Shown here in pieces: positions 1-39,528 of a stretch of 39,528 nt of DNA. The stretch covers positions 1-39,528 of the forward strand of contig JAFSHU010000136.1 in NCBI GenBank assembly GCA_017440145.1. The letters run 5' to 3'. The notes beneath the pieces were generated by a model that worked only from the letters and a program-made list of their open reading frames with translations, was not told where the DNA came from and searched no databases. Position numbers and translations under genes: made by a program. Source of the DNA: Bacillota bacterium. GTDB taxonomy: Bacteria > Bacillota > Dehalobacteriia > UBA4068. Position 1 is the stretch's first letter; the number at the start of each line of letters is the position of its first letter.

Positions 1-66
1 CACATCGAATATGACGGTATCGGCTTTATCCCTTTGGAAGAACTTGCGAAAAAGGAAACGGCGTGA
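1..66 (+). CDS. C-terminal end of an unidentified protein
   Basis: An open frame enters from the left edge and ends at TGA 64-66, giving 21 residues that end in EELAKKETA. This is too little to name a family. The frame is supported only by the absence of stops and by the hairpins that follow it. The stop codon lies inside the left arm of the 58-81 hairpin, so the gene probably ends its transcript here. Confidence 0.5.
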   Translation, partial: HIEYDGIGFIPLEELAKKETA

Positions 67-112
67 CCGAAGTCACGCCGTCCCTTGAAAACAGTCGTTT
101 TCAAGCATTTTT
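58..112 (+). terminator. two tandem hairpins ending the first gene
   Basis: The first hairpin is a perfect 10-bp stem, ACGGCGTGAC (58-67) with GTCACGCCGT (72-81) around a CGAA loop; it contains the upstream stop codon and has no T tract. The second pairs CTTGAAAAC (84-92) with GTTTTCAAG (97-105) and is followed by CATTTTT, which looks like a working intrinsic terminator for rightward transcription. Confidence 0.6.
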
Positions 113-133
113 CAAAATAACTGTTTTACGAAG

Positions 134-156
134 CCCCGCCGGTAAAACCGGCGGGG
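134..156 (-). terminator. GC-rich hairpin after the Dabb gene
   Basis: CCCCGCCGG (134-142) pairs with CCGGCGGGG (148-156) around TAAAA, 10 bases beyond the stop of the leftward Dabb gene. The stem is strong but the following T tract is poor on either strand, so it is a likely but imperfect terminator, possibly serving both converging transcripts. Confidence 0.5.
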
Positions 157-165
157 TTCGCTGTC

Positions 166-471
166 TTAGATTTCAAAATCCACGCAGGTGCGGGATTCGC
201 GAACGCCCTTCATGAAAGCGCCCACGGCCTTGTGATCCGGGTGAACGATGTAGCTGTTCAGACCTTCCAGATCATCAAAATCGGAGATCAGAATCATGTC
301 ATAATTGGATTCCGCAGCATCCTTGTGGTTGTAGTGGATTTCAGAAGCCTTCAGCGTGGGAACAGTGCCCTGCAGCTTTTCCAGCATGCCCCGGGCGATA
401 TCCAGATTTTCCTGCTTGCTGCGGCCTTCGGCCTCTTCCATGAATTTGAACATAACGATGTGGCGAATCAT
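166..471 (-). CDS. Dabb (stress-responsive A/B barrel) domain protein
   Basis: A 101-residue protein made of a single Dabb domain. It opens with MIRHIVMFKF, the usual first strand of this family, and carries the typical mid-protein segment ending in YIVHPDHKAV, where an HP-H motif sits in the helix near the dimer interface. Dabb proteins are small cytoplasmic ferredoxin-fold dimers; most bacterial members have no known substrate, so only the fold is assigned. A good ribosome-binding site (AAGGAGG) lies a few bases upstream of the ATG. It is the last gene of a leftward run after maf, with about 80 bases between, and is followed by a GC-rich hairpin. Confidence 0.85.
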   Translation of the reverse strand: MIRHIVMFKFMEEAEGRSKQENLDIARGMLEKLQGTVPTLKASEIHYNHKDAAESNYDMILISDFDDLEGLNSYIVHPDHKAVGAFMKGVRESRTCVDFEI

Positions 472-553
472 TGTAATTTCCTCCTTGCTGTTTATGTCAA
501 TCTGTGTTCGCGTGAGAAAGAGCCGGCAAATCGCCGGGAAGCTTTGCTTCGGA

Positions 554-1165
554 TCAGTGACCCCGATCCTCCGGCTGGTTTATTTTCTGCAGCATTTTCC
601 GCAGTAGCGGCAGGGACATGCCCACAACGGTGCTGTAATCCCCCTCGATCCGATCCACAAAGAGGGCAGCCTGTCCCTGCATTCCATAGGAGCCGGCCTT
701 ATCCCTGGGCTCACCGGTTTTCACATAGCTGAGAATCTCTTCATCGGAAAGCTGGGAAAAATGTACCTTGGTGATGGCGCAGCCGCAGAGCTGCTTCCCG
801 CTCAGCCCGTCCATCAGGCAGAGGCCGGAAAGCACATGATGCCAGCGGCCGGACAAAAGGCGCAGCATCCTGCAGGCTTCCTCCGGGTTTTTCGGTTTGC
901 CCAGAACGGTTTTCTCCACAGCCACCACCGTATCCGCAGCAATGATCCAGGCATCCTTTTCGCCCAGGCATTTTTTTGCGGCCAGGGCTTTGATCAGAGA
1001 ATTTTTGGAGACCAATTCGTGCGGCGGCATGTCCGGCCGGGGGCTGATCTCCTTGATTTCCGCAGGCAGAACCTGGGGCTCGATCCCGATCTGCCGCAGC
1101 AGCATCAAACGTCGTGGGGAGGCACTGGCCAGAATCACCGGCCGATCGCTTAATAAGTTCGTCAT
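554..1165 (-). CDS. maf: Maf-family nucleoside triphosphate pyrophosphatase
   Basis: A 203-residue Maf protein. The family hydrolyses non-canonical or modified NTPs (dTTP/UTP or methylated nucleotides) to the monophosphate and pyrophosphate and has been linked to septum control. Diagnostic segments are ILASASPRR near the N-terminus, IIAADTVVAVEKTVLGKP around residues 75-92 with the catalytic Asp, and GEPRDKAGSYGMQG near residue 150. The start at 1165 is chosen because GGAGGT precedes it at proper spacing; an in-frame ATG at 1198 adds 11 residues unlike Maf. It lies just downstream of nudC in the same direction, making a small nucleotide-housekeeping group. Which nucleotide it prefers cannot be read from the sequence. 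Confidence 0.93.
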   Translation of the reverse strand: MTNLLSDRPVILASASPRRLMLLRQIGIEPQVLPAEIKEISPRPDMPPHELVSKNSLIKALAAKKCLGEKDAWIIAADTVVAVEKTVLGKPKNPEEACRMLRLLSGRWHHVLSGLCLMDGLSGKQLCGCAITKVHFSQLSDEEILSYVKTGEPRDKAGSYGMQGQAALFVDRIEGDYSTVVGMSLPLLRKMLQKINQPEDRGH

Positions 1166-1225
1166 TTTTCTACCTCCGGGCTTTTCAATATGCCGCATTT
1201 ATCATAAGGCTTTTCCAGAATTCTG

Positions 1226-2101
1226 TCAAGCTTCGGCCTGCTTCGACTTGGGCTCCCGGCCTTCCCGGAAGGTAGCGATCATCTCCTGGGTCAGGCTAAG
1301 CTGCTTGGGATCCTCAATAGGCAGCTCCTCACGGAGGAACCATTGGGCTTCTGCCAGCTCATTTTCATCGATCCGTGGCTCTGTTTTTCCTTCCACATCA
1401 CAGTAAAAACCCATCAGCAGGGAATCGGTATGGGGCCAGGGCTGGCTTTTGTAATAGCGCAGATTGCAGACGGAAAGGCCAACCTCCTCCTGCACCTCCC
1501 GGCGGACGGTCTCTTCCAGGCTTTCCCCGGCTTCACAATAGCCTGCCAGCAATGCCCAGCGACGATAAGGCCGATTCGCATAACGGGATAAAAGCAGACG
1601 GTCTCCATCCGTTACGGCGATAATCACAGCGGGGTTGATGCGCGGATATTCTACCAGGCCGCAATTCGGGCAGATCAGCGCCCGTTCCTTCTGGCTGAGT
1701 GTGAAGGCTTCTCCGCAATGCCCACAGAAATGATGGGCGTTATACCAGCGATGCAGGTGGGCGGAAACCAGCGCAATGAAGGACAAATGCTGCGGAGAAA
1801 TCTCCCGCAGGGAAGAGGCTTTTTCCAGACGGCAGCTTTTCGGGAAGGGGAAGGGAGTATCAGCCAGATCCAGATAGTATACAGCCTGTTCATCCAGGCT
1901 GAACAAATAGCGGAGCTTTCCGCTGTCCCAGCCTGCCTGCATGCATTGTTCTACCGTTGGCAGCGCGCTCTGGCCCTTTTCCCCGCAGAGCAGGAGTTCA
2001 TCCCCCTGCCAGGCAGCAACCAGATCCTTTGCCTGGGGAGAATGACCATCCCCTTTTTCAAAGGCAATATCAAAATGATGGGGCGAAATGTCTTGCAGCA
2101 T
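1226..2101 (-). CDS. nudC: NADH pyrophosphatase / NAD-cap hydrolase NudC
   Basis: A 291-residue NudC-type Nudix hydrolase. It cleaves NAD(H) to NMN(H) and AMP, and characterised homologues also remove NAD caps from RNA. Layout: an N-terminal NudC-specific domain, a zinc ribbon with two CxxC pairs (HFCGHCGEAF and LICPNCGLVEYP), then a Nudix box running from GYCEAGESLEE to REVQEEVGL with the metal-binding glutamates. The start has AAAGGAG just upstream. It is followed leftward by maf after 60 bases and preceded by the lspA-like gene at about 33 bases, so the three are probably co-transcribed. Length and motif order are normal for the family. Confidence 0.95.
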   Translation of the reverse strand: MLQDISPHHFDIAFEKGDGHSPQAKDLVAAWQGDELLLCGEKGQSALPTVEQCMQAGWDSGKLRYLFSLDEQAVYYLDLADTPFPFPKSCRLEKASSLREISPQHLSFIALVSAHLHRWYNAHHFCGHCGEAFTLSQKERALICPNCGLVEYPRINPAVIIAVTDGDRLLLSRYANRPYRRWALLAGYCEAGESLEETVRREVQEEVGLSVCNLRYYKSQPWPHTDSLLMGFYCDVEGKTEPRIDENELAEAQWFLREELPIEDPKQLSLTQEMIATFREGREPKSKQAEA

Positions 2102-2134
2102 ATGTTCTCCTTTGTATAGCTGTTTCCAGAAATT

Positions 2135-2587
2135 TTAAGTCAGGCAGACATAAAGCAGCAGCATCCCGATGCCCAGAAAAATGCAGATATCCGCCAGATT
2201 GAAAACAATGCGGCGGAGCCGTTTCCAGGGGCATTTGGGAAAGCTGAAATAATCCAGTACATAGCCGCGGAGGAAGCGATCCAGCAAATTGCTGAGCCCA
2301 CCGCCGTAAAGCAGGCAAAGCCCGGCAGCCAGCAGATCGGAAATTTCCCCCTGAAAGAACCAGGGCAGCGTATGCAGCAGAAAGGCCAGCATCACCAGGA
2401 TGACGATCAGCTTTGGCAGCCAGGGCTGTTCCTTCAGCTGCCCCAGGGCCAGGCCGTAGTTTTCGTGCCGCCGCAACAGCAAATGCCCCCGCCAAATGCG
2501 GCGGGGAAGGCTTTGATCCCGATCGATTTGTCTTTTGATGCATGGCTCTGCTATGAGAATGAGCAGAGAAAGAAGGAAATATACCAT
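2135..2587 (-). CDS. signal peptidase II-like membrane protease (LspA family)
   Basis: A 150-residue membrane protein resembling lipoprotein signal peptidase II, which removes the signal peptide of prolipoproteins in the cytoplasmic membrane. It has an Asn-containing NYGLALGQL segment matching the family N-x-G-x-A block, then GGGLSNLLDRFLRGYVLDY and FNLADICIFLG, which carry the two catalytic aspartates (LLDR and LAD). About four hydrophobic segments are visible. The N-terminal D-x-x-T-K motif is only loosely kept, so this may be a second, divergent LspA rather than the main enzyme. The start at 2587 is chosen because GAGG precedes it; an upstream in-frame start at 2692 would add 35 charged residues unlike the family. 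Confidence 0.8.
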   Translation of the reverse strand: MVYFLLSLLILIAEPCIKRQIDRDQSLPRRIWRGHLLLRRHENYGLALGQLKEQPWLPKLIVILVMLAFLLHTLPWFFQGEISDLLAAGLCLLYGGGLSNLLDRFLRGYVLDYFSFPKCPWKRLRRIVFNLADICIFLGIGMLLLYVCLT

Positions 2588-2864
2588 GTTTTCCTCATCT
2601 TTTCTGTTTCTGCTGCGGTTGACTTTGGCAAAAACCGATATTATGTAAAATGAGCGCCCCAAAGGGACGAATGAATTGTACGAAATACGCACAAAACCCC
2701 CTCTGCCTGCCTTCCGGCTGGCAGCTCTCTTTACACAGGGGAGCCTTTACCGCGGGATATACTGGGAACAGGCGGACGAATTGGGAGTTCTGTTTCAGGA
2801 AAAGAAGCAGCCGGAGCCCGAATCTGCTCCGTGCCCCGGCCACTGTTCTTTTTTCATTTCGTCT
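2588..2864. other. intergenic region between pot operon end and lspA-like gene
   Basis: No gene is seen in these 277 bases. Downstream of potD there is an imperfect GC-rich inverted repeat at about 2808-2842 (GGAGC/GCTCC core), followed on the minus strand by a T-rich run; it may terminate the pot operon. A weak TACAAT box on the minus strand near 2676 could belong to the lspA-nudC-maf promoter, but no good -35 accompanies it. Confidence 0.35.
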
Positions 2865-3989
2865 TTAGTCCCGGAGAATTTCTTCCCAGAGCTTTTCGTA
2901 ATAGCTGCGCACTTCCGGATCCAGATCTTCAAAATACTGAACCTCCGGCATCTGATCTTCTGTCGGGTAGAGGATCTCATCGCCCCTCAGGGTGTAATCC
3001 GGATTGTTCTGGGTGCCGGTATGGGGGCTGGCGTAATAGGTGTATTCTGCAATCGCAGTGGAAATCTGCGTTTCCAGCAGGAAATTGATGTACATCATCG
3101 CTGCTTCATAATGCTGAGCATTGGCAGGTACGCAGACGGAATCCACGAAGTAGGTGGTGCCTTCTTCCGGGTAGACGAAAGCCAGATCTTCATTGTTGCC
3201 GTTCATCAGAACATAGTCACCGGCGTAATAGGCGGCGATGGCTGCGTTCCCGGCTTCCATTTTATTGAAGATCTCATCCATGACGCGGGCCTGCAGCACA
3301 TCGTTTTGCTCTTTCAGCAGCTCTGCTGCGGCATCCCAATCTTCCAGATTTGTGGAATTTACATCCTGACCCAGGATCAGCTGGGCGATGGAAAAGCTGT
3401 CTCTGGAATTGTTGAAGGTGAGAATGTCGTCCGTATAGCGTTCATCCCACATGGCAGTCCAGCTGGTAGGTGCTTCCTCTACCATGGTACTGTTGTATAT
3501 AAGTCCCACCATGCCGACGCTATAGGGGACGGAGTATTCGTTTTCAGGGTCAAAATAGAGGTCTTTATATTGCTCATCAATATAATGATAGTTGCTGAGC
3601 TTGGAGAAATCCAAAGGCTGCAGCATATCCTCGCTGATCATTCTCTGGATCATATAATCCGAGGGAATAATGATGTCATAACTGACTGCGCCGCTTTTCA
3701 TCTTGGCGTACATTGCTTCGTTGCTTTCGTAGGTGCTGTAATTGACCTTGATGCCGGTCAGTTTTTCAAATTCGGTGTTTACGTCCAAAGAGCCTTCACT
3801 GCCATCGGAGATATATTCTCCCCAGTTGAATACATTCAGTTCCGTGCCTTCGAATTCCCGGCTGTATTCTCCGGTCAGGGCTTCCATATCCAGCTGAGAG
3901 CCGCCTCCTCCGCAGCCGGCGAGGATTGCGCCCAGCGCCAGAACCAGCGTGAGCAGCATTGCAGTGGTGAATTTTTTCATTTCTCGCAT
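2865..3989 (-). CDS. potD: spermidine/putrescine ABC transporter substrate-binding lipoprotein
   Basis: A 374-residue extracellular binding protein of the PotD/PotF family. It starts with a lipoprotein signal peptide (basic MREMKKF, hydrophobic stretch, then ILAGC lipobox with the lipidated Cys near residue 26). The mature part begins with LNVFNWGEYI, the hallmark first strand of polyamine-binding proteins, followed by FEKLTGIKVNYSTYESNE and IIIPSDYMIQRM typical of the fold. It delivers spermidine or putrescine to the PotBC permease. The gene is last in potABCD; its ATG directly follows the potC stop (TAAATG), so translation is probably coupled. A second ATG nine bases downstream, with better spacing from AGGAGG, is an equally good start. 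Confidence 0.95.
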   Translation of the reverse strand: MREMKKFTTAMLLTLVLALGAILAGCGGGGSQLDMEALTGEYSREFEGTELNVFNWGEYISDGSEGSLDVNTEFEKLTGIKVNYSTYESNEAMYAKMKSGAVSYDIIIPSDYMIQRMISEDMLQPLDFSKLSNYHYIDEQYKDLYFDPENEYSVPYSVGMVGLIYNSTMVEEAPTSWTAMWDERYTDDILTFNNSRDSFSIAQLILGQDVNSTNLEDWDAAAELLKEQNDVLQARVMDEIFNKMEAGNAAIAAYYAGDYVLMNGNNEDLAFVYPEEGTTYFVDSVCVPANAQHYEAAMMYINFLLETQISTAIAEYTYYASPHTGTQNNPDYTLRGDEILYPTEDQMPEVQYFEDLDPEVRSYYEKLWEEILRD

Positions 3990-4802
3990 TTACCTCCTGG
4001 GATTTTGTTGGTTTTGTTTATCTGCTTTTGCCTGCGCCAGGTTCACCAGGATCATCAACACCAGGATGGCGATGAAAATGACGGAGGACAGTGCATACAT
4101 GTCGGGTTTGACCGTTTTCTTGGTCATGGAGAATATTTTCAGGGGCAGGGTCTGGAAATTCGGCCCGCTGGTATAGTAGCTGATGACAAAATCATCCAGA
4201 GACATGGTGAATGCCATCAAAAAACCGGCCAGGATCCCGGGGCGGATCGAAGGCAGGGTCACCTTGAAAAAGGCCTGTACAGGCGTGCAGCCCAGGTCCA
4301 TTGCCGCCTCTGCCAGATGCTTGTCGGTCTGCCGCAGCTTCGGCAGCACGTTCAGCACCACATAAGGCAGGTTAAAAGTGATATGGGCAATGAGCAGAGT
4401 GGCGAAGCCCAGGGAATTGTCGGCCATGAGGAAGCGCCCCACGAAAACGAAGAGCAGCATCATGGAGACGCCGGTAACAATATCCGGATTCATCATGGGG
4501 ATATTCGTAGTGGTCATGATGGCCGAACGCCCGGCCTGAGAACGCATCTTGGAGATGCCCACCGCTGCCATGGTTCCCAGGACAGTTGCGATGATCGCGG
4601 AGAGCAGGGCCAGAACTAGGGTGTTCTGCAGCGCCAGCATGGTGTCCCGGTTGGTGAACATCTCAATATACCATTTGAAGGAAAAGCCACTGAAGATGGC
4701 GGTGCTTCTGCCGGCATTAAAAGAGAAAAAAACCATCACCAGCAGGGGGGCATAGAGAAAAGCAAAGATCAGCCAGGTGAGCACCCGATCCAATGTTTTC
4801 AT
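3990..4802 (-). CDS. potC: spermidine/putrescine ABC transporter permease PotC
   Basis: A 270-residue inner-membrane permease of the binding-protein-dependent ABC type with about six hydrophobic segments. The EAA loop that docks on the ATPase is visible as EAAMDLGCTPVQAFFKVTLP near residue 165. The N-terminus (LTWLIFAFLYAPLLVMVFFSF) and the late segment AFTMSLDDFVISYYTSGP are characteristic of PotC. It pairs with PotB to form the polyamine channel. The gene follows potB without a gap and leads directly into potD, as expected for one transcript. No oddities were seen. Confidence 0.95.
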   Translation of the reverse strand: MKTLDRVLTWLIFAFLYAPLLVMVFFSFNAGRSTAIFSGFSFKWYIEMFTNRDTMLALQNTLVLALLSAIIATVLGTMAAVGISKMRSQAGRSAIMTTTNIPMMNPDIVTGVSMMLLFVFVGRFLMADNSLGFATLLIAHITFNLPYVVLNVLPKLRQTDKHLAEAAMDLGCTPVQAFFKVTLPSIRPGILAGFLMAFTMSLDDFVISYYTSGPNFQTLPLKIFSMTKKTVKPDMYALSSVIFIAILVLMILVNLAQAKADKQNQQNPRR

Positions 4803-5630
4803 TTAGAAAATCACCCCGCCTTCCTCATCTTTTCCTGCCCAGCGGTTGACCACAGCCATGCTGAGCAGTACCAAAATCATCAGAATCAGAGAGATTGCCG
4901 CCCCCAGATTGTAGTTATAGGCAGTCTGGATCTGCCGCTCGATCACATCGCCGATGAGCATGATCTTACCGCCGCCCAGCTTCTGGGAAATATAGAAGGT
5001 GCTGATGGACGGGACGAAAACCATGGCAATGCCGGAGATCACGCCCGGTTTGCTCAAAGGCAGGATCACACGGCGAAGCTTCGCAAGATTGTTCGCCCCC
5101 AGATCTTCCGCTGCTTCCAGCAGGAGAGGATCGATCTTGGACATTACAGTATAAATAGGAAGAATCATGTAGGGAAGATAGTTGTAGATCATGCCCAGAA
5201 TCACGGCGCCGCCCGTCCCGATCATGGTCAGAGGCTCAATGCCCAGCATGCCCAGGAGGTTGTTGATGATCCCGTTTCGTTCCAGAATATTCATCCAGGA
5301 ATAGGTGCGGATCAGCAGATTCATCCACATGGGCAGCATGACGAGCAAAAGCATCATACGCTGTGCGTTGGGACCTTTTCTGCTCATGAAAAAGGCAAAA
5401 GGATAGGAAATCAGCAGGGTGATGAAGGTCGCGATCAAAGAATACCAGAGGGAGAGCAGGAAGGTTTCTTTATACTGAACCAGCTCTGCCAGGTTTGCCA
5501 GAGTGAAGCTGCCGCTGGAATCCGTGAAGGCATAGTAGACCACGATCAGCAGCGGAACCACAATGAAGATGGCAGCCCAAAGGATATAGGGGGCCCGGGC
5601 AATTTTCGCCATTAAATTACTCTGCTTCAT
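4803..5630 (-). CDS. potB: spermidine/putrescine ABC transporter permease PotB
   Basis: A 275-residue permease, partner of PotC. The N-terminal membrane segment [20 protein letters not shown], the segment [19 protein letters not shown] and the EAA loop [20 protein letters not shown] are family signatures. The start overlaps the potA stop by four bases (ATGA), so synthesis is likely coupled to the ATPase. Gene order A-B-C-D matches the Escherichia coli and Bacillus operons. Whether spermidine or putrescine is preferred cannot be told from the permease. Confidence 0.95.
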
Positions 5631-6754
5631 TCTTCTTCCTCCGTCAGCTCGCTAAGCTGGTCGATTTCATCGCTGTAAGAGCTGAAATCCCCATAAAGGC
5701 CGGAGTATTTGGATTTTTTCATAACATGGATGGCGTCAGGCTCAATGTGCAGCCCAACCGTGCTGCCTTCCGGAGAGAAATCCGTGGTCTGGATCATCCA
5801 TTTGAAGCCTTCGATATCCACGATGATTTCGAAATGCACACCGCGGAAGGTGACACCAGTTACCAGACCGGTGAGCATGCCCTGCTCCACGGGGACAATG
5901 TCCACATCTTCCGGACGGATGACGATATCCACCTCTTCATTGGGGGCAAAGCCCTTATCCAGGCAGACGAAATCTTTGCCCGCAAAATGCGCCACCAGAT
6001 CCTTGGGCATGTGGCCATCCAGGATGTTGGATTCCCCAATGAAATCCGCCACGAAAGCATTCTGCGGCTCATTATAAATATCCACGGGTGTGCCGATCTG
6101 TTGCACGGTGCCCTCGTTCATCACCACCACGGTATCGGACATGGAGAGCGCTTCCTCCTGGTCGTGGGTGACATAGACAAAGGTGATGCCCAGCTGTTTC
6201 TGGATATTTTTCAGCTCGTTCTGCATATCCTTACGCAGCTTCAGATCCAGCGCAGCCAGGGGTTCGTCCAGAAGCAGAACCTTAGGCTTATTGATGACAG
6301 CCCGGGCAATGGCCACGCGCTGCTGCTGCCCGCCGGAAAGCTTGGTAATATCCCGCTTTTCGAAGCCTTCCAGATTGACGAATTTCAGCATCTCTCCAAC
6401 GCGCTGCCGGATCTCTGCCTCCGGAACCTTCCGCAGGCGGAGCCCGAATGCGATGTTCTCAAATACATTATAGTGCGGAAACAGGGCATAGCGTTGAAAA
6501 ATGGTGTTCACCGGACGCTGGTACGGCGGAACACCATTGATTTTTTTCCCATCGAAGAGAACATCCCCGGCGGAGGGCTCAATGAAGCCGGCGATCACCC
6601 GCAGGGTGGTGGTTTTGCCGCAGCCGGATTGCCCCAGCAGGGTTACAAATTCACCATCCCGGATGGAGAGATTAAAGTCCCGTAGAACCTGTTCGCCATC
6701 TTCAAAAACGACAGAGATATTCCGTAAATCGATAATATTCTTTTTTTCTTCCAT
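5627..6754 (-). CDS. potA: spermidine/putrescine ABC transporter ATP-binding protein PotA
   Basis: A 375-residue ATPase that powers polyamine import. Walker [10 protein letters not shown], the Q-loop, the ABC signature LSGGQQQR, Walker B VLLLDEP and the switch His in VTHDQEEA are all present, followed by the C-terminal TOBE regulatory domain after about residue 270. The start at 6754 is chosen because a GGGGG/AGGGGG Shine-Dalgarno-like run lies nine bases upstream. The next in-frame ATG (6763) would abut that run, and an open extension to 6841 encodes residues unlike PotA. The leader can fold so that this ribosome-binding site pairs with 6836-6845, suggesting control of translation. Confidence 0.95.
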
Positions 6755-7102
6755 TTTTTGCATCCCCCTTTGCGGCGAAAGACCGCGTAAGCCCTTACAG
6801 CTCTGCGCGAACCCACACTCGGCTAACCGCGCCCCCCGCAAAGAGTTTTTCGGATCCTTATACCCCTTTTGGTGTAAAGCCGCCCAAAAGGCTTAAAACG
6901 AGCCGCAGCGCACGGTTTCTCAGACTGGCGGAGCCAGTCACGGTCCCTGTTAAGAACTGCCTGTGTGAACACCGCTCTTTTGGAGCGGTGCATGTAGGAG
7001 TGCCGTGAACAACACGGCTTTGTGTTAGCACAGATGCAAAAACAGTTTATATGTTTTTAGGTAAAAATTTTTTGCGTACAAAACCAAGGCGGAAGAGTAC
7101 TA
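6755..7102 (-). promoter_or_regulatory. long structured 5' leader of potABCD (candidate cis-regulatory RNA)
   Basis: About 350 nt separate the predicted pot transcription start from potA. Read on the minus strand it holds a series of hairpins: GCCGTG/CACGGC (7018-7002), a perfect 8-bp CACCGCTC/GAGCGGTG (6990-6970), a perfect 7-bp GACTGGC/GCCAGTC (6939-6923), AAGCC/GGCTT (6894-6877), and TACACC/GGGGTA with one mismatch (6876-6861). A final 10-bp stem pairs CTCTTTGCGG (6845-6836) with CCGCAAAGGG (6775-6766); its 3' arm contains the potA ribosome-binding site. There is no protein-coding frame with support. I do not recognise the core of a known riboswitch class. Sequestration of the ribosome-binding site is inference from pairing alone. 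Confidence 0.6.
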
Positions 7103-7108
7103 TTGCAT

Positions 7109-7138
7109 ATTATAGCATAATATCTGTTTGCTTGTCTA
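7109..7138 (-). promoter_or_regulatory. predicted sigma-A promoter of potABCD
   Basis: On the minus strand, TAGACA (7138-7133) and TATAAT (7114-7109) are separated by 18 bases. Five of six -35 bases and all -10 bases match consensus. This puts the start of transcription near 7102, giving potA a leader of about 350 nt. Confidence 0.65.
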
Positions 7139-7205
7139 TAAATATTTAAGTTTGACGGGTTTGTTTTCCGTGCTTTCCTGGCTGCGGCATTTTTTCAGTA
7201 TATTT

Positions 7206-7216
7206 GAACTCTGTTC
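7206..7216. promoter_or_regulatory. GAAC-N3-GTTC inverted repeat upstream of hydrogenase promoter
   Basis: GAAC (7206-7209), TCT, GTTC (7213-7216), followed by G. The same half-sites recur twice downstream of the promoter, which makes a shared binding protein plausible. No known operator of this exact spacing is recognised. Confidence 0.35.
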
Positions 7217-7308
7217 GAATTCTTTTTGCCCGTTTCTTATGATCTTTTGTTAGAAAATTAGAATATGTTCATTTTCCTTTTTTGGGGGGTGTACCAGCAT
7301 GAAAAATG

Positions 7309-7317
7309 TGTTATAAT
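7309..7317 (+). promoter_or_regulatory. extended -10 promoter of the hydrogenase operon
   Basis: TGTTATAAT at 7309-7317 is a perfect extended -10 element. No convincing -35 hexamer lies 16-18 bases upstream, which is tolerable for extended -10 promoters. The start of transcription would fall near 7324, about 87 bases before the first gene. Confidence 0.6.
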
Positions 7318-7343
7318 AATACATATTTGCATGCGTTTTCTTT

Positions 7344-7373
7344 GAACGTGTTCGGTTTTTTGAACCCGGTTCG
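7344..7373. promoter_or_regulatory. pair of GAAC/GTTC repeats in the hydrogenase leader
   Basis: GAAC-GT-GTTC at 7344-7353 and GAAC-CCG-GTTC at 7362-7372 lie back to back 20-50 bases after the predicted start of transcription, a position where a bound repressor would block elongation. Half-sites resemble the Gram-positive LexA box but the spacer is two or three bases rather than four. Confidence 0.4.
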
Positions 7374-7410
7374 CCTGCAGATGTATGATTAATTTTAGTG
7401 AGGTGCTGAT

Positions 7411-7803
7411 ATGCAGGATTATCAAGTGATACCGATCACGGCTGCGGATGTGGTCCCCACTGCGGAGCAGATGCGGGCAGCCGGCCGGATGCTGATCATG
7501 ATTCATGGATATGTGAATAAAGATGGGCAGAAGGTCGTTTCTTATGAGTACGCTACAGATAAAGGCATTGCTTCTTACTCTGTCACCGGCGCCGATGCCC
7601 TGCCGACGATTTCTACGATTTATTCCACAGCCGCTGAATGGCCCGAACGGGAGCTGAACGAACTGATCGGGGTGGAGTTTACCGGGCTGGATACCTCCGT
7701 CCGCCTTTTCCTTCCGGATAATCTGCTGGAGGGGAATGGCCAGATCATGGTCACCCCCCTGGAGGAACTGCGGGCAAAAAATGTAGAGGCGAAGGAGAAA
7801 TAG
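7411..7803 (+). CDS. hydrogenase 30-kDa subunit (NuoC/EchD/MbhK-like)
   Basis: A 130-residue protein of the complex I 30-kDa (NuoC) family, first gene of the hydrogenase operon. The diagnostic segment is around residues 70-100: TAAEWPERELNELIGVEF followed by LFLPDNLLEG, equivalent to the E-W-x-E-R-E-x-x-D/E-x-x-G-V-x-F and LPD blocks of NuoC, EchD and MbhK. The role is structural: it packs against the large subunit in the peripheral arm and carries no cofactor. GAGGTG precedes the start. The large-subunit gene begins two bases after its stop, so the two are surely co-translated. By position and size it corresponds to MbhK of Pyrococcus furiosus. Confidence 0.85.
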   Translation: MQDYQVIPITAADVVPTAEQMRAAGRMLIMIHGYVNKDGQKVVSYEYATDKGIASYSVTGADALPTISTIYSTAAEWPERELNELIGVEFTGLDTSVRLFLPDNLLEGNGQIMVTPLEELRAKNVEAKEK

Positions 7804-7804
7804 T

Positions 7805-8887
7805 ATGACGTATACCATACCCATCGGTCCTTATCATCCGGCTTTGGAAGAGCCGGTTCATGCAAAGCTTTATACGGATGGCGAGATCATCTCTGATGCC
7901 GAGGTCTTTGTGGGCTATAACCATCGCGGCATCGAAAAGCTTGCCATGGAGCGGAATTTTATTCAGACCATCGTTCTGGTGGAACGGGTCTGCGGCATCT
8001 GCTCCCATTCTCATGCTCTGGATTATGCCATGTGTGTGGAGCGCATCGCTCAGATGGATGTTCCCCGCCGCGGTCAGTATATCCGCGTTATCATTGCGGA
8101 GCTGGAACGCCTGCATTCCCATTATCTCTGGCTGGGAATTGCCTGCCATTTGCTGGGGCATGACAGTCTTTTCATGCGCATCTGGGATGAGCGGGAAGTC
8201 ATCATGGATATGCTGGAGAAGCTCAGCGGCAACCGTGTCAATTACGGCATGGTGATCCCCGGCGGTTCCCGCCGGGATGTGAACGACAGCCAGCGGCAGG
8301 AGCTGCTGGAGCTGCTGGAGCATATTGTTCCTCCGGTAGACCGGATCAAAGATATTTTGCTGAACGATAAAACGGTAGCCATGCGTACCCAGGGCGTTGG
8401 CGTGCTCACTACGGAGGATGCCCTGCGTCTGGGCGCTATTGGCCCCCACGCCCGGGCTTCCAATGTGAAGATCGATGTGCGCCGGGACATGCCCTATTGC
8501 TGCTACGATGAATTCGATTTTGATGTTCCCGTGTGGGAAAGCGGTGATGTCTTCGCCCGTGTGGTCATTCGCGTTCTGGAATGCTATGAAAGCGTGAAGA
8601 TCATTCGGCAGGCTTTGGAGAATCTGCCAGAAGGCCCCATCAATCTGGGCAATAAAATTCCCAGGGTGCCGGCTGGAGAGGTCGTTTCCCTGCATGAAGC
8701 TCCCCGTGGGCAGTTGGTCTATAAGCTGGTCACCGATGGCGGCCCCAATAACCACCGCCTGAGCATCCATGTTCCCACCTTCCGGAATGCGCCCACCATC
8801 CCCACCATGCTGCGGAACAATACGGTGGCGGATGCCGGCCTGATCATCGCCAGCATCGACCCCTGCTTCTCCTGCCTGGATCGTTAA
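7805..8887 (+). CDS. group 4 [NiFe] hydrogenase large (catalytic) subunit, MbhL-like
   Basis: A 360-residue catalytic subunit that reduces protons to H2 at a NiFe(CN)2CO centre. The L1 motif ERVCGICSHSH gives Cys63 and Cys66; the L2 motif DPCFSCLDR gives Cys354 and Cys357, so all four nickel ligands are present, which separates it from NuoD. The protein ends exactly at the Arg of L2, so there is no C-terminal peptide for a maturation protease to remove; CooH-like group 4 enzymes are known to lack it. The N-terminal PIGPYHPALEEP and NHRGIEKLAMERN blocks are typical of the 49-kDa/large-subunit superfamily. hypA begins four bases after its stop. Confidence 0.95.
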   Translation: MTYTIPIGPYHPALEEPVHAKLYTDGEIISDAEVFVGYNHRGIEKLAMERNFIQTIVLVERVCGICSHSHALDYAMCVERIAQMDVPRRGQYIRVIIAELERLHSHYLWLGIACHLLGHDSLFMRIWDEREVIMDMLEKLSGNRVNYGMVIPGGSRRDVNDSQRQELLELLEHIVPPVDRIKDILLNDKTVAMRTQGVGVLTTEDALRLGAIGPHARASNVKIDVRRDMPYCCYDEFDFDVPVWESGDVFARVVIRVLECYESVKIIRQALENLPEGPINLGNKIPRVPAGEVVSLHEAPRGQLVYKLVTDGGPNNHRLSIHVPTFRNAPTIPTMLRNNTVADAGLIIASIDPCFSCLDR

Positions 8888-8891
8888 GCCT

Positions 8892-9233
8892 ATGCATGAG
8901 TTAGCCATCACAGAAAGCATCCTCCGCATTGCGCTGGAGGCAGCAAAGGAAAATCAAGCCAAAAAAGTTCTGGAGATCCGCATCAGGATCGGCGCCTATT
9001 CTGGGGTCGTTCCCCAGTATATCCAGGAGTATTTCAATATCGTCAGCCAGGGCAGCATTGCGGAAAAGGCCCGGCTTTCGATCGAGACCATCCCCGCCAG
9101 AGTGGAATGTGCAGCCTGCGGCGAGATTACGGAGGTACAGCGTTTCCGCATCAAATGCGGCGCTTGCGGCAGCACGGATGTGAAGCTGCTGAGCGGGCGG
9201 GAATATTATGTGGACAGCTTGGAGGTGGAGTAA
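8892..9233 (+). CDS. hypA: hydrogenase nickel-insertion protein HypA
   Basis: A 113-residue HypA. With HypB it inserts nickel into the hydrogenase large-subunit precursor. The N-terminal MHE motif, whose His2 is part of the nickel site, is intact. A zinc domain carries two CxxC pairs: Cys73/Cys76 (CAAC) and Cys89/Cys92 (CGAC). Length is normal. It sits inside the structural operon directly after the large subunit rather than in a separate hyp cluster, so maturation factor and substrate are made from one message. Its stop codon is immediately followed by the hypB start. Confidence 0.95.
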   Translation: MHELAITESILRIALEAAKENQAKKVLEIRIRIGAYSGVVPQYIQEYFNIVSQGSIAEKARLSIETIPARVECAACGEITEVQRFRIKCGACGSTDVKLLSGREYYVDSLEVE

Positions 9234-9893
9234 ATCGAGATCAAAGTTGTAAAGCAGATCCTGGAATGGAATGAGGATCGCAGCAAAGAGATTCAGGATG
9301 ACCTGTCCCGGAAAGGCGTTTTCTTCATCAATGTGATGGGTTCTCCCGGGGCAGGGAAGACCAGCACGATCGTGGAGCTGATCCAGCGGCTGCGCAGCAG
9401 ATACCGTGTTGGTGTCATCGAAGGAGATATCGCCGGGCAGATCGACGCAGAGAAGATCGATGCCCTGGGCATTCCCGTGGTGCAGCTGAACACAGAGGGC
9501 GCCTGCCACATCGAGGCCATGTCCATCCAGCACATTCTGGGCTATTTTGATCTGGCAGAGATCGATGTGCTCTTTGTGGAGAATATCGGCAATCTGGTCT
9601 GCCCCGCAGAATTCAATATCGGGGAGGACCTCCGTTTGGCGATTCTCAGCGTGCCGGAGGGGGATGACAAGGTGGATAAATATCCGCTGATGTTCGCCAC
9701 CACTGATGCGCTGTTGCTGAATAAATTCGATATGAAACCCTACTTTGACTTTGATGACCAGAAGGTGGAAGCCAGCGCGAAAGAGATTAACCCGGATGTT
9801 GCTCTTTTCCGCGTATCTGCTCGCAGCGGTGAAGGCTGTCAGGAGCTGACAGATTGGCTCTGCCGGAAAATTGATGCCAAGCTGGCGAAATAA
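9234..9893 (+). CDS. hypB: hydrogenase nickel-incorporation GTPase HypB, apparent AUC start
   Basis: A 219-residue SIMIBI GTPase that drives nickel delivery with HypA. P-loop GSPGAGKT at residues 36-43; ENIGNLVCPAEFNIGED near residue 120 holds the conserved metal-site Cys; LLNKFD is the guanine-specificity motif. No His-rich nickel-storage tail is present. The first ATG/GTG/TTG in frame is GTG 9333, inside the P-loop strand, and would remove a conserved N-terminal helix. The frame is open to 9234, where ATC follows the hypA TAA directly and lies six bases after GGAGGTG. The encoded start IEIKVVKQILEWNED looks like a normal HypB N-terminus with ATC in place of ATG. This is either a rare AUC start or a base error. 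Confidence 0.85.
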   Translation: MEIKVVKQILEWNEDRSKEIQDDLSRKGVFFINVMGSPGAGKTSTIVELIQRLRSRYRVGVIEGDIAGQIDAEKIDALGIPVVQLNTEGACHIEAMSIQHILGYFDLAEIDVLFVENIGNLVCPAEFNIGEDLRLAILSVPEGDDKVDKYPLMFATTDALLLNKFDMKPYFDFDDQKVEASAKEINPDVALFRVSARSGEGCQELTDWLCRKIDAKLAK

Positions 9894-9914
9894 ACCCCCT
9901 ACGGAGGTGAGAAT

Positions 9915-10436
9915 GTGCCTAAGACCAAGTTTTTTTCTGTAATTGTGACCTTCCTTGTCTGTTATCTTTTCTGGATCCTGATCACCTGGTCTCTGAATAT
10001 TGAAGAGCTGATCGCCGGTGCGGTGGTCTCCCTGCTGGTGGCTTTGTTTGCTTCCCGTTTCTTTATCCACACCGGGAAAATGCGTATGGCGAACCCGATT
10101 CGTCTTTTCTCCCTGATCTGGTACTGCCTGGTGATCTTCATGGAAGAGCTGGCGAAAGCCAACTGGGATATGGCCAAGCGCGTCTTTTCCCGGGGGCCGA
10201 ATATCAACCCGGGGATCGTGAAGGTTCCCGTGGATGTGCATTCGGAATACGGTCTTTCCATGCTGGCCAATTCCATCACCATGACGCCGGGTACCATTAC
10301 CATGGATATCGTGGAAGAGGATGGCAGGAATTATTTTTACATTCACTGGATTGATGTGGCGGATGGACGACCGGAAGAGGCCGGCGAGATCATCAAGGGC
10401 CGTATGGAAAAATGGACAAGGAGGATCTGGGAATGA
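9915..10436 (+). CDS. Mrp-type antiporter subunit E homologue (MbhA-like)
   Basis: A 173-residue MrpE-family membrane protein. Two or three hydrophobic segments occupy the first 80 residues, then a soluble tail containing ELAKANWDMAKRV and SMLANSITMTPGTITMDI, both strongly characteristic of MrpE/MnhE. It starts at GTG, with GGAGG seven bases before. In Mbh hydrogenases the equivalent subunit (MbhA) belongs to the Na+-translocating arm. The stop overlaps the ATG of the next gene (ATGA). A free-standing Mrp antiporter would also need a large MrpA, which is absent here. Confidence 0.9.
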   Translation: MPKTKFFSVIVTFLVCYLFWILITWSLNIEELIAGAVVSLLVALFASRFFIHTGKMRMANPIRLFSLIWYCLVIFMEELAKANWDMAKRVFSRGPNINPGIVKVPVDVHSEYGLSMLANSITMTPGTITMDIVEEDGRNYFYIHWIDVADGRPEEAGEIIKGRMEKWTRRIWE

Positions 10437-10687
10437 TCGAATTCATTATTGTTGGCATTTTCTTCGTCCTGCTTGCCCTCTGCCTGACCTGGCGGCTGTA
10501 TAAAGGCCCCAGCGTGGTGGATCGGGCGCTCTGCGCGGACTGCATCGAAAACCTTTGCGCCTGTGCGCTGATTATGGTGGCGCTCTTCACCGGCCGCAGC
10601 ATTTACCTGGATGTATCCCTTGTTGTTTCTATTCTGGGCTTTGTCAGCACCGTACTTGTAGCGAAATATCTGGAGGGAACACTGTGA
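10433..10687 (+). CDS. Mrp-type antiporter subunit F homologue (MbhB-like)
   Basis: An 84-residue protein with three hydrophobic segments and the MrpF block LYKGPSVVDRALCADCIEN near residue 25 followed by a segment ending GFVSTVLVAKYLEG. The start at 10433 has AAGGAGG upstream and overlaps the subunit E stop. MrpF/MbhB is a small integral subunit of the ion-translocating arm. It overlaps the next gene by one base. Confidence 0.9.
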   Translation: MIEFIIVGIFFVLLALCLTWRLYKGPSVVDRALCADCIENLCACALIMVALFTGRSIYLDVSLVVSILGFVSTVLVAKYLEGTL

Positions 10688-11040
10688 TGCTGATCTTACG
10701 TATTCTCATCGACGTTTTGCTGGTCGGGGGCTGCTTCTTTGCCTTGGCCGGAACCCTGGGCGTTCTGCGGATGCCCGATAGCTTCAGCCGGATGCAGGCC
10801 AGCACCAATATTCCTACCTTTGGGCTGCTGGGCATTGTATTGGCTGCATTGCTGTATGCAATTTTTATGGAACATAACGCCGCCATGGCGGTGAAGGTTC
10901 TGATCATCGGCGGCTTTGTGCTGCTAACCAACCCCATCGTGGGCAATACCTTATCCCGGGCTGCCTATAAATACGGCATTCGGCCGAAAAAGCCGATGGT
11001 TCAGGATGATTACGGGAGGGATGAAGCGGATGAGCGGTAG
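10687..11040 (+). CDS. Mrp-type antiporter subunit G homologue (MbhC-like)
   Basis: A 117-residue MrpG/MnhG-family protein with three membrane segments. The family signature GTLGVLRMPDSFSRMQASTN lies near residues 22-42, and a TNPIVGNTLSRAAYKYG segment precedes a charged tail. The ATG overlaps the subunit F stop; a GTG one codon earlier is also possible. With E and F it forms the EFG block found in both Mrp antiporters and Mbh hydrogenases. Confidence 0.92.
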   Translation: MLILRILIDVLLVGGCFFALAGTLGVLRMPDSFSRMQASTNIPTFGLLGIVLAALLYAIFMEHNAAMAVKVLIIGGFVLLTNPIVGNTLSRAAYKYGIRPKKPMVQDDYGRDEADER

Positions 11041-11293
11041 CGGCGTTGTTGTACTGAATACCCTGGTGATTCTTGCCATCGTGATTTGCGCGGTGCTCAC
11101 TGTAAGCAGCAAAAAATTGCTCTCCTCCGTGGTTTGCCTGGGTGCGACGGGTGCCTTTGTTGCTTTGGAGTTCATCATCCTCCAGGCGCCGGATGTGGCC
11201 ATTGCCGAAGCCGCTGTGGGCGCGGTTCTGTCCACCGCTTTGTTTGTGATCGCCCTGCGAAAAGTGAGAGCCAAGGAGGAGGATGAGGAATGA
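11030..11293 (+). CDS. MbhD-like subunit (DUF4040, MrpA C-terminal homologue)
   Basis: An 87-residue membrane protein of the DUF4040/MbhD type, homologous to part of the C-terminal region of MrpA. Three hydrophobic segments are visible, with VSSKKLLSSVVCLGATGAFV and QAPDVAIAEAAVGAVLSTAL as the typical core containing the conserved P-D-V-A-x-x-E motif. Two in-frame ATGs (11021 and 11030) are possible; the second is better spaced from GGGAGGG. Its presence as a separate small gene is a marker of Mbh/Mbs-type complexes rather than plain Mrp. Confidence 0.85.
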   Translation: MSGSGVVVLNTLVILAIVICAVLTVSSKKLLSSVVCLGATGAFVALEFIILQAPDVAIAEAAVGAVLSTALFVIALRKVRAKEEDEE

Positions 11294-11655
11294 TGAAAAA
11301 ATATTTCGCTTTTCTTTCCCTGCTTGTGTTTTTGCTGGCCGGCCTTTGGGCTGCCGCGAATCTGGTAGAGCTGGGCCCCACCTATGATGGTTCTGATACG
11401 GACGTGACAGAGCTTTACGAAAATCCGCAGGACTACGATGTTTCCGATCCGGATGGCGTTGCGGATATCATCGTCCAGGAGAATCTGGCGCTGACCAATT
11501 CTGCCAACGCAGTCACCGCAGTGGTCTTCGATTTCCGTGGTTACGATACCATGGGTGAGGCCTTCATCCTCATCACCGCCATCGCCGGTTCCATGGCGAT
11601 CCTGCGGAAAGCAAAGAAAGGGGGCTCTGCCAATGGCCAGCAAAAAGCGGATTAA
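11290..11655 (+). CDS. MbhE-like subunit
   Basis: A 121-residue protein with an N-terminal membrane segment, a short extracytoplasmic acidic stretch, and a second membrane segment containing NAVTAVVFDFRGYDTMGE. That V-V-F-D-F-R-G-Y-D-T block is the hallmark of MbhE and of the homologous MrpA C-terminus/MrpB N-terminus. It overlaps MbhD by four bases (ATGATG) and overlaps the start of the following MrpB-like gene by about 20 bases. It completes the split-MrpA arrangement expected of an Mbh complex. Confidence 0.85.
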   Translation: MMKKYFAFLSLLVFLLAGLWAAANLVELGPTYDGSDTDVTELYENPQDYDVSDPDGVADIIVQENLALTNSANAVTAVVFDFRGYDTMGEAFILITAIAGSMAILRKAKKGGSANGQQKAD

Positions 11656-12133
11656 GCGCAGCAATCTGCTGCTGAAGAACGCAGCGGATTTCTTCACACC
11701 CTTTGCGCTCGTGCTGGGGCTCTCCGTGGTGCTTCATGGGCATCTGACCCCGGGCGGCGGCTTTCAGGGCGGGGTTCTGGTGGCTTCCGCGGCCATCCTG
11801 CTCTTCTTGGGCTATGGCTGGGATGTGACCAACAAATCCCTGAAAATGGACATGCTGAAAAAGAATGAGGCTTTCGCAGCGGTGCTCTATGTGGGCCTGG
11901 CGCTGGCTGGTTTGCTTGCAGGAAGCTATTTCTGCCGCAATATCTTTTTCGCCAATGGTGAAATCGGCCAGCTGCTCTCTGCCGGTACGGTTGCCTTCAT
12001 GAACGTGACCGTGGGCTATAAGGTCATGACCGGCGTGGGCTTTTTGCTCCTCCTGATGCTGGGCCTCCTGGCTCAGCCGGATGAAGTGGAAGAGGATGCG
12101 GAAGAGGAGGGCTGCGCAGATGATCATTGCTAA
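11633..12133 (+). CDS. Mrp-type antiporter subunit B homologue (MbhF-like)
   Basis: A 166-residue MrpB/MnhB-family membrane protein with about four hydrophobic segments. The signature HGHLTPGGGFQGGVLVA is near residue 35. The ATG at 11633 lies inside the end of MbhE; no start nearer the conserved region fits better. The C-terminus is very acidic (EVEEDAEEEG). It corresponds to MbhF. Confidence 0.92.
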   Translation: MASKKRIKRSNLLLKNAADFFTPFALVLGLSVVLHGHLTPGGGFQGGVLVASAAILLFLGYGWDVTNKSLKMDMLKKNEAFAAVLYVGLALAGLLAGSYFCRNIFFANGEIGQLLSAGTVAFMNVTVGYKVMTGVGFLLLLMLGLLAQPDEVEEDAEEEGCADDHC

Positions 12134-12470
12134 TTATATCGGCGCTGTGCTGCTGATGTTCCTGGGTTTATATACCATCATCATGAAGAAGCATCTGATC
12201 AAGATTGTTATGGGGATGTGCCTGATGGATTATGGTGTAAACCTGCTCATCGTCAGCATCGGCTTCAACCCCGGGGGGACCGCCCCGATCTTCACCATCT
12301 CCGAGCTGGATCCCGGCGCATTCTTCGTGGATCCTGTTCCCCAGGCGCTGACCCTGACCTCCATCGTCATCGGCGCCTGCGTAATGGCTATGGCTCTGTC
12401 CATCGTCATTAAAATCAAACAAAAATATAAGACCTTGGATGCAGGTCGGATCAGGAGGTTGAACGGATGA
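12120..12470 (+). CDS. Mrp-type antiporter subunit C homologue (NuoK/MbhG-like)
   Basis: A 116-residue NuoK/MrpC-family protein with three membrane helices. The segments IIMKKHLIKIVMGMCLMDYGVNLL and PQALTLTSIVIGACVMAMAL are diagnostic (quoted in part). The start at 12120 has GAGGAGG upstream and overlaps the subunit B stop. NuoK-like subunits form part of the proton/sodium path next to the large antiporter subunit. The stop overlaps the start of the next gene by four bases. Confidence 0.92.
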   Translation: MIIANYIGAVLLMFLGLYTIIMKKHLIKIVMGMCLMDYGVNLLIVSIGFNPGGTAPIFTISELDPGAFFVDPVPQALTLTSIVIGACVMAMALSIVIKIKQKYKTLDAGRIRRLNG

Positions 12471-14383
12471 TACAGCATTTCCCCATCCTCTCTATTATGA
12501 GCCTGTTTCTGGGTTCCTTTTTGATCGTGATTTTCGGCGGAAAAAATCGCTTTATCCGGAACAGCCTGGCTGTTTTGTTTTCCGCCATTCCCCTGGTGCT
12601 CATCTGCTGCCTGATCAAACCCATCCTGATTGATGGGGAGATCTTCAGCTACTGGATGGGTGACTGGGAGCCGGTTTCCGGCTTCGCCATCGGCATCGGC
12701 CTGGAGGTGGATGCTTTAAGCCTCTTCTTCGCTCTCCTGGTGGTGCTGACCATCTTCTTGGCGGCCGTGTTCTCTTTGAAATACATGAGTCGCGATGATG
12801 CGCTGGACAAATACTACACCCTCTTCCTGATGCTGGGCGGCGGTGTGCTGGGTCTGGTGCTTTCCGGCGATCTTTTCAACATGTATATCATGGTGGAGAT
12901 CCTGACCTTTGCTTCTGTGGCTTTGACTGCTTTCCGGAACTGGGGCAAAGGATCTTTGGAAGCGGCCTTCAAGTATCTGGTGGTTGGTTCCATCGGCTCT
13001 GCCTTCATTCTGACCGGCGTGATTTTGATTTACGCGCAGGTGCATACTCTGAGCCTGGCGCAGATTTCCGCCCTGTTGGCTACAGAGGGTCTGACCCCGG
13101 CCACGATTTTTGGTTTTGCCCTGCTTTTTGCCGGTTATGCGACGAAAGCCTATATCGTCCCCTTCCACCCGGTGGCAGCGGATGCCTATATGACTGCGCC
13201 GTCTTCCATCTCCATGGTGTTCTCCGGTATGGTAAACAAAGCGGGGATCTATGGTATGATCCGCCTGGTCTATATGGTGTTCCAGGCCATGAGCCAATCG
13301 GCGATGCAATACATTATTGTGATTCTGGGCTGCCTGACCATGTTCATTGGTGTGACTATGGCCCTTTCCCAGCATGATTTCAAACGCCTGCTGGCTTTCC
13401 ACAGCATTTCCCAGATCGGTTATGTGCTGACAGCTGTGGGTCTGGCCACGGCGCTGGGCATCAGCGGCGGTTTGTATCACGCGCTGAACCATACTTTGTT
13501 CAAAGGTCTGCTCTTCCTCTGTGCCGGTGCCGTTTTCTACAGCGTTGGCAGCACGGATCTGGATAAGCTGGGCGGCCTGGCGAAGAAAATGCCGCAGACC
13601 ACCATTATTTTCCTGATCGGTGCTTTTTCCATCAGCGGTCTACCGCCTTTCAACGGCTTTATGTCCAAATGGATGATCTACCAGGCCGCCTATGAAAAGG
13701 CAGCTCTGGAAGGCAGCTTCTTCTATGCTTTGGTCACCATCGTGGGGCTTCTGGTCAGCGTGCTGACCCTGGCTTCCTTCATCAAAGTGACCCAGTCTGT
13801 TTTCTTCGGGCAGCTGGCTCCCGGCTGCGAGAAGGCAAAAGAGGTTCCGTTTTCCATGCGCTGGCCCATGTGGCTTATGGCTATCCTCTGTGTGCTTACC
13901 GGCCTCTTCCCGGGCTTTGTCAACCGCTATCTGGTGGTGCCGGCAAGCGCTGCGGCCATCGATACCACCGGCTACATTGATGCCATGATGGGTGCGGGCT
14001 ACGGGCAGCAGCTCGGCCTTTCCCCGGAAACGGCCCTGTCTCTGGAATATGAGCTGACAGGCTACTGGGATCCCATCGCCTGGCTGGTTCTTTTCGTTGT
14101 CCTTCTGGCGGGGCTGATGATTTCCCTGGGCCTGGGGAAAGCCTCCCGCGGGCCTGTCCGCCGTCCTGTTCCGGCAGACCCCAAATACGATACCTTCTTC
14201 GGCGGGGAAGCCAGCCAGCATTCCCATGTGGGCGGTTCTGATCTGTTCTGGGGCCTGAAGCATAACCTGCGCCACTATTTCCGTTTCATGCATAGCATGC
14301 ACAGCGGTGTGGTCAATGATTATGCCCTTTGGACGGTGGCCGGCACTGCTGTCATCATCCTGTTCATGATCCTGTTTCTTTAG
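12467..14383 (+). CDS. Mrp subunit D-like antiporter subunit with C-terminal MbhI-like extension
   Basis: A 638-residue NuoL/M/N-family antiporter subunit with about 14 membrane helices. The key Glu of the fifth helix is visible in MYIMVEILTF (Glu144), and the central Lys region in YATKAYIVPFHPVAADAY and FKGLLFLCAGAVFY. MrpD and MbhH are usually about 500 residues. Here about 130 more follow: a membrane segment near residue 550, a polar stretch with KYDTFFGGE and MHSGVVNDYALW, and a last membrane helix. Two helices joined by a long linker is the layout of MbhI, which has no separate gene here, so this is probably an MbhH-MbhI fusion. Confidence 0.88.
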   Translation: MIQHFPILSIMSLFLGSFLIVIFGGKNRFIRNSLAVLFSAIPLVLICCLIKPILIDGEIFSYWMGDWEPVSGFAIGIGLEVDALSLFFALLVVLTIFLAAVFSLKYMSRDDALDKYYTLFLMLGGGVLGLVLSGDLFNMYIMVEILTFASVALTAFRNWGKGSLEAAFKYLVVGSIGSAFILTGVILIYAQVHTLSLAQISALLATEGLTPATIFGFALLFAGYATKAYIVPFHPVAADAYMTAPSSISMVFSGMVNKAGIYGMIRLVYMVFQAMSQSAMQYIIVILGCLTMFIGVTMALSQHDFKRLLAFHSISQIGYVLTAVGLATALGISGGLYHALNHTLFKGLLFLCAGAVFYSVGSTDLDKLGGLAKKMPQTTIIFLIGAFSISGLPPFNGFMSKWMIYQAAYEKAALEGSFFYALVTIVGLLVSVLTLASFIKVTQSVFFGQLAPGCEKAKEVPFSMRWPMWLMAILCVLTGLFPGFVNRYLVVPASAAAIDTTGYIDAMMGAGYGQQLGLSPETALSLEYELTGYWDPIAWLVLFVVLLAGLMISLGLGKASRGPVRRPVPADPKYDTFFGGEASQHSHVGGSDLFWGLKHNLRHYFRFMHSMHSGVVNDYALWTVAGTAVIILFMILFL

Positions 14384-14397
14384 GGGAGGTGCGTGAA

Positions 14398-15351
14398 ATG
14401 CAAATATTGCTTGATTTGTTTTATGTGCTGATTTTCCCCGGGTTCCTCTTCTGCGCTGTGGTGGGGCTGCTGCTGGCCGGCATTGACCGAAAGATTGTGG
14501 CCCGTATGCAGAAGCGCATGGGCCCCCCCATCGTTCAGCCCTTCTATGATTTCTTTAAGCTGCTGGGCAAGGAAACCATCATTCCCCATGCAGCCTCCAG
14601 AGGCGTTTTCATCGCAGCCCCTCTGCTGGGTCTGGTCTCTTTGGTGGTGATGGCCCTCTTTATCCCGGTCTTTGGCTTCACGGCCTTCAGCGGCGTGGCG
14701 GATCTGATCGTCATTCTCTACCTGCTGACCATTCCTGCGGCTGCGATCATCGTTGGCGGCGCGGCTTCCGGTTCTCCTTATGCCGGTGTGGGTATCTCCC
14801 GAGAGATGGTTGCCATTGTCGCCTATGAGCTGCCGCTGATCATCGTTCTGCTGACCGTGGGCAAAAAGGCAGCTCTGGATGGTGGCATTACCTTCTCATT
14901 TACGGAGATTCAGGCTTACCAGGCTGAATTCGGCTCCATGCTCAGTCACTGGAGCATGATCCCCGCTGCCGTTGCCATGCTGCTGGTGATCCCCAGCGAG
15001 GTTGGCAGCCATCCCTTTGATGTGGCGGAAGCCGAAACAGAGATCTGCGAAGGCCCCCTGGTGGAATACAGCGGCTCTTTGCTGGGCATCTATAAACTGA
15101 ATCATGCCATCAAGATGTTCATCCTCACCGCATTGTTTGCCGCACTTTTCCTGGGCGGCGCGGGAAGCGGCATCCTGATTGTGGATGTGCTGCTGCTTCT
15201 GCTCATCTGCACTGTGGTAACGATCCTTTCCATGTCTCTGCCGCATGCCATCAGCGCCCGCCTGAAAGTAGAGAAGATGTTTAAATTCTACTGGACGCTG
15301 GTTACGGTATTGGCGGTGATCAGCCTGGTTCTGGTTTGGATGGGCTTTTAA
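14398..15351 (+). CDS. NuoH-like membrane anchor subunit (MbhM/EchB-like)
   Basis: A 317-residue membrane protein of the NuoH family, which anchors the hydrogenase arm and links it to ion pumping. The N-terminal block ARMQKRMGPPIVQPFYDFFK, the central SREMVAIVAYELPLI and the acidic loop HPFDVAEAETEICEGPLVEY are conserved landmarks. GGGGAGGTG lies just upstream of the ATG at 14398. Position between the antiporter subunit and the small subunit matches its bridging role. About eight hydrophobic helices are visible. Confidence 0.93.
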   Translation: MQILLDLFYVLIFPGFLFCAVVGLLLAGIDRKIVARMQKRMGPPIVQPFYDFFKLLGKETIIPHAASRGVFIAAPLLGLVSLVVMALFIPVFGFTAFSGVADLIVILYLLTIPAAAIIVGGAASGSPYAGVGISREMVAIVAYELPLIIVLLTVGKKAALDGGITFSFTEIQAYQAEFGSMLSHWSMIPAAVAMLLVIPSEVGSHPFDVAEAETEICEGPLVEYSGSLLGIYKLNHAIKMFILTALFAALFLGGAGSGILIVDVLLLLLICTVVTILSMSLPHAISARLKVEKMFKFYWTLVTVLAVISLVLVWMGF

Positions 15352-15405
15352 TCGGCAGGCGGAAGCGCTGCTTTGTTTCTCAAGTCTCTGATAAGGAGAG
15401 TGCTT

Positions 15406-15846
15406 ATGTTCAAAAAGATCATCGACAACAGCATGGCAAAATCCCCCTGGATTTATCATATCAATACGGGCTCCTGCAATGGCTGCGATATCGAATTGGT
15501 CTCGGTCATCACGCCCCGTTATGATGCGGAGCGCATGGGCTTTAAGCTGACCGGCACCCCCAGACATGCGGATATCGTGGTGGTCTCCGGCCCTGTCACT
15601 TCCCAATCCAAGGAGCGTTTGGTTCGGACACTGGCCCAGGTACCGGAACCCCGGGTGATCGTTTCTCTGGGCTCCTGCCCCCGTCCCTGCAATGTGTTTA
15701 AGGGCAGCTATTCCGTGGAGGGTCCTCTGGATAAGTTTTGCGAGGTGGATGTGTCTGTAGCAGGCTGCACGCCGAAGCCGGAAGCCATCATCGACGGCCT
15801 GGCCCTGGCGGCACAGATTTTAAAAGAGAAGAGGAGGCAGAAATAA
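15406..15846 (+). CDS. group 4 [NiFe] hydrogenase small subunit (MbhJ/EchC/NuoB-like)
   Basis: A 146-residue electron-transfer subunit that carries one [4Fe-4S] cluster next to the NiFe site. The four ligands are visible: Cys24 and Cys27 (GSCNGCDIE), Cys91 (GSCPRPC) and Cys121 (GCTPKPEAI). Most relatives have GCPP-x-PEAI at the last site; here Thr replaces the first Pro. The size is right for the compact group 4 type, which lacks the extra domain of uptake hydrogenases. AAGGAGAG precedes the ATG. It overlaps the ferredoxin gene by one base. Confidence 0.94.
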   Translation: MFKKIIDNSMAKSPWIYHINTGSCNGCDIELVSVITPRYDAERMGFKLTGTPRHADIVVVSGPVTSQSKERLVRTLAQVPEPRVIVSLGSCPRPCNVFKGSYSVEGPLDKFCEVDVSVAGCTPKPEAIIDGLALAAQILKEKRRQK

Positions 15847-16319
15847 TGGGTCTTCCTTTTATCAAAGAAGCAATTACGCAGCTTTTCAGCAAGCCCAGCA
15901 CGGAGAAATATCCCCTGGTGAAAAAGGAGGTCAGCGATGGCTTCCGCGGGAAGCTGGTTTTTCATCCGGAGCTTTGCATCAACTGTGGGATGTGCATGCG
16001 TGTCTGCGCGCCCCAGGCCATTACCCGCACGATTGAAAAAACAGAAGAGGGGGACAGGATCACCATGGAATTCCACATGGGTTCCTGCACCTTCTGCAGC
16101 ATGTGCGCGGATTTTTGCTCCAAGAATTCCATTGAGCTGAGCAAGGAATACTCCATGGTCGTCACGAACGAGGATGATCTGAAGGTTCGCGGCAGCTTCA
16201 TTAAGAAGGCGCCCCCCAAAAAGGAGCTGAGCCCGGAGCAGCTGGCCAAGCTGAAAGCAGCGAAGGCTGCTAAAGATGGAAAAGCGGAGGAGGAATTTGA
16301 TTCCTGCCCGGATGCATAA
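15846..16319 (+). CDS. 2[4Fe-4S] ferredoxin-type subunit (MbhN/EchF-like)
   Basis: A 157-residue polyferredoxin subunit that takes electrons from ferredoxin and passes them to the small subunit. Two CxxCxxCxxxC/P motifs give Cys44, 47, 50, 54 and Cys81, 84, 87, 91, the NuoI/EchF pattern. The last 35 residues are an unusual Lys/Ala/Glu-rich tail (QLAKLKAAKAAKDGKAEEE) beyond the folded domain. The ATG at 15846 has GAGGAGG eight bases upstream and overlaps the small-subunit stop. It is the last gene of the operon; a strong terminator follows 14 bases later. Confidence 0.93.
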   Translation: MGLPFIKEAITQLFSKPSTEKYPLVKKEVSDGFRGKLVFHPELCINCGMCMRVCAPQAITRTIEKTEEGDRITMEFHMGSCTFCSMCADFCSKNSIELSKEYSMVVTNEDDLKVRGSFIKKAPPKKELSPEQLAKLKAAKAAKDGKAEEEFDSCPDA

Positions 16320-16332
16320 TTTTGTCTGTAAG

Positions 16333-16365
16333 GCAGCTCGCTGATTTTCAGCGGGCTGCTTTTTT
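16333..16365 (+). terminator. terminator of the hydrogenase operon
   Basis: GCAGCTCGCTGA (16333-16344) pairs with TCAGCGGGCTGC (16348-16359), with one G-U pair, and is followed at once by six T residues. It is a textbook intrinsic terminator 14 bases after the ferredoxin stop. Confidence 0.9.
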
Positions 16366-16506
16366 ATCCGAAGGCTGTACCTCAGTTCAGACGGCAGAAA
16401 AGCTTCTCCGCAGAGGAAACCCTTTTTAAGAATAGCTATTTCTTTTCGGTTTTTCTTGCGTGTTTTATGGGAGTTCAGTATAATAAAATGGAAGGGAGGC
16501 TGACAC

Positions 16507-17148
16507 ATGGAACAAATCATATTTTCTTTTTTGGCGAAGCCCCTGGAAAAGGAAGAGCTTCTGCCGCAGCTGAGCCGTGCTCTGGAAAAACGTACCCAGC
16601 TGCTTTCCCGGGAGAAAATACCTGGTATCTGGGCCCTGACGGATCGCCTGAATGCCGTGGAAAAAGCGCCGGAAGCCGTTTTGCGCAGCCGCCGTATTCG
16701 CAGCCGCATCTGGGGCGTGATTTGCCTGCTGCTGGGGATTTTTCTTTTTGTTCCCGGCCTGATGAAGCCACAGGAGCTGCTGGGTCCCCTGCTGATGGGC
16801 GCCATCGCCATTGGCGCCGGGATCGGTGCCTTTTTCCGTGGACGAAAACGGAAGCGGAATCCCTTTGATAAGGCTGCTGCCCGCCTGCTGGAGCAGGGGA
16901 AAGGCGATATTCCCGGCAGCCTGCCGGAGTTCCGCTTTTCTTCCGAAGCCCTGTGCATCTTTGCGGAGGGAAAGGAGCAGGAGTGCATTCCCTACGCGGA
17001 TTTTGAGTTCGTTTTTGAAACGGAGGATCTCTTTCTTTTGACCTATCGGGAGAAGATCACTGCGCTCCACAAAGAAAGCATAAGCAGCGGCAGGATCGAG
17101 GATTTCCACAGCTTCCTGCAGGAAAAATGCCGTTTTCACAGGGTATGA
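16507..17148 (+). CDS. membrane protein with YcxB-like C-terminal domain
   Basis: A 213-residue protein with no assigned function. A soluble N-terminal part of about 65 residues is followed by two closely spaced hydrophobic helices (GVICLLLGIFLFVPGLM and LLGPLLMGAIAIGAGIGAFF) and a cytoplasmic tail after a basic RGRKRKRN stop-transfer. The tail (FSSEALCIFAEGKEQECIPYADFEFVFETEDLFLL) has the pattern of the YcxB-like domain, a small PH-like beta fold found in many Firmicute membrane proteins. AAGGGAGG precedes the ATG. It stands alone between two terminators, so it is probably its own transcript. Confidence 0.75.
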   Translation: MEQIIFSFLAKPLEKEELLPQLSRALEKRTQLLSREKIPGIWALTDRLNAVEKAPEAVLRSRRIRSRIWGVICLLLGIFLFVPGLMKPQELLGPLLMGAIAIGAGIGAFFRGRKRKRNPFDKAAARLLEQGKGDIPGSLPEFRFSSEALCIFAEGKEQECIPYADFEFVFETEDLFLLTYREKITALHKESISSGRIEDFHSFLQEKCRFHRV

Positions 17149-17170
17149 AAATAGAATCAGAATACAACAA

Positions 17171-17200
17171 AAGCAGAGTATCTCAGATACTCTGCTTTTT
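17171..17200. terminator. bidirectional terminator
   Basis: AAGCAGAGTATC (17171-17182) and GATACTCTGCTT (17186-17197) form a perfect 12-bp stem with a TCA loop, with a T tract on the plus strand and A-rich sequence before it. It separates the rightward YcxB-like gene from the leftward DUF3887 gene and can serve both. Confidence 0.88.
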
Positions 17201-17247
17201 GTGTGCGTTTAACACCAGGGAGAGCCCCGGATGCAGCTTCGGTCTGT

Positions 17248-17658
17248 TTACTTCATATAAAGGCCGATCAAATCCATATTTTCATCGAAGGTGATGGTGA
17301 AGGTCCGCTTCCCATCTTCAAATTTCGCCAGCACCATAGTCATGGCGTAGTTTTCCTCTCCGTCCGCGCTTTTCTGCCCGGCTGAAGCTGTGGCCCGGAA
17401 TTTTTCGAATTCACCGTTCTCATCCAGCATGGCATCCAGCTGGGAGGCCAGATATTCCGGCGTCAGCTCTGCGGACAGATCCTCCCGAAACATGCTGCAG
17501 ACCACATCATAATTCCGGCTGATGACCAGCATAGCCACTTCCTCTGCCTTCGCCTGAACCTGCGCTTCATCAAAGCAATCTGCCAGAGCATTCTCAGAGC
17601 AGGCGCTGCAGCTTAAAAGAGCAAGGAGCAGCAGAAGAATCAAAGTGAATTTTTTCAT
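17248..17658 (-). CDS. DUF3887-like lipoprotein
   Basis: A 136-residue exported lipoprotein. The signal peptide MKKFTLILLLLLALLSCSAC ends in a lipobox with lipidated Cys20. The rest, with ISRNYDVVCSMFREDLSAELTPEYL and a final beta-rich stretch (RTFTITFDENMDLIGLYMK, quoted in part), matches the DUF3887 fold, a small NTF2-like domain of unknown role that often modulates cell-surface proteins. GAAGG lies upstream of the ATG. It is the last gene of the leftward run that begins with the flavodoxin-like gene, 43 bases after the XRE-desulfoferrodoxin gene. Confidence 0.72.
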   Translation of the reverse strand: MKKFTLILLLLLALLSCSACSENALADCFDEAQVQAKAEEVAMLVISRNYDVVCSMFREDLSAELTPEYLASQLDAMLDENGEFEKFRATASAGQKSADGEENYAMTMVLAKFEDGKRTFTITFDENMDLIGLYMK

Positions 17659-17701
17659 GGTGCAGACCTTCCTTCTTTAGTTATAGTCGTTTCCTCTTTG
17701 T

Positions 17702-18286
17702 TTAATAGCGCAGACGGAACAGGCCATGCTGATTGCAGTAGATATAAAACCAGCCGTGTCCATTCCGCGGAAAGCGCAGATCAATCCCCTGTTCCGGGTA
17801 CATGCGTTGCAGGAACAGGCTGCCCCCGGTCACATAGGCGATGAAAGAGATAAAGTGTTCCTTTTCCATGGGGTGCTCCATATGCACATAAAGCCCACCA
17901 TCCATATATTCCACGCTGGGCAGATGTTCTCCTTCTGCTTCCGCGGGCGTCAGAGCCTCCAGGGTTTTCCCGCAGCAGGAGATTGCTGCCGGGCCGCTGG
18001 AAGCAAGGATATTGCCGCAATCCGGGCAAACATAGAATCTGCTTCTTTTCATATTTCCTCCGTCCTGTTGATTTTTGGGCAGCTCGCCGGATAGCAGGTC
18101 TTCCAGCCGCAGCCCCAGCAGACGGGAGACCTCTCCCGCCAGGGGAAGGTCGGGGCAGCCGCAGCCCCTTTCCCATTTGCTGACAGCTTGGGCCGTAACA
18201 GACAGGCGTTCTGCCAGCTGCTGCTGTGTATAGCCTGCTTTTCGTCGAGCCTCGGCGATGAGGGCACCGATTTTCTTCTGATCCAT
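17702..18286 (-). CDS. XRE-family regulator fused to a complete desulfoferrodoxin
   Basis: A 194-residue protein. Residues 5-65 are a Cro/C1-type helix-turn-helix (TQQQLAERLSVTAQAVSKWE). Residues 84-112 match the desulforedoxin-like centre I with Cys87, Cys90, Cys104 and Cys105. Residues 119-194 match superoxide reductase centre II: His121 (EHLPSVE), His138 and His144 (HPMEKEHF), Cys184 and His187 (CNQHGLF), which are all five iron ligands. In superoxide reductases a catalytic Lys precedes the first His (E-K-H); here it is Glu120 (G-E-H). This suggests iron-based sensing of superoxide or redox state rather than catalysis. The start has AGGAGGT upstream. The gene lies between DUF3887 and alkD-like genes. 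Confidence 0.88.
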   Translation of the reverse strand: MDQKKIGALIAEARRKAGYTQQQLAERLSVTAQAVSKWERGCGCPDLPLAGEVSRLLGLRLEDLLSGELPKNQQDGGNMKRSRFYVCPDCGNILASSGPAAISCCGKTLEALTPAEAEGEHLPSVEYMDGGLYVHMEHPMEKEHFISFIAYVTGGSLFLQRMYPEQGIDLRFPRNGHGWFYIYCNQHGLFRLRY

Positions 18287-18401
18287 CCGCTCAACACCTC
18301 CTGAAAGCATTGTAAGCTGTCCTTTGCCTGCAGACAAGCAACGCTTCGTTGAATCCATACTGATCCTGGCTTCCCGGAGAAAGCCGGGAATCTCTTTCTG
18401 T

Positions 18402-19082
18402 CTAACGACGCAGCCCCCGCAGGGTTTCTTTTCGTTCCTCCGGGATGCGCCTGCTTTCAATGGCCTTCTGAATGGATTTGTTATGCAGCCATTTGTCCAG
18501 CCTTTTCTGCTGAAAAAGGGGCAGGGTGCTTTCGTATTGGCTGGCCAGGGCATAACTCATATACCAGGCAATGGCCATGTTGATATAATACTCCTCCCGC
18601 CCTAAGCAGGCCAGCAATTCCAGGCTTTCCGGCCGAAACTCTGCACCCAGGTAAAATTTCAGCAGTACATCAATGGCGAAACGCACCGTATAGCAATGGG
18701 GGCTCTGCAGCCATTCCAGACATTTTTCGTAGACGGGGTCGGGGTATCTGGCAAAAATCCGGATGGAGAGTGTGTCGCAGGTGGCCCAGTTGTCCACATG
18801 GGGAAGAAAGGCCTCCAGCAGGGAGAAGCTCTGGGGCAGATCTTTGCAGATGCTGTTCAGCAAAAGGGCATGGAGCTGGTTCTCGTCATAAAAGGAATGG
18901 GGCAGAGCTTCCAAAAATGCAGCTCTGCGCGAATCATTCAGCAAGGTTTTTGCATAGGCCCTTAGCCGAGGCATGCGCACGCCCAGAATCCGCTCCGGCG
19001 GTAAATTCGGGATGAGCCTTGCCTGAAAGGCGGCATAATCCGCATCCCGCAGAGCCTGCAGCTCCCGAAGAATGCTTTCCAT
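18402..19082 (-). CDS. AlkD-like DNA alkylation repair protein
   Basis: A 226-residue all-helical protein of the DNA-alkylation-repair (AlkD/COG4912) HEAT-like repeat family. AlkD is a DNA glycosylase that removes bulky or positively charged alkylated bases without flipping them. The block HVDNWATCDTLS near residue 95 holds the conserved Trp and Asp of the family, and RFAIDVLLKFYL and YYINMAIAWYMSYALA follow as later repeats. Length is normal. It begins one base before the stop of the YbjQ-like gene, so the two are co-transcribed. Its position upstream of the redox-sensor-like gene suggests a small stress-response group. Confidence 0.88.
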   Translation of the reverse strand: MESILRELQALRDADYAAFQARLIPNLPPERILGVRMPRLRAYAKTLLNDSRRAAFLEALPHSFYDENQLHALLLNSICKDLPQSFSLLEAFLPHVDNWATCDTLSIRIFARYPDPVYEKCLEWLQSPHCYTVRFAIDVLLKFYLGAEFRPESLELLACLGREEYYINMAIAWYMSYALASQYESTLPLFQQKRLDKWLHNKSIQKAIESRRIPEERKETLRGLRR

Positions 19083-19083
19083 C

Positions 19084-19404
19084 TCAGCGAACCAGAACCG
19101 CTGTGCCGGTGGCGGTGACCATCAGCATGCCGTTGTTGCTTCCCAGCACCTCATAATCAATATCCACGCCCACCACGGCGTTGGCGCCCAGCTGCTGCGC
19201 GCGCTTGCTCATTTCAGAAAGGGCGGCTTCCCGGGCCTGGATCAGTTCATTCTCATAGGAGCCGGAGCGCCCTCCGAATATATTGGAAATGCTGGCGGTG
19301 AAATCTTTGATGAAATCGATGCCGGAGATGACTTCCCCGGAAACTATGCCGAAATACGTGCTGATGGGGTGTCCTTCGATCGTTGGCGTAGTGGTGATGA
19401 GCAT
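19084..19404 (-). CDS. YbjQ/UPF0145 family protein
   Basis: A 106-residue YbjQ-type protein, a small oligomerising domain sometimes called heavy-metal-binding, with no firm biochemical role. Recognised by [18 protein letters not shown] at the start, then [18 protein letters not shown], and [16 protein letters not shown]. Nearly all of the protein is conserved family sequence. The ATG at 19404 has AGGAGG upstream; an open extension to 19512 does not resemble the family. It lies between the flavodoxin-like and AlkD-like genes on one leftward transcript. Confidence 0.92.
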
Positions 19405-19438
19405 GGCTTTCCCTCCTGAATTCATTTTGTCTAAGGGG

Positions 19439-19954
19439 CTATTCTGCCTGCCGGGTTTGATGCAGGTCGTGCAGGATTGCCTCCAGTGCAGAGGGATCCA
19501 CGCGATCTCCACCCTTTTCCAGCAAAAGCAGGGTATCCCGGTCTGCTTCGCTCAGTTCTTTTTTCTCCTCGATTTGCTTGTGAAGCGACTTGCAGACGAT
19601 TTTCATGATCCACTTCTGCGGCCCTCGCAGCTTCTCCATTTTCAGGCCGCCCTGCAGATAGAACAGCTGCGGATAGGCTGCCTGGTAGCGCTTTCTCAGC
19701 TCCCGGAGCTGCGTTTCCACCGCCGGAGCCAGTCCCACAGCGCAAAGGATGCTGATGCGATAGCGTCTGACAGCCTGCCTAAGTCCTGTTATCTGCCCGG
19801 CCTGCAGCCAGCCCAGATAGATGATCTCTGTCTGCGGAGCCAGTGCTTTTTTTGCTTCTTTCAGCCCATAAACGGGGAGCGCAGCTTTTTCTCCCAAAAG
19901 ACGGGCATAGCGTGCCGTGAAACCGGTGTTCGATGTGTAAACGATGGCTTTCAT
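19439..19954 (-). CDS. flavodoxin-domain protein
   Basis: A 171-residue protein with a flavodoxin fold. The first strand and phosphate loop are [18 protein letters not shown], in which the T-S-N-T-G-F-T run would bind FMN phosphate; [19 protein letters not shown] resembles the second FMN loop of the protoporphyrinogen-oxidase-like flavodoxins. The last 60 residues are basic and helical ([20 protein letters not shown]). The partner is unknown. It heads the leftward run with YbjQ and AlkD-like genes, with a spacing of about 35 bases. Confidence 0.8.
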
Positions 19955-20045
19955 TCGTATTCCTCCCGGAAGGATATGCCTTCAGCATAGCACATTTCTG
20001 AGGAAATCACAATCGAATCCCCTTGGACCTGTAGCCCTGGGCTTA

Positions 20046-20079
20046 CAAAAACAGAGCCGCTTCAGGAAAACGGCTCTGT
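20046..20079 (-). terminator. terminator of the ECF S-component gene
   Basis: On the minus strand ACAGAGCCG (20079-20071) pairs with CGGCTCTGT (20059-20051), followed by TTTTTG. It lies about 40 bases downstream of the ECF gene stop. Confidence 0.85.
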
Positions 20080-20118
20080 TTGGCTATCCCCATAGCGGGA
20101 AGCAGAGAGGGAGAAGCT

Positions 20119-20661
20119 TTATTTTTCAGCAGATGCCGTCCATTTGCGGATGCTGCTGATTTTTTCCAGCTTTTGGGCCAGCGGAACTGCCAGAATCACA
20201 GCCGCAGCCCCCTGCAGCAGGTTCCAGGGGATGCCGGCCGCAGCGGCGATCCCATTCCCCAGAAGCAGGCACTCGTAGAGAAAGTAGCCGCCCGCCATGA
20301 AAAGCTCGCAGAGGACAGCAGACAGCAGGCGGGAGACAAAATGCTGCTTCGGACAGGCTTTTCGCAGCGTTTGGAAGAGAAGGCCTGCCAGAAGGGCCAT
20401 CAGACCCTTAATGAGCAGCGTAGCAGGAGCGTAGGCCAGAAAACCGGTGAAAACATCTGCCAGAAAAGAACCGATGGCTGCGGCTGCACAGCCGTAGACC
20501 GGGCCCAAAAACCAGCCGGAGAGCAGTACGATGCAATCCCCCAGGTTGATATAGCCGCCGGATGCAATGGGGATGGGGATTACCAGAACCAGAGTGGCGA
20601 TGCAGGTCAGGGCTGCCAGCATGGCAGCAGCAACCATCTGCTGCAATTTGTGCATTTTCAT
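20119..20661 (-). CDS. ECF transporter S component, probably for a vitamin B6 form
   Basis: A 180-residue membrane protein with about six helices, the substrate-binding S component of an energy-coupling-factor importer. Recognised by the N-terminal AAAMLAALTCIATLVL and the blocks GGYINLGDCIVLLSGWFLGP and IGSFLADVFTGFLAYAPATL, typical of the ECF riboflavin-like S-component superfamily. It would use the shared EcfA/EcfA'/EcfT module encoded elsewhere. The vitamin B6 assignment is inference: it is divergent from a PdxR-like MocR regulator, a pairing known for pyridoxine ECF transporters. AAGGAGGT precedes the ATG. A terminator follows. Confidence 0.85.
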   Translation of the reverse strand: MKMHKLQQMVAAAMLAALTCIATLVLVIPIPIASGGYINLGDCIVLLSGWFLGPVYGCAAAAIGSFLADVFTGFLAYAPATLLIKGLMALLAGLLFQTLRKACPKQHFVSRLLSAVLCELFMAGGYFLYECLLLGNGIAAAAGIPWNLLQGAAAVILAVPLAQKLEKISSIRKWTASAEK

Positions 20662-20706
20662 AATATACCTCCTTGCGGAATTCTGAAAAGAATTATATAC
20701 TGTTTT

Positions 20707-20751
20707 CTGGTATGTTTATATAATCAATTATGAAAAAAAGAAGCATACCAG
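20707..20751. promoter_or_regulatory. inverted repeat and promoter between the ECF and PdxR-like genes
   Basis: A perfect 8-bp inverted repeat, CTGGTATG (20707-20714) and CATACCAG (20744-20751), flanks a 29-base AT-rich centre that contains TATAAT at 20719-20724 for the regulator gene. On the minus strand TATAAT near 20694-20699 is a probable -10 for the ECF gene. The repeat is well placed to be the operator through which the MocR protein controls both genes. Confidence 0.55.
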
Positions 20752-20762
20752 AGGAGGCCCGG

Positions 20763-22187
20763 ATGCTGACCTATAACTTCGAAAAAAACAGCAAGACCCC
20801 ACTTTATGAGCAGCTTTACAGCTTTATCCGGGAGGATATCCTGGCCGGGCAGCTGCCGCCTCACAGCAAGCTTCCCTCCAAACGGGCTTTGGCACAGCAT
20901 TTGACGCTCAGCGTGGCAACTGTGCAGAATGCCTATGCCCAGCTGATCGCAGAGGGCTATCTTTATACGAAAGAGAAGCAGGGGCATTTTGTCAGTTCTC
21001 TGGAAACGAATGCGCCCCGGGAAAAGGGGAGGGAGAATTCCTTTGGGGAAAAGGGAGAAGAGCTGCTTCCGAAAAAAGAAGAATACTTTTTTGATTTGAA
21101 AAGCAACAGCCTGAGCGAAGAAAATTTCCCCTTTTCCGCTTGGGCGAAAATCATGCGGGAGGTCATTTCTGAGCAGGGAAAAGGCCTTTTGCAGCCCCTG
21201 CAGTACAATGGGGTGCCGGAGCTGCGCTGCGCCATATCCCAGTATCTGCTGCATTTTCGGGGCATGCTTGCCTCTCCGGAGCAGATCATCATCGGCGCCG
21301 GTTCGGAATACCTCTATAATCTGATGATTCAGCTGCTGGGAAAAGAGGTTTCCTATGGATTTGAAAACCCCGGCTATGAAAAGCTCCACCGTATTTTTCG
21401 CATGAACCGTGTGGCCCATTTTCCGCTGGGGATGGATGCAGACGGTCTTTCCTGCCGGGAGCTGCGCTGCAGCCCGGTGCAGGCTGTGCATATTTCCCCG
21501 GCACATCATTATCCCACCGGGATCGTCATGCCCATCAGCCGCCGCCAGGAGCTGCTGCGCTGGGCAGCAGAGCAGAAGGGCCGCTATATCATTGAGGATG
21601 ACTATGACAGTGAATTCCGTTTCTCCGGTCGGCCGATCCCCACGCTGTTCAGCATTGATGAGCAGCAGCGGGTGATTTATCTGAATACCTTCTCAAAGAG
21701 CATAGCTCCCTCCATCCGCATCAGCTATATGGTTCTGCCCTGGGAATTGCTGCAGCGCTTCCGGCAGGAGATGAGCTTTTATTCCTGCACAGTCCCCAGC
21801 TTTGAGCAATACACCCTGGCGAAGTTTATTAGGGGCGGGGGCTTTGAGCGGCACATCAACCGCATGAAAAAGACCTATCGGCAGAAGCGGGATGCCCTGA
21901 TCGAGGCGCTGCAGGCCAGTGCCTTCGCAGAGCGCGTTTGCATTCATGAGGAAAAGGCCGGTCTGCATTTTCTTTTGTCCATTTCTACGGAGCTGGCCGA
22001 TGCGGAGATCGCCCGGCGGGCGGCTGCTGTGGGGGTGCGTTTGTCTTTTTTGAGTGAGTATCTTTATGGAGAAAGCAACAGCAGCTATCAGCATCAGCTG
22101 GTGGTGAATTATTCCGGGATCGATCTCTCCCGGCTGCCGGAGGCCATGCGCAGGCTGGAGGAGGTTTTCCTTGCTGAAAAAGGATGA
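20763..22187 (+). CDS. MocR/PdxR-like regulator (GntR DNA-binding plus aminotransferase domain)
   Basis: A 474-residue MocR-type regulator. Residues 8-80 are a GntR winged helix (PLYEQLYSFIREDILAGQL, then LPSKRALAQHLTLSVATVQN). The rest is a class I aminotransferase fold that binds pyridoxal phosphate: YIIEDDYDSEFRF holds the cofactor-ring Asp, and FSKSIAPSIRISY contains the predicted Schiff-base Lys312. PdxR members sense PLP and control vitamin B6 synthesis or uptake. Divergence from an ECF S component supports that role here. The start at 20763 has GAGGAGG upstream. No pdxS/pdxT genes lie nearby, so the cell may rely on import. Confidence 0.88.
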   Translation: MLTYNFEKNSKTPLYEQLYSFIREDILAGQLPPHSKLPSKRALAQHLTLSVATVQNAYAQLIAEGYLYTKEKQGHFVSSLETNAPREKGRENSFGEKGEELLPKKEEYFFDLKSNSLSEENFPFSAWAKIMREVISEQGKGLLQPLQYNGVPELRCAISQYLLHFRGMLASPEQIIIGAGSEYLYNLMIQLLGKEVSYGFENPGYEKLHRIFRMNRVAHFPLGMDADGLSCRELRCSPVQAVHISPAHHYPTGIVMPISRRQELLRWAAEQKGRYIIEDDYDSEFRFSGRPIPTLFSIDEQQRVIYLNTFSKSIAPSIRISYMVLPWELLQRFRQEMSFYSCTVPSFEQYTLAKFIRGGGFERHINRMKKTYRQKRDALIEALQASAFAERVCIHEEKAGLHFLLSISTELADAEIARRAAAVGVRLSFLSEYLYGESNSSYQHQLVVNYSGIDLSRLPEAMRRLEEVFLAEKG

Positions 22188-22235
22188 AGCGCCTCATAGC
22201 GAAAGCCCGGGGTCGCTGCACAGGTATCTCTTCAT

Positions 22236-22284
22236 AAAAAACTCCTTCTTACGTTTTGGCTCGCAAATCGTAAGAAGGAGTTTT
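22236..22284. terminator. bidirectional terminator
   Basis: AAAACTCCTTCTTACG (22237-22252) pairs perfectly with CGTAAGAAGGAGTTTT (22269-22284), giving a 16-bp stem with A and T tracts on both flanks. It sits between the converging regulator and glucosaminidase genes. Confidence 0.9.
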
Positions 22285-22299
22285 GTCTTTGAGCGATCT

Positions 22300-23187
22300 T
22301 TATTCCTGCAGCTGAATCTGATCAAAATTTTTCTGCAGATATTGGTCTACGCATTTGATCCAGTGGGGGCTGCCGCCGCAATAGGTCTGGCAGACGCCCT
22401 TTGTGGTGAAGCCGTGGAAGAAAGAGCTGTCCGGATTCAGATATTCAGAGGATAACAGCTCAGCCAGATACTCCACGCAATCTTCAAAAGAGGAAAAGCT
22501 GGCCCAGTTTCCGCTGCCGCCCAGCCCTGCCAGATTGTTTCGGTTTCTGGCCAGGCTGCTGGTGCCGTTGGCGGATTCGAATTCACAAATGGAGATGAGG
22601 AAAAGGGCATTTACGCCGTATTCCTGCTCCGCCCGGGAGAATGTCTCACCCAGCCCCACCATTGCGTCCTCCAGGCAGAGCTCCAGGGTTGCTCCATCAT
22701 AGCCGGTGATGGTGCGCATATCCTGCCCCTGGGCATACAGATATTCCGCGCCGGAAGCGCTCAGATCCAGATGCGCGCTGGGGATGTAGCCGTTGACATC
22801 CTTCCACTGCACCTTGTGCCATTTTCCATCAATAAAGGCTTCCAGCAGATGGCATTCCTCCCCGGCTTCCACCGGGTAGGACATCAGCGCTTTTTCCGAA
22901 GCATCGGAATAAATAAAGGCTGTATCCTTATAATCCAGAACCGGGTAGGGCGCCAAAAAGCCCTTTCCGTCTTCCACCCAGCAGGGCAAAGCAACGAGCA
23001 AATCTGTGAAGCGAAGTGCATTTATGTTATTTGCAAAGATAATGTCGCTGCTGATCCTTTTGCCGGGTGCTGGCTGTTCCTCTGTGGCTTCTGTGGGGCT
23101 GGCGGCGAGGGCTGCTCCGGCGCTCAGACTGAGCAGCAACAGGCCGCATAAAAAGAACAAGACCGCTTTTCCAGTACCTTTACGCAA
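22300..23187 (-). CDS. secreted glucosaminidase-like (lysozyme-fold) protein, TTG start
   Basis: A 295-residue exported protein. A signal peptide (LRKGTGK, then a long hydrophobic run ending AGAALA) precedes a linker, an SH3-like region around residues 110-150 (WHKVQWKDVNGYIPSAHLDL), and a C-terminal domain like the N-acetylglucosaminidase/GH73 group: ISICEFESANGTSSLARNRN with the likely catalytic Glu, then NNLAGLGG and WASFSSFEDCVEYLAELL. It would cut peptidoglycan glycan strands. The start is a TTG at 23187 with AAAGGAG nine bases before; it begins exactly at the signal peptide. The frame stays open to 23298, but the perfect promoter lies within that stretch. Confidence 0.8.
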   Translation of the reverse strand: MRKGTGKAVLFFLCGLLLLSLSAGAALAASPTEATEEQPAPGKRISSDIIFANNINALRFTDLLVALPCWVEDGKGFLAPYPVLDYKDTAFIYSDASEKALMSYPVEAGEECHLLEAFIDGKWHKVQWKDVNGYIPSAHLDLSASGAEYLYAQGQDMRTITGYDGATLELCLEDAMVGLGETFSRAEQEYGVNALFLISICEFESANGTSSLARNRNNLAGLGGSGNWASFSSFEDCVEYLAELLSSEYLNPDSSFFHGFTTKGVCQTYCGGSPHWIKCVDQYLQKNFDQIQLQE

Positions 23188-23269
23188 AAAATCAAACTCC
23201 TTTCCTTGGGGCTCTGCCCCGGTTTCTTTTGCCTGCTTGCAAATTTTCCTCCGAAACGCAAGCCGCTGC

Positions 23270-23298
23270 ATTATACCACAGGAAGGAGTGCTTGTCAA
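23270..23298 (-). promoter_or_regulatory. consensus sigma-A promoter for the glucosaminidase-like gene
   Basis: On the minus strand TTGACA (23298-23293), a 17-base spacer and TATAAT (23275-23270) match consensus at all 12 positions. Transcription would start near 23263, about 75 bases before the TTG start codon, which supports that start. Confidence 0.88.
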
Positions 23299-23353
23299 AA
23301 ATTATGCACTGTAACTGGTGTTTCACCTTTCGTTCAGACAGAAATTGCTTTTA

Positions 23354-23382
23354 TTGCCAAAGCCAGGCTGGCAGGTTATAAT
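23354..23382 (+). promoter_or_regulatory. sigma-A promoter for the ylmH-like gene
   Basis: TTGCCA (23354-23359), 17 bases, TATAAT (23377-23382). The start of transcription would be near 23389, leaving a leader of about 120 bases. The leader carries no obvious structure. Confidence 0.75.
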
Positions 23383-23508
23383 AAAAGAAAATCCCACCCT
23401 CTTCGGGGGGAATTTATCTCTGCTTTTTTCGGAAAGCAGGGACGCGCAGGCTTTGCTTTTTCCTGCTTTCTGCAGAGAGCGGAACATACCGGGGGAGAAG
23501 GATGCTTT

Positions 23509-24255
23509 ATGGAACAATCAGACCGAAAACGCTGGATCGAATTGTCGCAGAGAGCGTTTGCCCGCTGCTGCTATACCTATAGTGAATTTCTCAGCCTGGC
23601 AGAGCAGGAGGAGCTTTCCCGTCTGCCACTGGGGCCCGGCTCTGCGCCTCTGCGCTTCTGGGGCGGCTTTGAAGAGGCTGAGCGGAAGCTGGCCTGCTTT
23701 GGCAGCCCGGAGCTCTGCGGCTATGAGGAGCTGCCGCCTCTTTCTTATCTGGAGATCGCACCTGTGGCGGAGCGCTTTGCGGATTCCCTGTCTCACCGGG
23801 ATTTTTTGGGGGCCCTGCTCTCCCTGGGGCTGCGCCGCTCTGTTCTGGGGGATATCCTCATCCAGCAGAACAGGGGCTATCTGATCTGCCTGGAGCATAT
23901 CGCTGGATTTATTCAGGAGCAGCTTTGCCAGGTGCGGCACACCACAGTTTGCTGCAGGCCGGTGGAGCAGCTGCCGGAAGCCGCTGTGACCTTGCCGGAG
24001 CCGGTTCCGATCCTGCTGGCCTCCGAGCGTCTGGATGCCCTGGTGGCGGCGGTGTATCATTTGTCCCGCAGCGCCAGCCAGCAGCTGATTTGTCAGGGGC
24101 GGGTGGCGCTGAATGATCGGGAAGCACAGAGTGCCAATGCGGTTCTGCGCCCGGGGGATCGTGTTTCCGTGCGGGGAAAGGGGCGTTTTATTTATGAGGG
24201 GATCGATGCCAGCACCCGGAAAGGGCGCCTGCGGGTCATGGTGCGGATTTTTTAG
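23509..24255 (+). CDS. YlmH-like S4-domain RNA-binding protein
   Basis: A 248-residue YlmH-family protein. The family has an N-terminal region, a central domain and a C-terminal S4 RNA-binding domain; Bacillus YlmH binds the ribosome and takes part in quality control of stalled peptides. Here the central block has SHRDFLGALLSLGLRRSVLGD near residue 95, the family landmark, and the S4 domain (SERLDALVAAVYHLSRSASQ, then INQGRVALND-like ICQGRVALNDRE) starts near residue 170. AGAAGGA lies upstream of the ATG at 23509. It usually sits in the cell-division/sepF cluster; here it is isolated, with its own promoter. Confidence 0.85.
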   Translation: MEQSDRKRWIELSQRAFARCCYTYSEFLSLAEQEELSRLPLGPGSAPLRFWGGFEEAERKLACFGSPELCGYEELPPLSYLEIAPVAERFADSLSHRDFLGALLSLGLRRSVLGDILIQQNRGYLICLEHIAGFIQEQLCQVRHTTVCCRPVEQLPEAAVTLPEPVPILLASERLDALVAAVYHLSRSASQQLICQGRVALNDREAQSANAVLRPGDRVSVRGKGRFIYEGIDASTRKGRLRVMVRIF

Positions 24256-24281
24256 CTACTCTGGTTATTTTGACCCTGAGA

Positions 24282-24290
24282 TGCTATAAT
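24282..24290 (+). promoter_or_regulatory. extended -10 promoter before the Nudix-like gene
   Basis: TGCTATAAT (24282-24290) is a perfect extended -10. A weak -35 (TGGTTA, 24262-24267) lies 17 bases upstream. The gene start at 24335 is about 40 bases downstream. Confidence 0.6.
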
Positions 24291-24334
24291 CAATCTATTG
24301 AGATTTGGGCGCAGCCCGGAAGGAGGAGCGAAGC

Positions 24335-25693
24335 ATGGAATCCTTTATGAACAGCATTTTTTATCAGGTTCTGTCTGTAATCAGCTCCATCATCATTCCC
24401 ATTGTTGGCTTCCTCGTTTCTTATTTTCAGATTCGGGATGCGCACACGGAAAAGAAGATACGTAATTTTAAAATCGCCAGTGAGATCATGCCGGAGGATC
24501 GTGGCGAATATGCCGAGAGCTGCCTGGAGCTGTACCGGGAGAGATACAAAGCGCAGATCCGTTCCGGGGAGGTCGTGGTGCGGAATCTGATTTATAAGAG
24601 AAACTGGGTGCAGGCTGCCGGGAACGAACGCTTCTGCAATCTGAATGATGTTCCGGTACAGATCACCCCGATCCACTGGGGGAAGAATCCGCCCCGGGCC
24701 CGTTTTCTCCCTTATCCGAAGGAAGGCTTCTCTGCCAATAAAAAATATGAGCTCAGTGGGAATACCAGCAAGCTTTTTAACGGGAAGCTTTTTGCCCTTC
24801 ATGAGATTCAGGGCGATCTGAACCGGGGGGATCTTTCTGTCTCCGTAAAAAACGGCGGGTATTTTGATTTTCTGGATACCTGTGAGTATCTGGTCTATGA
24901 AATGTCCTACGCCCGGCGGGTGCAGAGGAAAAAGCCGCCGTATCGTCTGGGCTCGCTTCCTGCCTTTTCTGTTTTGCCCAATCGTTCCCGTTATGGCGAT
25001 GTCTTTGATATGGGCAACCGCTTTGCCGGGATCGGCATCAATACAGCCACGATCCTTTATAATGTGGAGATTCCCGGCGATTCCGGGGAGCCGGAAAAAA
25101 GTGCGGTTCTTTTGCTGCATCATCGCTCCTCCCAGGTGGCAGAGGGCATTGGCGCCATTCATGTGATCCCGGCCGGCTCCTATCAGCCCGTGGGCACGCA
25201 GCTGGATTCTGTTTTCAACCGCAATCTGGCCAATACCGTATATCGGGAGTTCGGTGAAGAGCTGCTCAACATAGATGAATTCATTCACCTGAATACAGAG
25301 GAGATGCTGGAGGATAAATATTGCCAGTGGCAGGTGCTTCTGCTGGGCTTTGGCATTGAGCCCCTGAATACAAAGATCGAAGTCCTGACCACGCTGCAGG
25401 TGGACATGGAGCAGCCGGAAAATCAGCGGCTTTTTGCCTCCTGCCGCACGCTGGCGCAGCTGGAGAAGTTTTTCAGCACGAATTATGAAGGCAATCTCAG
25501 CCTGATCCCGATGAACCGGAAGAATTTGCAGCAATACCAGCAGGATCCGCGGATGACTCCGGCGGGGAAGGAGCTTTTGGCCATTCTTCTGGAGCATGAG
25601 GAGTATTTCAGCCAGGCCAATTTTGCTTCAGACAAAAAAACAGAGGCGGTGTCCCCAAAACACCGCCCCTGCTGGAATGCCTGGATGGAATAA
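24335..25693 (+). CDS. membrane-anchored protein with Nudix-like motif, function unknown
   Basis: A 452-residue protein I do not recognise as a named family. One N-terminal membrane helix (residues about 7-30, VISSIIIPIVGFLVSYF) is followed by a large cytoplasmic part. Residues 304-310, REFGEEL, match the core of a Nudix box (R-E-x-x-E-E), and IHVIPAGSYQP about 40 residues before could supply the Nudix Gly, though the usual G-x5-E spacing is stretched. Most Nudix hydrolases are soluble and under 250 residues. The last 20 residues are encoded by the terminator of the converging gene and look like a non-conserved tail. AGGAGGAG precedes the ATG. The gene is alone on its transcript. Confidence 0.7.
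   Translation: MESFMNSIFYQVLSVISSIIIPIVGFLVSYFQIRDAHTEKKIRNFKIASEIMPEDRGEYAESCLELYRERYKAQIRSGEVVVRNLIYKRNWVQAAGNERFCNLNDVPVQITPIHWGKNPPRARFLPYPKEGFSANKKYELSGNTSKLFNGKLFALHEIQGDLNRGDLSVSVKNGGYFDFLDTCEYLVYEMSYARRVQRKKPPYRLGSLPAFSVLPNRSRYGDVFDMGNRFAGIGINTATILYNVEIPGDSGEPEKSAVLLLHHRSSQVAEGIGAIHVIPAGSYQPVGTQLDSVFNRNLANTVYREFGEELLNIDEFIHLNTEEMLEDKYCQWQVLLLGFGIEPLNTKIEVLTTLQVDMEQPENQRLFASCRTLAQLEKFFSTNYEGNLSLIPMNRKNLQQYQQDPRMTPAGKELLAILLEHEEYFSQANFASDKKTEAVSPKHRPCWNAWME
25634..25667 (-). terminator. terminator of the DUF3343 gene, inside the converging coding region
   Basis: On the minus strand GGCGGTGT (25667-25660) pairs with ACACCGCC (25652-25645), followed closely by a run of seven T (25640-25634). 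It lies entirely inside the last codons of the rightward Nudix-like gene. Confidence 0.85.
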
Positions 25694-25700
25694 ACAGCTG

Positions 25701-25979
25701 CTATACTTCGACCTGTTTGATGCAAAGCTCGCTGCCTGCTTCCGCTTTTTTGATGTGATAGAGCATGTAGTGCCCTTTCTCAAGCAGCTGCTCCTGCAAA
25801 AGCGCATGCAGCCTGGGATATTCTTCTTCCTCTACCCGAAGGGAGATGCCGCAGGATTCACTCACGGCGCGAAGCGTGGGCATAACCTGCACCGGAATAT
25901 GCACTGCCAGAGCTTTTTCCGCGCTGATGGCATCATGGGTTGAATTGAAAGACAGCATGTAATAAGACGCTTTTCGCAT
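25701..25979 (-). CDS. DUF3343 protein (putative Se/S carrier-like)
   Basis: A 92-residue protein of the DUF3343 family, annotated as a putative selenium/sulfur carrier. The signature is STHDAISAEKAL near residue 13, followed by PTLRAVSESCGISLRV, where the single invariant Cys43 would carry the chalcogen. Members often occur with selenium-utilisation genes such as yedF/selD. The divergent gene next door is a LysR regulator of the type associated with selenium metabolism. GAGG lies six bases before the ATG. Transcription ends at the terminator inside the neighbouring gene. Confidence 0.85.
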   Translation of the reverse strand: MRKASYYMLSFNSTHDAISAEKALAVHIPVQVMPTLRAVSESCGISLRVEEEEYPRLHALLQEQLLEKGHYMLYHIKKAEAGSELCIKQVEV

Positions 25980-26015
25980 TTTTTGCCTCGCATTTATCGA
26001 TTTTTTCTATGGCTG

Positions 26016-26062
26016 GCAAGCAAAAGAGTATATTGTCTGCTTGCATAAAAATATGTTATGAT
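26016..26062 (+). promoter_or_regulatory. promoter and inverted repeat before the LysR gene
   Basis: TTGTCT (26033-26038), 18 bases, and an extended TGTTATGAT ending at 26062 form the promoter. A perfect 7-bp inverted repeat, GCAAGCA (26016-26022) and TGCTTGC (26038-26044), overlaps the -35 region, the usual place for autoregulation by a LysR protein, and also lies upstream of the divergent DUF3343 gene. Confidence 0.55.
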
Positions 26063-26115
26063 AGGTTCATAAAAATTTATCGTTGCCCTTTTGCAAAGGG
26101 CATTGGAGTCCCTTT

Positions 26116-27003
26116 ATGGATTTTCATCAGTTGGAATCATTTTTAGCCATCGTTCGTTTCAAAAGCTTTTCCAAAGCAGCGGAATCCCTGTTTCTCTCCC
26201 AGCCTGCACTGAGCAACCATATTGCCCGGCTGGAGCATGAGCTGGATATCATCCTTTTGGAAAGAAGCAGCCGAAAAACCGAATTGACCGAGGCCGGAAG
26301 GCTTTTTTTCACTGCCGCTCAGGATCTGCTGAATCACCGGGAGCAGGTGGTGGCCCGGATGCGGAATTATCGGGATAATATTGAAGGGGAACTGAGCATC
26401 GGTGCCAGCTCCATCCCGGCTCAGTATCTGCTGCCGCCGATCCTGGCCCGATTCAGTGCGGATTACCCTCAGGTGATTTGCCACATCCATGATAACAGCT
26501 CACAGGAATTGGAGGAGCTGCTGCTTTCGCAGTTTATGGATTTTGGTTTGGTTGGCAGCCCGCCTGTGAACCCGGATCTGGTTTATGAGCAGATCGCCAC
26601 TGATGAGCTGGTGGTGATCGCCCCGGCAAAATCCCCCTTTATCGAAAAGGAAAATATCACCCTGGATGAGCTTTTGGAGCATCGTCTGGTGCTGCGGGAG
26701 GATGCCTCCGGGACGAGAAAGGCCTTTGAGGATGCTTTGGCTGCCAAAGGCGGCAATTACCACATTCGCCCTGCACTTTATGTGGGGAATACGGATATGG
26801 TCAATCTCTGCGTGGAGCAGGGGATGGGCCTTTCTGTGACCTCCCACATCTCGGCGAAGGATGCCGCCAATCTGGGCAAGCTGCACATCATGCGCCTTTC
26901 TGATTTGCCCATCTACCGGCAGTTCCATTTTGTGTACCTGCGGGGGCGGGTTCTGGCGCCCCGGGCACAGCTGTTCCGGGATTATGTGCTGAACCGGAAA
27001 TAG
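26116..27003 (+). CDS. LysR-family regulator, possibly selenium/sulfur metabolism
   Basis: A 295-residue LysR-type regulator. The N-terminal winged helix is clear (FSKAAESLFLSQPALSNHIARLE, quoted in part), followed by the linker helix and a periplasmic-binding-like effector domain from residue 90 (GELSIGASSIPAQYLLPPIL). The SIPAQYLLP block is typical of CysB/CysL-like and selenium-associated members of the family. Pairing with DUF3343 supports a selenium or sulfur role, but no ligand residues can be named. TGGAG precedes the ATG at 26116. The gene is divergent from DUF3343 and probably controls itself through the repeat at 26016-26044. Confidence 0.87.
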   Translation: MDFHQLESFLAIVRFKSFSKAAESLFLSQPALSNHIARLEHELDIILLERSSRKTELTEAGRLFFTAAQDLLNHREQVVARMRNYRDNIEGELSIGASSIPAQYLLPPILARFSADYPQVICHIHDNSSQELEELLLSQFMDFGLVGSPPVNPDLVYEQIATDELVVIAPAKSPFIEKENITLDELLEHRLVLREDASGTRKAFEDALAAKGGNYHIRPALYVGNTDMVNLCVEQGMGLSVTSHISAKDAANLGKLHIMRLSDLPIYRQFHFVYLRGRVLAPRAQLFRDYVLNRK

Positions 27004-27121
27004 CCGAAGCCAGGAAGAAAGGATTCGTCTTTATCCTAGCATAGCGGGGACTGGATTTCAAATGCTTTTTCTTTTCCCCGGATGGCTTTTCTTTTACGAA
27101 GCTTTTTGCGAACAGGAAATA

Positions 27122-27150
27122 AACCCCTCCTCTGCAAACGAGGAGGGGTT
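27122..27150. terminator. bidirectional terminator
   Basis: AACCCCTCCTC (27122-27132) and GAGGAGGGGTT (27140-27150) form a perfect 11-bp stem with T-rich sequence (GCTTTTAT) after it on the plus strand. It ends the leftward zinc-transporter transcript and probably the LysR transcript. Confidence 0.85.
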
Positions 27151-27154
27151 GCTT

Positions 27155-27967
27155 TTATCCCAGGGCAACGTCCAGGATCATCATGACGGAGAAGCCTACC
27201 AAAGTGAAAAGCGCCATGATTTCTTTTCGCTCGTTGCTTTGGCTTTCCGGAATCAATTCCTGCACCACAACATAGATCATCGCACCGGCTGCAAAGGAAA
27301 GCAGAAAGGGCAGCAGCACACGGGCTTTCAGCGCCAGCAGGGCGCCCATCAGCCCCGCAATGGGTTCTACCATGCCGCTGAGCTGGCCAAAGAGAAAGGA
27401 TTTTTTTCTGGAATAGCCTTCCCGGCGCAGAGGTACGCTGACGGCAGTGCCTTCCGGCAGGTTCTGGATGCCGATGCCCAGCGCCAGAAGGCAGGCAGCC
27501 GGAAGTGTTGCCCCCTCCAGGCCATAGGCCAGCGAGGCAAAGGCTACGCCGATGGCCAGCCCCTCCGGGATATTGTGCAGGGTGATGGAGAAAACCAGCA
27601 TCCAGCAGCGCTTCAGGCTGTTTTTGTTTTCCAGCTCCTGCACCCTTCTGCTGCGGTCTGCGTAAGAATTGAAAAGCTTATCCCCCAGAAAAAGCAGCAG
27701 CCCGCCGCAAAGAAAGCCCAATGCCACGACGAACCAGGAATGGGCAAACAGCTCTTCCGCCAAATCGATGGCAGGGGAAAGCAGTGACCAGAAGGATGCT
27801 GCCACCATGACGCCGGCGGCAAAGCCCAGCATGGCATCCATAATATTTTTGTGGAGCGCCTTGAAAAAAAAGACCATCCCAGCCCCCAGGGCTGTCAGCG
27901 CCCAGGTAAACAGACAGGCCAGCAGCGCCTGCATCGGATGGCTGAGCGCAGCGAAAAAATTTGACAT
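27155..27967 (-). CDS. ZIP-family divalent metal transporter
   Basis: A 270-residue ZIP transporter with about eight membrane helices that moves Zn2+ (or Fe2+/Mn2+) into the cytoplasm. The binuclear metal centre is visible in helices 4 and 5: VFSITLHNIPEGLAIG with H-N-x-P-E-G, and GIGIQNLPEGTAV, where Q-N-x-P-E-G replaces the more usual second motif. The variable loop after helix 3 is charged (DRSRRVQELENKNSLKR) rather than His-rich. AGGAGG lies just before the ATG. It is alone on a leftward transcript. The substrate cannot be fixed from sequence. Confidence 0.9.
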   Translation of the reverse strand: MSNFFAALSHPMQALLACLFTWALTALGAGMVFFFKALHKNIMDAMLGFAAGVMVAASFWSLLSPAIDLAEELFAHSWFVVALGFLCGGLLLFLGDKLFNSYADRSRRVQELENKNSLKRCWMLVFSITLHNIPEGLAIGVAFASLAYGLEGATLPAACLLALGIGIQNLPEGTAVSVPLRREGYSRKKSFLFGQLSGMVEPIAGLMGALLALKARVLLPFLLSFAAGAMIYVVVQELIPESQSNERKEIMALFTLVGFSVMMILDVALG

Positions 27968-28104
27968 ATGTGCCTCCTCAGATGTTTTGCTTCTGACATC
28001 TTATGAAAGCTTAGCAAAGGGGTGCGGCTTCCGGCCCCGGCTTTTCGCAGCAGAATGTGAAATTTTTATGCACCCTTCTATTTTCCGTATGTGCAGCAGG
28101 ATAT

Positions 28105-28134
28105 TTGCCTTTATGCGTCAAATTTGACTAGAAT
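28105..28134 (+). promoter_or_regulatory. promoter with palindromic operator for the dac-spm genes
   Basis: TTGCCT (28105-28110), 18 bases, TAGAAT (28129-28134). The perfect 12-bp palindrome GTCAAATTTGAC (28117-28128) occupies the spacer directly against the -10, so a bound regulator would cover the promoter. No clear sigma-E or sigma-F sporulation promoter was found. Confidence 0.5.
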
Positions 28135-28170
28135 CAGTCGAAAAAGATTCTTTTGGTATTGGAGGCTTGG

Positions 28171-29325
28171 ATGGGTGTGAAGAAACTCTGCTTTGGCTTG
28201 CTGTTTGCGGCAATGCTGCTTTTGCTTGCGGCCTTTCCGGCTTTTGCTTTTGATGTGAATGCAGCGGCTGCCATTTTGATCGACGCCAATTCCGGGCACA
28301 TCATTTATGAGCAAAATGCTCATGAATCTCTGGCGCCTGCTTCCACCACAAAGGTTTTGACCGCCCTGGTCACTCTGGAGGAGGTAGAGGATCTTTCCCA
28401 AAAAGTCACTTTGCCGGAGGATTTTCAGAATGTTGGCGAAAGTGGGATCTATCTGGAAGCAGGGGAGACCCACAGCATAGAGGATCTGCTCTATGCACTG
28501 ATGCTCCGTTCCGCCAATGATGCCGGGCAGGCTCTGGGGATCGGTGTGGCCGGCAGTGAGGAAGCTTTTGTGGAGCTGATGAACAGCCGCACAGAGGAGC
28601 TGGGGCTGAAGGATAGCCATTGGGACAACCCTCACGGTCTGGATGCGGAGGATCATTATACCTCTGCCCATGACTTGGCTATGATCACCCGGCAGGCTAT
28701 GACGATCCCAGAATTCAATGAGTTGATCGTTTCGGAAAGCTGGACCATGCCCTGGGAAAGCAATGAGTATGATCGTAGCTTATACAATCACAACCAGCTT
28801 TTGGATCTGTATGAGGGTGCAGACGGGGTAAAAACCGGCTATACCAGCAAATCCGGCAGCTGTTTGGTGGGCTCTGCCACCCGGAATGGTCTGCGCTTGA
28901 TCGGTGTCGTTCTGAATTGTGATGAGCATTATGAGGAAATGTGCAGGCTGCTGGATTATGGCTTCGCGTCCTATGAATCTGTGCCCGTGGGAAAGAAGGG
29001 GGATGTGGTTGGTTCCGTCAAGGTGCTGAATGGCAATGTGAAGCGTCTGGAGGCGGTTCTGGCGGAGGATGCCAAGATCACGCTGGAAAAGGGCGCAAGC
29101 GCGGATGTGAGCCCGGAATATGAATTTTCTCAGGCTCTGGAAGCTCCCCTGAAGGCCGGAGAAGTGATCGGCAGAGCTTGCTTTACGCATAAGAGCGGCA
29201 TAAAAACGGAGGTTCCCATCTGCGTAAAGGGAGAGGCGGAGCGTTATACCTTTGGCCTTGTCTGGCAGAAGGTCTGGCAGACTTTCTTTTCCGCTTTGCT
29301 TGGGCCTCTGGAAGCCGAAGAATGA
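28171..29325 (+). CDS. D-alanyl-D-alanine carboxypeptidase (DacB/DacF type)
   Basis: A 384-residue low-molecular-weight penicillin-binding protein that trims the terminal D-Ala of peptidoglycan. It has a signal peptide (MGVKKL to FPAFAF), then the serine-protease-like motifs in order: PASTTKVLT with catalytic Ser and Lys near residue 62, LRSANDAG (S-x-N) near 120, and DGVKTGYT near 225. A C-terminal beta domain follows, and the end (LVWQKVWQTFFSALLG) is an amphipathic membrane anchor. GGAGG lies five bases before the ATG at 28171. Adjacent spmA and spmB mirror the Bacillus dacB-spmA-spmB operon, which adjusts spore cortex cross-linking. Confidence 0.93.
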   Translation: MGVKKLCFGLLFAAMLLLLAAFPAFAFDVNAAAAILIDANSGHIIYEQNAHESLAPASTTKVLTALVTLEEVEDLSQKVTLPEDFQNVGESGIYLEAGETHSIEDLLYALMLRSANDAGQALGIGVAGSEEAFVELMNSRTEELGLKDSHWDNPHGLDAEDHYTSAHDLAMITRQAMTIPEFNELIVSESWTMPWESNEYDRSLYNHNQLLDLYEGADGVKTGYTSKSGSCLVGSATRNGLRLIGVVLNCDEHYEEMCRLLDYGFASYESVPVGKKGDVVGSVKVLNGNVKRLEAVLAEDAKITLEKGASADVSPEYEFSQALEAPLKAGEVIGRACFTHKSGIKTEVPICVKGEAERYTFGLVWQKVWQTFFSALLGPLEAEE

Positions 29326-29383
29326 TCTGCAAAGAAGAATAGTGGACAAAATCACCCGCATAGATTCTATCGGGTGATTTTTT

Positions 29384-29962
29384 ATGTTGGATTTTCTTTG
29401 GTGTGGTCTTTTGCTGCTTGCTGTCATCTATGCTGCTGTCAGCGGCAATATCGGGCTGGTCACAGAGGCAGCTTTCACTGCTGCGGAGGAAGCGGTCACT
29501 TTGGTGATCGGCCTCTGTGGGGTGATCTGCCTTTGGATGGGCTTGCTGCGTATTGCGGAGGAGGCTGGTTTGATGCAGGCACTGGGGCGTTTGCTTTCTC
29601 CTCTGATCCGGCGGCTGTTTCCCTCTGTGCCGAAGTCCCATCCGGCTATGGGTGCCATCGTTATGAATGTCTCTGCCAATCTGCTGGGGCTGGGGAACGC
29701 AGCCACGCCTATGGGGCTGGAGGCCATGCGCCATTTGCAGGAGCTGAATCCGGATAAGCAGAGCGCCTCGCCTGCCATGGTGACGCTGCTGGCACTGAAC
29801 ACCGCTGCCATCACGCTGATGCCCACCATGGTGATGGGTCTGCGCATGGCAGCCGGCTCGGAGGCGCCCGCTGCCATCGTGGGCGCCACGGCCCTCTCCT
29901 CTTCCATTGGCATGGCCTTTGCCCTTGCTTTGGATGCGGCTCTGCGCCGAAAGGGGAGGTGA
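29384..29962 (+). CDS. spmA: spore maturation protein A
   Basis: A 192-residue membrane protein of the SpmA family (nucleoside-recognition/Gate domain). SpmA acts with SpmB in spore core dehydration in Bacillus. Recognised by AVTLVIGLCGVICLWMGLLR and by SHPAMGAIVMNVSANLLGLGNAATPMG (quoted in part), whose N-x-S-A-N-x-L-G-L-G-N-A-A-T-P run is invariant in the family. Five or so membrane helices are visible. The ribosome-binding site is weak (GGGTGAT). spmB follows after four bases. Confidence 0.93.
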   Translation: MLDFLWCGLLLLAVIYAAVSGNIGLVTEAAFTAAEEAVTLVIGLCGVICLWMGLLRIAEEAGLMQALGRLLSPLIRRLFPSVPKSHPAMGAIVMNVSANLLGLGNAATPMGLEAMRHLQELNPDKQSASPAMVTLLALNTAAITLMPTMVMGLRMAAGSEAPAAIVGATALSSSIGMAFALALDAALRRKGR

Positions 29963-29966
29963 GGGC

Positions 29967-30491
29967 TTGGATTTCTTCTCCGCCTGGGCTGTCCCTTTGC
30001 TCCTTCTGCTCATCCCTGTGCTGGGTCTGTGCAAGCGCCTGCCGGTTTATGAGCTTTTCGTCTCCGGCGCGGCAGATGGCGCCCGGCTCTGCGTAAGCAT
30101 CTTCCCGAACATTCTGGCTATGCTGGTGGTGATCGGCGTTTTTCGGGAATCCGGCGCTTTGGCCGCCATCAGCCAATGGCTGGCGCCGCTTTGCAGCAGC
30201 CTGGGCGTTCCAACAGAGGTTTTGCCCCTGGCTTTGCTGCGCCCTTTATCCGGTAGCGGCGCTCTGGCTGCCACCGCGGATATTATTCAGAACAGCGGGC
30301 CGGACAGCTTCCCTGGGCTGCTGGCTTCTGTCATGCAGGGCAGCACAGATACCACCTGCTATGTGCTGGCAGTCTATTTCGGCTCAGTTGGCATAAAAAA
30401 ATACGGCCACGCCCTGACAGTGGGGCTGGCTGCGGATGCGGTTAGCTTTATCTGCGCTTTTCTGGTCTGCCGGATTCTGTTTCCTGTGTGA
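29967..30491 (+). CDS. spmB: spore maturation protein B, TTG start
   Basis: A 174-residue partner of SpmA with the same Gate-type fold. Signatures are YELFVSGAADGARLCVSIFP near residue 27 and ALLRPLSGSGALAATADII followed by MQGSTDTTCYVLAVYFGSVG. The start is TTG at 29967, seven bases after GGAGG; the frame extends upstream into spmA but without family sequence. Both Spm proteins are common in spore-forming Clostridia and are good evidence for sporulation ability. Confidence 0.92.
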   Translation: MDFFSAWAVPLLLLLIPVLGLCKRLPVYELFVSGAADGARLCVSIFPNILAMLVVIGVFRESGALAAISQWLAPLCSSLGVPTEVLPLALLRPLSGSGALAATADIIQNSGPDSFPGLLASVMQGSTDTTCYVLAVYFGSVGIKKYGHALTVGLAADAVSFICAFLVCRILFPV

Positions 30492-30508
30492 ATTTTGCTT
30501 CCGCTGGT

Positions 30509-30537
30509 TTGACATTCCTTCCTGATAATGTTAGACT
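30509..30537 (+). promoter_or_regulatory. promoter of the cell-wall polysaccharide operon
   Basis: TTGACA (30509-30514), 17 bases, TAGACT (30532-30537). The -35 is perfect and the -10 fits at four of six bases. Transcription would begin near 30544. Confidence 0.65.
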
Positions 30538-30581
30538 GAATTCATTGAGAATGACTTAAAATGGATAGGAAGCAGCAGCTT

Positions 30582-32768
30582 ATGAATATTATGCATTTTG
30601 CCGGCGGCGGCGATATCGGCGGCGCCAAAACTCATATTCTTTCTCTGGGAAAGCAGCTTTCCCGGGAAAATGCTTTTCATTTGGTCAGCTTCCGTCCCGG
30701 CCCCTTTGCGGAGGAAGCGAGGGAGCTGGGTCTGGAAGTCACGGTGGCGGAGCATCCCTGGAATCTGTCTTCCTCCCTGCGTACGGCTCTGAAGGCGGTA
30801 GATCGTTTTAAACCGGATGTGATCCATTGCCATGGGGCAAAAGCAAACATGATGGGCGTGCTGGTGAAGCGCCTGCGGAAAATCCCCATCGTTACCACGG
30901 TGCATTCCGATCCGGCCCGGGATTATATGGGAAGCCCACTGAAGCAGGGGATTTTCGGCAGCATCAATATGCTGGCCCTGCGACAGATGGATTTTTATAT
31001 GGCAGTGGCCAGCCGCATGGAAAGCAGCCTGATCCAGCGGGGGATCGATCCGCAGAAAATTTTTGTCATCCATAACGGTCTGGATTTCTCTCAGGCTGCT
31101 CCCGCTCCCCGTCAGCTGGGGCCGGAGGATGATGTGGTGGTGGGCATTGCGGCCCGCCTGACGCCCATCAAGGATATTCCCACTCTGCTGCGGGCTTTTG
31201 CCAAGGCCTACGCCCGAAATCCCCGCCTGCGTCTGAAGATCGCCGGCATCGGGGAGGATGAAAACAGCCTGCGTGCCCTGGCAAAGCAGCTGGGCGTGGA
31301 GGATCGGGTGGATTTTGTGGGCTGGATCACAGATATGCAGTCCTTTTTCTCCGGTGTGGATATCAATGTGCTGTCCTCCTTTTCGGAGACCTTTCCGTAT
31401 TCCCTGCTGGAAGGTGCCTGCCAGCGCTGCGCCGCCATTGCCAGCGCGGTGGGCGGTATCCCGGAGCTGATCACCCACGGGGAGAGCGGCTTCCTTTTCC
31501 AGCCTCAGGATGTAGATGCCTTCGCGGAATATATCTATCAGATGTCCACGGATGAAGCGCTGCGGCACCGCATGGCAGAGGGGCTTTTCCAGGTGGCCAG
31601 CAGCCGCTATTCTCTGGAGCATATGCGAAAAACCCAGCAGACAGCCTATGAACGCCTGCTGAAGCGTACTGCTGCAAAGAAGGAACGGCAGGGCGCTGTG
31701 ATCTGCGGCGCTTATGGCCGGGGCAATGCCGGGGATGAGGGCATCCTCCAGGCCATCGTGGCCCAGATGCGGGGCATCGACGCAGAAATTCCCCTGACCG
31801 TACTCAGCCGGAATAAGCTGGAAACCCGGCTGAAAAACAAGACGGATTCCATATATATTTTCAATATCCCGGCCTTCATCAAGAAGCTGCGGAAGGCCAA
31901 GCTCTTCATTAACGGCGGCGGTAGCCTGATCCAGGATGTGACCTCCTCCCGTTCCCTCTATTTCTATCTCTTCACCCTTTGGGCCGCCCGAATCTGCGGC
32001 TGCCGGGTCATTATGTATGGCTGCGGCATTGGCCCCATTAAGAAGAAGCATAACCGTCGTTTGGCAGCGAAGGTTCTGGATAAGAATGTGGAGATCATCA
32101 CCCTGCGGGACAGCAAATCCCTGTCCGTGGTGGAAGCCATGGGGGTAGAAAAGCCAAAAGTTCTGCTGGCGGCAGACCCCACCGTGAATTTCGCTCCCGC
32201 CCCGGCGCAGCGGGTGGAAGAGCTGCTGCGGGAGCTGGATCTGCAGCCGGAGCAGCCCATGATCGGCTTCTGCCTGCGGAACTGGCCCGGCTTTGATCAT
32301 CCCGAATACTTTGCGGAGGCAGCGGAATATGCCTATGAGCGCTATGGGCTGACCCCGGTCTTCCTCCCCATCGAGCTGCCCAGGGATCAGGAAGCAGCTG
32401 CCCGGGTCACGGCTCTGCTGAAGGTTCCCCATCGCATCAGCTCCAAGCGCTATCCGGCCTCTGAGCTGATCGGCCTTTTGGGCTCCATGAAGCTGGTGGT
32501 GGGCATGCGCCTCCACTCCCTGATCTTTGCCAGCACCGCCGGAACGCCGGTGATCGGCGTTTCCTATGATGTGAAGGTGGATAGCTTCATCCAGGATATC
32601 GGCTCGGAAGCCTGCATCCCGCTGGGTTCCTTCAGCAAGGAAGAGCTGCTGCGGCAGATCGATCTCCAGGCGGAGCAGGGCTTTGTGCAGTCGCCCCAGG
32701 CTATGCAGCGCCTGCGGGAAGGGGAGCGCATCAATACGGATTCCGCCCGCAGCCTGCTGGGAAAATAA
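30582..32768 (+). CDS. GT4 glycosyltransferase fused to CsaB polysaccharide pyruvyl transferase
   Basis: A 728-residue two-enzyme protein. The first 365 residues are a GT-B glycosyltransferase of family 4: HFAGGGDIGGAKTHILSL at the N-terminus, VVGIAARLTPIKDIPTLLRA in the linker, and the E-x7-E motif in SSFSETFPYSLLEGA. The second half is CsaB: ICGAYGRGNAGDEGILQAI, FINGGGSLIQD, and VGMRLHSLIFAS. CsaB adds pyruvate ketals to the secondary cell-wall polymer, which SLH-domain proteins bind. These are usually separate genes. The start at 30582 is preferred because MNIMHFAGGGD resembles normal GT4 N-termini and AGGA lies upstream; ATG 30561 has no ribosome-binding site. Confidence 0.9.
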   Translation: MNIMHFAGGGDIGGAKTHILSLGKQLSRENAFHLVSFRPGPFAEEARELGLEVTVAEHPWNLSSSLRTALKAVDRFKPDVIHCHGAKANMMGVLVKRLRKIPIVTTVHSDPARDYMGSPLKQGIFGSINMLALRQMDFYMAVASRMESSLIQRGIDPQKIFVIHNGLDFSQAAPAPRQLGPEDDVVVGIAARLTPIKDIPTLLRAFAKAYARNPRLRLKIAGIGEDENSLRALAKQLGVEDRVDFVGWITDMQSFFSGVDINVLSSFSETFPYSLLEGACQRCAAIASAVGGIPELITHGESGFLFQPQDVDAFAEYIYQMSTDEALRHRMAEGLFQVASSRYSLEHMRKTQQTAYERLLKRTAAKKERQGAVICGAYGRGNAGDEGILQAIVAQMRGIDAEIPLTVLSRNKLETRLKNKTDSIYIFNIPAFIKKLRKAKLFINGGGSLIQDVTSSRSLYFYLFTLWAARICGCRVIMYGCGIGPIKKKHNRRLAAKVLDKNVEIITLRDSKSLSVVEAMGVEKPKVLLAADPTVNFAPAPAQRVEELLRELDLQPEQPMIGFCLRNWPGFDHPEYFAEAAEYAYERYGLTPVFLPIELPRDQEAAARVTALLKVPHRISSKRYPASELIGLLGSMKLVVGMRLHSLIFASTAGTPVIGVSYDVKVDSFIQDIGSEACIPLGSFSKEELLRQIDLQAEQGFVQSPQAMQRLREGERINTDSARSLLGK

Positions 32769-32815
32769 GCAGAAGAAGTATTCTGAAAGAAGCATTTTAA
32801 GCAAAGGACAAGCCT

Positions 32816-33958
32816 ATGCATCAGATCGTTTGTTTATCTACATCGAATTATCATCCTTTTCCTACCCGCAAGCAAAATGTGATGAACCGCCTGCGGGATG
32901 CGGAGATCCTTTATTTTGATCCGCCGGTGAGCTGGCTGGCTCCCTTAAAAGATAAAAATGCCCGTCCCCGCCTGCGGAAATATCGGCAGGGCGCTGAGCA
33001 GGCCCGGGAAAACCTGAAAGTCTATGCTCTTCCGCCGGTGCTGCCTTTCGGGAACAAATTCCGCTGGATCAACCGCTGGAACCAGCGGCGGCAGGCCCGC
33101 TATGTGCGGCGCATCCTGCGGGAAAATGGCTTTGAAAAGCCGCTGCTCTGGTGCTATTCTCCCACTGCTGCAGATATCGTGGGGCATTTGCCCCATTCCG
33201 CTTTGGTCTATGACTGCGTGGACAGGCATTCCGCTTACACGGGAATGATCGATCCTGCTGTGGTGGATGCTATGGAGAAAGACCTGGCCAGCAGAGCGGA
33301 CGTGGTTTTCTGCACTGCCCAGGGCCTCTATGAAACGCTGGTGGAATATAACCCGCATACCAGGCTGATCCCCAACGGCGCGGCTTATGAGCTTTTTTCT
33401 CAGGCTGCGGGAGAAAGCCAGGGCGCAGGAAAGAAGCAGCCTGTTTTGGGCTTTGTGGGGATGCTGCAGGATTGCATCGCTTACGATTACCTGCTGGCTG
33501 CGGCAAAGGCCTTCCCCCAGGCCCGCATTCAGCTGATCGGCCGTGTCATGCCCGGTGTGGATATCTCCGCCCTGGAAGCCCAGCCCAACATCGAGCTGCT
33601 GGGCTTGCTTCCCCAGACGGAGCTGCCGTCCCGGATGAAGGATTTTGATCTCTGCCTGAATCTGTTTGCTCCGGGCCGCCTCTCCAAGGATGTGAGCCCG
33701 CTGAAATTCTACGAATACCTGGCCACCGGCAAGCCCATCGTCAGCACCACAGAGCCTTTGCAGGTGCAGGATTATAAGGATTTGATCTACCTCGCGGAAT
33801 CCCCGGCGCATTTTGTGGAGCTGTGTCGGCAGGCCTTGGCAGAAAAGGATCCGGAGTTGCGCCGCCGCCGTATGGAGGCAGGGAAGGCCGCCAGCTGGGA
33901 CAATCGGGTGCGGCAGATGGAAGAATGTCTCTCTGAAGAGGGAATTTGGCAGGAATAA
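32816..33958 (+). CDS. TuaH-like glycosyltransferase
   Basis: A 380-residue GT-B glycosyltransferase resembling TuaH of teichuronic acid synthesis. Recognised by LVYDCVDRHSAYTG and the following ASRADVVFCTAQGLYETL, RLIPNGAAYELF, and the late block FAPGRLSKDVSPLKFYEYLA with the nucleotide-sugar-binding E-Y-L-A-T-G-K-P-I-V. The donor sugar is unknown. AAAGGA precedes the ATG, 47 bases after the CsaB fusion, so it is in the same operon. Expected location is the cytoplasmic face of the membrane, extending a lipid-linked polymer. Confidence 0.87.
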   Translation: MHQIVCLSTSNYHPFPTRKQNVMNRLRDAEILYFDPPVSWLAPLKDKNARPRLRKYRQGAEQARENLKVYALPPVLPFGNKFRWINRWNQRRQARYVRRILRENGFEKPLLWCYSPTAADIVGHLPHSALVYDCVDRHSAYTGMIDPAVVDAMEKDLASRADVVFCTAQGLYETLVEYNPHTRLIPNGAAYELFSQAAGESQGAGKKQPVLGFVGMLQDCIAYDYLLAAAKAFPQARIQLIGRVMPGVDISALEAQPNIELLGLLPQTELPSRMKDFDLCLNLFAPGRLSKDVSPLKFYEYLATGKPIVSTTEPLQVQDYKDLIYLAESPAHFVELCRQALAEKDPELRRRRMEAGKAASWDNRVRQMEECLSEEGIWQE

Positions 33959-34018
33959 ACGCCGCGGCCTGGCCAACGGCGAAAAATAGTAAGAAAAGCC
34001 CATTTGCAGGAGGTTATT

Positions 34019-34522
34019 ATGAAGCTCATCAATGAAAAAGGCAAGCTGTTTGGAATCATCAATGTTGTGGATCTGCTGGTGCTGCTGGCTGTCATCTGCG
34101 TGCTGGGAGCCATCGTCTGGCAGCTGCTGGGGGATCAGGTGAATGATGCCATCTCCGAGCAGGCGGAAATGACCATGATCGTCGCCATTGCCGGTGCTCA
34201 TCCGGATCTGGTGGATGAAGTGATGCGGCAGGATATCGAGGGCTCCAAGATCGTCACCGGCAATCAATATCTGGATGCCTATGTGAGCCGTGTCTGGCTG
34301 GAGGATTATGTGAAGCAGATCGAGACTGCGGACGGGGATATCGTGGATGGCACGGATCCCACCAAGCAGGATATCATGGTGGAGATCAAATCCACCGTGG
34401 CAAAGGACACCCCCAGCCCGAAGATCGGTTCCCAGGAAGTTCGCGCCGGGCGGACCTTTATTGTGAAAACCCAGACCTTTGAATGCTCCGGCACCATCTA
34501 TTATGTGGATATCGCTGATTAA
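34019..34522 (+). CDS. DUF4330 membrane-anchored protein
   Basis: A 167-residue protein of the DUF4330 family, function unknown. It opens with KLINEKGKLFGIINVVDLLV, the family signature, leading into one membrane helix (LLVLLAVICVLGAIVWQLL), and the rest is probably outside the cell: acidic, beta-rich, ending with FIVKTQTFECSGTIYYVDI. AGGAGG lies eight bases before the ATG. Its place between two cell-wall polysaccharide genes suggests an accessory part of the export or polymerisation machinery. I know of no enzyme activity for the family. Confidence 0.82.
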   Translation: MKLINEKGKLFGIINVVDLLVLLAVICVLGAIVWQLLGDQVNDAISEQAEMTMIVAIAGAHPDLVDEVMRQDIEGSKIVTGNQYLDAYVSRVWLEDYVKQIETADGDIVDGTDPTKQDIMVEIKSTVAKDTPSPKIGSQEVRAGRTFIVKTQTFECSGTIYYVDIAD

Positions 34523-34536
34523 GAAAGGTTGAGCCT

Positions 34537-36180
34537 ATGAGTGAGATCATCCGCAACAGCCGCCTTTGCCGGGGGCTGCGGGCTGCCGGTGGGAAGATCC
34601 TTTCCTGGTGGCGGCAGGGCTGCTTTGCCGGTATGTATCGCAGCCTGCAAAAGCAAAATGAGGATTCTGCATCCCTGCGTCTGTGGCTTCGCTTCGGTCA
34701 GGCAGAGAATTACGCAGAAGACAGCCTTTATGCCCGCACGCTCCATGGGATCCGGCATCTTTTTGAAAAGCTCGGCGTGATTTTGGCTGCCAGCTGGTTT
34801 TACCGTATCCTGCTGGCCATCAAAAATCTCTATCTGCGTATCAGCGCCCACAGCCGGGTTCTGGGCTGGATCAACAGCCTGAGCCTACACCAGTGGCTGC
34901 TGGTGGCCTTTGGGCTTTACCTGCCTTTGGAATATGTGATCCGGGATTTTCTGGGTATTCCCTTGCTTTCTTCCGTCTGGGAGGAGCTCTTCCTCTTCTC
35001 CTGCTTCTGCATGGTGCTGTGGCGTCGTGCCTTGCAGCAGACAAAAGGGCTGAATCGGGAAACACCCCTGGATGCCTGGCTTCTGCTTTTTGCCGGCGTT
35101 GGGCTGGTTCTGGCTGCCTTGGTGCGGCCCTATCCCTATGTGGTCATGCCCGGCTACCGCATCGTCGTCCAGTATATGCTCTGGTTCTTCATCATCATCC
35201 GCCTGGTGGAAAGTGATAAGGATTTCCAGGTGCTCTATGTGACCATGGGGCTTCTGGTGGCTTTGCTGGCTCTTCATGGCATGTATCAGTATGTCATTGG
35301 TGTGGAGATACCGGCTCATTGGGTCAGCCAGACGGAGATGGGTGTACGCACCCGCGTATTTTCCATCACCGGAAGCCCCAATATTCTGGGCTCCCTGATG
35401 GTACTTTTCGCGCCCATCTGCGCCTCCGGCATCTATTACTGCCGGAAGCCCATCGTGAAGTTCCTCTGCCTGGGGCTGGTAGGCTGCTGCCTGCTGACTC
35501 TGCTCTTCACCTTTTCTCGCGGGGCTTGGATCGGTATGATCGTTGCCGTTCTGCTCTTTGCCCTCTTTGTGGATAAGCGACTGATTGCTCTGATGGCTGC
35601 CGGTATCTCTGCTGTTCTGGTAGCAGTACCCTCCATCACCAGCCGCATCACCTATCTTTTTACCCAAGATTTCGCGGAAGCCTCTGCCATCGGCGGTCGC
35701 GCCATGCGCTGGGAGCTGGGGCGTTCTCTGCTGACAGAGAACAATCCCTGGCTGGGCTTTGGTCTGGGGCGCTATGGCGGCGCTGTGGCCATGCAGAACA
35801 AAATTCTTGACCCCACGGAAACCTTCGATTATTTCTACCTGGACAATTACTACCTGAAGACCATGGTGGAAATGGGTTATCTGGGCTTTATCTTCTATTG
35901 TCTGCTGCTGCTGGCTCTGGTGATCTGGGGAATCCGCGCGATCCAGCAGAGCGGCCCGCGTCTTTCCACGCTGCCCGGGGACGCCCTGCAGCGGGGGATC
36001 GGGAATAAGAGGATCCTTGCTGTATCCCTGTTTTCCGGCATGATCGGCGTTCTGGTGCATTGCCTCTTTGAAAATATTTTCGAAGAGCCTTTCATGAGCT
36101 CCTATTTCTGGGCCATGGCTGCTATGCTTCTGTATCTGGGCTTTTTCCGAAAGAAAGCAGCGGCGCCGGAGAATCCGTAA
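34537..36180 (+). CDS. O-antigen ligase/polymerase-like membrane protein
   Basis: A 547-residue membrane protein with about 12 helices, of the Wzy/WaaL (O-antigen ligase) family. The diagnostic region is the large loop and following helix: FSRGAWIGMIVAVLL near residue 325, then GRAMRWELGRSLLTENNPWL and GFGLGRYGG, where the conserved Arg and G-x-G-x-G motif lie. In Gram-positive bacteria such proteins polymerise or transfer secondary cell-wall polysaccharide. An unusual soluble N-terminal part of about 100 residues precedes the first membrane helices. AAAGG lies eight bases before the ATG. A strong terminator follows four bases after the stop. Confidence 0.88.
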   Translation: MSEIIRNSRLCRGLRAAGGKILSWWRQGCFAGMYRSLQKQNEDSASLRLWLRFGQAENYAEDSLYARTLHGIRHLFEKLGVILAASWFYRILLAIKNLYLRISAHSRVLGWINSLSLHQWLLVAFGLYLPLEYVIRDFLGIPLLSSVWEELFLFSCFCMVLWRRALQQTKGLNRETPLDAWLLLFAGVGLVLAALVRPYPYVVMPGYRIVVQYMLWFFIIIRLVESDKDFQVLYVTMGLLVALLALHGMYQYVIGVEIPAHWVSQTEMGVRTRVFSITGSPNILGSLMVLFAPICASGIYYCRKPIVKFLCLGLVGCCLLTLLFTFSRGAWIGMIVAVLLFALFVDKRLIALMAAGISAVLVAVPSITSRITYLFTQDFAEASAIGGRAMRWELGRSLLTENNPWLGFGLGRYGGAVAMQNKILDPTETFDYFYLDNYYLKTMVEMGYLGFIFYCLLLLALVIWGIRAIQQSGPRLSTLPGDALQRGIGNKRILAVSLFSGMIGVLVHCLFENIFEEPFMSSYFWAMAAMLLYLGFFRKKAAAPENP

Positions 36181-36183
36181 AAC

Positions 36184-36224
36184 AAAAAGGCCTATCCCGA
36201 TTCTAATTCGGGTAGGCCTTTTTT
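36184..36224 (+). terminator. terminator of the polysaccharide operon
   Basis: AAAAAGGCCTA-CCCGA pairs with TCGGG-TAGGCCTTTTTT around TTCTAAT, with a single bulged T on the left arm and a run of six T at the end. It lies directly after the O-antigen-ligase-like gene. Confidence 0.88.
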
Positions 36225-36255
36225 GCATCAATCATCTCGGAAAGGAGCTGCACAA

Positions 36256-36696
36256 ATGAAAAAATATGCGCTTTTGCTTTTCCTGCTTTCCCTTTGCCTT
36301 TTCTGCACAGCCTGCGGCAGCCAAGAGACGCCGACCCCGGTGGAAGGTCTGCGTGTCTATACCCAGCGGGATCTGAATGGGGAGCCTTTTCTGCCCGGTT
36401 TTATTCTGGACGAAGAAGAGCAGCGCTTTTCCTTTGTCTATCCTGCGCTAAGCAGCTATGCCGGGGCGGGAAGCTATACTGTGCTTTCAAGTCGTGTTGT
36501 TCCGGACGGCCCGAAAGAAAGCAGTGGCAGCGAGACCGGAAATTATACAGAAGAGGGTCATTATTTGCTGCTGAAAACCTCTGATGGGGAACACCAGCTT
36601 CTCTTTGAGAAAGCCGGGGATGGCTTCATCTTTCGTGCGGAGGGCTCCACGGCCTTCCCCTTTGCGGAGGTAGAGGATGGCGCGGTGTTCCGCTGA
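36256..36696 (+). CDS. small lipoprotein of unknown function
   Basis: A 146-residue exported lipoprotein. Signal peptide MKKYALLLFLLSLCLFCTAC, with lipidated Cys20. The mature protein is acidic and beta-rich and reads like a one-domain surface protein (DEEEQRFSFVYPALSSYAGA, HYLLLKTSDGEHQLLFEKAG); no family is recognised. AAAGGAG precedes the ATG at 36256, which is only 32 bases after the previous terminator, so it either reads through or uses a promoter overlapping the terminator. Pairs convergently with the orphan membrane protein downstream, 26 bases apart. Confidence 0.75.
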   Translation: MKKYALLLFLLSLCLFCTACGSQETPTPVEGLRVYTQRDLNGEPFLPGFILDEEEQRFSFVYPALSSYAGAGSYTVLSSRVVPDGPKESSGSETGNYTEEGHYLLLKTSDGEHQLLFEKAGDGFIFRAEGSTAFPFAEVEDGAVFR

Positions 36697-36722
36697 TTCC
36701 TATTGCCGCTTTAAGAAAGAGC

Positions 36723-37298
36723 TTACTGTGAATCCTTCAGCAGGGTGCAGAGTTCTTCAAAAGCTGCCGCATCGCTATGTGATGCAAAAGAAAAACTTTG
36801 GTATATGGAGCGGTCTCCATTCCAGTAGAGATAGAGCCAGGGCCCGGAGCCGCCGGCTTCGGTCTGGGAGCTTCGTTTTGATACGCTGCCCCCGCTTATG
36901 CAGGCCAAAAAATTTGTCCATTCCTCTTCGCTGAGGTCTTTTGTTCCGGAAAGGGTGATATTCGCCTCTGTCAGGGGCCAATTCTTTCCCTCTCTTTTTT
37001 CATGGTAAAATTGATATTTGCCATCCGCAATATAAAAATGATACCTTTGATAGTCCGGCGGATAGGTGGATGTTGCATAGGTATAGTAGAATTCTGTAAT
37101 CTCCTCCAAAGCAATCTCTTTCCCCACGATGGCTTTCCTGTTTCCCGGTAGAAGCTTTGCCGGGAGATTCATTCGATCCCCGCAGAGAAAGCAAATGAAA
37201 AAGAGAAGTAAAACAGCGAGCATTGCAGCGCCCAAAATTCCAATCACAATGTGCTTTCTCCTTTGTGTTTTCCTGTCCTTTTTATGAGCTTTATCCAT
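36723..37298 (-). CDS. lower-GC orphan membrane protein, function unknown
   Basis: A 191-residue protein. A highly basic start (KAHKKDRKTQRRKH) precedes one hydrophobic helix (IVIGILGAAMLAVLLLFFICFL), so it is a type II membrane protein with about 150 residues outside. The outer part includes YHFYIADGKYQFYHEKREGK and SGPWLYLYWNGDRSIYQSF, which suggest a small beta domain; no family is recognised. The N-terminal half and upstream DNA look clearly more AT-rich than the genes around it. AGAGG lies ten bases before the ATG. It is not in an operon. Confidence 0.6.
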   Translation of the reverse strand: MDKAHKKDRKTQRRKHIVIGILGAAMLAVLLLFFICFLCGDRMNLPAKLLPGNRKAIVGKEIALEEITEFYYTYATSTYPPDYQRYHFYIADGKYQFYHEKREGKNWPLTEANITLSGTKDLSEEEWTNFLACISGGSVSKRSSQTEAGGSGPWLYLYWNGDRSIYQSFSFASHSDAAAFEELCTLLKDSQ

Positions 37299-37436
37299 TT
37301 TATTAAAACCTCTGTTCCCTCGGAATTCCCGGGAAAGCGAATCTCCCAGCGGATATTGTCTTCGCTACAAAGAAACCCCCGATTTTTCCATTCGGGTGTT
37401 CTTGTTTTTTGTTTGCCCGCTGCTTTCAAAGAGAAA

Positions 37437-37449
37437 GCTGATTTTCAGC
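37437..37449 (-). terminator. weak terminator after the wecC-like gene
   Basis: On the minus strand GCTGA and TCAGC flank an AAA loop, followed by TTTCTCTTT. The stem is only five bases, so this is a tentative call. The rest of 37299-37468 shows no gene. Confidence 0.35.
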
Positions 37450-37468
37450 GGTTTTCTTATATGCAGCT

Positions 37469-38707
37469 TTAGCGGCCCAGGGAGTAAACTTCAAAGCCTG
37501 CTTCCGTCAGGCTGGGCTCGTCCGCAAAATTGCGGGTATCATAAAAGAGCTTCCCGGCCATGGCTGCCAGCATTTCTTTGGCGGGCAGGGCTTTATATTG
37601 CTGATGATGCACGCCCAGAAGAACCAGATGGCTCCCGGCGCAGGCCTCCGCCACATCGCCCTGGTAGGCTTTGACGAAGGGATCATGCCGCTTCACAGCC
37701 ACGCCGTTCTTTTCCAGTAAAGCAGCCAGCTTCAGCACAGGGCTTTCCCGGATGTCATCTACGTCCGGCTTATAGGTAAGGCCCAGAATCGTCACCTGGG
37801 GCTGCTCCACGTCCTCCAGCAGCTCATAGATATGGGCCGCCACGTATTCCGGCATGTAATCGTTGATCAAACGAGCCTGGTGGATCAGCTTCGCAGTATC
37901 CGGCTGCTTCTCGATGATGAACCAGGGGTCCACGGCGATGCAGTGCCCGCCCACACCGGGGCCGGGCTGGTGGATATTGACCCGGGGATGCTTATTGCAG
38001 AGCTGGATCACCTGCCAGACATCGATATCCAGATTTTCGCAGATCTGGGCCAGCTCATTGGCGAAGGCGATATTGATATCCCGGAAGGTGTTTTCCGTCA
38101 GCTTGCAGAGCTCAGCTGTGCGGGCATCACACTGATAAATTTCTCCCTCCACAAAGCTGCGGTAGAGCTCTGCGATCTTCTGGGCGGAGATGGCATTGAT
38201 GCCCCCGGCGATGCGGCTGTTGTGCACCAGCTCATAAAGGATCTGCCCGGGGATGACCCGTTCCGGGGAATGCCCCACAAAAAGCTCCTCGCCCATTTTC
38301 AGGCCGCTCTTTTCCAGAATGGGGAGCATGAGCTGCTCTACGGTGCCCACGGGGGAGGTAGATTCCAGAATCACCAGATTGCCCTTGCGGATGTAAGGCA
38401 GGATCATTTCCGTGGCTGCCTGCACATAGCGCATATCTGCTTTTTTCTCTTCCGTGATGGGGGTGGGGACTGCAATGATGAAGGCATCCGCTTCTTCCGG
38501 CTCCATGGCGCCGCGGAGCGTGCCTTTTTCGACCACATCTTTTACAAAGCTGTCCAGATTCGCTTCCTCAATGATGATGGAGCCCTGGTTCAGCGCTTCG
38601 ATCACTGCCGGGTTCTTATCCACGCCCAGAACATTGTGCCCATGTGCAGCGAACATAGCGGAAGTGGGCAGGCCGATGTATCCCAAACCAATAACGCAGA
38701 TCTTCAT
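37469..38707 (-). CDS. UDP-N-acetyl-D-mannosamine dehydrogenase-like enzyme (WecC family)
   Basis: A 412-residue nucleotide-sugar dehydrogenase that oxidises C6 of a UDP-sugar twice with NAD+ to give the uronic acid. The N-terminal Rossmann motif is GLGYIGLPTSAMFAAHG; IAVPTPITE and SPVGTVE follow. The central block LTENTFRDINIAFANELAQI and GPGVGGHCIAVDPWFI (His and Asp of the active site) are characteristic of WecC rather than UDP-glucose dehydrogenase. The catalytic Cys lies in GHCIAVDP. The start at 38707 has GGAGG upstream. Nearby polysaccharide genes suggest its product, probably UDP-ManNAc uronate, is a building block of the cell-wall polymer. Confidence 0.92.
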   Translation of the reverse strand: MKICVIGLGYIGLPTSAMFAAHGHNVLGVDKNPAVIEALNQGSIIIEEANLDSFVKDVVEKGTLRGAMEPEEADAFIIAVPTPITEEKKADMRYVQAATEMILPYIRKGNLVILESTSPVGTVEQLMLPILEKSGLKMGEELFVGHSPERVIPGQILYELVHNSRIAGGINAISAQKIAELYRSFVEGEIYQCDARTAELCKLTENTFRDINIAFANELAQICENLDIDVWQVIQLCNKHPRVNIHQPGPGVGGHCIAVDPWFIIEKQPDTAKLIHQARLINDYMPEYVAAHIYELLEDVEQPQVTILGLTYKPDVDDIRESPVLKLAALLEKNGVAVKRHDPFVKAYQGDVAEACAGSHLVLLGVHHQQYKALPAKEMLAAMAGKLFYDTRNFADEPSLTEAGFEVYSLGR

Positions 38708-38986
38708 AATATGCCTCCGAATCCACGAGATAAAAATAGACAATGTAACCAAATAATAGTATCATATTGGAAGAAGGAAGTAAAGCCGAACCTGGATTTT
38801 CGCTTCTCTTCTCTTGCAGCGCATACGCTTGATTTCGCATAAAAAGCATAGTCTGTATCTTATGCCGGGAACGAAAGACGAACAGAATGCGTCTATTCTT
38901 ATATGGGATAGCTGCATGATCTGGATTTTCTCCTTGTCCCCGGAAGCAAAAGAAGCCTTATAAAAACATAGAAAGGATGTATGCCC
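38708..38986. other. intergenic region between divergent wecC-like and lipoprotein genes
   Basis: About 280 bases without a supported gene. It is AT-rich near 38740-38770 and probably holds the two divergent promoters, but no -35/-10 pair stands out with good spacing. Confidence 0.4.
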
Positions 38987-39528
38987 ATGGCAAAATTCAG
39001 GATGCTCCTTTTGCTCCTGGCTGGGCTGCTGCTCTCCGGCTGTGCTTTTTCGGAGCCACTACCCCCGCCGGAGCCGGTGGAGATTCAGCTGGCGCCCAAT
39101 GAATTCCGTTTAGCCAGCCTGCCGGAGCTGGAGCCCTTTGCCGCCTATAGTGAGATCAGCGCCCGTTATTATGAAGAATATACGGATCAGCTGCTCCCGG
39201 CAGAGGACTATGGCCGCCTTTATCCCTATGCGGGAAAGAGCATCTATAGCCCGGAGGATTATTTCCTGCAGGCCCTGTATGGCCTCTGCGATAAAAAAGG
39301 CCGCATCGTGGTAGACCCGGTCTACAGCGGTTTCACCATCTGGGAGGAGGATGGCCTGGAGCTGCTGGGTTTGTATCGGATAGCTAATGAGCAGAAGGAC
39401 CCGGACGAGCCGAGACCCTATGTGGGCCCGGCAGAATCCATGTGCGTGGCAGCAGTGGATGGCTCCTGGCGTACAGAGGAGAGGGAAGCCCGTATGCTGG
39501 GCATGGATGCTTCTTATTTTGTGCTGGC
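38987..39528 (+). CDS. lipoprotein with WG-like repeat, N-terminal part
   Basis: The frame runs off the right edge; 180 residues are visible. The signal peptide ends in LLLSGC with lipidated Cys19, followed by a Pro/Glu-rich linker (PPPEPVE). From about residue 95 there is YGLCDKKGRIVVDPVYSGF, the W/Y-G-L-x-D-x-x-G-x-I-V-x-x-P-x-Y pattern of WG repeats, which form beta-propeller-like surface domains. GAAAGGA lies nine bases before the ATG; an in-frame ATG at 38981 adds two residues. Total length and repeat number are unknown because the gene is cut. Confidence 0.75.
   Translation, partial: MAKFRMLLLLLAGLLLSGCAFSEPLPPPEPVEIQLAPNEFRLASLPELEPFAAYSEISARYYEEYTDQLLPAEDYGRLYPYAGKSIYSPEDYFLQALYGLCDKKGRIVVDPVYSGFTIWEEDGLELLGLYRIANEQKDPDEPRPYVGPAESMCVAAVDGSWRTEEREARMLGMDASYFVL

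Follow-up and report, generated by a model that had tools for sequence, protein, structure and literature searches.

We suggest that the operon at positions 7411-16319 (+ strand) of the window, by which we mean the whole stretch of 39,528 nucleotides analysed, quite probably gives a fermenting bacterium a single membrane complex, an Mrp-linked energy-converting [NiFe] hydrogenase that would be driven by ferredoxin and would most likely export Na+. Its 15 tightly packed genes (intergenic distances of -23 to +54 nt) follow the order K-L-hypA-hypB-A-B-C-D-E-F-G-H-M-J-N, and each of them has a domain match (Table 1); genes K to N are thus in the order and on the strand that the earlier note had given. 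All of the MbhA-H and MbhJ-N counterparts listed there are present, but the list omitted MbhI, which is encoded after all, as the C-terminal part of the 638-aa MbhH ORF.

Table 1. Features of the operon, with positions in the window and the matches that identify them
Feature	Position	Strand	Matches and remarks
MbhK-like (NuoC/30 kDa-type), 130 aa	7411..7803	+	PF00329 5.3e-9
MbhL-like [NiFe] catalytic subunit, 360 aa	7805..8887	+	PF00346 1.4e-72, PF00374 1e-13
HypA nickel metallochaperone	8892..9233	+	TIGR00100 1.3e-28 (above cut-off), PF01155
HypB nickel-insertion GTPase, 219 aa	9234..9893	+	TIGR00073 1.7e-69 (above cut-off)
MbhA (MrpE-like)	9915..10436	+	PF01899 2.6e-42
MbhB (MrpF-like)	10433..10687	+	PF04066 1.1e-13; 6u8y_B 1.5e-11, 6cfw_B 2.2e-10
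MbhC (MrpG-like)	10687..11040	+	PF03334 7.3e-21
MbhD	11021..11293	+	PF13244 9e-21; 6u8y_D 1.4e-14, 6cfw_D 2e-11
MbhE	11290..11655	+	PF20501 6.5e-7 (above cut-off)
MbhF (MrpB-like)	11633..12133	+	PF04039 1e-22
MbhG (MrpC/NuoK-like)	12120..12470	+	PF00420 2.9e-24; 6u8y_G 5.4e-29, 6cfw_G 3.8e-24
MbhH (MrpD-like antiporter subunit)	12467..13999	+	~511 N-terminal residues of the 638-aa ORF; PF00361+PF00662
MbhI domain fused to MbhH	14000..14383	+	last ~127 residues; 6cfw_I
MbhM (NuoH-like membrane anchor)	14398..15351	+	PF00146 2.6e-63
MbhJ small subunit	15406..15846	+	four cluster Cys; PF01058 3e-24
MbhN, two 4Fe-4S clusters	15846..16319	+	8 Cys; PF00037/PF12838
Strong intrinsic terminator 3' of mbhN	16330..16366	+	15-pair hairpin, -24.7 kcal/mol

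Folded separately, the terminator after mbhN has a z of -5.23, and its stability was equalled in 0/200 shuffles. Both the gene packing and this terminator agree with a single transcript, which we infer for the operon. Promoter and terminator scans of the window gave no single convincing site and their results were left unused, the counts (14 vs a shuffle mean of 8.1 and 20 vs 12.1, respectively) lying ~2 standard deviations above; the terminator 3' of mbhN is not among the sites that the terminator scan listed. An Rfam scan of the window returned no match. The hypB frame has no ATG, GTG or TTG upstream of 9333, and its conserved N-terminus opens with an ATC at 9234, which corresponds to an ATG in the sister genome. 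In this MAG (84% complete) the operon copy of HypA is the sole match, while HypD lies on another contig together with HypC, E and F, as read from ORFs.

The gene order, which the earlier note had taken to be a peculiar rearrangement, is shared. From 80 loci, 73 fall in the clostridial clade and were surveyed together with the window (74 in all; L116-L121 and L123 were not counted). Some of the 73 are cut by contig ends, but 60 of the 74 have every gene from hypA to J, without exception in the same order, which rules out a unique rearrangement; no K was found in 13 loci of this survey that are complete in other respects. The order occurs in dozens of Clostridia, from the gut, from the rumen or free-living, among them Clostridium paraputrificum, C. 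tepidiprofundi and Caloramator fervidus, and because of this breadth the arrangement appears to be standard for an enzyme family that has been little studied. Since the cluster is also present at 73 further clostridial loci and its substitutions relative to the sister genome are mostly synonymous (109 synonymous and 25 non-synonymous codons in L), we rule out chance ORFs. No description of this clostridial operon was found in the literature searched, outside of which lay subscription papers, including a 2010 survey of clostridial hydrogenases cited by HydDB.

The catalytic subunit L has 6cfw_L as its top PDB chain (2.9e-82), scoring far above 6u8y_L. Its L1 and L2 [NiFe] motifs are intact, with Cys63 and Cys66 kept in 74/74 rows of the family alignment and Cys354 and Cys357 in 72/74 (2 gaps). 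L ends at DPCFSCLDR, and 71/73 relatives likewise carry no C-terminal tail (the other 2 are truncated); being made without an extension, it probably does not need C-terminal cleavage. The best PDB match of J is 6cfw_J (2.8e-48), and its four cluster cysteines are kept in 60/60 rows. N, the likely ferredoxin entry point, keeps its 8 cysteines in 59/59 rows and matches 6cfw_N at 3.4e-15, another PDB chain scoring higher.

Ligand cysteines and key residues of the arm and of H are conserved throughout the clostridial family. By alignment, Asp36 of MbhB occupies the position of MrpF D35 and MbhB D35 (Asp in 70/70 rows), and Glu63 of MbhD that of MbhD E69, by alignment offset (Glu in 70/70 rows); Glu144, Lys227, Lys258 and Lys401 are present in MbhH. 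In MbhG, Asp37 is as in MBH and Asn41 replaces His41 (both in 66/67 rows, with 1 gap), while Cys34 stands against Asn34 at a position that is variable across the family. Owing to the changes at 41 and 34, the predicted cation site of G is not identical to that of MBH. Passages of PMC7419157 argue for a common Na+ path through these residues in Mrp and MBH. MbhH has 6cfw_H as its best PDB match (9.4e-89 over residues 14-511), as does its AlphaFold model (E 1.5e-27; pLDDT 81.5, pTM 0.86). The MbhI domain matches 6cfw_I at 7.9e-8 as a single sequence and at 1.2e-12 with a 21-sequence profile, and shares one ORF with H in 63/63 loci where both were found; in the model of this fused ORF, residues 557-593 fall below pLDDT 50.

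From these features we infer the electron donor, direction, ion and coupling of the complex. Reduced ferredoxin would feed the two clusters of N, from which electrons would pass via the cluster of J to the Ni-Fe centre of L, reducing protons to H2. The small redox energy would be transmitted through M to the fused H-I antiporter unit and on to the A-G arm, which would pump cations out, Na+ being the likeliest; nickel would be inserted by the operon's own HypA and HypB. The ferredoxin-driven Na+ or H+ gradient proposed earlier is supported to this conditional extent. It is somewhat unlikely, in our estimate, that the same complex runs mainly in reverse (H2 oxidation with gradient-driven reduction of ferredoxin) or that the pumped ion is H+. 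The host also encodes RnfC and three Fe_hyd_lg_C ([FeFe]-hydrogenase) matches, so that H2 and ferredoxin could flow either way, and Asn41 of G departs from the MBH site. Against a proton-pumping reading, the acids of the Na+ path are retained in B, D and G, and the c subunit of the host V-type ATPase has a motif of the Na+ type, made up of GTQ and AQG plus a carboxylate, which we take to be Na+ ligands. Group 4e enzymes are listed as physiologically reversible in a HydDB table (PMC5037454), which would suit the reverse direction.

Trees were built from chosen subsets of 44 rows for L, 45 for L+J+M (P. furiosus without M) and 25 for the arm. L+J+M was used because a tree of L by itself supported the placement less well (82/93). 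The clostridial core shares a clade with Coo, Anaerolineae and a further bacterial lineage, here called K-L-first (96/97, and 97/90 in a repeat without four long rows), while P. furiosus joins L194 (100/98); in the core trees the clostridial catalytic subunits do not fall with P. furiosus MbhL/J. Among single-gene trees, M fails to recover the Coo-side clade and J recovers it weakly (67). A clade of the clostridial and Coo (CooH/CooL/CooK) cores alone receives 80/43. An AU test rejected all Mrp-armed enzymes as one clade (p 0.0069) and did not reject a clade of clostridial, K-L-first, L194 and P. furiosus enzymes (p 0.076). With moderate confidence we place the core outside the archaeal Mbh clade (HydDB 4d), in contrast to the Mbh-like arm, and depart here from the Pyrococcus-type Mbh of the earlier note. 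Neither Ech nor Hyf, which that note had named as groupings contrary to its reading, takes in the large subunit; Ech forms a separate clade (100/100) in the L+J+M tree, and the core trees rule out membership in Ech or Hyc.

This makes it unlikely that a true archaeal-type Mbh was acquired by Clostridia and its genes then reshuffled, although the likeness to P. furiosus Mbh (6CFW) is extensive. Each of its subunits, I included, has a counterpart by domain, and for L, J, H, I, B, D, G and N there is also a direct PDB match; both complexes have H as their one antiporter subunit, keep D and E apart, and share the ligand residues and most of those on the ion path. Further to that, H is closest, among 19 proteins compared, to the MbhH of L188 (40% identity), a locus of archaeal layout. 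The clostridial operon differs in placing K-L first and M-J-N last, in enclosing hypA/hypB and in fusing I to H. It also departs from the A-to-N order seen in L188 and L194, which is presumably that of the P. furiosus mbh genes too. The L subunits of L188 and L194 carry extensions of 23 and 42 residues, whereas clostridial L has none, stopping at the residue where the P. furiosus PDB chain also stops.

The K-L-first lineage (bacterial loci L118, L178, L179, L181 and L183) shares a tail-less L and the order K-L-A-B-C-D-E-F-G-H-M-J-N, and its arm is sister to the clostridial arm (90/93). It differs in having no hypA/hypB inside (they lie several kb upstream in L179-L181 and L183) and in an H of 1,021-1,049 aa that contains a second module of the antiporter type. 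The Coo loci (HydDB 4c; L034, L035 and L184, named here from gene content) share a tail-less L of similar length, hypA follows L in L035 and L184, and the CooM C-terminus of L034 can be aligned to H up to and including the I domain. Unlike the clostridial operon, they lack an Mrp arm and have a multi-module CooM of 1,271-1,291 aa; putative cooF and cooS, read from genes, follow in L034 and L035, where the L1 motif is CSLCSNNH. Neither a CooM-type multi-module subunit nor an adjacent CODH was found among the 15 genes of the cluster. Ech (HydDB 4e) has a tail-less L, a ferredoxin-type N subunit and, in several loci, hypA/hypB nearby, but is a six-subunit core without the A-G arm. Judged from sequence, the clostridial core would belong to a mostly bacterial lineage including Coo, a clear likeness to Mbh being confined to the arm and H. 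We tentatively raise the possibility of repeated origins, or of an exchange of modules, among Mrp-armed hydrogenases, the clostridial Coo-side core and Mbh-type Na+ arm having been assembled independently of archaeal Mbh, or Coo having lost such an arm.

The arm itself appears integral to the hydrogenase, as had been proposed. A, B, C and F do match Mrp-family profiles, as expected of a hydrogenase merely sharing an operon with an independent Mrp antiporter. We consider such an arrangement very improbable: the N-terminal half of MrpA, and hence a full-length MrpA, is absent from the cluster, D and E are separate small ORFs as the earlier note had said, the one antiporter-type subunit is the H fused to MbhI, the order is invariant in the complete loci, and the arm clusters with those of other hydrogenases and away from the three stand-alone Mrp operons that served as outgroup (100/100). 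That the complex is no hydrogenase, and instead resembles complex I or the sulfane-sulfur reductase MBS of Pyrococcus, is hardly credible despite slightly higher scores of B, D and G against 6u8y (MBS) than against 6cfw, given the embedded hypA and hypB, the far better match of L to 6cfw_L and the intact CxxC cysteines, which rule out an MBS-like reductase.

Related arrangements have been described in other phyla. Passages of PMC8542988 report Mrp-linked 4g hydrogenases in Cloacimonadota and Omnitrophota, with an Mrp or MbhABCF module beside a group 4 hydrogenase, and PMC7886697 describes, in part of its text, a Thermosphaera subgroup 4g-5 with all Mbh subunits in another order, and 4g as heterogeneous and uncharacterised; we liken these to the clostridial operon from their published descriptions. 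In sheep rumen, parts of PMC6776011 give 4g, 1b and 1d the highest hydrogenase expression (RNA/DNA ratio >10) and call Clostridium group 4g hydrogenases functionally unresolved. It is plausible that this rumen Clostridium 4g class is the clostridial Mrp-hydrogenase family, since rumen MAGs and Clostridium strains are among the members of the latter. If so, the operon predicts that ferredoxin powers the export of Na+ while H2 is formed; the complex would raise the energy yield of fermentations that supply H2 to methanogens, and the evolution of complex I would gain a bacterial Mrp-armed branch beside Pyrococcus. If the separate origin is true, the clostridial complex would represent a second way to link the oxidation of ferredoxin to the export of Na+, one that has spread among Clostridia of gut and rumen.

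The operon comprises fifteen ORFs on the forward strand, with intergenic gaps of -23 to +54 nt, which by Pfam and NCBIfam names follow one another as K, L, hypA, hypB, A, B, C, D, E, F, G, H, M, J and N (single letters denote Mbh-like genes). ORF calls and names bear out the order and coordinates proposed in the earlier note. Its gene list overlooked MbhI, which is present as the C-terminus of MbhH: the first 511 residues of this 638-aa product align with Pyrococcus MbhH (6cfw_H, 9.4e-89), and its end matches MbhI (7.9e-8 with the single sequence, 1.2e-12 with a 21-sequence profile). In a structural model of this product (pLDDT 81.5, pTM 0.86) the linker at residues 557-593 is poorly predicted; among solved structures the model matches 6cfw_H best. 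H and I form a single ORF in 63/63 loci where both were found. A 15-pair hairpin and a T run follow N (folding z -5.23). The MAG to which the window belongs, as contig C79, measures 1.59 Mb and is estimated as 84% complete.

Features in the window and in the second hydrogenase region of the same MAG
Feature	Location	Description
Operon	7411-16319 (+)	K to N
hypB apparent start	9234-9236	ATC
hypB next ATG/GTG/TTG	9333	Within conserved N-terminus
Regulator	20730-22187	GntR domain fused to aminotransferase domain; MocR-type
Glycosyltransferase fusion	30561-32768	Single ORF, group 1 glycosyltransferase + polysaccharide pyruvyl transferase
Ligase	34537-36180	O-antigen-ligase-type protein; with the nearby fusion, a putative cell-wall polysaccharide locus
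Second group 4 [NiFe] hydrogenase region, L040	G000:C110:1-20000, ~11,723-19,999	Outside the window
Second group 4 [NiFe] hydrogenase region, L041	280-1707	Outside the window

The ATC at which hypB apparently starts is either a seldom-used initiation codon or an error in the sequence; ATG stands there in the sister genome, as it does in several relatives.

When GTDB species genomes were scanned and the best 80 of 573 relatives kept, 73 of these formed one clostridial set (L identity 59-93%), drawn from MAGs of Oscillospiraceae and Lachnospiraceae from rumen and gut, Clostridium species, Oceanirhabdus and Caloramator fervidus. Together with the window these gave 74 loci; the 60 that are complete between hypA and J share a single order, L-hypA-(hypB)-A-B-C-D-E-F-G-H/I-M-J, and hypB was detected in 30/74. 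Because this order is the same in every complete locus, the splitting of catalytic genes around the A-G arm is the standard layout of the clostridial family, and not the oddity that the notion of a rearranged operon had implied. The position of K varies: it lies after N in three clostridial loci and went undetected in 13 whose clusters are otherwise complete (e.g. L051, L057, L066), also when eight loci were searched permissively.

The best PDB match of L, J and H alike is the P. furiosus MBH, with no Coo enzyme among the matches listed. In a tree of L+J+M from 45 loci, in which 4d enzymes are thinly sampled and reference rows were labelled Coo, Ech, Hyc or Nuo by us from gene content and motifs, the clostridial set (100/100) joins Coo, two enzymes from Anaerolineae and another bacterial lineage in which K and L likewise come first (96/97), separate from P. 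furiosus and the archaeal-layout locus L194 (100/98). Dropping four long rows left this grouping in place (97/90). Uniting all Mrp-armed enzymes in one clade was rejected by the AU test (p 0.0069), whereas placing the clostridial and K-L-first enzymes with L194 and P. furiosus was not (p 0.076). M on its own did not recover the Coo-side group, and J recovered it weakly (67). Two characters agree with the Coo-side placing. The L subunit has no C-terminal tail in 71/73 relatives or in the rows for Coo, Anaerolineae and the K-L-first lineage, whereas the archaeal-layout L188 and L194 carry tails of 23 and 42 residues; this is not diagnostic alone, since Ech L lacks a tail too. The other is that CooM of the Coo locus L034 carries an I-like domain joined to its last antiporter module.

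The arm gives another picture. In an A-G tree, three stand-alone Mrp operons stand apart from the hydrogenase arms (100/100), and the clostridial arms join those of the K-L-first lineage (90/93); H is nearest, among 19 proteins compared, to MbhH of L188 (40%). Arm and H are thus of Mbh type, whereas the catalytic core tends towards Coo. In the K-L-first loci L118, L178, L179, L181 and L183, H reaches 1,021-1,049 aa and has an additional antiporter module ahead of its I-like end, possibly a two-pump variant. Yet another Mrp-armed arrangement, L192 of genome G453, sits on a long branch and reads M-J-K-L, a separate 612-aa antiporter subunit, a fused D/E ORF, F-G-H-A-B-C and N.

Family alignments retain the [NiFe] cysteines of L (Cys63/66 in 74/74, Cys354/357 in 72/74 with two gaps), four cysteines of J (60/60) and eight of N (59/59). 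Acidic residues of the arm are kept as well (B Asp36 and D Glu63 in 70/70; G Asp37 in 66/67, with one gap), as is Glu144 of H (65/65), with Lys227, Lys258 and Lys401 in 62-63/65. A paper on the Mrp structure makes the case for one Na+ path common to Mrp and MBH, naming D35 of MrpF/MbhB, MbhD E69 and MbhG D37/H41/N34 (PMC7419157). Since Asn41 and Cys34 replace His41 and Asn34 in the window's G, its predicted cation site is similar to that of MBH but not identical.

Mrp-linked group 4 hydrogenases are already on record. In the HydDB account, 4d enzymes couple to ferredoxin and are linked to Mrp, whereas 4g is unresolved (PMC5037454); a rumen survey lists 4g in Clostridium as functionally unresolved yet among the most highly expressed (PMC6776011); Mrp-linked 4g enzymes are reported from Cloacimonadota and Omnitrophota (PMC8542988), and a full complement of Mbh subunits, differently ordered, from Thermosphaera (PMC7886697). 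The clostridial family is thus a variation on known enzymes; no description of its operon was found in the open-access literature searched.

The same MAG encodes a second group 4 large subunit on contig C110, of 408 aa with RVCGICSHTH and DPCYSCTDR motifs and a 47-residue tail. It belongs to a complex I-like cluster (antiporter-type subunits and J-, K-, A-, B-, C-, D-, H- and I-like ORFs), after which comes a HycI-type protease, and hypE-D-C-F lie close by. The arrangement recalls the 11-subunit Hfo complex of archaea (PMC7886697), here in Clostridia. Of 18 same-family genomes, 15 have a match to the window's L that belongs to this type or is related to it. One long-branched relative of the C110-type large subunit in the same family, L030 of genome G019, shows neither [NiFe] cysteine motif by our patterns; its complex may have lost hydrogenase activity, or the gene may be damaged. 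HypD lies on C110 beside the second hydrogenase, and HypC, HypE and HypF were read from ORFs there; no HypA match other than the window's hypA was found in the 84%-complete MAG.

In the proposed working, electrons would pass from reduced ferredoxin through N and J to L, where protons would be reduced, while M and the H-I unit would hand energy to the arm, which would move Na+ outward. The MAG also holds an RnfC match, three [FeFe]-hydrogenase matches and a V-type ATPase c subunit (L202, contig C46) with the pattern GTQ...AQG...E, known as the Na+ site of Enterococcus NtpK, which suggests Na+ bioenergetics in the host; all three lend circumstantial support. For a complex known here from its anatomy alone, H2 formation from ferredoxin with Na+ export is the most likely working.

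Follow-up and report, generated by a model that had tools for sequence, protein, structure and literature searches.

An HTH-desulfoferrodoxin fusion protein of a Bacillota bacterium, probably a self-controlling gene switch, and the operator predicted at its promoter

We analysed a stretch of 39,528 nucleotides from an anaerobic-type Bacillota bacterium (contig JAFSHU010000136.1; this whole stretch is called the window below), in which one gene joins a helix-turn-helix (HTH) domain to a desulfoferrodoxin part (Dx-SOR, a form of superoxide reductase, SOR) and has a conserved predicted operator over its own promoter (Table 1). Our best explanation as a whole, which we hold to be fairly probable, is that the HTH-Dx-SOR protein is an autoregulating transcription factor with a Dx-SOR input domain; in other words, an old SOR enzyme has probably turned into a self-controlling, redox-sensing gene switch. 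The domains, their ligands, the class-wide loss of the catalytic lysine, the operator, the promoter geometry and the specificity of the site come directly from the computation; the signal, the sense of regulation, the dimer and the metal content are put forward below as a model. The first-pass annotation of this DNA, which had proposed a DNA-binding regulator on an SOR scaffold within a stress regulon formed with its neighbours, is partly supported: the conserved operator and the class-wide lysine loss bear out the regulator, and the regulon has been given up.

Table 1. Features of the fusion gene and its surroundings (window coordinates)
Feature	Position	Strand	Basis or remark
HTH-Dx-SOR fusion gene, 194 aa	17702..18286	-	domain and structure matches; layout shared by 62 full-length homologues
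HTH_3 domain, residues 10-64	18095..18259	-	Pfam
Recognition helix, residues 32-39, with Gln33	within HTH_3	-	helix limits from AlphaFold2 model
Desulfoferrodoxin part, residues 81-191	17714..18046	-	TIGR00320, solved-structure matches, model
Centre I ligands Cys87, Cys90, Cys104, Cys105	17972..18028	-	Cys4 in 60 of 62 homologues
Gly119-Glu120-His121, at the Glu47-Lys48-His49 position of stand-alone SORs	17924..17932	-	alignment
Ribosome-binding site AGGAGGT	18296-18302	-	upstream of the fusion-gene ATG
-10 TACAAT	18309..18314	-	17 bp past -35
-35 TTGTCT	18332..18337	-	begins 8 bp past dyad centre
Predicted operator TCAACGAAGCGTTGCTTG	18335..18352	-	upstream alignment, pattern scans
Perfect inner palindrome CAACG-AAG-CGTTG	18339-18351	-	inside operator
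DUF3887 protein gene, N-terminal signal-like stretch	17248..17658	-	43 bp downstream of fusion gene, same strand
Terminator-like hairpin, 14 pairs, strong	17169..17199	-	would end the unit

The fusion gene and its neighbourhood

The N-terminal part of the product matches Pfam HTH_3 with E 2e-12 (47.3 bits against a cut-off of 23), and the C-terminal part matches both the TIGR00320 dfx_rbo model (E 9e-14) and the solved desulfoferrodoxins 1DFX, 2JI1/2JI2 and 1VZG (E 4e-11 to 3e-10). Pfam Desulfoferrodox covers residues 136-191, barely above its cut-off (22.4 versus 22.2 bits), and the 51.7 bits of the TIGR00320 match lie under the curated cut-off of 146.9, so the protein is not a desulfoferrodoxin equivalog by that model. 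All nine iron ligands of both centres are present in the alignment, including the five of centre II (His121, His138, His144, His187, and Cys184), and an XRE-type HTH joined to both centres, as read earlier from the letters, is thus borne out. The same holds for the glutamate in place of the catalytic lysine: Lys48 of the D. baarsii enzyme corresponds to Glu120, and Glu47 to Gly119, so the Glu47-Lys48 pair that stands ahead of the first His in the enzyme is Gly119-Glu120 here. The AlphaFold2 model of the protein (mean pLDDT 85, pTM 0.57) resembles the D. baarsii and D. desulfuricans SORs with a TM score of about 0.7 normalised to the target length, and the modelled HTH superposes on the DNA-binding domain of ImmR with an rmsd of 0.8.

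The start codon is sound: Met stands at this column in 57 of the 62 homologues, AGGAGGT precedes the ATG, and the -10 of the promoter falls between this ATG and the in-frame upstream ATG at 18553 that the ORF lister had chosen. A mis-called start that would remove the HTH from close homologues, or a chance fusion, is ruled out by the 62 homologues with the same start.

The DUF3887 gene adjoins the fused gene also in a genome of the same genus, and the two are probably co-transcribed. AlkD, YbjQ, and flavodoxin genes, which the first-pass annotation had taken as members of a stress regulon, are on the same strand; this block is upstream of the operator and is shared only with the same-genus genome, and the idea was dropped on both grounds. 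No widely recurring family was found at the +1 or -1 position of the fused genes among the loci surveyed. Elsewhere in the window, on the plus strand (12467-16319), there are genes whose translations read like membrane hydrogenase/complex-I-like subunits and a ferredoxin-type protein.

A class of fused proteins that has lost the catalytic pair

The pair of domains is already known: SORGOdb in 2011 listed 19 proteins whose Dx-SOR module follows an N-terminal HTH as the class HTH-Dx-SOR (PMC3116461). The window protein fits this class, having the same order of HTH, desulforedoxin, and SOR module, with CxxC...CC and the five centre II ligands; but the SORGOdb paper gives no function or operator, and the members found here mostly lack the lysine and often have an incomplete centre II. 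In the literature we searched, we found neither the class name outside the SORGOdb paper nor a characterised member or a function for the class. TrtA of Treponema denticola was considered as a characterised relative and set aside, since it is 104 aa long and the paper describes no similarity other than that of the HTH.

The search of other genomes, which combined a species-genome scan with six profile searches and a search of plasmids, yielded 62 distinct full-length fused proteins, with a fused-gene match in 32 of the 399 sampled genomes of the phylum. One of the replicons, NZ_CP154629.1 of Acetoanaerobium noterae (2.6 Mb), is labelled as a plasmid yet is chromosome-sized. In a tree of the desulfoferrodoxin parts of these proteins and of 41 stand-alone SORs (40 from these or related genomes, plus D. 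baarsii), all 62 fused parts fall on one side of a branch with support 100/100 (few columns, no outgroup), which would fit a single origin of the class.

The catalytic lysine is found in only one of the 62 fused proteins (Monoglobus pectinilyticus, L078) but in every one of the 41 stand-alone SORs; its loss is thus a trait of the whole class and not peculiar to the window protein. In the stand-alone SORs, which were chosen by similarity to the D. baarsii SOR (a choice that favours typical ones), Glu47, Lys48, His49, and every centre II ligand are invariant. The fused class has kept the Cys4 of centre I almost throughout, the two exceptions having His for the last Cys; its centre II has fared unevenly, with the first His in 33/62, His138 in 62/62, His144 in 61/62, Cys184 in 59/62, and His187 in 49/62 proteins, such that the five-ligand centre is complete in 27 (the window protein included) and incomplete in 35. 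In addition, K/R142, Tyr163-Pro164-Glu165, and Arg171 are near-invariant in the class and differ from the conserved residues of SOR. This pattern of retention, together with the new residues, suggests that centre II is still under selection, though many members would no longer use it as a standard reductase site. Two cysteines of the HTH, Cys42 and Cys44, were considered as a redox switch and ruled out by their poor retention (9/62 and 37/62, respectively).

A conserved operator and what it marks

Alignment of the upstream regions revealed a dyad, TCWACG-NNN-CGTWG, common to the promoters of fused genes; in the window it lies within the stretch 18287-18400, where the first-pass annotation had suggested looking for a shared operator. 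The core ACG-N3-CGT stands upstream of 34 of the 62 fused genes (mean 2.1 and maximum 6 in 200 shuffles), and the dyad count rises to 50 of 62 once near variants and sites at operon heads are included; all operator statistics are inflated by the relatedness of the sequences. The geometry is fixed: in 41 of 42 promoters, the -35 begins 8 bp past the dyad centre, followed exactly 17 bp further on by the best -10, in a scan that permitted spacers of 15-19. With an inferred transcription start, the dyad centre is near -43 and the operator overlaps the -35, in agreement with a class II, CI-like arrangement (operator centre near -42, in fixed phase). Lambda CI, an XRE/HTH_3 activator, acts at PRM from an operator whose centre is close to -42, beside the -35 of its own promoter. 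The fixed phase and a centre near this activating position of CI would favour activation, with repression as the alternative. The window protein thus has two marks of an XRE/HTH_3 regulator, a domain over the cut-off and, by conservation, a palindromic operator at its own promoter.

The operator need not directly precede the fused gene. In one branch (L210-L214 and L077, the A. noterae replicon) it heads an operon in which the fused gene is last; these operons begin with a gene for a short protein that matches no Pfam family, and most add DUF6530 and AAA_5/VWA ATPase genes, while that of L077 has no third gene. In L210 a second operator precedes an MFS transporter gene. Contig G339:C14 (L156/L244) carries a second copy of the fused-type desulfoferrodoxin gene that lacks the HTH; the operator still lies some 370 bp upstream of it, which looks like the outcome of decay in the HTH part.

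The site is specific. In the window's own assembly, a scan for exact and one-mismatch sites found the window site as the sole exact match and a single one-mismatch match, no more than the reversed-pattern control gave. In 33 genomes there are 15 exact matches: 12 stand before fused genes (one of these genes bears in-frame stops), and one each before the HTH-less copy, before an FMN_red gene, and within coding sequence. Across the 399 genomes, the site marks the fused genes and the FMN-reductase-like gene: the strict pattern has nine matches (six fused genes, the HTH-less copy of G339, the FMN_red gene of G027, and one coding site), compared with two for the reversed-pattern control, and it occurs in 7 of the 32 genomes with a fused gene versus 1 of the 367 without (Fisher 8e-8, inflated by relatedness). 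Exact matches in G256:C119 and G207:C22 fall within coding sequence and were discounted as chance hits.

In G027 the FMN_red gene has the operator with a full promoter (-35 TTGCTT, -10 TATAAT at 17 bp), and in five other genomes (G045, G410, G165, G339, and G268) an FMN_red flavoprotein gene is in one unit with the fused gene. All six FMN_red proteins contain C-x2-C-x2-C and another Cys 6-7 residues on, a pattern that we take to recall iron-sulfur flavoproteins. The gene after the fused gene in L189 was also considered as an FMN reductase and ruled out, since it is CatA-like. At stand-alone sor genes (about 40 loci), no operator scored above the threshold, and about 30% of the genomes with a fused gene have no stand-alone SOR match (Pfam Desulfoferrodox); a tie to superoxide defence genes is therefore lacking. 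For example, nine genomes of the window's order (G021, G022, G024, G025, G027-G030, and G032) have the fused gene and no such match, so that the regulator is retained where the enzyme is not.

Residue 33, which lies early in the recognition helix, covaries with the operator: Gln goes with A at operator base -5 in 8 of 8 cases and Lys/Arg with another base in 50 of 51, counts that are inflated by relatedness, although Gln is paired with TCAACG repeatedly, in the fused proteins as well as in the HTH-only ones. What follows the helix tracks the right arm, with ETGKG(F/L/Y)P accompanying CGTAGG and ERGLGCP mostly CGTT. Residue 33 is accordingly a candidate specificity residue. Six XRE regulators with another C-terminal part or none (L011, L014, L015, L016, L017, and L097) are preceded at their own genes by dyads of the TCAACG type, suggesting that one type of site is common to a wider superfamily of regulators; the HTH-only paralogues having the site carry Gln33, as does the window pair. 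The sharing of this site type indicates that the HTH, rather than the desulfoferrodoxin part, would read the DNA.

Proposed mechanism and competing readings

In the model that we favour, the lambda-repressor-type HTH would bind the dyad as a dimer, presumably held together by the desulfoferrodoxin part, and would control the fused gene's own promoter, by activation or, alternatively, repression. The Dx-SOR part would be the input domain, with putative Cys4 and His4Cys iron centres and without the catalytic Glu-Lys pair; its oxidation or the binding of a ligand (superoxide, O2, peroxide, or NO) would shift DNA binding instead of serving fast turnover. The targets would be few, namely the fused gene and genes co-transcribed with it (DUF3887 here, the FMN-reductase-like flavoprotein in several relatives). 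From the sequences it seems to us very likely that the members of the class bind DNA, regulate themselves and have few targets; that they respond to an oxidant through the iron centres has, in our judgement, somewhat less than an even chance, with superoxide or redox as a plausible signal. A narrower version, with a former SOR that now senses superoxide (or O2/NO) directly through mononuclear His4Cys iron, its Glu-Lys pair lost, and switches its own promoter in CI-like fashion, unrelated to SoxR and spread among Clostridia-like anaerobes, is tentative and rather doubtful. Against the favoured model in general, the incomplete centre II of 35 members speaks against one common chemistry at that centre.

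Could the protein instead still scavenge superoxide, the HTH merely tuning its own amount? The window protein itself invites the question, with its nine ligands, a strict operator solely at its own gene, and no stand-alone SOR found in its assembly (84% complete); moreover, natural SORs without the lysine exist, as a PDB entry for an Ignicoccus hospitalis T24K mutant reminds us, so loss of the lysine by itself is no proof of inactivity. The class speaks differently: the Glu-Lys pair is gone class-wide, more than half of the members lack a complete centre II, the newly conserved residues are unlike those of SOR, and most genomes with a fused gene also have an intact stand-alone SOR, including the same-genus genome, which has both. 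We consider such a self-controlled reductase quite improbable, but since the window member combines a complete centre II with the apparent lack of a stand-alone SOR in its incomplete assembly, its residual reductase activity is worth testing.

The uneven fate of the two centres, I nearly invariant and II decayed in many members, would also suit a structural or metal-availability module, in which centre I (Zn or Fe) is an element of the fold or dimer and centre II senses iron supply or is idle; a ZIP metal transporter gene adjoins the fused gene of one relative. His138, His144, and Cys184, however, are kept above what a purely structural role would lead one to expect, and no metal-uptake gene recurs beside the fused genes, which leaves this reading unlikely. 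It is very improbable that the dyad is read by some other member of the HTH superfamily to which the fused protein belongs, and not by the fused protein itself: the sites before HTH-only paralogues do show that this kind of site predates the fusion or extends beyond it, but the strict pattern marks the genomes with fused genes, and in proteins of both kinds residue 33 varies together with the operator, as if each reads its own site.

Among known systems, the window protein shares the fold and all iron ligands with the Dx-SOR/2Fe-SOR desulfoferrodoxins (D. baarsii, D. desulfuricans; TIGR00320), and differs in the added HTH, the lost Glu47-Lys48, a clade of its own, and a score far under the TIGR00320 cut-off. 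It shares the HTH superfamily and the position of the operator centre beside the -35 with lambda CI at PRM, although it has a single dyad in place of an operator array, an iron-binding input domain, and only putative activation. SoxR, IscR, and PerR are iron-based regulators of oxidative stress that use Fe-S clusters or a Fur-type site; the fused protein would work alike, an iron centre reporting oxidants to a DNA-binding domain, but is unrelated in fold and has mononuclear Cys4 and His4Cys centres.

What is new for the class is the 18-bp operator, its fixed promoter geometry, the candidate residue 33, the class-specific residues K/R142 and Tyr163-Pro164-Glu165, and a small predicted regulon made up of the protein's own operon and the FMN-reductase-like flavoprotein; an annotation curiosity listed since 2011 thereby becomes a directly testable regulator. 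Superoxide sensing in anaerobes, the setting of the HTH-Dx-SOR class, is poorly understood, and if the signal is superoxide, the class would clearly exemplify how an enzyme turns into a sensor through the loss of its catalytic pair.
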